A stretch of 37,988 bases of DNA, from positions 1-37,988 of the IMG/VR virus record IMGVR_UViG_3300031999_000093; one strand, written 5' to 3'. The notes beneath the pieces are model-generated. The model was not told where the DNA came from and made no database searches. It worked only from the letters and a program-made list of their open reading frames with translations. Within the stretch, counting starts at the first letter, position 1, and every line of letters starts with the position of its first letter. Of this stretch, positions 1 through 37,988 are shown piece by piece. Origin of the DNA: a virus. The position numbers were made by a program, and so were the translations under genes.

Positions 1-724
1 TTTCCTCGGCGTCATGTTGCTCCATGATCGGGGCGGCATCGCGGTTTTCAATCACCACACCGCGCAGCCGTTCCGTGATTGCGAGCAGCTCGGCCGGGAA
101 GTGTGCCCAGTCATGCGCGGGCGTCGTCCCGCTCCTGCTCGAGTTCGCTCGAAATCCCGTTGCCGCACCACTCGCCGATGCGCTCCCGAAGCCCATGAAG
201 GAACGGACCACCGTGCGCCGTGCCTGCTCCAGCGGGTCCTCGGTGGGAAGGTAGGACAGTTTGAACTCCTCCCGCGCAAACGGAGTCAACTTCAACTTTT
301 CTATGAGAGCAGCTCCGTCATCGCGCACAACGCGGAACAGATTCACGATCTCACCGTCGAGATCGTTGTAGACTTCGGAATAGGTCCTCGGCTTCTGGAG
401 GAGCACTGAGCCAGCGCCGCCGAACGGCTCAACATAGGTTCGGTGCTTGGGAAAGTGCGAAATGATCCACGGGGCCAGCATCCACTTGCCGCCGTGATAG
501 CGCAGGATCGGCCGGCCCGGGCCGGGCTTCTTCGTGCCTATCACCTCGCGGCCCCCGTTCCGACCGAATCCCGGAACCTTTCCGTCATCTCGTCCCATGA
601 CAACATGGCCGTCGCGCACCGCATCAAGGAGGTCCTCCTGCGTCTGGAAGCGGTGAATGCAGTGGCCCTCGCTGCCGAAATCGATCATCAGAAGGTAGGG
701 GCCCGTGCCTGTGGGCGTGCTCAT
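1..724 (-). CDS. D12-class N6-adenine DNA methyltransferase, partial at left edge
   Basis: The minus strand is open from ATG at 724 to the window edge (241 codons, C-terminus missing). After about 75 residues comes the D12/Dam signature: YHGGKWMLAPWI (target and SAM entry region), then EPFGGAGSVLL, the FxGxG SAM-binding motif, then VYNDLDGEIVNLFRVVR. The catalytic DPPY motif would lie beyond the edge. A strong AGGAGG precedes the ATG, and the start overlaps the upstream stop by 4 bp. The family transfers methyl from SAM to adenine N6. In phages this usually protects DNA from restriction or regulates promoters. The N-terminal part carries a Gly/Arg/Pro-rich linker (GTKKPGPGRP) and is longer than in a minimal Dam enzyme, so it may be an extra domain. 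Family assignment is firm; the recognition site is unknown. Confidence 0.88.
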   Translation of the reverse strand, partial: MSTPTGTGPYLLMIDFGSEGHCIHRFQTQEDLLDAVRDGHVVMGRDDGKVPGFGRNGGREVIGTKKPGPGRPILRYHGGKWMLAPWIISHFPKHRTYVEPFGGAGSVLLQKPRTYSEVYNDLDGEIVNLFRVVRDDGAALIEKLKLTPFAREEFKLSYLPTEDPLEQARRTVVRSFMGFGSASASGAATGFRANSSRSGTTPAHDWAHFPAELLAITERLRGVVIENRDAAPIMEQHDAEE

Positions 725-942
725 GCGCTCCTCCTGTGACTGACCTCGCGCACGTGGTAGGTGTTCCGCGATCGCGCCTGCAGGACTGCAGCATACTGGC
801 GTGCGCGGCTGGCGTCCGACATGCGGGTGATGTAGAACTCCCGGCCGGCCGCGCTCATGATGATCTGGTAGATCCTGCCGATGCGCTCGGGCGAGAGCGG
901 GGTCTCATCCAGCGGACCGAACAGACCCAGCTGGGCGCTCAT
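721..942 (-). CDS. Small conserved-looking early phage protein, unknown function (73 aa)
   Basis: Starts MSAQLGLFGPLDETPL and has a helical middle (SPERIGRIYQIIMSAAG). Its ATGA junctions overlap the gene before it (939-942) and the methyltransferase after it (721-724), so it is translated as part of the minus-strand early operon. No domain is recognised. The LGLFGP start resembles small proteins found beside phage methyltransferases and replication genes, but that is only a resemblance. Reality is supported by the tight two-sided coupling and codon use; function is open. Confidence 0.7.
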   Translation of the reverse strand: MSAQLGLFGPLDETPLSPERIGRIYQIIMSAAGREFYITRMSDASRARQYAAVLQARSRNTYHVREVSHRRSA

Positions 943-1139
943 CGGGCAGCCTCGGCCGCAGCCCGCTCGCTCTGCTTGATGAGATAGGCCAGACGATCAC
1001 GGCGACGATCACCAGCGTTCAGGACATTCACCCGAATACCGTTGCCTACGTCGTAGTAACCCATGAACTCGGCCTTGAATCCGTAGCGCGCACAGGCCCT
1101 CACAAACTGCGCCTTCGTCAGATCACGGGGTGTGCTCAT
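939..1139 (-). CDS. Small early phage protein, unknown function (66 aa)
   Basis: MSTPRDLTKAQFVRACARYG, followed by a short beta-rich centre (FMGYYDVGNGIRVNVLNAG) and a basic tail (RRRDRLAYLIKQSERAAAEA). The centre looks like a small beta sheet displaying a loop, then a helix. It overlaps both neighbours by 4 bp (ATGA), so it belongs to the same leftward operon. Its first codons (MSTP) match those of the methyltransferase, and both are preceded by a near-identical GAGGAGCGC ribosome-binding stretch. That may mean an ancestral duplication of the initiation region. No function is assigned. Confidence 0.68.
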   Translation of the reverse strand: MSTPRDLTKAQFVRACARYGFKAEFMGYYDVGNGIRVNVLNAGDRRRDRLAYLIKQSERAAAEAAR

Positions 1140-1618
1140 GCGCTCCTCTCTTTCTGTTCGCGATGCGCTTTTATTGAGTTCTCAGATTTCGTGAGCCATT
1201 GGCAGTTCCCCGGCTCGTAGTTTCCGTCATTGTCAACGCGATCGATCGTCAGATTGTCAACGTAGCCGTGAGAAAGAGCCCAGAAGCGGAAGGCGGGGAA
1301 GTCATGGCGCCACTCAGGGCATACGCGAATTCCCCGCCCCCCATAACGGGGATAAGCAATATGCCGGGGGTCTTTGCAACGCTGTTGCATGGCGAGCCAG
1401 ATTCTGTATATGGGCGTCCGTGCAGTGCTTTCTCCGTGGGGCCTGTGCAGGCATCCACATGACTTTATTTTCCCCCTCACAAGGTAGCTGCCAGGAGCTG
1501 TTCTGATCGTTCCGCAGTCACAGCGGCATTCCCACATTGCCGCTTTCGCCATGTGAGAAAATCTGAGGATAATGAGTTTTCCAAATCTCTGACCGGGGAG
1601 CAGCTCTATCCTTGTCAT
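1136..1618 (-). CDS. HNH-type homing-endonuclease-like protein with N-terminal zinc ribbon (160 aa)
   Basis: Start taken at ATG 1618, which has GAGGAC upstream and overlaps the previous stop (ATGA); a longer reading to 1705 lies inside that gene. Residues about 5-55 form a zinc-ribbon-like segment: GQRFGKLIIL, then CRCDCG and SCGCLH. Residues about 62-150 carry the pattern PIYRIWLAMQQRC...YGGRGIRVCPEW...LTIDRVDNDGNYEPGNCQW. That pattern is typical of mobile phage HNH/AP2-like DNA-binding endonucleases, with DR.DNDG..P.NC as the likely active-site block. The GC is lower than in the virion genes. The gene sits between two small overlapping genes, as mobile nucleases often do. The exact Pfam subclass is uncertain. 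Confidence 0.68.
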   Translation of the reverse strand: MTRIELLPGQRFGKLIILRFSHMAKAAMWECRCDCGTIRTAPGSYLVRGKIKSCGCLHRPHGESTARTPIYRIWLAMQQRCKDPRHIAYPRYGGRGIRVCPEWRHDFPAFRFWALSHGYVDNLTIDRVDNDGNYEPGNCQWLTKSENSIKAHREQKERSA

Positions 1619-1806
1619 TCTGTCCTCGCTTGAGTCTTCTCTGCGATGAACTCCATGATCTGCTCGCGGCGGATGCGGATGACGCGCTCGCTGATCCTCA
1701 CGCACCCGATGCGGCCGGCACGGATGAGGTCATAAAGCGTGCGCTCGGCTATGCCCATGAAGGCCGCCGCCTGCGCGACGGTGCTGAACTGCGATAGGTC
1801 AGCCAT
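1615..1806 (-). CDS. Excisionase-family helix-turn-helix protein (63 aa)
   Basis: Full-length small winged-HTH protein: FSTVAQAAAFMGIAERTLYD, then LIRAGRIGCVRISERVIRIR. This is the typical MerR-like excisionase-type fold (helix, turn, recognition helix, then a short wing with the RIS/VIRI strands). Such proteins act as recombination directionality factors or small transcription regulators. An integrase gene 2 kb away on the other strand makes excisionase a reasonable role, but regulation of early or late promoters is equally possible. It overlaps the preceding gene by 8 bp and the endonuclease by 4 bp. Family confident; role inferred. Confidence 0.75.
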   Translation of the reverse strand: MADLSQFSTVAQAAAFMGIAERTLYDLIRAGRIGCVRISERVIRIRREQIMEFIAEKTQARTE

Positions 1807-2026
1807 GGCGGCTCTTTCGCCCGGCCTCGATGTCGGCTTGATCCTGTTCGTGAACTACAAGCCCTCTGTGCACGAGGTGAATTACCGTGTTCGGAAAGGA
1901 TCTGGAGTAATCCTTGGATAGTGATTCCAGACGTTCGCGCAGAGCTCGGGGCCATTGAATGGGTTGCCGCTTCCAGCGGACGCAAAAATCGATCTTGCGA
2001 TTGATAATCTGGCCGGCCATGTTCAT
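1799..2026 (-). CDS. Small RHH-like DNA-binding protein, putative (75 aa)
   Basis: The chosen ATG at 2026 overlaps the previous stop (ATGA); a second ATG at 2020 has better spacing to AAGGGGG and may be the real start (73 aa). A strand-like stretch (INRKIDFCVRW) is followed by WPRALRERLESLSKDYSRSF and NTVIHLVHRGLVV. The order of strand, basic helix, turn, then a helix with a hydrophobic V.HLV..GL face resembles ribbon-helix-helix repressors. The C-terminal region (HEQDQADIEAGRK) is charged. The gene is AT-richer than the structural genes. The RHH call comes from pattern only. Confidence 0.5.
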   Translation of the reverse strand: MNMAGQIINRKIDFCVRWKRQPIQWPRALRERLESLSKDYSRSFPNTVIHLVHRGLVVHEQDQADIEAGRKSRHG

Positions 2027-2277
2027 GCCCCCTTCTGGGTTGTTTTTCGAGGAAAGCGGATGACCTTGCAAATGGTGGGAGAATGCGCAGGGCCTCTTTC
2101 TGCTATTGCGAGGCGGATTCCCTTGTTGATGAGGACAATGATGTAGGATTGAAAATCCATGTCGCGCTCATCTCCGGTCTTCCAGGGCTGAGTAATCTTC
2201 TTTCTCAGGTCGCCGGTAATGTGAATCGTGATGGTTTCGGATTTCCTGATCCCGTTGGCATTCCTGGGCTTGCCCAT
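2023..2277 (-). CDS. Small RHH-like DNA-binding protein, putative (84 aa)
   Basis: MGKPRNANGIRKSETITIHI gives a basic arm followed by a short strand (ETITIHITGDLRKKI). The helix pair that follows ends in DFQSYIIVLINKGIRLAIAE, a typical RHH second helix with glycine near its end. The basic C-terminal tail (KVIRFPRKTTQKG) could add DNA contacts. It starts 2 bp after the neighbouring stop and ends in an ATGA overlap. Together with its two neighbours it makes three consecutive leftward RHH-like genes. Function is inferred only from fold pattern and operon. Confidence 0.55.
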   Translation of the reverse strand: MGKPRNANGIRKSETITIHITGDLRKKITQPWKTGDERDMDFQSYIIVLINKGIRLAIAERGPAHSPTICKVIRFPRKTTQKGA

Positions 2278-2279
2278 GC

Positions 2280-2435
2280 TCAGCCTGCCTTTTTTGCATG
2301 CCCGTCAACGCGGCTTAGATGTTCGATGAATATTTCGTTTAGGAATGCATTCATGGAAAGGTGTGGCCGCTTCTTCGCTTCCCGTTCCAATTGCTTTTTT
2401 AGGCGCGGATCACACCGGACTTTCAATTCCGCCAT
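2280..2435 (-). CDS. Arc/CopG-like ribbon-helix-helix protein (51 aa), first gene of the leftward operon
   Basis: Begins MAELKVRCDPRLKKQLEREA and ends ...HLSMNAFLNEIFIEHLSRVD plus a short basic tail. This is a near-textbook RHH: strand ELKVRC, helix A PRLKKQLEREAKK, a short turn, then helix B SMNAFLNEIFIEHL, at minimal Arc length (53 aa in P22 Arc). It works as a dimer whose two strands enter the DNA major groove. A purine-rich G8 run upstream (GGGGGGGGAA) supplies the ribosome-binding site. It is the first gene after the leftward promoter at 2472-2500, so it probably binds the phased boxes there or in the divergent promoter. Confidence 0.78.
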   Translation of the reverse strand: MAELKVRCDPRLKKQLEREAKKRPHLSMNAFLNEIFIEHLSRVDGHAKKAG

Positions 2436-2471
2436 GACGTTCCCCCCCCTGCCGTTCATATGTCGATACCC

Positions 2472-2500
2472 ATAATAGACCCATTATAGACCCTTGTCAA
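2472..2500 (-). promoter_or_regulatory. Leftward early promoter (near-consensus sigma70)
   Basis: Read on the minus strand, TTGACA (2500-2495) and TATTAT (2477-2472) are separated by exactly 17 bp. The predicted start, near 2465, leaves a 30-nt leader before the ATG at 2435. GGG(T) boxes occupy the spacer and the base just after the -10. This should drive the operon from the 51-aa RHH gene through the methyltransferase. Confidence 0.8.
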
Positions 2501-2547
2501 GTCTTTTTTGGTAAGAATCTAATGGCTTTCCCAATAGCAAATTATGT

Positions 2548-2576
2548 TTGACAAGGGCCCGAATTGGGTATAAAAT
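2548..2576 (+). promoter_or_regulatory. Rightward early promoter giving a probable leaderless message
   Basis: TTGACA at 2548-2553 and TAAAAT at 2571-2576 are spaced by 17 bp. The usual start, 7 bp after the -10, is 2583, which is exactly the G of the GTG start codon. No ribosome-binding site is present. The -35 and its downstream bases (TTGACAAGGG) are identical to those of the leftward promoter, so the two promoters are probably co-regulated. Leaderless translation is an inference from position. Confidence 0.8.
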
Positions 2577-2582
2577 GGGTAT

Positions 2583-2789
2583 GTGGATAAAAAGAAAAAA
2601 GCACTGGGGGAAGAAGTCGTTACGTTGAAGATTTTTATTTCCCGCCAGATCGCAGATAGGATCGAAGCCTATGCTAGGGGAATCAGCGGTGGCAAAAGGC
2701 CGAATGTGACGGCGGTTGTAAGGGGTTGGATTATGGAAAAACTACCAGAAGCAGAGGCAAATCTGGGAAGTGGGGAAAAAGAAGCATAG
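2583..2789 (+). CDS. RHH-like transcriptional regulator, leaderless GTG start (68 aa)
   Basis: The lysine-rich arm MDKKKKALGEEV is followed by a strand (VTLKIFISRQ), a helix (IADRIEAYARG), a turn (ISGGKRPN), and a second helix VTAVVRGWIMEKLPEAE. This is the RHH order with an N-terminal basic arm like those that contact DNA in Arc and CopG. GTG 2583 is chosen because it is exactly at the predicted transcription start; an ATG at 2581 is in another frame. The gene is AT-rich. As the first gene of the rightward early unit it is a candidate lysogeny regulator opposed to the leftward 51-aa RHH protein. Confidence 0.65.
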   Translation: MDKKKKALGEEVVTLKIFISRQIADRIEAYARGISGGKRPNVTAVVRGWIMEKLPEAEANLGSGEKEA

Positions 2790-2826
2790 GATGTAAAATC
2801 ATCCCCTTTCCGATTGGAGGTAGAGC

Positions 2827-3252
2827 ATGAAAAAGCCCCTCTTGTGGTTGTCTATTGCTATTGCCGCTCTTGGGGCGTTCGGCTGTATGCCAAAATCCGC
2901 GCCCAGCACAGTACCCCTAATCCAGCAACTTACTACCCTTCCGGCTGTTTCAGTAACGCCGGTGCCGGCTCAGTGGAAGATGGTCCAAACCTTTGAAGGT
3001 GAATCGTATAAAAACACACCCAATTTCGATCTTTCCTCAAACGAATGGCGTATCTCCTGGCAAGCAACGCCGGGGAAGATGGGCGAGGGATTGTTCTCCT
3101 TTGAAGTTTTTCGGGCAGACGGCAGTATGTTGGACCTCGTCGCTAACATTGTTGGCAGTGGCGAAGACGTAAGCTACATGAAAGAAGCTGGTTCATTCTA
3201 TCTAAAAATCATGGCCAGCGAAAAGTACAAGATCACAATAGAGAGCCAGTAG
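2827..3252 (+). CDS. Predicted lipoprotein, unknown function (141 aa)
   Basis: TTGGAGG lies 8 bp before the ATG. The signal sequence is KKPLLWLSIAIAALGAFGC, with Cys at residue 20; AFG-C is a slightly atypical lipobox. The mature part starts with a Pro/Thr/Ser spacer (PKSAPSTVPLI), then a beta-rich domain (EWRISWQATPG, FSFEVFRADGSML, YKITIESQ) resembling small periplasmic beta-sandwiches. The base composition is AT-rich. It ends directly at the next start (TAG-ATG). A lipoprotein expressed next to regulators in the early region may be a lysogenic conversion or superinfection-exclusion factor, but no direct evidence shows this. Confidence 0.7.
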   Translation: MKKPLLWLSIAIAALGAFGCMPKSAPSTVPLIQQLTTLPAVSVTPVPAQWKMVQTFEGESYKNTPNFDLSSNEWRISWQATPGKMGEGLFSFEVFRADGSMLDLVANIVGSGEDVSYMKEAGSFYLKIMASEKYKITIESQ

Positions 3253-3492
3253 ATGCCATACCGCCCCATTCCCCCCAAGCCCCGCAAAGGAAAACCACGC
3301 GGCATCAACTTTGATCCGAAGATCTATCAGCGGCTTCTCAATCTCGTGGCCAGCGAGCATCGCAATCTCAGCGATACCGTCAACCACTTCCTGGCGCTCG
3401 GGTTCGATGCCCACGATAAGGCAGAGCGGGATCGCATCGAGGGCGAGAGCATCAGACGCGCTCGGGAACGCAAGGCCCGGGAACGCCGATAA
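3253..3492 (+). CDS. RHH-like DNA-binding protein, putative (79 aa)
   Basis: Begins at the base after the lipoprotein stop. A basic Pro-rich arm (YRPIPPKPRKGKPRG) leads to a strand (INFDPK), helix A (IYQRLLNLVASEHRN), then helix B LSDTVNHFLALGFDAHD. The last segment is the RHH second helix with its usual S/T-x-x-V and G. The C-terminus is very basic (RRARERKARERR). It is the fifth RHH-like protein in 1.7 kb. It lies just upstream of the integrase control region and may bind its repeats. Fold assignment is by pattern. Confidence 0.6.
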   Translation: MPYRPIPPKPRKGKPRGINFDPKIYQRLLNLVASEHRNLSDTVNHFLALGFDAHDKAERDRIEGESIRRARERKARERR

Positions 3493-3707
3493 GGGTGTCA
3501 CCAAAAGTGTACCCAATCTCAGTACGGGCATCGCGGACATCGCGCCGTATGCGTGTTCCATCGCGGTTTTCCGCTCGTATCGTACCCTTTGCGCCTATCG
3601 CGGGCACACCCATTGCCCTGGAAGGAATAGTCCCCTCGCTATTTCCCCGTGAAAATGACATTATCTTTGGAATGTGTTCTCAAAGTGTACCCACACGGAG
3701 GTGATTG
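3493..3707. other. Intergenic region before int with direct repeats (possible att arm or regulatory sites)
   Basis: I see no convincing gene in these 215 bp. AAAGTGTACCCA occurs at 3504-3515 and 3682-3693, at the two ends of the gap. Between them, ATCGCG recurs near 3530, 3539, 3560 and 3597. The final copy of the 12-bp repeat is 4 bp before the integrase ribosome-binding site (GGAGGTGA). These repeats could be integrase or excisionase arm sites or an operator for int. No att core can be named without a host sequence. Confidence 0.45.
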
Positions 3708-4904
3708 GTGAAACACCCCACTGCGTTCAAGCCAGCCGGGCGATCCTGCTACTACTTCAACTACACCGACCGCGATAGACAGCGCCGGCGCAGGTCCACG
3801 GGATGCAACACGCGCGACGCTGCCGATGATGAGATCAGGCGATTCATGACTAGCTTGGCTGGCCCTGGCCGATCTAGCGCCACCTTCGCCCAGTACAGCG
3901 CGCCCTTCTTCATCTGGGATCGGTGTCCTCACGTCGCCCGCCTTCTCGATTCCGGCCGATCAATCGGTCTCCAACACGTCGAGACTTGCCGTAGATGGCT
4001 AGATAACTGGGTGCTGACTGATATCGCTTTTGCTCAGCAGCCGATGCGCGAGATCACGCGGGGGGACCTCCTGGATCTGCGCAAGCGCCTACGTGCCCGC
4101 GTGCTCTGCGAATCCACGCGCCGCAAGGGCGACGGCCTGCCCACGGTGAACAAGGTGATGGCGGCAGTGAAGACGATTTTCCGCGAGGCCTATTTCAGGG
4201 AGGATCTGCCGGCCAACCCCGCGGATGGCGTGGGCGACATCAGCTACGAGGAAGGCGGGCCCGACATCTTCACCTTGGGGGAGCTGCGGGGCATGTTCGG
4301 CGGGCCGGATCCCGGCACCCTCGCCTATCGCGTGTTCAAGACCGCGGCGTGGACGGGGATGCGCTGCGGTGAGATCCTGGGCGGCGGGGTTGGGCAGCTC
4401 TCGGATGGCATCTTCAGCGTCGACCATGCGTGGAAACATCACAAAGCCGAGGAGACGGGAGATCCCAAGTGGGGGAAAAAGCGTCTGATCGCCCTCGCCC
4501 CCACCATTCGCACAGATCTGGAAAGGTGGATCGGAGAGCGTTCGAGCGGCCTGATCTTTGCCTACGAGGATGGGCGCCGTCTGCACGCGGGGTGGTGGCG
4601 AGAGAGCTTCAAGGCGCTTCTGAAGAGCTCACAGATCGCGATCGGCGCCCGGCACCTCACCCCTCATTCTCTGCGCCACTCGCTCAATACGCACCTTCTC
4701 GAGGCGGGCGTGGATCCGCTTCGCGTTCAAGTCTACCTCTGGGGCACGAAAGTCGAGGCTGGGCACGCGGGGATCCAGCGCCAGGGGATCACGAAAACTC
4801 AAAGCCTCTACACGCACTTCCAGGCAGCCATGACCGAGCCCGTGGCCAAGGCGATCGAGGGGCTGTTGGGGGCCCAGACGGCCGAGCGCGTCTCGGCGAT
4901 GTAA
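3708..4904 (+). CDS. int: Tyrosine-family site-specific integrase (398 aa)
   Basis: GTG 3708 is chosen because GGAGGTGA ends 3 bp before it; a TTG at 3705 is also possible. Residues 1-60 form a DNA-binding arm domain (GRSCYYFNYTDRDRQ). Residues about 60-165 are the SAM-like core-binding domain. Residues about 180-398 are catalytic. Catalytic residues seen are Arg219 in TGMRCGEIL, His320 and Arg323 in HSLRHSLNT, and the nucleophile Tyr368 in QSLYTHF. The usual LGH box is stretched (WGTKVEAGHAGIQRQGITK), placing its GH about 16 residues before the Tyr, which is longer than typical. It performs phage integration and, with a directionality factor, excision. A small HTH candidate factor is encoded at 1615-1806. 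Confidence 0.93.
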   Translation: MKHPTAFKPAGRSCYYFNYTDRDRQRRRRSTGCNTRDAADDEIRRFMTSLAGPGRSSATFAQYSAPFFIWDRCPHVARLLDSGRSIGLQHVETCRRWLDNWVLTDIAFAQQPMREITRGDLLDLRKRLRARVLCESTRRKGDGLPTVNKVMAAVKTIFREAYFREDLPANPADGVGDISYEEGGPDIFTLGELRGMFGGPDPGTLAYRVFKTAAWTGMRCGEILGGGVGQLSDGIFSVDHAWKHHKAEETGDPKWGKKRLIALAPTIRTDLERWIGERSSGLIFAYEDGRRLHAGWWRESFKALLKSSQIAIGARHLTPHSLRHSLNTHLLEAGVDPLRVQVYLWGTKVEAGHAGIQRQGITKTQSLYTHFQAAMTEPVAKAIEGLLGAQTAERVSAM

Positions 4905-5239
4905 GATTCGGGAAAATGTAAGCGATATGTAAGCGAAAAAGTAAGTAGTCATTTCCTTTCCCCGCAAGCAATTGGCGAGCGATCTTACATTCTTACAAAT
5001 CTTACACCCCGGGAGACACAGTTTCCCAGGATCATTTATGATCATATTCACGTACTGCATTCAGCCAGCCCGGTGTTTCTGGTATATAGTAAGTAAGTAA
5101 GTAAGTAAGTAAGATATCTAATATCTCTATCTCTCTCTATCTCTTTCTTCCTATATGATCTTTTCGCTGGATTATTTGGAGGTTATTGATAATTACACAA
5201 CCTTACACGTATTTACGGCGAAACGTACCACTTACCGGC
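4905..5239. other. Non-coding GTAAG/CTTAC array, candidate attP or protein-binding region
   Basis: GTAAG occurs at 4901, 4918, 4929 and 4941. The complement CTTAC occurs at 4984, 4992, 5001, 5202 and 5231. Between these lies a (GTAA)6 run. The forward and reverse clusters could form a long hairpin or bind a dimeric or oligomeric protein. A palindrome GATCAT-TT-ATGATC lies at 5030-5043, and GGGA...TCCC flanks 5011-5027. The region is AT-rich and no good gene is seen. Its place just after int suggests an attachment or integrase-binding region, though an iteron-type site cannot be excluded. Confidence 0.5.
5089..5113 (+). repeat. (GTAA)6 tetranucleotide microsatellite with following TCTA/TCTC tract
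   Basis: Six perfect GTAA units plus a G, followed at 5117-5150 by a pyrimidine-rich tract made of ATCT/CTCT steps. Such runs change length by slippage. It lies inside the GTAAG/CTTAC array, so expansion would add or remove one of that motif. No reading frame spans it. Confidence 0.85.
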
Positions 5240-5262
5240 GGGCCCCAAGAGGCCTTTTTTTT
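5240..5262 (+). terminator. Possible intrinsic terminator before the packaging genes
   Basis: GGGCC (5240-5244) pairs with GGCCT (5251-5255), followed by a T run to 5262. An overlapping, longer inverted repeat (5245-5254 with 5264-5272) puts the T run in its loop. Either could stop transcription coming from int before the promoter at 5290. The stem is short, so confidence is modest. Confidence 0.45.
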
Positions 5263-5289
5263 CGGCCTTTGGGCTCAACACACCGACGC

Positions 5290-5318
5290 TTGCAAATACC
5301 CCGTGCACGCTGTATCCT
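5290..5318 (+). promoter_or_regulatory. Promoter with palindrome copy 1 (ATAC-N3-GTGCAC-N3-GTAT at 5296-5315)
   Basis: TTGCAA (5290-5295), a 17-bp spacer and TATCCT (5313-5318) form a sigma70-like promoter. A 20-bp palindrome fills the spacer and its right end gives the TAT of the -10. The predicted start, 7 bp after the -10, is 5325, the A of the ATG of the next gene. This suggests a leaderless message, although CCTCC in the gap is not a usable Shine-Dalgarno. A factor binding the palindrome would cover or remodel the promoter. Confidence 0.65.
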
Positions 5319-5324
5319 CCTCCC

Positions 5325-6167
5325 ATGGCCAACCCCTTCCGCGAGATCCGCGGCGACTTCCTGCGGATGGACCTCCATGAGTTCGGCGAGCTCTATGCGT
5401 TCTTCGAGCGTATGCCCTCACTCGTGCGCCCCGCCGTTGCGCAACTTCTGAACGACTTGGCCTTTCGTGGCAGGGAGGTGGCGATCGACACGTTGGGCAA
5501 ACGCGTGATCATTCGAAACCGCAGGTTTGCCCTCTCGCGCATGCGCGTGCAAAAGACAGGCGCCAAGCCCATCGCTCAGCAGCAGGTCATTCTCGGGAGC
5601 ATCATCACCATAGGCAAGGGCGGGCACGTCAGCCAAGACGGCTGGGCGAGCCTGCAACGTGGAGGCGACGCCACTCGCAATCGAGTGCTGACGCTGGCAG
5701 CCCGCGGGGGGCAGAAGGAAAAACAGGCAAGTGCCAGCTCGAGGCTCAAGCCGAGCACCGATTTCCCCAAGCCCGAGGACTGGGGCGACATTGCAAACCC
5801 TCGCTCGCGCATGCAAGCGATGATCCGTGTGATGTCCGAGTCCAACGTATACGGCAGAGTCTTCATGCTGCCCAAGGGACAGAGCGGCGGCATGACTCCA
5901 GGGCTCTATCGTGTGGAGAAAGGGCGCTATAGGGACTATCGACACAGCAAGCACAGCGGCATAAGGACGGGCAACTGGCACCTCATCTCAGGGAGAACGC
6001 GTCCCGTGCCCAAGATCCAGATGCTGCAACGCTTCGGCAAAGCCCCGCGCGGCCAGCGTTGGCCCTGGATACAGACGACAGTCAAACAGCTCATCAAGAC
6101 AGCACCCCTTGCGAAGATGTGGAGCGCAGCCATGGACAGGGTGATGGCGAATGCGAAACCAAAATAA
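5325..6167 (+). CDS. Putative phage tail-completion / minor tail protein, GpZ-like (280 aa)
   Basis: Starts at the predicted transcription start of the upstream promoter. The N-terminal region (LVRPAVAQLLNDLAFRGREV, then LGKRVIIRNRRFALSRMRV) resembles the lambda GpZ / HK97-gp10-like pattern, where an alpha segment of paired small residues leads to a basic ..IRNRRF.. strand. A Gly/Arg-rich middle follows, then a C-terminal helix pair (WPWIQTTVKQLIKTAPLAKM). These proteins help finish the tail end or the head-tail joint. Position upstream of the terminase is unusual, as GpZ normally sits with tail genes. The family call is from pattern and is not certain; it could be another virion or early-late protein. 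Confidence 0.45.
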   Translation: MANPFREIRGDFLRMDLHEFGELYAFFERMPSLVRPAVAQLLNDLAFRGREVAIDTLGKRVIIRNRRFALSRMRVQKTGAKPIAQQQVILGSIITIGKGGHVSQDGWASLQRGGDATRNRVLTLAARGGQKEKQASASSRLKPSTDFPKPEDWGDIANPRSRMQAMIRVMSESNVYGRVFMLPKGQSGGMTPGLYRVEKGRYRDYRHSKHSGIRTGNWHLISGRTRPVPKIQMLQRFGKAPRGQRWPWIQTTVKQLIKTAPLAKMWSAAMDRVMANAKPK

Positions 6168-6290
6168 AAAGGTACTGTGACACGATTCGCAATTGTAGAG
6201 CGCGTCATGTCGCGACGTCCGGACAACTGGACCTGCGGCGGGCGGCGTTAAGGTTAAGCGCCGGCGCTTGCTTAATCAGTTCCCTCGATG

Positions 6291-6310
6291 ATACCCTGTG
6301 CACGTGGTAT
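6291..6310 (+). promoter_or_regulatory. Palindrome copy 2 (ATAC-N3-GTGCAC-N3-GTAT) upstream of small terminase
   Basis: GATAC CCT GTGCAC GTG GTATC, with both outer arms extended by one base pair. It lies in the 160-bp gap 6168-6327. A -10-like TATCAG (6308-6313) overlaps its right end, but the -35 position (TCGATG) is poor, so a promoter here would need help or be weak. Otherwise this gap holds nothing I can identify. Confidence 0.6.
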
Positions 6311-6327
6311 CAGCGAAGTCCAGCACC

Positions 6328-7074
6328 GTGAGCAAGGCCGAGTTCGCGCGCCTGGCCAAGGTCAGCAAGCCCGCGGTCTCCATCGCCCTGCGGAAGGGCC
6401 GAATCACCGCCGAACGCGATGGCAGCATGAATCCCCAGCGCCCCGAGAACGCCGCGTATCTCACCACGCGAAAGCGGCAACGCCGTCAATCCAGTCCTGG
6501 CCCGGGCGGCGGGAAGCGCGCGCCGGCCAAGCAGAAACCCTCGCGGTCGGAGCGCCGGCGGAAGCCGACCAAGGGGAAACCCAGGCAGCACATCGCCCGG
6601 TCGGCCGGCGGGCGGAAGAAGCAGAGAGCGCAGATCGCGGAGAGCGGTCCGCAGAAGGGCGCGCTGCAGATCGACGGTGAAACCTTCCACATGGCCGACC
6701 TGCGCCACACGATCGCGAAAGCCAACAAGGCGGAACAGGAGATCGCCATCCGCCGCGGCGAGCTCGTGGAACGCAGGGACGTCCACAACTTCATGGCCCG
6801 GCTCTACCAAGTGCACGCATCGCAACTGAAGACCTACGCGGAGAAGATAGGCCCCGACGTGGCCGCGGCGTTCAAGCTCACCGATGCCGAGACCCCGCGG
6901 ATCCAGGAGATCGCAGGCACGGACATGCTGCGCGTGCTCAGTCAAATCAAACGCGAGATGAACGACTACCTGGAGAGCATCGGGAACGAGGAGCTGGAAG
7001 ATAGACCTAAACCGAAAACCAAGCCAGTGGCGCGGAAACGGAAGAAACCCCGAGCCCGAGAGGCCAAGCAATGA
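6328..7074 (+). CDS. Terminase small subunit, putative (248 aa)
   Basis: GTG 6328 is preferred; upstream GTGs at 6298 and 6304 lie inside the palindrome. Residues 1-25 form an HTH: VSKAEFARLAKVSKPAVSIA followed by LRKGRI, as in Nu1-like terminase DNA-recognition domains. A long basic, low-complexity linker (residues about 50-115, rich in K/R/P/G) follows. The C-terminal helical part (LRHTIAKANKAEQEIAIRRG, ERRDVHNFMARLYQVHA) is typical of small terminases that meet the large subunit. It would recognise the packaging site and load the motor. It ends with an ATGA overlap into a LAGLIDADG gene, which separates it from the large subunit. Confidence 0.8.
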   Translation: MSKAEFARLAKVSKPAVSIALRKGRITAERDGSMNPQRPENAAYLTTRKRQRRQSSPGPGGGKRAPAKQKPSRSERRRKPTKGKPRQHIARSAGGRKKQRAQIAESGPQKGALQIDGETFHMADLRHTIAKANKAEQEIAIRRGELVERRDVHNFMARLYQVHASQLKTYAEKIGPDVAAAFKLTDAETPRIQEIAGTDMLRVLSQIKREMNDYLESIGNEELEDRPKPKTKPVARKRKKPRAREAKQ

Positions 7075-7505
7075 GTGAACAATCTGGAGCGATTTCTTGG
7101 CGTGATGTTGCTTGGTATTTCGAGGGTGAAGGTTCCGTAGGCTATTATAAAGCCTCTGCCAGGAAGAGACACATTCTCTTTGTCCGCTTGAGTTCGAGCA
7201 ACAAGGCTTTACTCGATGAAATAAGAAACCAACTCATCCCCGATGCTGCCGTTTCAATTTCAACTAAAGCCGGTTCAACAAGCGGTGGCGTCCTTCATAA
7301 GAAGAGCGGTTTCAATCTTGTATTGTGCTGCGATAAGGCACTGATTTTCCTCTCAGGAATCGCGAAGCACCTGCCTGATTGCTCTGAAAAATTGCCGCAA
7401 GTCAAACTCGCACTATCTATCGGCAAGTGGACCGATGGCTTGGGGGCTGGACAAATGAAAACCATGAAACACCTCCCCTACCGGGATCCCCCGCAGCGCG
7501 CATGA
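7071..7505 (+). CDS. LAGLIDADG homing-endonuclease-like protein inserted between terminase genes (144 aa)
   Basis: VAWYFEGEGSVGYYKASARK is a clear variant of the LAGLIDADG block (LAGFxDGEGS), with E14-G15-E16-like acidic residues for metal. A central beta-rich part (HILFVRLSSSNKALLDEIRN, then KSGFNLVLCCDKALIFLSG) matches the family's DNA-binding saddle. Only one motif is seen, so it would act as a homodimer. It is AT-richer than both neighbours. It overlaps each by 4 bp in an ATGA junction, so it exploits translational coupling without breaking the genes. The last dozen residues (KHLPYRDPPQRA) return to GC-rich codons, as if retained from the old terminase leader. Confidence 0.75.
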   Translation: MSEQSGAISWRDVAWYFEGEGSVGYYKASARKRHILFVRLSSSNKALLDEIRNQLIPDAAVSISTKAGSTSGGVLHKKSGFNLVLCCDKALIFLSGIAKHLPDCSEKLPQVKLALSIGKWTDGLGAGQMKTMKHLPYRDPPQRA

Positions 7506-9550
7506 CCCGCACCGATCGGGAGTTCTTCCGCAAGGAGCTCGAGCTCCTCCCCGACGACGCCCCCCCGCGGCTGATCTCTGAATACGTCCAGGGCCGCCGC
7601 ATCATGCCCCCTGACACCCCGTTCCCCGGCTACTGGTCCAATGCGCGCACTCCCTACCTCATCGAGCTGATGGACGACATGAGCCCTTACTCTCCCGTGC
7701 AGCACTCGATCACGATGAAGGCGCGCAAGCTGGGATGCACCGCTGCGGCGGAGAACGTGGTCGCCTACTGGGTCGACGCCAACCCCACGGCCGTGGAATA
7801 CGTGACGGCCACCGACGAGCTTGCCGAGGACTGGAGCACGCGCCGCTGGGACCCCGTGGTCGATTCCCTGGGCTTCCGCCATAAGATGGCCGCGCAGACG
7901 AATCTCGCCAAGTCCCGCCGCACCGGTGACAAGGTTTTCAAGAAGGAGTTCGTCGGCGGCTACCTGGACATCATCTCCTCGAGCTCGAAGAAGGCCACCC
8001 GCGCCGGTGACATCCGCGTCCTGGTCCGGGATGAAATCGACGGCCGCCCTCCCCTTCTGGTCTCGGGCGAAGGCTACTGGACGGAGGTGAACTACGGGCA
8101 CACCGCGAGCTGGGGCGCGCGCAAGAAGGTCATGGACTTCAGTTCCCCGACGACAACCGAGACCTCGGAGATCGCCCGCCTGTACGCCCTGGGCGACTGC
8201 CGCAAGTTCCTCGTGCCCTGCCCATTCTGCGGACACCGCCCGGCGAAGGTGATCTCCCTCCCGGGCATGCCCACGGCCAAGATCCGCCAAGACTCCCGCG
8301 ACCAGGAACTCGTGCATCTGGCCGACGCCGCCGCGCACGGAATCAAAGGCGAGACCAATGGCGGCGTGTTCCTCCGCGCCTACTACCAGTGCGAGTTCTG
8401 CCACGAGGCGATATTCGAGTACCAGAAAACGGACATGCTCGCCGGTGGCCACTGGGAGCCGACGAAGAAATCGAGCGACCCGACCCTGCGCTCCCGGCAG
8501 ATCTCCTCCCTGTATTCCCCGTTCGGCATGCTCTCGTGGAACGATTACTGGAGGCTGTACATGGCAAGCCTCGAAACCCCCGACGGCCCTCGGGCCTTCA
8601 CCAACCTCTATCGCGGCCTGCCCTACGCGGAGACCGGAGCGCGCCCTGACCTGCGCAAGGTCATCGCCCTTCGTGGGACCTACAAGCAGACCGAGGTCCA
8701 GAAAGGCGTCATCTATCTCACGGCAGCCGTCGACGTCCAGCGCGGAAAGGACAAGCCCGAGTCACCCGATGAGGGGCCGCGCCTGGAGATGGAGGTCCTC
8801 GGCCATGGCCGCGGGTACAAGACATGGAGCGTGGACTATCGAAAGTTCCACGGCTCGATCGACGATCCCTACGCCGGCTCCTGGGAGAAGCTAGACGCGT
8901 GGGCCACCACGGGCGCTCCGGGGGGAGGAAGCGGCCTCCTGTACACGCGCGCGGATGGAGTGCGGTTCACACCCGCGGTCATCCTCATCGACTCCTCGGA
9001 CGGAAAGGTCATGAACATCGTCTACGGCTTCTGCGGGCGCTGGCGATCCACCTTCCCCTGCAAAGGCGCGAAGACCATCGTGGCAGACGCCGATCGCCGC
9101 GAGAAGGGTGACATCGCAGGCACGGCATACAAGCGGTGGCGAATCGGGTCCACGGGCGACGTCACCCAACCCCTCTACGAGATCAACACCCAGTTCTACA
9201 AGGCGCAGTTGTACAACAAGCTGGGCACGGTCATGCGCCGACCGATGGAGCCGCAGGCGAACGGCTTCCAGGACTTCCCCCGGGATTACGACGACGAGTA
9301 CTTCGCGCAGCTCATCGCCGAGGAGCAACTCTCCGATGGCAGCTTCAAGTCGATTCGTGCCAGAAACGAAGCCCTGGACTGCCGCGTGTACAACATGGCA
9401 GCGGGGGACATCTACCTCATGGGCCTGGTGGAAGGCATGAGGCGTGCCGCGCGTGAGAAGGGCGCCACCGTCCGCCAAGCCGAGGAGATCGGCTCAAACC
9501 ACGCCCTTGCGTGGCTGGAGTCAAGGATTCAACCCAGGGCGAGCGGCTGA
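7502..9550 (+). CDS. Terminase large subunit, lambda GpA family (682 aa)
   Basis: Start ATG 7502 is coupled to the LAGLIDADG stop; an in-frame extension to 7427 is less likely. Residues 73-86 carry the divergent Walker A of this family (KARKLGCTAAAENVVAYW), followed by EYVTATDELAEDWSTRRWDP. Walker B is VRDEIDG near residue 178. Two CxxC pairs (CPFCGH near 240, CEFCHE near 296) make a zinc knuckle usual in GpA. From about 405 the nuclease domain begins (TAAVDVQ), with IDSSDG and ALDCRVYNMAA. The N-terminal ATPase drives DNA into the prohead and the C-terminal nuclease cuts the concatemer. Length is in the GpA range. Confidence 0.94.
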   Translation: MTRTDREFFRKELELLPDDAPPRLISEYVQGRRIMPPDTPFPGYWSNARTPYLIELMDDMSPYSPVQHSITMKARKLGCTAAAENVVAYWVDANPTAVEYVTATDELAEDWSTRRWDPVVDSLGFRHKMAAQTNLAKSRRTGDKVFKKEFVGGYLDIISSSSKKATRAGDIRVLVRDEIDGRPPLLVSGEGYWTEVNYGHTASWGARKKVMDFSSPTTTETSEIARLYALGDCRKFLVPCPFCGHRPAKVISLPGMPTAKIRQDSRDQELVHLADAAAHGIKGETNGGVFLRAYYQCEFCHEAIFEYQKTDMLAGGHWEPTKKSSDPTLRSRQISSLYSPFGMLSWNDYWRLYMASLETPDGPRAFTNLYRGLPYAETGARPDLRKVIALRGTYKQTEVQKGVIYLTAAVDVQRGKDKPESPDEGPRLEMEVLGHGRGYKTWSVDYRKFHGSIDDPYAGSWEKLDAWATTGAPGGGSGLLYTRADGVRFTPAVILIDSSDGKVMNIVYGFCGRWRSTFPCKGAKTIVADADRREKGDIAGTAYKRWRIGSTGDVTQPLYEINTQFYKAQLYNKLGTVMRRPMEPQANGFQDFPRDYDDEYFAQLIAEEQLSDGSFKSIRARNEALDCRVYNMAAGDIYLMGLVEGMRRAAREKGATVRQAEEIGSNHALAWLESRIQPRASG

Positions 9551-9572
9551 AAGACGGCCGATTTCACCCCCC

Positions 9573-9602
9573 TTGTAAAATACGCCGTGCACGCTGTATC
9601 TT
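9573..9602 (+). promoter_or_regulatory. Promoter with palindrome copy 3 (9580-9599)
   Basis: TTGTAA (9573-9578), 18 bp, TATCTT (9597-9602). ATAC GCC GTGCAC GCT GTAT fills the spacer. The ATG at 9609 is again 7 bp after the -10, so a message from here would be leaderless. There is no Shine-Dalgarno between the -10 and the ATG (TGATCC). The architecture matches copy 1 almost base for base. Confidence 0.65.
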
Positions 9603-9608
9603 TGATCC

Positions 9609-9902
9609 ATGGGCGATCCTGCCTACTCCAACCTCCCTCAGACCACGGCAACGCGCTACGCCGCGCACTACACCTACTGGCAGACGATCCTCACCAACCT
9701 CCAGGCCCAGCTCACCGCGCGCTCACTCGACCAGCCCATCGACTCCTACTCGTTCGACTCGGGGGAGGGCAGGCAGAGCACGACGCGCATGAGCATCGAC
9801 CAGCTCATGGCGGCCGTCGAGCGCGCCGAGCGCATGGTCCGCTACTACGAGATGAAGCTCTACGGCCGCGGGCTCATGTCCCTCGTGCTGAGGAGGAAGT
9901 GA
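9609..9902 (+). CDS. gpW-like head-tail joining protein, putative (97 aa)
   Basis: A helical start (TRYAAHYTYWQTILTNLQAQ) is followed by a beta hairpin around SYSFDSGEGRQSTTRMS, then a helix LDQLMAAVERAERMVRYYEM-type segment ending in a basic tail. Helix-hairpin-helix order with the phrase ..SGEGRQS(T)T/R.. is the gpW-like pattern. gpW binds the portal from below and ends packaging. The position between terminase and portal is where lambda W sits. The start codon is exactly where the upstream promoter would start transcription. It ends in TGATG with the next gene. Confidence 0.65.
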   Translation: MGDPAYSNLPQTTATRYAAHYTYWQTILTNLQAQLTARSLDQPIDSYSFDSGEGRQSTTRMSIDQLMAAVERAERMVRYYEMKLYGRGLMSLVLRRK

Positions 9903-10108
9903 TGCACAGCCCGATGCGGACCGCGATGATCATGACGACGATGCTGGCCATGGCGGTAGGCGGAATGATGGATCCCGAGATGCCCGACGTCGCCGGCCAT
10001 CCTCCCCGCCCCAAGGGCTACGGCGTGCACCTATCCAAGACCGAGCGCCGCGGGAAATCCCCCGCCGAGCTGCAGCGCCTGCGCGCCGAGAGGATACGCG
10101 ATGGCTAA
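9902..10108 (+). CDS. Small Met-rich protein, unknown function (68 aa)
   Basis: ATG overlaps the previous stop (TGATG) and the gene overlaps the portal start by 8 bp. The N-terminus is extremely methionine-rich: MHSPMRTAMIMTTMLAMAVG, which could be one membrane segment or a signal-like helix. The second half is basic and helical (LSKTERRGKSPAELQRLRAE). No known domain is recognised. The tight overlaps support translation. It may be a minor head component or just an accessory peptide. Confidence 0.55.
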   Translation: MHSPMRTAMIMTTMLAMAVGGMMDPEMPDVAGHPPRPKGYGVHLSKTERRGKSPAELQRLRAERIRDG

Positions 10109-11882
10109 GCGGCGTTCCTTGTTTGCTGGAGTCCTTGACCTCATTGCCGATCGATCGGAGTTTAGGAAAACTCAGCGCGCCGCTCTGAAGCAGATGGCGC
10201 AGGATGCCCTCCGGGATCCCCGCGCGATTCAGGCCCCCACGCCCCAGGCCATCGCCAGCGGCTACACCACGGCCCTCTCCCGATCGGGCGGCGCGAAATG
10301 GATCGGCGGGCTCTCCTCCCCCTATGCCTCGCACGTCATCGATCACTGGCAGATGCGCCAGCAAGCCCGCGATGCCGTCCACGACAGTCAGGTCGCGCGC
10401 GCGATCGATTTCCGCTGGGCTGAATCCGTCGTGGGTACCGGCTTGCGCTGGGCTCCCGAACCCGACACGGAGCTCCTCGGCATTTCACCTGAGCAAGCCG
10501 ACGCCTGGGCGCAGATAGCCGCCCGCCGCTTCCACCTCTGGGCAAGTTCCAAGGCCCAGCATCGTGCGGGGAACATGACCTGGTACCAGTCGCAGTTCGT
10601 CTACGAACTGGCGCAGCACCGGGACAACGACATGTTCGCGCGGTTCTTCTACAACCCCGCGCGCGCCGATCTCCTCAACCCCCTCCAATGGGATTTCATC
10701 GACCCGAACCAGATCCGGGGCGACGCCTGGACCTCCACCTCCTTCTATGCCGGACACCCCGAGGACGGGATCACGCGGGACGCCGCGGGCGTGGAAACCT
10801 CCTACAAGATCTGGGTCCAGCGCCCGGGCGAGTTCAAGTTCGACGAGGTCACCATTCCGCGCATCGGCGAGAAAAGCCGGCGCATCTTCATGATCCACGG
10901 CTACAGCCCCGAGTATGCAGGCCAGGGACGCGGCTTCTCGCGCATCGCCCACGCCATCCAGGAGTTCGAGAACATCACGGATTTCAGCGCGGCCCAGATC
11001 AAGAAGGCGATCGCGCAGTCAAACCTCGTGCTCACCGCCGAGAGCGAGACCGACGCGCCCTCGGGCAACCCCTTCGACTCCCTGGGCATGCCCGCTGCAG
11101 GACCCGCCTCACTCCAATATGGAACCCTGCCCATACCGTCGCCCTCTGCGGCGAATGTGACCCCCGCGAGCGTGTCCTACACACCGATCGCCGAGGCCAC
11201 GTTGGCCGAACCCGGAACCACCATGGTCTTCGGCCTCGATGGCAAGAACAAGCTCAAGCCTTTCCTCAACACGTCGCCCGTCGACAGCTTTGACACCTTC
11301 GTCGATTCCTTTGCCGCCTACCTCTCGGCAGCCAACGGCATCCCCATCGAGATGGTGCTCATGCGGTTCAACGCCAACTATAGCGCGTCCCGTGGGGCCC
11401 TGGTCCTGTTCTGGCGCAATTGCCTCATGTGGCGCCAGGAGATGGCCACTGACTACCTGTACCCGACCGTCGAGATGTGGCTCTCGGGGGAAATCGCGGC
11501 GGGAACGATCCAGTGCCCCGGGTGGAACGATCCCGTGCTCAAGGCAGCCTGGATGATGGGCCGGTGGGTAGGCCTGCCCATGCCGAACATCGATCCCGCG
11601 ATGACGGCGAAGGCAGACCAGCTCTATTGCGAGTTGGGCGCGCAGGACCTGGACGAGGTGGCCCGCAACCTCAACGGATCCAGCGGACGCGCCAACCGCG
11701 CCAAGCTCGCGCGCCAGTTCGCGGAGCTTCGGGAGGCCGGCCCGGTACCGTGGGCACAAGCGAAAGCCGCGCCTCCCGGGGCGGATGGTGAACCCCCGTC
11801 GGACGAGAAACCCGAAAAGCCGGGCGAAAACGGAAACGGCTCGCGGAAGCCGCGCAAACTCCAGAGAGTACCAGCGAGGTAG
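10101..11882 (+). CDS. Portal protein, lambda family (593 aa)
   Basis: The length and order match the lambda gpB family: an N-terminal helix region (RSLFAGVLDLIADRSEFRKT), a wing with RDNDMFARFFYNP, then PLQWDFIDPNQIRGD, and a long central part with GYSPEYAGQGRGFSRIAHAI and IPIEMVLMRFNANYSASRGA. The last two blocks are well conserved in this portal family. The C-terminal 60 residues are Pro/Lys/Gly-rich and likely disordered. Twelve copies form the DNA entry channel of the head. No internal protease site can be read by eye. Stop TAG overlaps the start of a 21-bp tandem repeat. Confidence 0.93.
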   Translation: MAKRRSLFAGVLDLIADRSEFRKTQRAALKQMAQDALRDPRAIQAPTPQAIASGYTTALSRSGGAKWIGGLSSPYASHVIDHWQMRQQARDAVHDSQVARAIDFRWAESVVGTGLRWAPEPDTELLGISPEQADAWAQIAARRFHLWASSKAQHRAGNMTWYQSQFVYELAQHRDNDMFARFFYNPARADLLNPLQWDFIDPNQIRGDAWTSTSFYAGHPEDGITRDAAGVETSYKIWVQRPGEFKFDEVTIPRIGEKSRRIFMIHGYSPEYAGQGRGFSRIAHAIQEFENITDFSAAQIKKAIAQSNLVLTAESETDAPSGNPFDSLGMPAAGPASLQYGTLPIPSPSAANVTPASVSYTPIAEATLAEPGTTMVFGLDGKNKLKPFLNTSPVDSFDTFVDSFAAYLSAANGIPIEMVLMRFNANYSASRGALVLFWRNCLMWRQEMATDYLYPTVEMWLSGEIAAGTIQCPGWNDPVLKAAWMMGRWVGLPMPNIDPAMTAKADQLYCELGAQDLDEVARNLNGSSGRANRAKLARQFAELREAGPVPWAQAKAAPPGADGEPPSDEKPEKPGENGNGSRKPRKLQRVPAR

Positions 11883-11923
11883 GGTCGCGAGATGGAGAGG
11901 TAAGGTCGCGAGATGGAGAGGTA
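11883..11923 (+). repeat. 21-bp tandem duplication carrying two 3-codon mini-ORFs
   Basis: A 20-bp unit GGTCGCGAGATGGAGAGGTA occurs at 11883 and at 11904 with one extra A between, and its first four bases recur at 11924 just before the next gene's ATG. Each unit includes ATG-GAG-AGG-stop (MER), ending in TAA then TAG. GGAGAGG also serves as the ribosome-binding site of the gene at 11928. The repeat probably arose by recent slippage. Confidence 0.8.
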
Positions 11924-11927
11924 GGTC

Positions 11928-12275
11928 ATGGCAGAAGTACCCCCGGTCCCGAAGACGACGAAAGATGCGGTCATTGCGATCTGGTACAAGATTTTCAATG
12001 GCCTATCGGCGGCGGTCGAGGAGACGCGCTGCCTGGCGAAAGATACCGCCGGCCGGGTCCAGACAATCGAGGGAGTACTCCCGACCCTCTGGACGCGCGA
12101 GCAGCACGAGAAGATGCACGCGGAATACATCGCCGAGTGCGAGGCCAAGGCTAAGGAGAAACAGGAACACGGCGAGCGCAGGAAGATGAGCCGGCGCGAC
12201 GTGATCATGCTCCTCCTGGTCGGCATCGGCACCCTCGCGGGGATCGCCTTCGGGGTGATCGGGATGGCGAAATGA
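11928..12275 (+). CDS. Small membrane protein with C-terminal TM helix, possible holin-like (115 aa)
   Basis: A soluble N-terminus (MAEVPPVPKTTKDAVIAIWY, then helices to about residue 85, many charged) leads to one TM segment VIMLLLVGIGTLAGIAFGVI near the C-terminus, with RRKMSRRD before it. This N-in/C-tail pattern resembles small phage membrane proteins annotated as holins or lysis accessory proteins. It lies just upstream of the lysis block, now split from it by a GIY-YIG gene. Function is inferred from topology and location only. Confidence 0.6.
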   Translation: MAEVPPVPKTTKDAVIAIWYKIFNGLSAAVEETRCLAKDTAGRVQTIEGVLPTLWTREQHEKMHAEYIAECEAKAKEKQEHGERRKMSRRDVIMLLLVGIGTLAGIAFGVIGMAK

Positions 12276-12913
12276 TTACCGGCGCGCGCCTCTGGGGGAT
12301 CATCTATCGCGCAACGAATCTCTCCAATGGGAAAGTCTATATCGGACAATCAGTAGAGTCTTTGTGCGAGAGAAAGAGCAAGCACCTGAATGAGGCTCGG
12401 AATGGGAAAGACTCATATTTCGCACGAGCCCTCCGTGAGTATGGGATCGCCGGTTTCAATTGGGGAATCATCCACAACATCCAAGCGGATGATCGCGTTG
12501 TTCTCAAAAGAAATCTGAACGATCTGGAAATAAAAGAGATCAGAGCGCACGCATCAATGAATAGGGATCGCGGATACAACCTGACTATCGGCGGGGCTGG
12601 ATCAATCGGATTCCGAATGTCACCAGAGAGTAGAGAGAAAATGCGGAAAGCAAAGTTGGGAGTGCCACGATCAATGGAGGCGCGGAAAGCTGTTGGCGAT
12701 GGCCATCGGGGATTGCATCACAGCGAAGAGAGCAAAAGAAAACTATCCGAATCAAAGATTGGCTCCCGAAATCCTATGTTCGGCAGAGCCATCTCGGAAG
12801 ATCATCGGCGCCGGCTTTCACTTGCTCAGAAAGGCAGGATCGTATCTGAGGAAACCAGGTGGCGCCAAAGTGAAGGAATGAAAAGAGCGTGGGCAAGAAG
12901 GAAAGCTGCATGA
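12272..12913 (+). CDS. GIY-YIG homing endonuclease with NUMOD3-type repeats (213 aa)
   Basis: The GIY-YIG block reads WGIIYRATNLSNGKVYIGQS, followed by a conserved Arg (ERKSKHL) and later LNDLEIKEI with the catalytic Glu. The C-terminal half has three NUMOD3-like DNA-binding repeats (SPESREKMRKAKLG, SEESKRKLSESKIG, SEDHRRRLSLAQKG). It is AT-rich and inserted between GC-rich genes. It overlaps both neighbours by ATGA. Its first residues MITGARLW nearly repeat MITGAKLW, the start of the downstream peptidase, in DNA as well (16 of 24 bases). It would cut an intronless or uninvaded allele and copy itself in. Confidence 0.9.
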   Translation: MITGARLWGIIYRATNLSNGKVYIGQSVESLCERKSKHLNEARNGKDSYFARALREYGIAGFNWGIIHNIQADDRVVLKRNLNDLEIKEIRAHASMNRDRGYNLTIGGAGSIGFRMSPESREKMRKAKLGVPRSMEARKAVGDGHRGLHHSEESKRKLSESKIGSRNPMFGRAISEDHRRRLSLAQKGRIVSEETRWRQSEGMKRAWARRKAA

Positions 12914-13500
12914 TCACCGGGGCCAAGTTGTGGAACGACAGAAGCACATATTTTCGACAAGACAACAATCCCACAGAGACCATGCTAAAGAAAATGGGCG
13001 GGAAGTGGCTCGAAACCTGCGGACCCACGGCTGCCGCGAATTGCCTCGCCGCCCTCGGCTACGATCTCACCATCACCTGCCCCGGGGGATGGGTGCCGCA
13101 GCCCGAGGAGATCCTCGAGGATTTCCTGAACGACCCGCGCAACTACCCGGACATGCGGGCGGTGCGCTCCAACCTCGATCCCGCGAGCATCCCCGGCAAC
13201 CGCGTGCCGCAGTACTACCCGCTGGCGGTCTCCCGCGTGTTCAAGGCGCTGGGCAATTACGTCGAGAGCCATTCCTTCGACGCGCTGGTCGACCACCTGT
13301 CCAAGGGCATGGCCGTCCAACTGTGCCTCATGACGCCCGGCCACTATATCGCGGCGGTCGCCTATGACGATGAGACTCACGAGGTCCTCTACCGCGACCC
13401 CTGGCCCGAGCGATTCGCGGACGGGAACGGATTCAACCGCAGAATGAGCGCAACGGAGTTTCAGGCGAACACGAAAAGCTTCGCCATCATCTATCTGTAG
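12910..13500 (+). CDS. C39-like cysteine peptidase, probable phage lysis enzyme or virion hydrolase (196 aa)
   Basis: ATG 12910 overlaps the endonuclease stop; an earlier GTG-type reading at 12889 is inside that gene. TCGPTAAANCLAALG carries the papain-fold nucleophile Cys, and TPGHYIAAVAYDD has the catalytic His. YRDPWP supplies the Asp, as in C39-like peptidases. There is no signal peptide. Such domains are used as endolysins or peptidoglycan endopeptidases in some phages, and its place before a holin-like gene and spanins supports that. C39 peptidases also process leader peptides, so the substrate is not certain. Confidence 0.75.
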   Translation: MITGAKLWNDRSTYFRQDNNPTETMLKKMGGKWLETCGPTAAANCLAALGYDLTITCPGGWVPQPEEILEDFLNDPRNYPDMRAVRSNLDPASIPGNRVPQYYPLAVSRVFKALGNYVESHSFDALVDHLSKGMAVQLCLMTPGHYIAAVAYDDETHEVLYRDPWPERFADGNGFNRRMSATEFQANTKSFAIIYL

Positions 13501-13510
13501 GGAGGGGACA

Positions 13511-13765
13511 ATGAAAGAGTTCTTCAAGAAGCTGGCCGAAGCAATCCAGGACCAGGGCGGCGGGGTCGATCTGAAGTTGCTGTTGGGCGGCCCCATCGTC
13601 ATCGCCGCGGTCATCTTCGTGATCATCACGCGCGACCTCGCGACCTTCGCGGTGATCGCTGGTCTGGGGACGACGCTCATCCTCGGCTCACTCGCCGGCG
13701 ACCAGGGCAAGCTCAACGTCACCTCGAGCCCGAGCGATTCCTCGGCCGGCATCCCCGGGAGCTGA
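13511..13765 (+). CDS. Holin-like small membrane protein (84 aa)
   Basis: GGGAGGGG precedes the ATG. MKEFFKKLAEAIQDQ gives a charged amphipathic N-terminus; then two hydrophobic stretches, GPIVIAAVIFVIITR and FAVIAGLGTTLILGSLAG, and a Ser/Pro-rich polar tail. Two TM helices and a short length fit class II holins. It follows the peptidase and overlaps the spanin-like start (TGATG). A holin would open the inner membrane at the lysis time. Sequence family is not recognised. Confidence 0.65.
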   Translation: MKEFFKKLAEAIQDQGGGVDLKLLLGGPIVIAAVIFVIITRDLATFAVIAGLGTTLILGSLAGDQGKLNVTSSPSDSSAGIPGS

Positions 13766-14265
13766 TGGGTGTGGCGTGGTGGAAGAGTGCGCTCGCTGGC
13801 TTCGCGGCTGCTATTGTGCTCTGTGCTGGGCTTGGCTTTATCGTCCTCACCCGCTCAGGCACAAAGTCCGAGCTCACCGCCGCCCTCGACGGATACCGAG
13901 CAAGCCAGTCAGCCGACTACGCCGACCGAAGGATTCGTATCCGGGACATTGAGGCCCTTACTCGCGGAGGCATTGACGAGCTCCGAAGCCTCAGACGCGA
14001 ACTCAGCGACGCTTCAAGAGCGGATCGACTCCGACGCGAGGCAGAAGATCGAAGACGACAAGCAGAGGCAGATCGAAGCCGAGCAGAGGCTGAGCGACGA
14101 CGCGGCGAGGAAGAAAGAGCAAGAGGACTCAGCGACGGCATACGCGCGGTTATCGCTTCGAGTGCAAACACTACAGAGCTGCTTCGACGCGTTCTCTTTG
14201 AAGTTGACCGATTTCTCGGGTTCGGAGGAGGAGAAGCAGGCGCGGGCACTGGCGGCCCTGAATGA
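13765..14265 (+). CDS. Inner-membrane spanin-like protein (166 aa), overprinted by another frame
   Basis: ATG overlaps the holin-like stop (TGATG). An N-terminal TM (ALAGFAAAIVLCAGLGFIVL) is followed by a long coiled coil rich in Arg/Glu/Asp (residues about 60-130) and a C-terminal globular-like end (LSDGIRAVIASSANTTELLR). This is the i-spanin (Rz-like) plan. The reading frame shares almost all its DNA with the frame at 13769-14377. Both look like real membrane proteins. Spanins join the inner and outer membranes at the end of lysis. Confidence 0.7.
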   Translation: MGVAWWKSALAGFAAAIVLCAGLGFIVLTRSGTKSELTAALDGYRASQSADYADRRIRIRDIEALTRGGIDELRSLRRELSDASRADRLRREAEDRRRQAEADRSRAEAERRRGEEERARGLSDGIRAVIASSANTTELLRRVLFEVDRFLGFGGGEAGAGTGGPE

Positions 14266-14377
14266 TATCCAGGCCGGGGCGCGCAGGATGGAGCGGCAGA
14301 ATCGGGCGTTGAAGTGGGCTTGCGGGATCCTCGCGGTCGCGACTGCGGGGGCCATAACCTGGGCGGCAGTGAAGTAA
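13769..14377 (+). CDS. Second spanin-like protein in the +1 frame (202 aa), signal peptide and C-terminal TM
   Basis: GTG 13769 has GGGAG at a 7-bp spacing, better than the ATG 4 bp upstream. The signal sequence is SLASRLLLCSVLGLALSSSP with AQA as likely cleavage; no good lipobox is seen. A Pro/Ser/Thr spacer (residues about 30-55), a coiled coil (about 75-130), and a C-terminal TM (WACGILAVATAGAITWAAVK) follow. The gene ends 10 bp before the next start, while the frame at 13765 ends 122 bp earlier. That spacing argues that this frame is used. Whether it is the outer spanin, a u-spanin-like protein, or something else is open. Confidence 0.6.
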   Translation: MWRGGRVRSLASRLLLCSVLGLALSSSPAQAQSPSSPPPSTDTEQASQPTTPTEGFVSGTLRPLLAEALTSSEASDANSATLQERIDSDARQKIEDDKQRQIEAEQRLSDDAARKKEQEDSATAYARLSLRVQTLQSCFDAFSLKLTDFSGSEEEKQARALAALNDIQAGARRMERQNRALKWACGILAVATAGAITWAAVK

Positions 14378-14387
14378 GGGGGAAACG

Positions 14388-14780
14388 ATGAAACGGGAAA
14401 TGATCGAGATCGGGACCACGATCCGCGTGGAGAACGGCCCGGCGCGGAAGACTGCGGTCGCCACGAAGGAGCTGCTCGACGATGCGGTCACAGCGAGCCA
14501 CTACAAGGTGGGCGAGCGGGACGCACTGGGGAAGGTGATCGTCCTGGGCGAGCTCATGACGTACCTGGACTACCTGGGGGATCTGGTCTGGTACATCTAC
14601 AAGATCGGTGAGGTGGGCATCAATGCCGAGGGCCGGGTGATCTTCCCCGACTCCCCGTTCATCGTGGTGGCGAACCCCGAGGACACGGTAGCCGTGAAGA
14701 CCGAGGAGCGCTGGCTCCCCGCGGGCATCGAAACCACCAAAGAGCGGGCGCTCACCGCCGCGCATCTCCTGGAGGACTGA
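14388..14780 (+). CDS. Phage protein of unknown function (130 aa)
   Basis: Preceded by GGGGGAAACG. No signal peptide. A strand-rich start (IEIGTTIRVENGPARKTAV), a helical middle with LLDDAVTASHYKVGERD and LMTYLDYLGDLVWYIYKIG, then a strand pair ending LPAGIETTKERALTAAHLLE. Soluble, acidic. It sits between lysis and fibre-like genes, 1 bp before the next ATG. I do not recognise a family. Confidence 0.65.
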   Translation: MKREMIEIGTTIRVENGPARKTAVATKELLDDAVTASHYKVGERDALGKVIVLGELMTYLDYLGDLVWYIYKIGEVGINAEGRVIFPDSPFIVVANPEDTVAVKTEERWLPAGIETTKERALTAAHLLED

Positions 14781-14781
14781 C

Positions 14782-15156
14782 ATGCCGTTCATGAACGATT
14801 TGCTATACGACCTCCTGCTGGCGGGATTCTCGGGCATTGCCACGCGCCTTGACATCTGCTCGGCGGAACCCGCGACGTACACCGAGGCGACCTCGACCTA
14901 CACCCTGGGCAACAAGACGGGCATCACCTACCAGGCGCCGGCGGATCGCACACCGAACGGCCGCAAGATCGCGGTGGACGCCATCAGCGCCGGATCGGTG
15001 ACCGGCACGGGCCTGGCCTCGCACTGGGCGATCACGAAGCCGACCGCGACCACGGCGCTGTACGCGGCAAAGACGCTCTCAGCCTCGCAGAACGTGACCT
15101 CGGGAAACTCGTTCACATTGGCAAGTTTTGACGTCGGCGTGCCGGACGCGACGTAA
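14782..15156 (+). CDS. Putative virion surface/accessory protein (124 aa)
   Basis: Starts 1 bp after the preceding stop. An amphipathic start (NDLLYDLLLAGFSGIATRLD) leads into a beta-rich domain (ATYTEATSTYTLGNKTGITY, then RKIAVDAISAGSVTGTG, HWAITKPTATTALYAAKTL). Repeated Thr/Gly/Ala strands look like a small phage adhesin or a decoration domain. It ends FTLASFDVGVPDAT, a form I associate with small phage structural proteins. Unsure. Confidence 0.6.
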   Translation: MPFMNDLLYDLLLAGFSGIATRLDICSAEPATYTEATSTYTLGNKTGITYQAPADRTPNGRKIAVDAISAGSVTGTGLASHWAITKPTATTALYAAKTLSASQNVTSGNSFTLASFDVGVPDAT

Positions 15157-15159
15157 GCC

Positions 15160-15792
15160 ATGGCCGATACTAAGATTTCCGGTCTTGCCGCCGCCTCGGC
15201 GGTCGCGGACGCGAACGAGATCCCGATCAACGAGGCGGGCACGACAAAGAAGATCACCGCGCTGCAATTGCTCGCCTATTCCGGGGACTCGATCCAGAAT
15301 GCATCGGTCGCGGACCAGGTCATCAGCGCGACATCGGCGTATGTCACGAACTCGAACCTCGCCGTCCCTGCCGGGAAGCTCCGCATCAAGACAGTGTTCA
15401 AGTGGCGGATTACGATCACGAAGACAGCGGCAGGCACGACGGCCGGATGCGCGGTGCTCTTCAAGCTCGGGACTGGCGGCGTGATCGGCGACGCGACGAT
15501 CCTCACCTTCACCTTCGGGACGCCGACTGGCGTGGTGGACGCCGCGGTCATAGAGGTGACGGTCACGATTCGCGGGCCACTCTCCGCATCGTGCATCGCA
15601 ACGGGCGTAGCGGTACTAACGCACAACCTCGACGCGACAGGTTTCTCGACTCTGCACACCGAAGTCAAGCAGGTCACCTCCGGGACCTTTGACGCGACGA
15701 CCGCGAACCTGATCGCGGGACTCTCGATCACGACGACCACCTCATCGGCCTGGACCGTGACCTCGATAGTCGGAGAGGCAAAGTACCTCTGA
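15160..15792 (+). CDS. Tail-fibre/tailspike-like virion protein (210 aa)
   Basis: The start ADTKISGLAAASAVADANEI and PINEAGTTKKITALQL is the common N-terminal anchoring motif of phage tailspikes and fibres (ADTKISxLP.A....). The rest is a predicted beta sandwich with repeated T/V/G strands (LRIKTVFKWRITITKTAAGT, TEVKQVTSGTFDATTANL). It would attach to another virion part and present a host-binding domain. It lies far from the tail module, in the block between portal and protease. Confidence 0.7.
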   Translation: MADTKISGLAAASAVADANEIPINEAGTTKKITALQLLAYSGDSIQNASVADQVISATSAYVTNSNLAVPAGKLRIKTVFKWRITITKTAAGTTAGCAVLFKLGTGGVIGDATILTFTFGTPTGVVDAAVIEVTVTIRGPLSASCIATGVAVLTHNLDATGFSTLHTEVKQVTSGTFDATTANLIAGLSITTTTSSAWTVTSIVGEAKYL

Positions 15793-15817
15793 CGACAAAG
15801 CTGACAGGGAGGCGTAC

Positions 15818-16207
15818 ATGAAGCGATTCCTTCTCGCGGCCCTCATGGTGCTCGTTGCACTCGGGGCCTGTTCTCAGACGAAAATGATTGTTGGCTCGAC
15901 GATCACCGTCACCTGGGACGCGCCCGCGCTGGGCACGATTCCCCCTGCAGAGATCGCCTACGAGGTGTTCGCTCAACCCAGACCGAGCGGGACCGTGGTG
16001 CTCGTGGGCACCGTCACCGCCATCGAGCAGGTCGTCACGTTCACCGTGGAGGGGCCATATCGCATCGGCGTGCGTACGAAGCGCACTACGCCTGACGCAA
16101 CGGTCCTGTACAGCGCCTACTTCTGGGCCGACGTGGACGGATCGACGCCGTGGTACGTGGTCTACTACAAGAGCCCGGACAGAGTAGATCGCGTGAGAAT
16201 CAAGTGA
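15818..16207 (+). CDS. Predicted lipoprotein with fibronectin-III-like domain (129 aa)
   Basis: AGGGAGG precedes the ATG. The signal KRFLLAALMVLVALGAC has a clean lipobox LGA-C at Cys18. The mature domain has the strand pattern STITVTWDAPALG, EIAYEVFAQP, VTFTVEGPYRIGVRT, typical of an FnIII-like beta sandwich. FnIII-like modules occur in virion surface proteins, but a lipobox implies membrane attachment in the host. It may modify the cell surface in late infection. Function is inferred. Confidence 0.68.
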   Translation: MKRFLLAALMVLVALGACSQTKMIVGSTITVTWDAPALGTIPPAEIAYEVFAQPRPSGTVVLVGTVTAIEQVVTFTVEGPYRIGVRTKRTTPDATVLYSAYFWADVDGSTPWYVVYYKSPDRVDRVRIK

Positions 16208-16278
16208 GGATCGTCTACAAACGCCTTCGACTCGTCAGCGTAAAGAGCCTCAAGGACTTGCGGGACAAGGGGATGTAG
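16204..16278 (+). CDS. Possible micro-ORF (24 aa)
   Basis: GTG overlaps the lipoprotein stop (GTGA). The peptide VRIVYKRLRLVSVKSLKDLR is very basic. No obvious homology or motif. Coupling favours translation, but it could be chance. It ends 11 bp before the next gene, which has its own ribosome-binding site (GAAAGAAGG). Confidence 0.3.
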   Translation: MRIVYKRLRLVSVKSLKDLRDKGM

Positions 16279-16289
16279 GGGAAAGAAGG

Positions 16290-18044
16290 ATGGGTTTTAC
16301 CTTCATTGCATCTGCAACAGGTTTCTATAGCCCCTCTGGCACGATTCTTGATTGTTCTTCTACTCTCAACATTCAGGAAGGTGACTTAATCATAGCGGCT
16401 GCCGCCTGGGAAGACGCTACTGCTGTTGCCACAATAGCAGAAGATGATGATGATAACGCCCTTACGATGTTGACACTGGCAGACGATACAGCTAACTTTC
16501 AAAGATTAGGTTATAAGATCAATGCGGCGGCAAATGTTGCTGCTACTTTTCGAATGACTCTAGGCACCGCACGTGCATATCGTTCTATTACAGTTCTTCA
16601 ATTCAGGCCCGATGCCGGAGAAACAGTCACATTCGATGCGGGACCAAGTTCTGCTTCTGCGGTAAGTTCTGCTGTTCAGTCGGGAAACATATCTACGGCG
16701 GGAAATGATGAAGTTGTTGTAGCATTTGAAAAACAATATTCTTCTACTACCGAGTCGGATTGGCTAATTGGAGATGTAGCTGCTGACGGAACAGTAGAAA
16801 ATCAGAGTTGGGCATGGGGATGGTATAAGCTATTTACTACTCCGCAGACTGACATACATGGGCAGTTGACATTGGGTGCTACTCCTGCATGGGTTTGCGA
16901 CATTATTGCCATCAAATCCGAGGCGGCGGGGGGCGGCGGCGGGCATATCGAAATCCAGGACCGATACTCGATCATCCAGCTTGAGACGGCCGACGCCCTA
17001 CTCACGGAGGACGCCAACGCACTTCTGACCGAGGCGGCTGTCGAGGCGACTACCGACGATATCCTGCTTGAGGACGGCACGTCGTACTTGCTCCTCGATG
17101 CCAACGACGCGCTTACCGCCAACGGGCTCGACGTCGGCGCTCCCGCACTCGCCGCACCCGTCATTACACAGATTCACGCGCTGGCCGCCGCCGAACTCGC
17201 CACGACTCCCACACTCGCCACGCCCGCGCTCTCGCAGGTCCACGCGCTATCAGGTAATGGCATCGCCGTGGGCGCGCCCGTACTCGGCACCCCTGCCCTC
17301 TCGATCCAGATCGATCTCACAGCCAACGGCATCACGACCGGAGTGCCAACCCTTGGCGCCTCGACTCTCGCCCAGGTCCATGCACTCGGCGCCACTGGCC
17401 TCACCACTACCCCAGCGCTCGGCACGCCTGCGATCACTCAGACTCACGCTCTCGCGGCCACGGGGATCACCGCGAGCCCGACGCTCGGCACACCGGCTCT
17501 GAACCAGACGCATGTTCTTTCGGCAGCGGGTATCTTCACGACTCCCACCCTCGGGCAGCCAGTCATCACGCAACTACATATCCTCGGGACGGCCGAACTC
17601 GCCGCGGGGGCTCCCGCGCTCGGGACGCCGGTGCTCTCCAGCGGCAGCGGACTCACCGCCGACCCGATCACCGTAGGCACTCCATCTCTCGGCACCCCAG
17701 CCCTCACCCAGGTTCACGCGCTGGAGGCCGAGGGGATCACGGCGACGCCCGTGCTGGCCAACGCAGTCTTCAACCAGGTTTGCGCTCTCGTGGCGGATGG
17801 CGTGGCGACGGGATTGCCCTCACTCGGGGTCCCGGAGCTCGCGCAGATCCATGCCCTCGTAGCGCAGGGGATCATCGCGGGACCGCCCGCGCTTGGCGAG
17901 CCCAAGCTGAATGAGGCCATCACCATTCCGCGACTGTGGGCGATCCTCACTGGCACGCCAATTGCCGGCGTGGAGTTCTCACTCCCCGCGCCGGTCGTCG
18001 GGATCCGGGTGACGGGCACACCCATCGTGGAGGCCGAGATATGA
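16290..18044 (+). CDS. Mosaic fibre/adhesin-like virion protein with 12 tandem 22-23-aa repeats (584 aa)
   Basis: Residues 1-210 form a beta-rich domain coded by AT-rich DNA (FIASATGFYSPSGTILDC, GDLIIAAAAWED, ITVLQFRPDAGETVTF). A Gly run (AAGGGGGH, near residue 212) then marks a sharp switch to GC-rich DNA. A short acidic repeat area (LLTEDANALLTEAAVEATTD) follows. Residues about 274-546 contain twelve units of LxATGIxxxPTLGTPALxQxHA. The end is LWAILTGTPIAGVEFSLPAP. Such repeats in phage virion proteins probably form an extended beta solenoid or shaft. The compositional break indicates that the N-terminal domain was recently acquired. Confidence 0.72.
   Translation: MGFTFIASATGFYSPSGTILDCSSTLNIQEGDLIIAAAAWEDATAVATIAEDDDDNALTMLTLADDTANFQRLGYKINAAANVAATFRMTLGTARAYRSITVLQFRPDAGETVTFDAGPSSASAVSSAVQSGNISTAGNDEVVVAFEKQYSSTTESDWLIGDVAADGTVENQSWAWGWYKLFTTPQTDIHGQLTLGATPAWVCDIIAIKSEAAGGGGGHIEIQDRYSIIQLETADALLTEDANALLTEAAVEATTDDILLEDGTSYLLLDANDALTANGLDVGAPALAAPVITQIHALAAAELATTPTLATPALSQVHALSGNGIAVGAPVLGTPALSIQIDLTANGITTGVPTLGASTLAQVHALGATGLTTTPALGTPAITQTHALAATGITASPTLGTPALNQTHVLSAAGIFTTPTLGQPVITQLHILGTAELAAGAPALGTPVLSSGSGLTADPITVGTPSLGTPALTQVHALEAEGITATPVLANAVFNQVCALVADGVATGLPSLGVPELAQIHALVAQGIIAGPPALGEPKLNEAITIPRLWAILTGTPIAGVEFSLPAPVVGIRVTGTPIVEAEI
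17111..17928 (+). repeat. Twelve degenerate 66-69-bp repeats encoding a 22-23-aa solenoid unit
   Basis: Each unit has a conserved GTPAL-like centre (often CTCGGCACNCC in DNA) followed by Q.HAL. Units are mostly 22 or 23 residues and differ by one residue in the strand before PTLG. They are divergent at the DNA level, so the array is not a recent amplification. Confidence 0.8.
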
Positions 18045-18385
18045 TTCAGTTCCGCGATCCGGCCGGCAACGTCGTCACCGATGGCTTCCCTGTGGTAGGG
18101 ACGAGTCTTCGCCTCAGCACGACGATCGGCGTGAGCATATCCGGCGCCACAAGCGTCCAGTTCGGCTACCGCAAGCCCGGAACGACATCGATTGCCTACT
18201 GGACGGCCGTGGTCGACGATGTACCGACCGGCGCCATCCACTACGACGTGACGGCAGCCCAGCACGACACAGCAGGCGCATGGACGGCCTGGTACAAGGT
18301 CGTGCAGTCGGACGGGAAGGTGCTCATGATCCTCGCGCAGTCGTGGACATCCGTGATCGAAGGTAGTCCGCCCGGGAGCGTGTAG
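18041..18385 (+). CDS. Small Ig-like virion protein, BppU-N-like (114 aa)
   Basis: ATG overlaps the previous stop (ATGA at 18041). The order of strands FRDPAGNVV, TTIGVSISGATSVQFGYRKP, WTAVVDDVPTGAIHYDVTAA, GAWTAWYKVVQSDGKV resembles the N-terminal beta-sandwich of baseplate-upper proteins and related phage Ig-like domains. It is the last gene of the portal-downstream block and likely accompanies the adhesin-like protein before it. Family call is by pattern. Confidence 0.6.
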   Translation: MIQFRDPAGNVVTDGFPVVGTSLRLSTTIGVSISGATSVQFGYRKPGTTSIAYWTAVVDDVPTGAIHYDVTAAQHDTAGAWTAWYKVVQSDGKVLMILAQSWTSVIEGSPPGSV

Positions 18386-18465
18386 AGGGGCGTCGCCCTG
18401 GCGCCCTGGCCGTGCGACTTTCCTCCCTTCCCGCACAGCCTTTCTTATCCCCCAACGGGAGATAT

Positions 18466-18494
18466 AGGAAAATACCCCGTGCACGACGTATCTT
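18466..18494 (+). promoter_or_regulatory. Palindrome copy 4 (18472-18491) with -10-like TATCTT
   Basis: ATAC CCC GTGCAC GAC GTAT, then TATCTT at 18489-18494. The -35 position (AGGAAA) is poor. The predicted start is 18501, 3 bp before the first ATG of a mini-ORF relay. The gap 18386-18503 also has a GTGCG/CGCAC inverted repeat (18412-18434) that is too loose for a clear terminator. This would start the protease-capsid unit. Confidence 0.55.
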
Positions 18495-18503
18495 GCCCTC
18501 AGA

Positions 18504-18560
18504 ATGATTCCGAGAACCGTCATGGAAAGGTCAACCGTGTAGATGCGCGGGAACATGTAG
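18504..18560 (+). other. Two in-frame mini-ORFs forming a TAG-ATG relay before the protease
   Basis: ATG 18504 gives MIPRTVMERSTV then TAG (18540-18542), directly followed by ATG giving MRGNM and TAG (18558-18560), directly followed by the protease ATG. All three are in one frame. The sequence TGTAGATGCGCG occurs twice, at 18538 and 18556. It could couple protease translation to a leader by reinitiation, or limit its level through suppression. Confidence 0.6.
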
Positions 18561-19949
18561 ATGCGCGAGCAACTGTACGCCTGTGAGCCCAGCTTCATCC
18601 TCGCCTACCTCGATCGCATGGAGAATGCAAGCGAGGAGGAGATCAAGCTCGCGGCGCAGATGTTCGACGAATCTCCCCCCGACGAGGAAGACGATCTCGA
18701 TGAGGAGGAGGACGAGGAGGGAAACGTCCGAGTCAAGATCGAGGGGCCGCTCTCGATGTCCGGACCCTCTCCTCTTGCGCGCCTGTTCGGCATGCAGGGC
18801 ACCTCCTACAACTCGATCATTGCCTGGACGAAAAAGTGTCGCAAGAAAAGCAAACGGCCAAAAAGCGTGGCGTTTGCCATCAACTCCCCTGGCGGAGAAG
18901 TTGCCGGCGTAGACCTGTGCTGGCAGTCCATTCGAGCCCTTGCAGAAGAGATTCCCACGCGCGCGGAGATCACGGGAATGTGCGCCTCCGCAGCGTATTG
19001 GGTTGCCAGCGCGTGCCCGCAGATCATTGCGCTTTCTCCATCCTGTGAGCAGGGCAGTATCGGAATCAAGATCGTGGCGATCGACGACTCGGGAATGCGT
19101 GACGCCATCGGCATCAAGAAAGTCACGATCGTCAGCAAGAACGCGCCCAAGAAAACCGACGACGTGTCCAAGAAGGAAGCCCGTGACGTGCTGCAGGACC
19201 GCTGCGATGCCATGGAATCTGTTTTCATATCGCGCGTTGCCCAGGGGCGGCGCAAGACCGCCGAGTACGTGGCCGGGAATTACGGCCAGGGCGCTCTCCT
19301 CATCGCCGCCGAGGCCAAGCGCGTGGGAATGATCGATGCTGTTCGGGATTCGATGTCCGCCGAGCCTGTAGCCCCCGACAATCCAAACCGCAGAACCGCC
19401 GAGGCCCCCGCGGGCCGTCTTGCCGCACAGACTTCCACGCCCCAATCCACCGAAACCAAACCTCCCGCGGGTGCGGGAAATCAAGAACACCGGAGGGTCC
19501 AAATGCCTTCACTCACTGAATTTCTTGCAAGCGATGCCAACGCCCGGGCCGAGCACGCCACGGCTCTCAAGGCCGAGTTCGACAAGGGCAAGGCGACCAT
19601 CGAGGCGCGGATCGCCGCGGCCAAGCCGTTCCTCGCGCTCACCGCGACCAAGGAGGGCTACGACGCCGCCGAGGTTGCGCAGATCGGCAAAGCCGCGATC
19701 GACGTGATCGTGGGAACCGAGGATCCGGGCGCCCTTCGCGGGTTCGTCCGCATGGTGGACATGAACGTCGAGAAGCGCAAGCAGGCTGCCGCAGTCGCCG
19801 AGGGTGCCCAGCAGAAGGAGACTCCGGGCCAGCAGCACACACTGGGCGCCGGCCAGGGCGTCATCGGCGCGGACGGGGATCCGGCGAAAGCCGAGGCGGA
19901 TTTCCAGGCCCTGCTGGCGCGCGAAAAAGCGGCCAGCGGCGTGAAGTAG
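18561..19949 (+). CDS. S49-family prohead protease fused to scaffold, lambda C/Nu3-like (462 aa)
   Basis: Residues about 1-70 are acidic (DESPPDEEDDLDEEEDEEGN). The S49/SppA-like domain runs from about 75 to 290: INSPGGEVAG near 106, the catalytic Ser143 in GMCASAAYWVASA, and the catalytic Lys193 in IVSKNAPKK, about 50 residues apart as usual for the family. A Pro/Thr linker (about 280-312) leads to a C-terminal scaffold (residues 315-462) that also has its own start at 19503. In lambda, gpC and Nu3 have the same arrangement. It cleaves scaffold and portal or capsid ends during head assembly. Confidence 0.9.
   Translation: MREQLYACEPSFILAYLDRMENASEEEIKLAAQMFDESPPDEEDDLDEEEDEEGNVRVKIEGPLSMSGPSPLARLFGMQGTSYNSIIAWTKKCRKKSKRPKSVAFAINSPGGEVAGVDLCWQSIRALAEEIPTRAEITGMCASAAYWVASACPQIIALSPSCEQGSIGIKIVAIDDSGMRDAIGIKKVTIVSKNAPKKTDDVSKKEARDVLQDRCDAMESVFISRVAQGRRKTAEYVAGNYGQGALLIAAEAKRVGMIDAVRDSMSAEPVAPDNPNRRTAEAPAGRLAAQTSTPQSTETKPPAGAGNQEHRRVQMPSLTEFLASDANARAEHATALKAEFDKGKATIEARIAAAKPFLALTATKEGYDAAEVAQIGKAAIDVIVGTEDPGALRGFVRMVDMNVEKRKQAAAVAEGAQQKETPGQQHTLGAGQGVIGADGDPAKAEADFQALLAREKAASGVK
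19503..19949 (+). CDS. Scaffold protein from an internal in-frame start, Nu3-like (148 aa)
   Basis: ATG 19503 is in frame with the protease and is preceded by GGAGGG (19492-19497) at a 5-bp spacing, a strong ribosome-binding site inside the gene. The product starts MPSLTEFLASDANARAEHAT, is helical and charged, with coiled-coil features through residue about 110, then a Gln/Gly-rich tail. In lambda, Nu3 scaffold is made from within the protease gene in the same way. It would shape the prohead and be cleaved or expelled. Confidence 0.8.
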   Translation: MPSLTEFLASDANARAEHATALKAEFDKGKATIEARIAAAKPFLALTATKEGYDAAEVAQIGKAAIDVIVGTEDPGALRGFVRMVDMNVEKRKQAAAVAEGAQQKETPGQQHTLGAGQGVIGADGDPAKAEADFQALLAREKAASGVK

Positions 19950-19959
19950 GAGGCGCACG

Positions 19960-20538
19960 ATGGAAGCAACACGCTCCACCCTGCCCAACGGCGTCGTAGA
20001 CCTCATCGACCGGGGCTACGGCTTCTGGTACCCCACGGCCGCGGCAGGCGTCACCCCCGCAGTCGTTGGCATCAATAGCGCGCCGATGCTCTGGAACCCC
20101 TCGGATTCCGGGGTCAAGCTCAAGATCCTCCGCATCCGCTACGGCGCGGTGTCGGGGACCGTGATCCTCGCGCACATCGGCTACGGGATCTTCGCCAACT
20201 GCGGATCGCAGATCGGAACCGCGCAGCCCATCGTCAGCCACACCCTCGTGCCGGCGGTGAATGCCCGGTACGGCAACGGACGGGCATCGAAGATCCGCTT
20301 CGCCCCTGCCACCGTCACCATGACCACCGGCCCCGCCTACTGGATGCCCAACGGCCTCTCCTCTGGCGGCGCCCTCGCGGCAGGTCCCCTCTACAAGCTC
20401 GAAGACAACGTCGACGGGGACATCATCATCGATCCCGGCAACGCATTCTTCCCGTTCATCTCGAACGCGGCACTCGCGCTCGTGGCGGCGGTTGCCGTCC
20501 TCGGCCTGGAGATCCCGATCTCCGAGCCCATCGTGTAA
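19960..20538 (+). CDS. Putative head/virion structural protein (192 aa)
   Basis: GGAGG precedes the ATG. A beta-rich soluble protein (GYGFWYPTAAAGVTPAVVGI, WNPSDSGVKLKILRIRYGAV, KIRFAPATVTMTTGPAYWMP) ending in a hydrophobic strand set. The sequence is typical of phage structural beta-sandwich proteins. Located between scaffold and decoration genes, so it may be an extra head decoration. No family assigned. Confidence 0.65.
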   Translation: MEATRSTLPNGVVDLIDRGYGFWYPTAAAGVTPAVVGINSAPMLWNPSDSGVKLKILRIRYGAVSGTVILAHIGYGIFANCGSQIGTAQPIVSHTLVPAVNARYGNGRASKIRFAPATVTMTTGPAYWMPNGLSSGGALAAGPLYKLEDNVDGDIIIDPGNAFFPFISNAALALVAAVAVLGLEIPISEPIV

Positions 20539-20548
20539 GGAGTAGTCC

Positions 20549-21028
20549 ATGGCAGTACAGGCGCGTCTTGACCAGGCCAACATCCCCTTCCTCCTGGAGG
20601 GCAAGCCCCTCACGGACATGGACGGGACGATCCTCCAGATCGCGGGCCGCACCGTGGTCCTCAAGCAGTACACCCTCATGTCCCAGATCGCGAGCACCGG
20701 CAAGTGGGCCCCCTGGCTCCAGGCCAACCTCGCGGGCACCACGGGGATCCAGCGTCCCCTGGGCATCTACATGGGGGAGGAGATCACCGCGGCGGCACTC
20801 GCGGCGGCCGACGTCATCAGTTGCCCGATCATGCGGGGAGGCGCCGGTGTCGTGGTGGACGAGGGCCAGCTAATCTTCGACAAGGGCGACACGGGGGCGG
20901 GAACCCCCTGCACGCTGGCCGACATCCCCACCGTGCCAACCAACCAGGCGCTCCAGGCCAGAGCGCTGCTGCACATGCTGGGGATCTTCCCCAAGAGCGT
21001 GATCGCGATTTCGGCGTACGAGACCTAA
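20549..21028 (+). CDS. Head decoration protein, lambda gpD-like (159 aa)
   Basis: AGGAGTAGTCC lies before the ATG. The central part (ANLAGTTGIQRPLGIYMGEE, ADVISCPIMRGGAGVVVDEG) fits the head decoration family: a strand that leads to PLGI, alanine-rich helix, then a strand with ..RG..V.. The order protease-scaffold-decoration-capsid is that of lambda C-Nu3-D-E. Decoration trimers stabilise the expanded capsid. Confidence 0.75.
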   Translation: MAVQARLDQANIPFLLEGKPLTDMDGTILQIAGRTVVLKQYTLMSQIASTGKWAPWLQANLAGTTGIQRPLGIYMGEEITAAALAAADVISCPIMRGGAGVVVDEGQLIFDKGDTGAGTPCTLADIPTVPTNQALQARALLHMLGIFPKSVIAISAYET

Positions 21029-21067
21029 CGTGGCGAATCCTGAGAACACCACGAACGACAGAGGAGA

Positions 21068-22282
21068 ATGAACATGGCAACCCCCGTTCCGATGGACCTT
21101 TTCAACCGCTACGCGGTCAACATGTTCGACGAGAAGCAGGTCATGCAGACCGAGACCGTCGGACAGTGCTTCTTCGGCAACCCCGCAAGCGGCGGGCGCA
21201 GCGTCTATTCGCCCGATGCCAATGTCGTGGAGATCGAGATCAAGCGCGCAGGCCGGCGCACCGCGGCGCTCATCCCCCGCGGCACGATCAGCCAGCCCCT
21301 ATCCGGCCACCTGGACATGTCCACCGAGAAGGGTACGACCTTCTCGCGCAAGTATCCGCTGTCCCAGGAGCAGGGCAACATCTCAAGCGACCAGCTCAGC
21401 CAGCGCCTCATCGGGCAGAACGCCTACGCGGGGATCACGCGGCTGGAGGTCATGCGCTCACTCGCCATGGAGTACCACCTGGAGAACATCAACCGGCACG
21501 TGCGCCTGTTCGAGCGCCTCGCATGGACCTCGCTCCTCACGGGGAAGATGCCCGCGATCCTGGCGACGACGAACGCGGACCTGATCTACGACTTCCGGAG
21601 GAACGCCGCCAACACGATCACCCCGACGCACGGCTGGGGCAACGCCGCGGGCTACCCGCTCACGGACATCGACCACGCCTGCGATCACATCCGGGAGAAC
21701 GGCAAGATGCGCGCGGATGGCGTGTTCGTGGGGGCCACCACCCTCACCTACTTCCTGGTGAACGCGCAGGTCAACGCGTACTACCTCAACCGGCCCTTCA
21801 TGGACCAGACGCGCGTCGGTCCGGGCAGCGATTACCCCCCGTGGGCGCGGCGCCTCGAGGCAGCGGGTGCGATCATCTACGGCAAGATCCGCACGCCGGC
21901 CGGACGCGACCTCATCGTGTTCAGCTACGACGCGAGCTACACCAACGAATCGAGCGTGGACACCAAGTTCATGCCCGACGACGAGGCCTTCGTGTTCGCC
22001 TCGGGCGCCCGCTGCGACCGCTACTTCGGGCCCCCGGACACCCTGCCCATGATCCCGCAGCGGGCGCAGTGGTACATGGAGACCTTCGGCTTCAACCCGA
22101 TGGTGCCGCCCCTGCCGCAGAACATCCTGGGGGCGGTCGTCGAGCCCGCCATGTTCTACGTGGACGCCTTCCCCAACGAGAGCCACACCGTGGTGACGCT
22201 GCGCACGCAGAGCGCGCCGATCTTCGCCACGACCATGACCGACGCCTTCGTGGAGCTCAAGGCCGTCGGCAACGCGAGCTGA
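21068..22282 (+). CDS. Major capsid protein, lambda gpE family (404 aa)
   Basis: GAGGAG is 3 bp before ATG 21068 and 9 bp before ATG 21074, so MATPVPMDLFNRYAV could be the used start. The body fits the E family: VEIEIKRAGRRTAALIPRGT near residue 60, GITRLEVMRSLAMEYHLENI near 120, and the C-terminal ..NPMVPPLPQN, then FPNESHTVVTLRTQSAPIF. E-family capsids have the HK97 fold without a separate delta domain, using the scaffold instead. It is the last gene of its unit; a terminator follows at once. Confidence 0.92.
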   Translation: MNMATPVPMDLFNRYAVNMFDEKQVMQTETVGQCFFGNPASGGRSVYSPDANVVEIEIKRAGRRTAALIPRGTISQPLSGHLDMSTEKGTTFSRKYPLSQEQGNISSDQLSQRLIGQNAYAGITRLEVMRSLAMEYHLENINRHVRLFERLAWTSLLTGKMPAILATTNADLIYDFRRNAANTITPTHGWGNAAGYPLTDIDHACDHIRENGKMRADGVFVGATTLTYFLVNAQVNAYYLNRPFMDQTRVGPGSDYPPWARRLEAAGAIIYGKIRTPAGRDLIVFSYDASYTNESSVDTKFMPDDEAFVFASGARCDRYFGPPDTLPMIPQRAQWYMETFGFNPMVPPLPQNILGAVVEPAMFYVDAFPNESHTVVTLRTQSAPIFATTMTDAFVELKAVGNAS

Positions 22283-22287
22283 GAATG

Positions 22288-22310
22288 AGGCCCCCGAAAG
22301 GGGGCCTTTG
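22288..22310 (+). terminator. Intrinsic terminator after the capsid gene
   Basis: AGGCCCCC-GAAA-GGGGGCCT is an 8-bp perfect GC stem with a stable GNRA tetraloop, followed by TTGG. The U tract is short (TTT overall), so termination may be partial, letting the tail genes be transcribed at a lower level than capsid. Confidence 0.75.
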
Positions 22311-22326
22311 GTGAGAGGAGAGTGAC

Positions 22327-22962
22327 ATGAGCAAGATCTTCAGGTGGCTGGGACCGGGAACTCTCACGGATTTCATCGGCAAGCCTCCGCGGGCAGTTGA
22401 GCATATGGGGCGGCGAGACGACGGGCGCGGCAAGGTGATCGAGGGCGATATCGTGCGCGAGTCCACCGTCGATCCCGCGAAACTCGACGCCTGGGTGAAG
22501 ACCGGCACGGCCGAGTACATCAACCTCGCGGAGAAAGTCGTCGACAAGCTCGGCGGTTCCAAGCAGAGCGATGAAAGCAAGAAGGAATCAGAGCGCCTGC
22601 AAGCTATTGCCGACCAAGCGGCTGCCTCTGCGCGCCTCACCATCCTGAGCGAGATCCGCAAGACCATGGCCTCCCCGCTGTTCACGCAGCTCGAACGCGA
22701 AGATGCCGAGAAGGGGATCCTCGATATCCCCGCCGAGAAACTCACCTACGCCCTTGAGGCCACCAAACGGGAACTGGACCGCCGACAGAAGGCCGCCGGG
22801 CGAAAGACTCGCGGGTCCGGCCTCGCGGATCCCGCTACCCCCCTCGAAGGCGCAGGTCCCAAGGCCGCCGATGGTGACGCCATGATTGCCGACGGCAAGG
22901 CCGACGCGGCGAAGGACGGAGGCGATTCCAGCGACGCCGGGAAGGGCGAGGCCGGGAAATGA
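22327..22962 (+). CDS. Phage protein of unknown function after capsid (211 aa)
   Basis: GAGGAGAG precedes the ATG. Residues 1-95 form a compact domain (SKIFRWLGPGTLTDFIGKPP, TAEYINLAEKVVDKLGG). Residues 95-160 are a charged helix region (SARLTILSEIRKTMASPLF, TYALEATKRELDRRQ). The end is a Gly/Ala/Asp/Lys-rich low-complexity tail. It starts the neck/tail unit. It is likely a virion or assembly protein by place; no known family is recognised. Confidence 0.6.
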   Translation: MSKIFRWLGPGTLTDFIGKPPRAVEHMGRRDDGRGKVIEGDIVRESTVDPAKLDAWVKTGTAEYINLAEKVVDKLGGSKQSDESKKESERLQAIADQAAASARLTILSEIRKTMASPLFTQLEREDAEKGILDIPAEKLTYALEATKRELDRRQKAAGRKTRGSGLADPATPLEGAGPKAADGDAMIADGKADAAKDGGDSSDAGKGEAGK

Positions 22963-23117
22963 AACTCCCGCCCGGTGTGACCTTCCACTGGCAGGCGCGC
23001 ATCTATGTCGAAGGGGATGAGATTCCGCCCGAACTGGAAGCCAAGCTCCCCGGGGAGCTCCGCACCCAACCCGACGTTGCTGCCGCGCGCCCACAGGCGA
23101 AGGCCAAGGAAAAATGA
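22959..23117 (+). CDS. Small phage protein, unknown (52 aa)
   Basis: ATG overlaps the previous stop (ATGA at 22959) and the stop overlaps the next ATG (23114). The peptide starts KLPPGVTFHWQARIYVEGDE and ends in a basic K/A tail. The Val-Glu-Gly-Asp-Glu-Ile phrase and two-sided coupling make it a real small gene. It is too short for usual gene finders. Function unknown. Confidence 0.6.
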   Translation: MKLPPGVTFHWQARIYVEGDEIPPELEAKLPGELRTQPDVAAARPQAKAKEK

Positions 23118-23509
23118 CCCCAATGCGCCAGACCATCGAAGCCGATCAGTCCGACACCCTGGAAGGGGAGTTCGCGAGCAAGACTTCTGCTGGCGCGGGC
23201 CTTACCACCCTAGTCGCCCCCGATGGCGCCGTCCAATCCGGACTGAAGGCTTTGATCCTCTACGACTACCGGCGGGTCAATCCCGAAACAGGCGAGCCCG
23301 TTGTCGTCCATGAGCCCGTAATCGTGCTGCGCCGCTCCTCCCTCACGCGCGTACCCCTGGCTGGCGAGAAATGGGAGATCCGCTTCCCGATCTCCCCGCG
23401 CGCAGGAGCCCCTATTGCCTCGTTCCTCCTTGACGGTAAACGCGCCCCCGAAGGCGGGGAAACCATCGGCTTCATCCGGCTGTACCCCGTGAAGGTAGGC
23501 CAGTCGTGA
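23114..23509 (+). CDS. Head-tail connector-like protein, putative (131 aa)
   Basis: Beta-rich: KALILYDYRRVNPETGEPVV, VIVLRRSSLTRVPLAGEKWE, IRFPISPRAGAPIASFLLDG, then IGFIRLYPVKV. This strand order with W..RFP and a late P..G.I..L resembles the small beta-barrel joining proteins (FII-like). Its place between capsid and tail terminator genes agrees. It overlaps both neighbours. The family is not certain. Confidence 0.55.
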   Translation: MTPMRQTIEADQSDTLEGEFASKTSAGAGLTTLVAPDGAVQSGLKALILYDYRRVNPETGEPVVVHEPVIVLRRSSLTRVPLAGEKWEIRFPISPRAGAPIASFLLDGKRAPEGGETIGFIRLYPVKVGQS

Positions 23510-23652
23510 GCGCCACCGAGAAGGCGAAAGCCGCATTCGACCTCTTCGAAAAGATCGTCGCGGAGCGAATTGCAGTCGGCGACGATGAAGCCCATGCCCG
23601 CCGGGTCGCCCACGCGCAGGCCGTATCCAGCATCTACGGGGGCCAGTCGTGA
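23506..23652 (+). CDS. Small helical phage protein (48 aa)
   Basis: GTG 23506 overlaps the previous stop (GTGA) and the stop shares a base with the next ATG (TGATG). The peptide is one or two helices: SATEKAKAAFDLFEKIVAER, then AHARRVAHAQAVSSIYGGQS. The ORF fills the gap exactly between two coupled genes. Function unknown. Confidence 0.55.
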   Translation: MSATEKAKAAFDLFEKIVAERIAVGDDEAHARRVAHAQAVSSIYGGQS

Positions 23653-24296
23653 TGAAGTTCCGCACCGCCAAGACTGCACTCATCACCATCCTGGGAACCG
23701 CCGCCGCGGGTCGCTACACCGTCGAGGGCTACGAGGGGCAGTCACTATCCGCAGATCAGGTCCTGAACAGCCTCCGCCGCGTCACGGTGTACTACGCAAA
23801 CGGCGAGTTTGGAGAGGGCACCGGGTGGATCCAGGGACCGTTTCCCCATGACGTAAAGTTGCGCGTGGAGTTCCTGCTCGCGGCCGATGCGCGCGCGGAC
23901 CTCACGGTGTTGGACAATCCAGCGGCCACCGCTCTCCAGAGGCAGGCCGCGCTTGCCGCGTCCCTCGAGGCCGCCGAGCGCGCGGACCTCCTGGCGGATG
24001 AGCTCATCGACATCCTGTGGAACATCCTCATGGACCCGCGAAACATCGATCTCGGGCTCACCGTGGGGACCATCGCCAACCGGCGCGTCCCGAGCATCCG
24101 CAAGGACACCGCCCAGCGCCAGGGCGAGCTCGTGATCCTCTCGGGGTCGCTTGACTACACCTTCGCCGTCACCGAGGTGCCCACGGGCGAGACGGGTGTG
24201 GCGGGTGCGGCAATCGACCTCACGCAGACTCAGACCGCGGACATCTCAGGTGCCACGACAGACAGCGCCAAGCAGGGCGCGAAGGCAGGTACGTAA
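23652..24296 (+). CDS. Tail completion protein, Mu gp37-like by position (214 aa)
   Basis: ATG 23652 is favoured by TGATG coupling. A FRTAKTALITILGTAAAGRY start, the phrase RRVTVYYANGEFGEGTGWIQGPFPHDVKLRVEFLLAADAR (cited in parts: VTVYYANGEFGEG; HDVKLRVEFLLAA) and a long Ala-rich helix are found. It precedes the sheath gene by one small gene, as gp37 does in Mu. It would close the tail end or join it to the neck. Sequence family not confirmed. Confidence 0.55.
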   Translation: MKFRTAKTALITILGTAAAGRYTVEGYEGQSLSADQVLNSLRRVTVYYANGEFGEGTGWIQGPFPHDVKLRVEFLLAADARADLTVLDNPAATALQRQAALAASLEAAERADLLADELIDILWNILMDPRNIDLGLTVGTIANRRVPSIRKDTAQRQGELVILSGSLDYTFAVTEVPTGETGVAGAAIDLTQTQTADISGATTDSAKQGAKAGT

Positions 24297-24584
24297 ATGC
24301 AGAAACCCACCATCGGACGAATCGTCCATTATGTTCTCGCCAATGGCGAGCACCGGCCAGCGATCATCGTCCGGGTGTGGCCCGGCGAGTACGGGAACGA
24401 TGAAGTCAAGGACGGCATCAACGTCCAAGTTTTCCTTGACGGCGGGAATGATACCGACGCCGCTCTTGGAATGGGATACACGACGATGGACGAGCGTGAG
24501 CGCGGAACCGCATGGCGAACGTCTGTACGCTATTCCGGGGAAAGCGTTCCGGGTTCCTGGCACTGGCCCGAGAGGGAGGAATAA
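24297..24584 (+). CDS. Small tail-module protein, Mu gp38-like by position (95 aa)
   Basis: Starts at the base after the previous stop. The sequence MQKPTIGRIVHYVLANGEHR, then PAIIVRVWPG and VNVQVFLDGGND form a compact SH3-like strand set seen in small phage proteins, followed by SVRYSGESVPGSWHWPEREE. The ..GSWHWPE end is common in such proteins. Located just before the tail sheath. Function unknown. Confidence 0.65.
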   Translation: MQKPTIGRIVHYVLANGEHRPAIIVRVWPGEYGNDEVKDGINVQVFLDGGNDTDAALGMGYTTMDERERGTAWRTSVRYSGESVPGSWHWPEREE

Positions 24585-24587
24585 ACC

Positions 24588-26198
24588 ATGCCTATCTTGG
24601 ATTCGAGTCTCGCGGTAGCCGTGGGCGCTGGCGTTCAGAACGTGGTGCTCCAGCCGGCGGCAGGGGTCCTCGGCCGCAACCTCGTGGTCATCGGCACCTA
24701 CAACCCGGCGCTCAACGGAACGATCACCGACAACGTGCCGCAGCTCGTAGCGAACGATGCGCAGGCTGGGGTTCTCTCCGGCGCGGGCTACATGATCCAC
24801 CGCCTCGTGAAGGCCGCTCAGGCCGGTCACAAGGGCGTGGTCCCCGTCTGGGTCATCCCGCAGCAGGAAGTGGCGGGAGCCGCGGCAACCTCTTCGACCT
24901 TCGCGATCACCGGCCCGGCATCGGCCTCCGGGGTATTCGCCGCATACGTGGCAGGCATCCGCTACGCGATCTCCGTGGCATCGAGCGACAGTGCGGCCAC
25001 GATCGGGACGGCACTCGCCGCGGCAATCAACGCCGATCCCACCTGCCCCTGCACGGCCGCCGGCACCGCATCGGTCTCCCTGACCTCCAAGAGCAAGGGC
25101 CTCTGGGGCAACTACATCAAACCCGCGATGAACATCCTCCCGGGCGATGCGCTCCCCGCGGGCGTCGGGTGCACGGTCACCGCCCTCAGCGGCGGAACGG
25201 GCGTCCCGGTTCTCGCGAACGCCTTGAACGGCCTCGGGACGGGCACAGCGAAAAACACGCTCCCCAACGGCCAGCAGGCGACGGCCATCGTGTGCGGATA
25301 CTCGGCGCAGGCTGCGACTCTCGATCAGACCTCCGAGACGGCGATCGCCGGCTACAACGGCCTGGGAAACGCCTCGCCCCCCGACGGCTGCTACGACCAC
25401 CTCGTGGCCAAACCCCTGCGCTGGCTCTGGGGCGATACCACGACGGGAGCGAGTGTGCCCTCGGCGGCCCTCAGCTTCGCACTCACGAACATGCAGGACC
25501 GGGGCGGCGGGGTCATCGGAGTCCCGGGCTCCAACACTCACCCCTCGGAGATCGCGGCGCAGGCCCTGGGCTACATGGAGCGGGTCAACGCCTACCGGGC
25601 CGAGGAGAACTACGTCGGGGTCGTGCTCGAGGGCGTGGATCCGGGCTACGCGGCAAACCAGGCCGGCACCCGCTGGACGAATGACTACACGCAGCGCGAC
25701 GTGGCGGTCAAGGGCGGCATCACCCCCACGCTGTGCGTCGGCGGCTACGTGACCCTGCAGAACGTCGTGACCTTCTACTCGGTCAACACGGGGGTCCCCT
25801 CGACGTCGAACGCCTACCGGAGCATGAGGAACATCTCGATCGTGCAGAACATGCTCGCCGCGGAGATGGCCAACTTCAAGGGCCCGAAGTGGGTGGGCTT
25901 CACGATCGTGAGCGACACGAACAACGTCACCGACCCCACGAGCAAGGCGAAGGCAAGGGACGTCGATTCCATCAAGGATGACCTGGTCGCCCTCATCAAG
26001 AGCTTCGCCAGCCGTGCCTGGATCTACGACCCGGCGTTCTCCATCGCGGCGCTCGCGGTGGCCGGCGCGGTGACCGTGCGCACGGGCGGAGACGGGTTCC
26101 TGGCGACAATCCCCGTGATCCTCTCGGGAGAGGGCAACATCATCGACGTGACGAACAACATCGACACCTCGATCGCCATCCTCTCGATCGGCAGGTAA
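24588..26198 (+). CDS. Tail sheath protein, Mu gpL-like (536 aa)
   Basis: Length and features fit contractile sheath proteins: an N-terminal beta region (VGRNLVVIGTYNPAL-type), the GAGYMIHRLVKAAQAGHKGV segment, a long Ala/Gly/Thr-rich variable domain (about 90-250), then the conserved C-terminal sheath domain with AYRSMRNISIVQNMLAAEMA and the final IPVILSGEGNIIDVTNNIDT. The C-terminal region forms the hand-shake mesh of the sheath. It contracts to drive the tube through the cell envelope. Good RBS (GAGGGAGG). Confidence 0.88.
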   Translation: MPILDSSLAVAVGAGVQNVVLQPAAGVLGRNLVVIGTYNPALNGTITDNVPQLVANDAQAGVLSGAGYMIHRLVKAAQAGHKGVVPVWVIPQQEVAGAAATSSTFAITGPASASGVFAAYVAGIRYAISVASSDSAATIGTALAAAINADPTCPCTAAGTASVSLTSKSKGLWGNYIKPAMNILPGDALPAGVGCTVTALSGGTGVPVLANALNGLGTGTAKNTLPNGQQATAIVCGYSAQAATLDQTSETAIAGYNGLGNASPPDGCYDHLVAKPLRWLWGDTTTGASVPSAALSFALTNMQDRGGGVIGVPGSNTHPSEIAAQALGYMERVNAYRAEENYVGVVLEGVDPGYAANQAGTRWTNDYTQRDVAVKGGITPTLCVGGYVTLQNVVTFYSVNTGVPSTSNAYRSMRNISIVQNMLAAEMANFKGPKWVGFTIVSDTNNVTDPTSKAKARDVDSIKDDLVALIKSFASRAWIYDPAFSIAALAVAGAVTVRTGGDGFLATIPVILSGEGNIIDVTNNIDTSIAILSIGR

Positions 26199-26210
26199 AG
26201 GAGTGAAGCG

Positions 26211-26290
26211 ATGCCTGACTCCATAGCACTCCTGATTCTTAAGGAGAGATCAAAATGGCTGACTCCATAAGGAGAGATCAAAATGGCTGA
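26211..26290 (+). repeat. Duplicated ribosome-binding site and start of the tube gene, with mini-ORFs
   Basis: A 23-bp stretch containing AAGGAGAGATCAAAATGGCT is present at 26240-26262 and again at 26268-26290, 28 bp apart. The second copy starts the tube gene at 26283; the first starts a 10-codon ORF (MADSIRRDQNG) that ends inside the second. ATG 26211 starts another short ORF (MPDSIALLILKERSKWLTP). A tandem duplication of the initiation region, with GACTCCATA at 26217 hinting at an older copy. Confidence 0.8.
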
Positions 26291-26669
26291 TGTAACCCTT
26301 TCGAAGACGTATGCCGATGGCACGGTCCTCAAGGCGACCGGCTTCATCGACATCGAGAGCTGGGAGAGCGAGAGCAACAAGATGACCCTCTCCATGTTCC
26401 CGCGAGACAACAAGTGGGAGACCTTCGCCGGCACGGCACTCGATACGCACGGGACGCTTCGAAAGATCGCGATCAACGGCGTCACCTACCGCGCACTCGC
26501 CGAGATCAACGTCACCCTCCAGCCCAGCGAGTACAAGAACGAGGCACAGCCCACGACCGGCGGGAACACGCGCAAGATGACCAAACAGGTGCGCAGCGCG
26601 GGAGGGATCGTGATCTCGTGCAACGCCGTGGAACGTGAGGAGCTGAGGAAGATCTCGGAGGCCGTGTAA
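26283..26669 (+). CDS. Tail tube protein, Mu gpM-like (128 aa)
   Basis: The second duplicated start is used because it leads into a full protein (MADVTLSKTYADGTVLKATG). IDIESWESESNKMTLSMFPR and GVTYRALAEINVTLQPSEYK are consistent with the tube fold (short beta sheets and a loop), and the C-terminus VRSAGGIVISCNAVEREELR completes it. It follows the sheath as in Mu (L then M). The stop at 26669 is followed by an untranslated 99-bp gap with no clear signals. Confidence 0.7.
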   Translation: MADVTLSKTYADGTVLKATGFIDIESWESESNKMTLSMFPRDNKWETFAGTALDTHGTLRKIAINGVTYRALAEINVTLQPSEYKNEAQPTTGGNTRKMTKQVRSAGGIVISCNAVEREELRKISEAV

Positions 26670-26768
26670 AAACGAGGCCAGCGGTCGTTTCAGTTTACGG
26701 CGGTCCGGCAGGGCTTCCGGGAGACAAGGACACTGGCCGATTTATTTCAAGGTGAGAGGAGAACGGTG

Positions 26769-27209
26769 ATGGCGTGGAATATCAAAAAACCCGACTACAA
26801 GCTGGGCGACGAGGCGGCTCGCGCGCAGGTGAGCATGATCCTCGATCACTATCAGATCGACATCGAGGGAATCCCCGATCGCAAGCAGAAAGCCGTGAAC
26901 GAGGCGGCGCTGGAGAAACTCGTCACCTTCATCCGACAAGGCATGATCGAGGTACAGGAATCTCCGTTCAAAATCGTGCAGCACCTGAAGACCCCTCCCG
27001 AGGGCAACACGAACCCGAACATCGAGTACGCGGAGCTGCGCGGGGAGAACAAGGTCGCCATGGATGCGCACAGTGCGGATGAGATCTACGCGCGCATCTA
27101 CGATCTCATGGGTTCGCTCTCGGGACTCGGCGCCGCCGCGTTCGACAAGATTTCGGGAGCGGACCTTTCGGCAGTGGAGTGCCTGGGCCTGCTTTTTCTC
27201 TCGGTGTAG
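26769..27209 (+). CDS. Tail assembly chaperone, Mu gp41-like (146 aa)
   Basis: ATG 26769 fits AGGAGA (26756) better than GTG 26766. MAWNIKKPDYKLGDEAARAQ leads to a mostly helical acidic protein (VNEAALEKLVTFIRQGMIEV, then DEIYARIYDLMGSLSGLGAA). Small helical chaperones with a frameshifted longer form stand between tube and tape measure in nearly all long-tailed phages. A T5 run at 27193-27197 lies 4 codons before the stop. It would bind the tape measure protein during tail assembly. Confidence 0.72.
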   Translation: MAWNIKKPDYKLGDEAARAQVSMILDHYQIDIEGIPDRKQKAVNEAALEKLVTFIRQGMIEVQESPFKIVQHLKTPPEGNTNPNIEYAELRGENKVAMDAHSADEIYARIYDLMGSLSGLGAAAFDKISGADLSAVECLGLLFLSV

Positions 27210-27340
27210 AGCGGATGCATCAGCCCATGGGCAACCTGTTCTACCGAGGCGCATCCCCAACGGAGATCGAGTCCATGGGCTACCGATCCATCATGTACTG
27301 GTCGAAATGGGTTGACCTTATGAACAAGGCGGATAGATGA
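27195..27340 (+). CDS. Probable -1 frameshift extension of the tail chaperone
   Basis: A -1 slip at the CTT-TTT-CTC codons enters an open frame (TCT CTC GGT GTA GAG CGG ATG ...) that continues as MHQPMGNLFYRGASPTEIES, then MGYRSIMYWSKWVDLMNK, to TGA at 27338-27340. Its ..P..IESMGYRSIMYWSKW.. style is typical of chaperone C-terminal parts that bind tape measure. The heptamer GCTTTTT is not a canonical XXXYYYZ; the U-rich run is similar to P2's. Separate translation from ATG 27215 is the alternative. Confidence 0.6.
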
Positions 27341-27741
27341 GCGATACTTCGTTTCATCAAAAGGAACGCAACAAAACTAAAGCGAAGGCATATCGAGAAA
27401 GGCATCCGGTTCGATATCATAAGCTGGCAAACGATACAAGGAGCAGATACAAGGCGCTGGTTTTCGATCACTACGGTCGGCAGTGCGCATGCTGTGGAGA
27501 GACGGAACCAGAGTTCCTGAGCATAGACCACATGGATGGAGGAGGCAAAAAGCATCGAAAAGTAATAGGCCAAAGTTCGAGAGAGTTTTACAAATGGCTC
27601 ATCGATAACAATTTTCCTCCAAACTTCCAGACGCTCTGCATGAATTGCAACCATGCAAAGGGTCGCAATGGTGGCGATGGGCTATGCCCCCATGAACGAG
27701 AACGACGCAGGATATTCAAAATCGCTGCGGTTGGAGGGTAA
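27337..27741 (+). CDS. HNH homing endonuclease (134 aa) inserted before the tape measure
   Basis: ATG 27337 overlaps the stop of the chaperone extension (ATGA). CACCGETEPEFLSIDHMDGG has the first CxxC and the HNH DH pair; the second block is TLCMNCNHAKGR with the second CxxC and the N..K. This is the common phage zinc HNH family. The DNA is AT-rich. The last 50 bases overlap the tape measure frame and end GGAGGGTAA, which may help restart translation. It likely cuts uninvaded tail-gene alleles. Confidence 0.85.
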   Translation: MSDTSFHQKERNKTKAKAYRERHPVRYHKLANDTRSRYKALVFDHYGRQCACCGETEPEFLSIDHMDGGGKKHRKVIGQSSREFYKWLIDNNFPPNFQTLCMNCNHAKGRNGGDGLCPHERERRRIFKIAAVGG

Positions 27742-29347
27742 ACCCATTCCCGATTGGGCAGTAACCGCCGCCATCAGAGCGAACGGTACGCAATTCGCCT
27801 CCGTGATGAAGGGCATGGGGTCCGCCGTCTCTGGCTTCGCGTCCGCCGCACGCACAGCCTTCGAGCGCGCCATCCCCGGTGGGAGGATGCTCTCGAAGAC
27901 CTTTTCCTCCATGGCCGGCCAGGTGGCAATCGGGAACCTCCTCTCGCGGGGAATATCGAGAATCGGACGCGAGATCGCGCAGCTTCCGAAGATGCTCGTG
28001 GATTTCGCTGGCACCACGATGATGATCGGGCGCACGGCCATCCAACTCGGGATGACAACCGACGCCTTCCAGCGCCTGTCCTACGCGGCGAAGCTCACGG
28101 ATACCCCGGTCGAGGCCATGGAGATGGCATTCAAGAAACTGAACATGGGCATGGGGCAGCTGCGCGTCGGCGCCGGTCCACTGCATGCACTCATGGCGAA
28201 GATCAATCCCGCGCTGTCGCGGCAACTTCGCATCGTCAAAGATTCCAAAGGTGCGTTCCTCCTCGTCGCCGATGCCATGTCGCGTACGAAAAACGCACAG
28301 ACACGGGCCGCGCTGGCTCAGGCAGCGTTCGGGAAATCGGGGCAGGAGATGATCCCCATGCTCCTGCAGGGCCGCGCCGGGCTGGAAAAGCTCATGAAGG
28401 AAGCGAGCATCTACGGCAGCGTGCTCGATGACAAAACGATTGTCGCAAGCGAGCACCTTGAGGACACTCTGAAGCGCCTGCGGGGAATGTTCGGCTCGCT
28501 GAAGGACAAGGTGCTTTCCACCCTGGTCACGGCAATCGGTCCTTACGTGGACAAGGCCACGGAATGGGTTCGCACGCACGAGGACCTCATCAAGCAGAAG
28601 ATCCCCGAGTACATCGACAAGGTGGTCGGCGCCGCGAAGTGGCTCTGGGGCGCGATCCAGAAGGTCGTGGACGTCTGGAACAAATTGAACGACATGGCCA
28701 ACGGCAAACTCGCGCGGGACATCCTCCTCGTATATGCCGCGTGGAAATCCGTCCGCCTTGCCATCGACCTCGCGAAAGCCGCGCAGATCGCGTTCGGAGT
28801 TGTCTCCGCCGCAACGGGAGCCGCAGGCGCAGGCGGGGCCATCGCAGGTGCCGCAGGAGCGGGAGTCGCGGAAACGGCGATCGGCGCGGGCGCCGCGAAG
28901 TGGGCGGGACGATTTGCAGGTGGCGGTGCAGGCGCGGCGGCGGGGGTGGCAGGGGCGGCAGGCGTAGCGGCGGGGGTGGCGGTGGCAGCGGGTATCGCCG
29001 TCGCCGGGTACTTCGGCGTCCGCGGTTGGTTGCCCTTGCTCAAGGATCCCGGGGCGGCGAAGCGCGCGGCCCAAACTGGCGAGCGCATGCAGGGCGGAAA
29101 CTTCATCACTGACATCCTCACCAGAGCGTGGGGTTTCTACGGGAAGGTGCCCGGCTACCTTCGCGATCCATTCGGAGAAGGGAAAGCTCCCGAAGTGGCT
29201 CCGAATGCCAACGCACAGGGTATGCGCTGGAACGGGCACATCTGGGTCCACGCCGAGCAGGGGACGGCCGCGCGCGTCGGTGAGACCTCGCGAGGGGCAC
29301 CCGCTATCCTCGGCGTCGCCGGAGCGCAGTACGAGGGCGCGCGGTGA
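27692..29347 (+). CDS. Tape measure protein, Mu-like (551 aa), 5' end disturbed by HNH insertion
   Basis: The frame runs open from 27653. ATG 27692 is a guess; other starts are 27677 and GTG 27804. The expected N-terminal core is IPDWAVTAAIRANGTQFASV, then MKGMGSAVSGFASAARTAFE, and MLSKTFSSMAGQVAIGNLLS. The central part is helical with PKMLVDFAGTTMMIGRTAIQ and DTPVEAMEMAFKKLNMG. Residues about 375-455 are a Gly/Ala-rich membrane-like region. It sets tail length and may help DNA entry. The start is uncertain since the HNH gene overlaps; 551 aa is short, implying a short tail. Confidence 0.85.
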   Translation: MNENDAGYSKSLRLEGKPIPDWAVTAAIRANGTQFASVMKGMGSAVSGFASAARTAFERAIPGGRMLSKTFSSMAGQVAIGNLLSRGISRIGREIAQLPKMLVDFAGTTMMIGRTAIQLGMTTDAFQRLSYAAKLTDTPVEAMEMAFKKLNMGMGQLRVGAGPLHALMAKINPALSRQLRIVKDSKGAFLLVADAMSRTKNAQTRAALAQAAFGKSGQEMIPMLLQGRAGLEKLMKEASIYGSVLDDKTIVASEHLEDTLKRLRGMFGSLKDKVLSTLVTAIGPYVDKATEWVRTHEDLIKQKIPEYIDKVVGAAKWLWGAIQKVVDVWNKLNDMANGKLARDILLVYAAWKSVRLAIDLAKAAQIAFGVVSAATGAAGAGGAIAGAAGAGVAETAIGAGAAKWAGRFAGGGAGAAAGVAGAAGVAAGVAVAAGIAVAGYFGVRGWLPLLKDPGAAKRAAQTGERMQGGNFITDILTRAWGFYGKVPGYLRDPFGEGKAPEVAPNANAQGMRWNGHIWVHAEQGTAARVGETSRGAPAILGVAGAQYEGAR

Positions 29348-30615
29348 GCGACTGGAAAGGCAGGCTCAGGCCCGAGATCACACTGACCGCACCCGATGGC
29401 ACGCAGTTCACTGCGGCCTGGCAGGGCAACGATATCGAGGGGGCGAAGGACATCGGCCAGTTCCGCCACCCCCTCGCCGACGGCAAGACCACGCAGGACA
29501 TGGGATCGGAGGGCTTCTCCTTCCCCCTCACGCTGATCTTCGAGGGCGCCGATCACGACCTCATGGCCATGGCCTTCGCGCGCGCGTTTCTCAGTCAGCG
29601 CGGACTGTGGAAGGTCGTGCATCCGCAGTATGGCCAGTTCTCTCTCCAGGGCATCGGGGTGAAGATCGCCGCAGACCCCACGGGCAACGCCAACGTCTCC
29701 AACGTCGAAACCACCTGGATCGAGCCGGGGGAGATCGATACCTCGGTCAGCACCTCCGAGCTCGGGGCGCGCGTCCAGGCTCAGGCTGATTCGGTGAATG
29801 CCGCCGCAGCCACCCAGTTCACGGGCGGCGTGGATCTCTCGGACGCCGAGGGGGCGGCATCCATGGCGATGACCGGATCCTCGGGGCTTGGCGCATTCGA
29901 TGCCTCGAAACTCTCCAAGCTCGCCTCCCGGGTGGCAGATATCCATTCCGCGGTCGGCGAGGCCTACGCCGAGGTGGCTGCCGCATTCATGGCCACGCCG
30001 ATGGACCTCATAAACGGCGCCTCCCAGGTGCAGACGCTCTTGCAGCTACCGGCGCTCATCCAGGCCGACATCACGGGAAAGATCATGGCATTCGAGGATT
30101 TCTGCACACGCATGATCGAGGGCATCGGCGAGGGCAGCGACTCCATGGCAATCAATCGCGCGAGGACCTCCGAGTTGTTCCTCACCTCCGCGCTCACGGG
30201 CATCGCGGTCGGGGTAGCCGTCTCCGAGCCCGCAACCCGCGAACAGGCGGTAAAGGCGATCGCGGGCCTGAATACCCTTTTCCAGGACGTGACCGCCGCG
30301 CTGGATGCCGTGCAGGAAGCCACCTCCGACAACGCCGCACTCTCCCAGTACTTCAGCCACGGCGCCACCTATGCGGACCTCGCGCGCCTCATCTCCATGG
30401 CCATCGCCTACCTCATGCGCCTGACCTTCGACTTGAAGATCGCCAAGCGCTTCACCCTCGGCACTCCGCGTGCGCCCATCGGGATCACGATCGCGGAGTA
30501 CGGCACGCTGGGCGAGCGCGACATCAACCTCGATTTCTTCATCGCGACGAACCACCTGCAGGGGAACGACATCATCCTCCTTCCCGCCGGCCGCGAGGTG
30601 GTCGTGTATGTGTGA
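29344..30615 (+). CDS. Mu gpN-like DNA circularisation / baseplate protein (423 aa)
   Basis: GTG overlaps the tape measure stop (GTGA). The N-terminal 120 residues (RLRPEITLTAPDGTQFTAAW, then DIGQFRHPLADGKTTQDMG, and FPLTLIFEGADHDLMAMAF) are typical of the DNA-circularisation N-terminal family, which despite its name is a baseplate or tail-tip protein (Mu gp43). The rest is helical. Order tape measure, gpN, gpP is that of Mu. Contractile tail baseplate role. Confidence 0.82.
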   Translation: MSDWKGRLRPEITLTAPDGTQFTAAWQGNDIEGAKDIGQFRHPLADGKTTQDMGSEGFSFPLTLIFEGADHDLMAMAFARAFLSQRGLWKVVHPQYGQFSLQGIGVKIAADPTGNANVSNVETTWIEPGEIDTSVSTSELGARVQAQADSVNAAAATQFTGGVDLSDAEGAASMAMTGSSGLGAFDASKLSKLASRVADIHSAVGEAYAEVAAAFMATPMDLINGASQVQTLLQLPALIQADITGKIMAFEDFCTRMIEGIGEGSDSMAINRARTSELFLTSALTGIAVGVAVSEPATREQAVKAIAGLNTLFQDVTAALDAVQEATSDNAALSQYFSHGATYADLARLISMAIAYLMRLTFDLKIAKRFTLGTPRAPIGITIAEYGTLGERDINLDFFIATNHLQGNDIILLPAGREVVVYV

Positions 30616-30659
30616 CCGGATCTGTATGCGTGACCGCCTGTCCATGCCCGAGGTCCACC

Positions 30660-31829
30660 ATGGCCGTTAATCGATTCATCGAGGAGGGATTTGTCAGCCC
30701 CGGGATCCTCCGCGAGCGGGCCGAACGCCAGGCGCAGGCCACCCGCATGAGCCGCAAGCCGAAAGAGGCATTCACGCTCGTGCTCTACGGCCAGGAGATC
30801 CCCGTGCTCTCGGGGAGGATCGTGCGCTCGATCGACACCGTGGCCGATGGCTGGAGCGCCGAGATCCCCTGGACGCCTGGCAAGGATAGGGACCTCGACC
30901 GTTGCGTGCGCTACAAGAGCTTCGCCCCCGCTCAGGTGTATCTCGGCCCCCGGCTGGTGAATACCGGGCGGCTTTATGCAGTCACGAACTCCCTGCGGCG
31001 GGATGGGCGCACCAAATCCCTGGAGGGCTGGTCACTTACGAAGGACCTGGTCGATTCCACGATCCCCCCCGCAGCCGTCCAGCAGGGACAGGGCGATTGG
31101 CAGTATCAGTGGACGGGCCTCTCGGTCTGGAACTTCGCCAACGCGATCGTCCGCCCGCTGGGCCTGGGAGTAAAAACCGACCTCTCGGCAGCGCAGTGGA
31201 CCGAGCAATTCGAGGAGATCCAATGCGAGGTCACCGACACCTACGCTGAGGTGATCACGCACCTGGCATTCGCCCGGGGAATGCTCGCCACAAAGGACGA
31301 ATACGGGAACCTCTTCCTCACCTGCCCCAAGATCAAGGGCACACCTGTCGGCACCCTCCGCGAGGGCGACGGCCTGGTCACTGACTGGAAGCTGAAGGTC
31401 GACGGCACCGAGCTTTTCTACGCCTACACCGTGTACGGCGTTTCCGGCATGGGCGATGACATCCAGTCCACGGCGATCGACGAGAGTATACCCACCTCCC
31501 GGAGGACCGGCGTGCGCTCGGGGGACGTGACTTTCGGCAACGTCGCACTCACCGCCAAGTGGAAGCGAAACCGCCAACTCGTGAAAGCGCTCGCCTTCCC
31601 GCTGCCCGTGTCGAGCTGGTACGCGCCCGATGGCAGCCTGTGGAGCCCGAACACGCTCGTGCACGTGGTCAGCGAAACGCTGGAGGTGCCCAAGGGATTC
31701 ACGTTCCTCGTCCGCGAGGTGGAGTGCACGCTGGAGAAAAGCGCGGCCGCAGCCACGCTCTCACTCGTCCCCCCCGAGGTGTATAGCACGGCGGAGGAAG
31801 AGCCGACGGCAGGGAGACTGTGGCAATGA
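30660..31829 (+). CDS. Baseplate hub protein, Mu gpP/gp44-like (389 aa)
   Basis: ATG 30660 with GAGG before it; an in-frame upstream reading from 30612 has no good ribosome site. The features fit gpP: EAFTLVLYGQEIPVLSGRIV, RSIDTVADGWSAEIPWTPG, then SLEGWSLTKDLVDSTIPP, and the C-terminal FTFLVREVECTLEKSAAAAT. This family forms the central hub with a barrel-like fold like T4 gp27. The short gap before it holds a 20-codon ORF (30608-30670) that partly overlaps and has repeats of TGTATG.GTGACCG; I do not call it a gene. Confidence 0.8.
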   Translation: MAVNRFIEEGFVSPGILRERAERQAQATRMSRKPKEAFTLVLYGQEIPVLSGRIVRSIDTVADGWSAEIPWTPGKDRDLDRCVRYKSFAPAQVYLGPRLVNTGRLYAVTNSLRRDGRTKSLEGWSLTKDLVDSTIPPAAVQQGQGDWQYQWTGLSVWNFANAIVRPLGLGVKTDLSAAQWTEQFEEIQCEVTDTYAEVITHLAFARGMLATKDEYGNLFLTCPKIKGTPVGTLREGDGLVTDWKLKVDGTELFYAYTVYGVSGMGDDIQSTAIDESIPTSRRTGVRSGDVTFGNVALTAKWKRNRQLVKALAFPLPVSSWYAPDGSLWSPNTLVHVVSETLEVPKGFTFLVREVECTLEKSAAAATLSLVPPEVYSTAEEEPTAGRLWQ

Positions 31830-31866
31830 TCGGAGATCTAGCATGAGCCGAGAGGCGAACGCATGA
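31826..31866 (+). other. Two tiny ATGA-coupled ORFs between hub and spike genes
   Basis: ATG 31826 overlaps the hub stop and gives MIGDLA, stop 31844-31846; ATG 31843 overlaps that stop and gives MSREANA, stop 31864-31866; ATG 31863 of the spike gene overlaps that. A relay of three ATGA junctions means ribosomes may step from gene to gene through 6- and 7-codon peptides. Confidence 0.65.
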
Positions 31867-32396
31867 CCCGAGTCGGGATCATCAAAGGAAGCAAAATCGC
31901 ACGGCCGAAAAACGCACAAAGCGGACAGGCGCGATTGCTCCAGGTCCAGATCGGGAGTGCCTTGCAGACCGTGCAGCTCGTACCTGGCGCGGGTGAGGAC
32001 GTGAATCCTCAAGATGATGCGGTCGTCGTCATCCTCGAGATCGACGGCGTCAAGCTCGGCGTGGCCACCTTCGACGGGATCACCCCCACGGCCAACGAAG
32101 GGGAGCGCCGCATCTACGCCTACGACTCGACGGGCAACGTGCTTGGCCGGATCAAGTTCAAGGCCAACGGAAAGGTGTTCATCGGCAACGCGGGGGGGAA
32201 CCTTCGCACGCAACTGGATAATGCCCTGACGGCGCTGAACACATTCTCCGGTGCAGCTGCGCAAGCAGCGATCACCGCAGGAGGTTCGAGCTCGGTAGCC
32301 CTGGCCGCGGCGATCGTCGCGCTCATGGCGCCCCTTTTCACGGCGGTTGTAAACGCCCAAACCGCGATCGACGCGGTACTGGATACAAGCGAATGA
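31863..32396 (+). CDS. Baseplate spike protein, Mu gp45-like (177 aa)
   Basis: An OB-like N-terminal region (TRVGIIKGSKIARPKNAQSG, then LLQVQIGSALQTVQLVPGAG) and GEDVNPQDDAVVVILEI match gp45/gpV spike proteins. A beta section follows (GNVLGRIKFKANGKVFIGNA), then a C-terminal Ala-rich helix (ALAAAIVALMAPLFTAVVNA), which may be a trimeric coiled coil. It would be the membrane-piercing tip on the hub. It overlaps gp46-like by 4 bp. Confidence 0.8.
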   Translation: MTRVGIIKGSKIARPKNAQSGQARLLQVQIGSALQTVQLVPGAGEDVNPQDDAVVVILEIDGVKLGVATFDGITPTANEGERRIYAYDSTGNVLGRIKFKANGKVFIGNAGGNLRTQLDNALTALNTFSGAAAQAAITAGGSSSVALAAAIVALMAPLFTAVVNAQTAIDAVLDTSE

Positions 32397-32824
32397 CCCC
32401 CGACCCCTTTGCCGGCGATCCCCGACTCCTCCTCACTCCCGCGGGGGCGGACCTCCAGATCGCAGGCGGGCAGCCGCTCATGGATCCGGGTCTTGAGAAC
32501 CAGGTGCTGATCAGCCTGTTCACGGGCGAGGGGTGGTGCGGCAATCAGTTTCTCCCCCCGCTCTCGCGCATCGGGAGCGACTTCGAGCTCACCTGCCGGG
32601 GCCCGATCACCCTCACGCGGCTCGCCGACATCGCCAACGCCGCCGAGCGTGCGCTGAAATCCGACTACTTCCCCGAGCTCGCGGTCGACGTCAAGAACCC
32701 GACCTCCGATCACCTGGTGATCACCATCACCCTCGGGTCCGGGCGCGTGCTCACGCTTAACCGCAAGGGCCTGAAGTGGCAGGCGCAGGCCGCATACCCC
32801 GCGAGTGGGAGGATAACAGCATGA
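32393..32824 (+). CDS. Baseplate wedge protein, Mu gp46-like / T4 gp25-like (143 aa)
   Basis: GP46-type pattern: DPRLLLTPAGADLQIAGGQP, then MDPGLENQVLISLFTGEGWC, and RLADIANAAERALKSDYFP. The phrase ..DGGLENAVLISLFT.. is the hallmark of the gp46 group. It helps attach the sheath to the baseplate. ATGA overlaps at both ends. Confidence 0.85.
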   Translation: MTPDPFAGDPRLLLTPAGADLQIAGGQPLMDPGLENQVLISLFTGEGWCGNQFLPPLSRIGSDFELTCRGPITLTRLADIANAAERALKSDYFPELAVDVKNPTSDHLVITITLGSGRVLTLNRKGLKWQAQAAYPASGRITA

Positions 32825-33075
32825 CCGGCCGTCGCGTGTACCCCGATGCCGAGGGGAGGCTCAGACTCGCCCAGGGCGACTATGGTTTCAACCCTGCCTC
32901 CGGTCGCTGGGAAGTGCGCCCCCCGGGATGCCATGCGGGCGGAATCCCCGATCATACCATCACCGAGCATGAGGATGGCACGATCACCGTAAGCCCGTCG
33001 ATCCTGCTTGAGGATTTCGACGGCAAGGGCGGCTGGCACGGATTCCTCGAGCATGGCATCTGGAGGCCAGCATGA
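32821..33075 (+). CDS. Small protein resembling DUF6527-type (84 aa), inserted in baseplate operon
   Basis: ATG 32821 overlaps the gp46-like stop and the stop overlaps the gp47-like start. The text VRPPGCHAGGIPDHTITEHE and DGTITVSPSILLEDF, then GWHGFLEHGIWRPA resembles small zinc-containing-like domains (GC.. H.. DGT.TVSPSI... WHG.. G.W). The common Mu order has no gene here. The role is not known; it may sit on the virion or simply accompany baseplate assembly. The family resemblance is by eye. Confidence 0.55.
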   Translation: MTGRRVYPDAEGRLRLAQGDYGFNPASGRWEVRPPGCHAGGIPDHTITEHEDGTITVSPSILLEDFDGKGGWHGFLEHGIWRPA

Positions 33076-34250
33076 GCCAGACGATCCCCACCACGCAGGA
33101 ACTCATCGACCAGTTCCGCACCTATCTCGAGGCGCGCCTGAATCAGAACACACCGGCCTCAGATCGCGCGTACAACAACGTGGTGGCCGTCGATTTCGGC
33201 CTCGCCTACACCGCGCTCTTCAAGTACGCCGCCGACGGTATCCTGGCCAACCTCGCGCAGACCGCCAAGGGCGCGGCCCTCGATGTGCTGGGCGCCGAAT
33301 ACGAGGTCCCGCGACAGAACGCGGTGGCCGCCATTCTCGTGCTCACTCTCACCGGGACCAACGGCACGGTCATCCCCGCGGGCACGGTCTTCGTCGCCAC
33401 CTCCACCGGCGCGCTTTATACCTGCCAGGGCGCGGTCACGATTGCCGCAGGCACCTGCTCACCCGTGGTCCGGGCGCAGATCGCGGGGGCGGACGGCAAC
33501 CTCGCAAACGGCGAGACCCTCGTACTGCAAAACCAGATTGCAGGCGCGACGGGGACCACCACGGTGGCCAGCACGACCACGACCGGCGTCGACAAGGAGG
33601 AGGATGACGCCTACCGCCAGCGCGTGCTCGATGCGCAACAGGCACAGGCCACGGGCTCGAATGCCGCGAGCTACCGCATTTGGGCGCAGAGCGTGGCGGG
33701 CGTCGTCAGGGGCTATCCCTACTCGGGATCGCCCACGGGGAGCGGAATCACCCCCGAGCCGCCCATGCGCACGGTCTACGTCGAGTGCGATCCCTCGATC
33801 CAGGCAGACGGCATCGCCCCTGCCGGCCTCCTCACGCAGGTACGTACGGCCATCACCACAGACCCCTCGACGGGACTCGCACGCCAGGACCTCGGGCTCA
33901 CCGATGGCACGCTGTATATCCAGGCGATCACGCGCACCTCGATCTACGTGCGGATCACGGGGCTGAATGTTCCCTCGGGCCAGACCGCGCAGTGCCAGGG
34001 GGCCATCGAGGATGCATTGGAGTTGTACCTGCTTTTGATCACGCCATTCATCACGGGTGTCGATCCCGCCTTCGGCCGGAATGACACGATCACCAACCTC
34101 ACCGTCTCCAAGGTCGTCCAGGCCGTGCTCACGGCGTTCGGTGCCTCGGCCATGAACATCGGCTTCGGCCTCGCCGCTGGCTCATTCAGCAGCACCTACA
34201 CCGTGGGCCAGGGCGAAACAGCGAAGCTGGGGGCGATCGCGTATGTGTAA
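33072..34250 (+). CDS. Baseplate J-like protein, Mu gp47-like (392 aa)
   Basis: TTQELIDQFRTYLEARLNQN at the start, ADGILANLAQTAKGAALDVL near 55, VLTLTGTNGTVIPAGTVFVA near 95, then DGNLANGETLVLQNQI and VDKEEDDAYRQRVLDAQQAQ. These are the hallmarks of the baseplate J/gp47 family (T4 gp6-like wedge). The C-terminal half has NLTVSKVVQAVLTAF. It builds the wedge ring of the baseplate. Both ends are ATGA-coupled or close to the next gene. Confidence 0.9.
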   Translation: MSQTIPTTQELIDQFRTYLEARLNQNTPASDRAYNNVVAVDFGLAYTALFKYAADGILANLAQTAKGAALDVLGAEYEVPRQNAVAAILVLTLTGTNGTVIPAGTVFVATSTGALYTCQGAVTIAAGTCSPVVRAQIAGADGNLANGETLVLQNQIAGATGTTTVASTTTTGVDKEEDDAYRQRVLDAQQAQATGSNAASYRIWAQSVAGVVRGYPYSGSPTGSGITPEPPMRTVYVECDPSIQADGIAPAGLLTQVRTAITTDPSTGLARQDLGLTDGTLYIQAITRTSIYVRITGLNVPSGQTAQCQGAIEDALELYLLLITPFITGVDPAFGRNDTITNLTVSKVVQAVLTAFGASAMNIGFGLAAGSFSSTYTVGQGETAKLGAIAYV

Positions 34251-34264
34251 TCGGAGGCCGGCCC

Positions 34265-35953
34265 GTGTCTGACCCCACCCTCATGCGCGCGTTCCTCGAT
34301 GCCGTCGAGCCTCCCGGGTCCCTGTGGCGGCCGGCGCCCGGTGGCGACCTCGACAAGCTCACGGACGGTTTCGGCGACGGCCTGCAGGCGGTCAAGGACT
34401 TCCTGGCCACACTGGCCTACATCCGCGACCCCTGGCGCACGCCGTTCCTTGAGGAGATTGAGCGCGAGTTCGGGATCATGCCCAACGTGCAGCTCACCGA
34501 TGCCCAGAGACGGGGGACACTCGCCCTGGCGAAGTACGCTCGACGCCGACCGTCCACCATATCCAATCTACAGAATGCACTGGATCGCGCGGGACTCGGC
34601 ACGGGCGGCTATGGCCTCCAGGTGTACGCGAATGATCCGCCGGTGGATCCCGGTCCGTTCACCAACTATGCCTTCCAAATGTACCTCGGCGGTCCCAACG
34701 GCTATCTCGGCTACGCGGTGGGCGGGGTGATCCTCGCCTACATGGGAGTCAACGGCGGTCTCTGGGTGGTCAACGGCGACGTGTTCACGCAGGCCCCTGC
34801 GTATGAGTCTCTGGGCGGCAGCGAGTCTTGGCTCGGCTACATCCCCACGGGCTACAGCAGTACGACGTTCATGCTCGGGCAGTACTACAGACTCTATTAC
34901 ATCCCGAACATCATACAGTCCCCAGCGGACGCCGGGTCGTGGCCGCTTGTGTTTTTCATCGCGGCGGGCTGCACGCGAGGCATGGGAGTGAACTCTTTTA
35001 TCCCGACATGGAACCCAACCAATTCCTGGTATTCGATCTGCGCAGATCCCTCGGGGAACATCTGGGCGACGGAATGGCCCGGCGACATCTATAAATGCCC
35101 TTCGGGCTCCACGACGTTCACGGGCGTCGGGGGAACGAGCCGGAACTGGTATTCCATCTGCGCCGATCCCTCGGGGAACATCTGGGCGGCGGATCGAGGT
35201 GGAAAAATCTACAAATGTTCTTCCGGTTCAACAACATTTAATGTCACCACTTCAGCGAGCGCCCCATGGTATTCGATCTGCGCCGATCCCTCGGGGAACA
35301 TCTGGGCGGTGGAGGCCGGCGGCGACATCTACAAATGTCCTTCGGGCTCGACCACGTTCACGGGTGTCGGGGGGACGAGCCGGAACTGGTGTTTTATCTG
35401 CGCCGATCCTTCGGGAAACATCTGGGCGGTAGTTCCAAATGGGGACATCTACAAATGCCCTTCGGGGTCCACGACGTTCACGGGTGTCGGCGGTGCAAGC
35501 AGATACTGGTATGGGATTTGTTCTGACCCTTCCGGGAACATCTGGGCAATAGTCAGTAGTGGCGACATCTACAAATGTCCTTCGGGCTCGACCACGTTCA
35601 CGGGTGTCGGGGGGACGAGCCGGAACTGGTATTCGATCTGCGCAGATCCCTCGGGGAACATCTGGGCGACGGAATGGCCCGGCGACATCTATAAATGCCC
35701 TTCGGGCTCCACGACGTTCACGGGCGTCGGGGGAACGAGCCGGAACTGGTATTCCATCTGCGCCGATCCCTCGGGGAACATCTGGGCTATGGTGTACAAC
35801 GGCGACATCTACCAGGGGAAATACCTTCAGAACATGATTCTTTCTCTCACGATGGGGAGCATTCCCTCGAACCTGCGGCAAACGCTTATCGAGATCATCC
35901 TGCGGTGGAAACCGATTCACACCTGGTGCGCGCTCATGTGCAACTACTTGTAG
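34265..35953 (+). CDS. Mu gp48-like baseplate protein with inserted seven-repeat propeller-like domain (562 aa)
   Basis: GTG 34265 follows CGGAGG. Residues 1-115 are gp48-like (FLDAVEPPGSLWRPAPGGDL, DFLATLAYIRDPWRTPFLEE, DAQRRGTLALAKYARRRPST). Residues 120-250 are Gly/Tyr-rich with a variable beta region. Residues about 256-517 contain seven 40-aa units WYSICADPSGNIWA..GDIYKCPSGSTTFTGVGG (cited in parts). The C-terminus returns to the gp48-like LRQTLIEIILRWKPIHTWC. Seven WD-like/two-component-propeller-style blades (D.SGNIW) suggest a closed beta propeller inserted in a baseplate protein. Usual gp48 is about 200 aa. Confidence 0.82.
   Translation: MSDPTLMRAFLDAVEPPGSLWRPAPGGDLDKLTDGFGDGLQAVKDFLATLAYIRDPWRTPFLEEIEREFGIMPNVQLTDAQRRGTLALAKYARRRPSTISNLQNALDRAGLGTGGYGLQVYANDPPVDPGPFTNYAFQMYLGGPNGYLGYAVGGVILAYMGVNGGLWVVNGDVFTQAPAYESLGGSESWLGYIPTGYSSTTFMLGQYYRLYYIPNIIQSPADAGSWPLVFFIAAGCTRGMGVNSFIPTWNPTNSWYSICADPSGNIWATEWPGDIYKCPSGSTTFTGVGGTSRNWYSICADPSGNIWAADRGGKIYKCSSGSTTFNVTTSASAPWYSICADPSGNIWAVEAGGDIYKCPSGSTTFTGVGGTSRNWCFICADPSGNIWAVVPNGDIYKCPSGSTTFTGVGGASRYWYGICSDPSGNIWAIVSSGDIYKCPSGSTTFTGVGGTSRNWYSICADPSGNIWATEWPGDIYKCPSGSTTFTGVGGTSRNWYSICADPSGNIWAMVYNGDIYQGKYLQNMILSLTMGSIPSNLRQTLIEIILRWKPIHTWCALMCNYL
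35029..35815 (+). repeat. Seven 120-bp tandem repeats (propeller blades) with recent copying
   Basis: The 120-bp period is exact. Blades 1 and 6 share 162 identical bases (35026-35187 vs 35626-35787), a lag of 600 bp. Blades 3 and 5 share a 50-bp identical stretch (35341 vs 35581). Blade 2 is most divergent. Such identity among otherwise diverged blades implies recent recombination or duplication. Confidence 0.9.
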
Positions 35954-35962
35954 GAGGAGACG

Positions 35963-36772
35963 ATGAAATCTTTCAACGACATATCCAACATCAACGGCAC
36001 CTGGCCGACGGCAAGTCCGAAGAACTGCTCGGGAGCGGGTGCAACCGATGGCACGCCCGCGATCGCCGAGTGGGTCGCCAACTTCTGGGGGTTCGTGCAG
36101 GACCTCATGGAGCGCGCCGCGCTCACTCCCTCGGGAATTCTGGAAGCCTACGCGGCGGAGACCGGTGCGCTGCCCTTGGGTGGGACCTCCACCCAGATAC
36201 GCACGGCCATGCAGATGGCCTTCGGCTCACCCGGCGAGCTCGTGCTGTGGTGCCGCTCGCAGGCACCGGCCACGGTCGGCGCGCGCATCCTGCTCCTCCA
36301 GGGGCAGACCTTCACCATCACGTCGTACAAGGACCTCGTGGCGGCAACTTACTGCGGGGACGGCGTGAACAACACGGCGGGCGTCCCGTTCTACAAGTCC
36401 ACGGACTCGGGCGGCGTGACGCGCTCGACGACCGGCACGTACTTCACCCTCCCCGATGCTCGCGGGGTGACGATCCGTGGCATCGACATCGGCGCCACGC
36501 GCGACCCGCAGGGAGCCACGCGCGGAGGCGGCACGCCGAACGGGAGCATCCAGCAGTTTGCTATGCAGGGGCACTGGCATGAATCATGGGATACCTCTTC
36601 AGGCGGCACTCTCGTCGCCCTCGGTGCAGCCGGCAGCAAAACTTCGCGAACGTCTCTCTGCACATTGGATGTCGTGGGTGCTCCAAAGAGCGACGGCAGC
36701 AATGGCACCCCGGTCATATCCAGCGAGACCCGCATGTGGAACCTTGCCACCTACATCGGCATCCGCTACTAA
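35963..36772 (+). CDS. Tail fibre protein with phage tail collar domain (269 aa)
   Basis: GGAGGAG precedes the ATG. The N-terminal part (SFNDISNINGTWPTASPKNC, then AEWVANFWGFVQDLMERA) is helical and likely attaches to the baseplate. The C-terminal collar motif is clear: TYFTLPDARGVTIRGIDIG, then QGHWHESW and the end SETRMWNLATYIGIRY, typical of tail collar fibres. It would bind the host receptor. It is the main fibre after the gp48-like gene. Confidence 0.85.
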   Translation: MKSFNDISNINGTWPTASPKNCSGAGATDGTPAIAEWVANFWGFVQDLMERAALTPSGILEAYAAETGALPLGGTSTQIRTAMQMAFGSPGELVLWCRSQAPATVGARILLLQGQTFTITSYKDLVAATYCGDGVNNTAGVPFYKSTDSGGVTRSTTGTYFTLPDARGVTIRGIDIGATRDPQGATRGGGTPNGSIQQFAMQGHWHESWDTSSGGTLVALGAAGSKTSRTSLCTLDVVGAPKSDGSNGTPVISSETRMWNLATYIGIRY

Positions 36773-36784
36773 AAGGAGGCGCAG

Positions 36785-36892
36785 ATGAAACGATTCGGGC
36801 ATTCCGTGAAACGATCCAGGGCATTTGTGAGACATCCCAGGGCAATCGCGAAACGAATCGCGTCTGGCATGAAACAAGGAGGCTCTCTGTGA
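36785..36892 (+). CDS. Cationic heptad-repeat micro-protein (35 aa)
   Basis: AAAAGGAGGCGC precedes the ATG at a good spacing, better than many longer genes here. The peptide begins MKRFGHSVKRSRAFVRHPRA and ends IAKRIASGMKQGGSL. Each seven residues start with Lys or Arg, and with few acidic residues it is strongly positive, potentially amphipathic. The stop overlaps the next start (GTGA). It is encoded by five 21-bp repeats. Function unknown. Confidence 0.55.
   Translation: MKRFGHSVKRSRAFVRHPRAIAKRIASGMKQGGSL
36786..36889 (+). repeat. Five degenerate 21-bp repeats (TGAAACGA...GGGCA) upstream of the last gene
   Basis: Units begin at 36786, 36807, 36828, 36849 and 36870. Each starts with TGAAAC, TGAGAC or CGAAAC; units 2 and 3 share CCAGGGCA. 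The last unit has turned into a ribosome-binding site (AAGGAGG) and the GTG start of the next gene. Each unit encodes seven residues of the micro-protein. Confidence 0.75.
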
Positions 36893-37710
36893 AAACCATC
36901 TTCCACGCAAACATCGACGGCTTCGAGATCGTGCTCGGCTTCGGGGAGGCCTTCGGGCTCATCGACCCCGTGGCCACGGCGATCAAGATCGAACCTCTCA
37001 TCAAGGCGCTGCCCGAACAGCTCCAGATGAACGCGCTGAACGCGCAGATAAACGCCACGCGACAGTCCGCCATGCAGGCGCTGGGACTCGCGGAAGGCGC
37101 ACGGCAACGCAAGGACGCCCCTGCCATGACCCGGCAGAACGCCGAGTACCAGGCGAAGCTCATGGAGATCGCGGAGCTGGAGAAGCAGCTCCCCGATCGC
37201 ATCAGGGCCTTCGAAGCGGCGCGCTCGTGCATCACCACGGAGAACGCGGCCTACATGCATCCCCCGCAGGGCGAGGACTTGATCGACGATGCGCAGGCGG
37301 CGTCACTCGCCCAGAAGCACGCCCTCCGTGGCGACGGGCAGCAGCTCCTCATGACCGGGGAGTACGTGACCGACCTCCGGGGACGGGATTTCTGGATCCC
37401 GGGGCCTCCGTGGCAGCACATGCAGATCGACAAACTGGGCGAGAACATGCCGGCCGAGGCGCTCGCACCCGACCAGCTCACGGATGCCCAGCGCGAGGAG
37501 ATCGCCGTCCAGAACGAGACCGACCGCGTGGCCAGTTTGACCCCCGAGGAACGCGCGGCGGAGATCGATCGTGTGAAGGCCCAGACCCTGGGGCAGGCCG
37601 CGCAGAAGCGCAGCGAGCTTGAGATCGCGGGGGATACGAAGGCGCTGGCGAAGTCGCAGGCGCAGTATCAGGAGGCGCTGGCGGGGATCGCGGCGAAGTA
37701 CGGGGCATAA
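36889..37710 (+). CDS. Protein of unknown function after the tail fibre (273 aa), possible fibre chaperone
   Basis: GTG 36889 with AAGGAGG at 6 bp spacing; in-frame upstream codons back to 36586 run through the fibre gene and are not used. The start is strand-rich (KTIFHANIDGFEIVLGFGEA), then long helices with coiled-coil character (LEKQLPDRIRAFEAARSC, EERAAEIDRVKAQTLGQAAQ). A central GEYVTDLRGRDFWIPGPPWQ may be a small binding element. In many phages the gene after the fibre encodes an assembly chaperone; that is the likely role, unproven. No signal peptide. Confidence 0.6.
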   Translation: MKTIFHANIDGFEIVLGFGEAFGLIDPVATAIKIEPLIKALPEQLQMNALNAQINATRQSAMQALGLAEGARQRKDAPAMTRQNAEYQAKLMEIAELEKQLPDRIRAFEAARSCITTENAAYMHPPQGEDLIDDAQAASLAQKHALRGDGQQLLMTGEYVTDLRGRDFWIPGPPWQHMQIDKLGENMPAEALAPDQLTDAQREEIAVQNETDRVASLTPEERAAEIDRVKAQTLGQAAQKRSELEIAGDTKALAKSQAQYQEALAGIAAKYGA

Positions 37711-37714
37711 AAAA

Positions 37715-37751
37715 AGCCCGGCTCACCACCGGGCTCAGGGACGAAAGTCCC
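37715..37751 (+). terminator. Two GC-rich hairpins after the last structural gene
   Basis: AGCCCGG (37715-37721) pairs with CCGGGCT (37729-37735). Next GGGAC-GAAA-GTCCC forms a second stem (37738-37751). There is an A5 run before the first stem, which makes it a terminator for the minus strand, and no T run after it on the plus strand. Confidence 0.75.
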
Positions 37752-37764
37752 GCTCTCTCACCGA

Positions 37765-37788
37765 GGGGGGCGCAAGCCCCCCGTTTTT
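37765..37788 (+). terminator. Strong intrinsic terminator
   Basis: GGGGGGC-GCAA-GCCCCCC followed by GTTTTTAT: a 7-bp GC stem, a GNRA tetraloop and T5. It ends the tail operon. The minus-strand gene at the right edge ends in the same sequence, and together with the first hairpin this region stops transcription from both sides. Confidence 0.9.
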
Positions 37789-37988
37789 ATAGAATTGCGT
37801 CTGCTTCGAGAATGGCAACTATACGTGAAGTTGCGAATATTTTAACAACGTCCTCCCACTTCGCACCCTTACCGGAATAATTACCAACAATAAGGGAACA
37901 TATCTTTTCTGGACCAAAATTTGATCCGGCTATTTTTATCTGTCTTAATATGGCAGGAAAGTCATCTGAGACGCGAGGCTTCAATTCA
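37787..37988 (-). CDS. C-terminal part of an AT-rich leftward gene at the right edge, unknown
   Basis: Open from the stop at 37787 to the edge; a TTG at 37984 could be a start, but the frame stays open beyond. Residues read SDDFPAILRQIKIAGSNFGP, then KICSLIVGNYSGKGAKWEDV and VKIFATSRIVAILEADAIL. Base composition is much more AT-rich than in the tail genes. It may be a moron (accessory gene) or the next host gene. No family is recognised. Confidence 0.5.
   Translation of the reverse strand, partial: ELKPRVSDDFPAILRQIKIAGSNFGPEKICSLIVGNYSGKGAKWEDVVKIFATSRIVAILEADAIL

Follow-up and report, generated by a model that had tools for sequence, protein, structure and literature searches.

The repetition of one 20-bp palindrome ahead of the packaging and virion genes of an uncultivated phage raised the question of what these sites do and which protein would read them. 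The window, by which we mean the whole stretch of 37,988 nt that was analysed, contained four exact matches to ATAC-N3-GTGCAC-N3-GTAT (0 mismatches each) and none elsewhere, compared with 1.5e-5 expected under a first-order Markov model; the four copies reported in the initial annotation were thus confirmed (table 1), and the stray copies in coding regions that it had proposed to look for were absent from the window. When up to three mismatches were allowed, one extra match appeared at 31424 (3 mismatches), within a tail gene, and the resulting five matches were reached in 0 of 100 dinucleotide shuffles. The reversed control pattern had 0 matches in the window.

Table 1. Candidate operators, predicted promoters and genes of the late region of the window
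Feature	Position	Strand	Details
Predicted promoter 1	5290..5318	+	TTGCAA (5290-5295), 17 bp, TATCCT (5313-5318), 6 nt, ATG (5325); predicted leaderless
Candidate operator copy 1	5296..5315	+	ATACCCCGTGCACGCTGTAT; in -35/-10 spacer; centre -19.5 from start codon of 5325 gene
Conserved late gene, unknown function, 280 aa	5325..6167	+	47% identical to G004 67-876
Predicted terminase promoter	6268..6297	+	TTGCTT (6268-6273), 18 bp, TACCCT (6292-6297), 6 nt, GTG (6304)
Candidate operator copy 2	6291..6310	+	ATACCCTGTGCACGTGGTAT; -10 box in left arm, proposed terminase start codon in right arm; centre -3.5
Terminase small subunit (phrog_57)	6304..7074	+	Proposed start GTG 6304 (MVSAKSS...); alternative GTG 6328
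Terminase large subunit (phrog_15)	7427..9550	+	
Predicted promoter 3	9573..9602	+	TTGTAA (9573-9578), 18 bp, TATCTT (9597-9602), 6 nt, ATG (9609); predicted leaderless
Candidate operator copy 3	9580..9599	+	ATACGCCGTGCACGCTGTAT; in -35/-10 spacer; centre -19.5
97-aa protein between terminase and portal	9609..9902	+	gpW-like by position and size only
Portal (PF05136, lambda family)	10101..11882	+	
Candidate operator copy 4	18472..18491	+	ATACCCCGTGCACGACGTAT; centre -22.5 from ATG at 18504
Predicted -10 box of copy 4	18489..18503	+	TATCTT (18489-18494), 9 nt, then ATG 18504
Mini-ORFs in protease frame	18504..18560	+	TAG-ATG ending twice
Head maturation protease (phrog_53)	18561..19949	+	

We infer that the late sites lie on sigma70-like promoters, each of which would usually start its gene without a leader. 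As had been proposed, copies 1 and 3 occupy the spacer of a pair of -35-like and -10-like boxes (TTGCAA-17-TATCCT and TTGTAA-18-TATCTT, spacers that were also read straight from the sequence). At both copies exactly 6 nt separate the -10-like box from an ATG, with no Shine-Dalgarno sequence, and the transcripts are thus predicted to be leaderless. The related proposal that the right arm supplies the -10 box held for copies 1, 3, and 4 and failed for copy 2, where the better -10 box is in the left arm (TACCCT, 6292-6297) and the GTG start codon (6304) lies inside the palindrome. This terminase layout, with the -10 box in the left arm and the start codon in the right, was found in five phages (the window phage, L052, L053, L054, and L167). 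Downstream of copy 4, a mini-ORF of 12 codons begins at the first ATG (18504) and the protease itself starts at 18561; the 9-nt spacing between -10 box and ATG recurred at the protease in G003, G004, and G011. The TAG-ATG endings of the mini-ORFs may possibly allow reinitiation, and a tandem 18-bp repeat (18538-18577) is located in the region of the mini-ORFs and the protease start.

The assignment of the sites to promoters of virion and packaging genes was borne out, and the same genes carried them in related phages. In the G004 orthologue of the 5325 gene, the promoter was kept and the palindrome was lost. The 97-aa gpW-like protein had no Pfam match, and its orthologues were found in L018 (33%) and G004 (49%). 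A nuclease-like gene that carries the site in relatives also had no Pfam match, and its G013 copy had no NCBIfam match; only weak PHROG matches to endonuclease or Holliday resolvase (E 0.0035-0.07) were obtained, and an initial VRR-NUC label was dropped.

Conservation in related phages had been set beforehand as a test, and the sites were kept: they recurred in six further uncultivated phages (L018, L052, L053, L054/G004, G011, and G013). In five of these six, the site was located at the orthologous terminase small subunit, gpW-like, and protease genes; in G013, the seventh phage, it was located at the HTH/nuclease-like region. Across the 20 sites compared, the TAC-N3-TGCA-N3-TA core was nearly invariant, the outermost pair switched between C:G (8 sites) and A:T (5 sites), and pairs 2, 3, 4, 8, 9, and 10 were complementary in 18-20 of the 20, so the sites are not asymmetric. 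This palindromic symmetry supports the suggestion that one dimeric regulator reads them all. In distant relatives with the same terminase/portal family, the operator pattern was no more frequent than its reversed control. Scans of viral contigs with ATAC..GTAT (42 contigs) and CTAC..GTAG (47 contigs) returned almost exclusively background, in open frames or unrelated repeats, and only L018 and L122 among the contigs newly turned up by these scans were true relatives. Likewise, the HTH-promoter pattern GTGCACNNNRTAGTTGAC matched 48 contigs, of which only G004 and G011 were real, and no relative was found with the protease as query. A function of the palindrome as a terminase (cos) site was rejected because the palindrome is also present at the genes for the gpW-like protein, the protease, and the HTH protein; the cos-like element is found upstream, in a conserved block of its own.

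The position of the sites relative to the genes bears on whether they would repress or activate. The centres were at -3.5 from the start codon in all five terminase sites, at -19.5 to -22.5 in 8 of 11 sites at the 5325, gpW-like, protease, and nuclease-like genes, and at about -31 in three sites, and those at the HTH operons were at -45.5 or -46.5 (3/3). Centres that overlie the -10 box and the start codon agree with repression and not with activation. A late-gene activator with a role like that of Mu C or P2 Ogr, switching on the virion units after early expression, would agree with the restriction of the window sites to late genes, with the generally weak -35 boxes (TTGYAA or poorer) of operator-bearing promoters, and with the TTGACC of the G004 promoter that lost its site. 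However, the -35 boxes of gpW-like promoters matched at a mean of 3.6/6 with the operator versus 4.5/6 in relatives without it, a difference that was not significant (p=0.15), and no common mechanism of activation is known to us that would operate alike from -3.5, -20, and -31. Activation of the MerR type needs spacers of 19-20 bp around the dyad, whereas the best-scoring spacers in the window were 17-18 bp among the 16-18 bp scored. The activator reading of the initial annotation was not supported, as the site centres (-3.5 to -22) overlie both the -10 box and the start codon, and we consider it unlikely.

The best candidate for the binder of the palindrome is an Xre-type HTH protein of about 60 residues. 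In all three relatives that cover the region (G004, G011, and G013), one site abuts the -35 box of the operon that encodes it, and the proteins beside the site (59-61 aa) all belong to PF01381 HTH_3, with scores of 38.7, 34.5, and 27.9 bits, above the Pfam gathering cut-off of 23. The nearest solved structures are HigA-2 (6e-10) and the P22 C2 repressor (8e-6). Strong homologues (E 1e-33 to 1e-37) were present only in the three operator-bearing records covering that region, and the best match in distant relatives was 2.5e-7. Only the HTH was matched in these candidates, with no C-terminal dimerisation or self-cleavage domain. The best NCBIfam matches, NadS and MqsA, were below the curated cut-offs; the early HTH proteins fell short of MqsA membership, at 17-22 bits versus 30 for Pfam and 19-36 versus 61.8 for NCBIfam, and no toxin partner was recognised. 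Because the promoter of the HTH gene has near-consensus boxes, its autoregulation from -46 can be suggested only tentatively.

Other binders were weighed against this HTH protein. In G011, G004, and G003, the protease operator is immediately preceded by a second Xre HTH gene. Its product, which belongs to the same family and is encoded beside a site, could provide Cro-like feedback through these operators; we regard it as quite unlikely to be the binder, since the window lacks the gene yet keeps the site there, and L073 has a near-identical recognition helix without such a palindrome. A host protein as binder, linking the late genes to a host signal, would accord with the lack of a common regulator in the early regions of the window and G004, a 47-kb relative, while the late module and the sites are shared; this is improbable given that the site abuts the promoter of a phage regulator operon in three phages and that it is missing from distant relatives with the same terminase/portal family. 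The initial annotation had named the 63-aa HTH and RHH proteins of the window itself. RHH repressors, P22 Arc among them, recognise palindromes in the -35/-10 spacer, and RHH-like genes are present in the window by eye, of which one matched an Arc-like PHROG weakly (E 0.055). However, the palindrome is absent from the promoter surroundings of all these genes, the repeats at the divergent RHH-like promoters are of a different kind (TGGGTAT), the 63-aa protein is of the HTH_17 type, and none has a homologue in G004, which bears the same sites. With no regulator common to the early regions, and with a different Xre HTH promoter abutting the site in three relatives, this proposal was not supported and is very improbable.

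We therefore proposed, with a probability of roughly two-thirds, that the palindrome is the operator of a dimeric phage repressor, most likely the ~60-residue single-domain Xre (HTH_3) protein, in a multi-operator system that would repress the late genes. Each unit of the virion module (the 5325 gene, terminase, gpW-like/portal, and protease-capsid-tail, and in relatives also the nuclease-like gene) would have its own sigma70-type promoter, usually leaderless and overlaid by one operator, which at terminase would cover the -10 box and the start codon and at most others would lie in the -35/-10 spacer. When bound, the repressor would obstruct RNA polymerase and leave the late genes silent, as in a prophage, and its loss would switch the late units on together. 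An operator that abuts, without covering, the repressor's own -35 box would leave or favour its own expression, as with lambda CI at PRM. In the window phage, the repressor gene is assumed to lie past the right end of the contig. Counting against the repressor model, no HTH homologue was found in the window, whose contig stops near the expected place of the operon; the second Xre HTH could bind instead or as well; and the G004 promoter of the 5325 gene is kept though it has no operator. More tentatively, the late HTH of some relatives might oppose the ~60-aa repressor on the same sites, and the virion programme might be silenced unit by unit, by a genome-wide switch as opposed to one immunity region, through operators built into leaderless late promoters; we hold this extension to be rather doubtful. 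The sites mark the boundaries of late transcription units and the likely starts of four genes, and they can serve as a marker for finding further members of this uncultivated phage lineage.

A literature search found no published phage operator with a GTGCAC palindrome, and although lambda/P22-type repressors and stoperators are known, we know of no counterpart to this regulon, operator, and layout. The HTH proteins resemble MqsA/HigA/NadS-type antitoxins in their best matches (HigA-2 in PDB; NadS and MqsA in NCBIfam), but all three are encoded in operons whose promoter abuts a late-gene operator, with no toxin recognised. The late activators Mu C and P2 Ogr serve four or so late promoters through one common regulator site, placed at or upstream of -35, whereas the late-gene sites described here range from -3.5 to -31. 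Streptomyces phage phiC31 is similar in that its conserved inverted repeats serve as palindromic repressor sites at many of its promoters; the sequence and the protein family are probably different. The stoperators of mycobacteriophage cluster A are likewise many repressor sites across a phage genome, but they are asymmetric, numerous, bound by a monomeric repressor, and act on elongation (PMC9283540, PMC6550527), whereas the sites described here are few, palindromic, and exactly on promoters. The likeness to lambda CI and P22 C2 lies in an HTH_3 protein, in palindromic operators over (here predicted) sigma70 promoters, and in one operator upstream of the repressor's own -35 box (here in G004, G011, and G013); the differences are the ~60-aa protein without a C-terminal dimer/cleavage domain, the 20-bp operator with a GTGCAC core, and the placement of the operators on late promoters. 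In lambda and P22, repression acts on early promoters and the late genes are governed at one remove, via Q antitermination, and most studied temperate phages similarly guard their early promoters and govern late genes indirectly. If our proposal is correct, a conserved operator set at the promoters of late genes, for which a candidate repressor can be named, would represent a different way of holding a prophage silent.

The window is a virus record whose gene identities were taken from PHROG and Pfam matches. A pattern scan of the window confirmed four copies of the 20-bp palindrome ATAC-N3-GTGCAC-N3-GTAT, each with 0 mismatches; the rest of the 37,988-base record gave no match with fewer than three mismatches, and a control scan with the reversed pattern found none in the window. 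Under a first-order Markov model, 1.5e-5 exact matches are expected in the window. By word count, the palindrome was the commonest word of its spacing in the window and the sole palindromic one among the 20 most frequent words listed with that spacing, many of the others probably arising from the tandem repeats of one tail gene. A tail gene with 120/360-bp tandem repeats at 35026-35812 (SICADPSGNIWA...GDIYKCPSGSTTFTGVGG) is possibly a variable adhesin.

Palindrome sites and genes of the window
Feature	Position	Context or basis
Site 1	5296-5315	upstream of conserved function-unassigned gene 5325-6167 (g5325)
Site 2	6291-6310	upstream of small terminase
Site 3	9580-9599	upstream of small pre-portal protein, gpW-like by position and size
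Site 4	18472-18491	upstream of protease
Integrase	3705-4904	PHROG/Pfam
Terminase, small and large subunits		PHROG/Pfam
Portal, lambda-family		PHROG/Pfam
Head protease		PHROG/Pfam
Major capsid		PHROG/Pfam
Contractile sheath		PHROG/Pfam
Tape measure		PHROG/Pfam
Baseplate hub		PHROG/Pfam
GIY-YIG homing endonuclease	12272-12913	after portal, within late module
HNH endonuclease	27337-27741	before tape measure gene, within late module
Possible DNA adenine methyltransferase	1-720, minus strand	suggested by eye; truncated by left end of record

All the relatives are contigs, most of them fragments, and those carrying the site are from uncultivated phages. A pattern scan of viral contigs returned 42 contigs, among them a true relative, L018, in which the terminase (54% identical to that of the window) is followed by the site ATACCCCGTGCACGTGGTAT, a gpW-like gene, and the portal. 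Terminase and portal profile searches yielded many more relatives, including L052, L053, and L054 (~77% terminase identity), in which the genes bearing the site in the window have it in the form CTAC-N3-GTGCAC-N3-GTAG/T. Scanning for the CTAC variant identified G011 (48% terminase identity), and a search with the last tail gene identified G013. The late modules of the window (5325-37710) and of G004 (16301-47224) are syntenic, whereas their early regions have nothing detectable in common. In more distant relatives (terminase identity ~55% or less), palindrome matches were no more frequent than those of the reversed control.

The 20 sites of seven phages gave the consensus T-A-C-N3-(G)TGCA(C)-N3-GTA, with positions 3, 4, 9-12, 18, and 19 invariant. 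Pairs 2-4 and 8-10 were complementary in 18-20 of the 20 sites, as needed by a symmetric protein dimer; the outermost pair was C:G in 8/20 and A:T in 5/20. Measured from the site centre to the predicted start codon, terminase sites lay at -3.5 in 5/5, with the left arm forming the predicted -10 box (TACNNT in 5/5), a -35 box (TTGCTT, TTGTTA, or TTGCCC) lying 17-18 bp before it, and the right arm containing the start codon (GTG, or ATG in G011); these terminases begin MV(S/A). At g5325, gpW-like, protease, and nuclease-like genes, the centre lay at -19.5 to -22.5 in 8/11 sites; in this -20 class the right arm provides the TA of the predicted -10 box and a TTGYAA-like -35 box often adjoins the left arm. 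The other three sites, all gpW-like, lay at -30.5 (G003 and G004) or -31.5 (G011, where the gene has a Shine-Dalgarno leader), and those of the HTH operon of G004, G011, and G013 at -45.5 or -46.5. Sites able to cover the -10 box and start codon, sit within the spacer, or span the -35 box are typical of repressor operators. The initial annotation had judged the palindromes to fit an operator or activator site of one dimeric late-gene regulator; the activator role is hard to reconcile with these placements. A comparison of -35 strength to separate the two roles showed no significant difference (p=0.15).

A candidate binder is encoded beside the site. In G004, G011, and G013, a 59-61 aa HTH_3 protein is encoded by an operon whose -35 box, TTGACG or TTGACA, directly borders one palindrome; the HTH gene comes first in G011 and G013, followed by a lipoprotein-like gene, and is preceded by an 86-aa ORF in G004. 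The three proteins share 38-41% identity, all match PF01381 above the cut-off, and have HigA-2 and the P22 C2 repressor among their nearest PDB relatives. In G013, the palindrome also occupies the promoter spacer of a divergent nuclease-like gene, so that a single site could act at both promoters, much as the lambda operators do at PR and PRM. No homologue was found in the window; its right end (37988) lies ~280 bases beyond the last shared tail gene, near the HTH-operon end in relatives, so absence there is uninformative; the window's phage is presumed to carry the gene. G011, G004, and G003 have a further Xre gene immediately before the protease site, and its product could also act at the palindromes.

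In the wider family, 61% of palindrome-free gpW-like genes had a TTGACA-17/18-TATTAT-like promoter that scored at least 9/12 and ended 4-9 nt upstream of the start codon, compared with 2% of shuffled upstream sequences, a contrast somewhat inflated because up to four starts were tried for each gene and the best kept, against a single start for the shuffled sequences. Thus, the start-codon promoter, from which transcripts would be leaderless, looks like an old trait of the family, and the palindrome like an addition in one clade. Near-consensus predicted leaderless sigma70 promoters were widespread before gpW-like and terminase late genes in relatives L060-L099.

Several other elements were observed in the window. 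Just upstream of the terminase, a conserved block (6169-6217, AAGGTACTGTGAC...GTCATGTCGCGAC) is shared with L052, L073, and G004; since contigs G003 and G004 terminate exactly at AGTCATGTCGCGACT, it is probably a cos packaging site. At the protease start (18504-18577), an 18-bp tandem duplication (TGTAGATGCGCGGGAACA), an insertion that G011 lacks, yields in-frame mini-ORFs ending TAG-ATG ahead of the actual start at 18561. Between the integrase and site 1, region 4901-5235 holds, within ~330 bp, 12 GTAAG/CTTAC words, against a window mean of 0.3 per 360 bp, together with AGTA and CT microsatellites; CTTAC and CT runs also occur at the corresponding position in G004, and the cluster possibly represents att or replication iterons. 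The repeat AAAGTGTACCCA, present twice before the integrase gene (3503-3520 and 3681-3698), is a possible operator or integrase arm site. Region 2463-2590, probably a separate lysogeny switch, contains strong divergent predicted promoters (TTGACA-17-TATTAT leftward, TTGACA-17-TAAAAT rightward) and TGGGTAT/TGGGTCT direct repeats with 11-bp spacing between two RHH-like genes, of which the rightward one (GTG 2583) looks leaderless too.

We propose that the early HTH protein would bind these operators and directly repress each late unit. A published account of this operator was not found in the open-access literature. The lambda and P22 repressors act at palindromes on early promoters. Multi-site phage repressors are already known: in mycobacteriophages, the repressor halts elongation at stoperators, which are asymmetric and present in large numbers (PMC9283540, PMC6550527).
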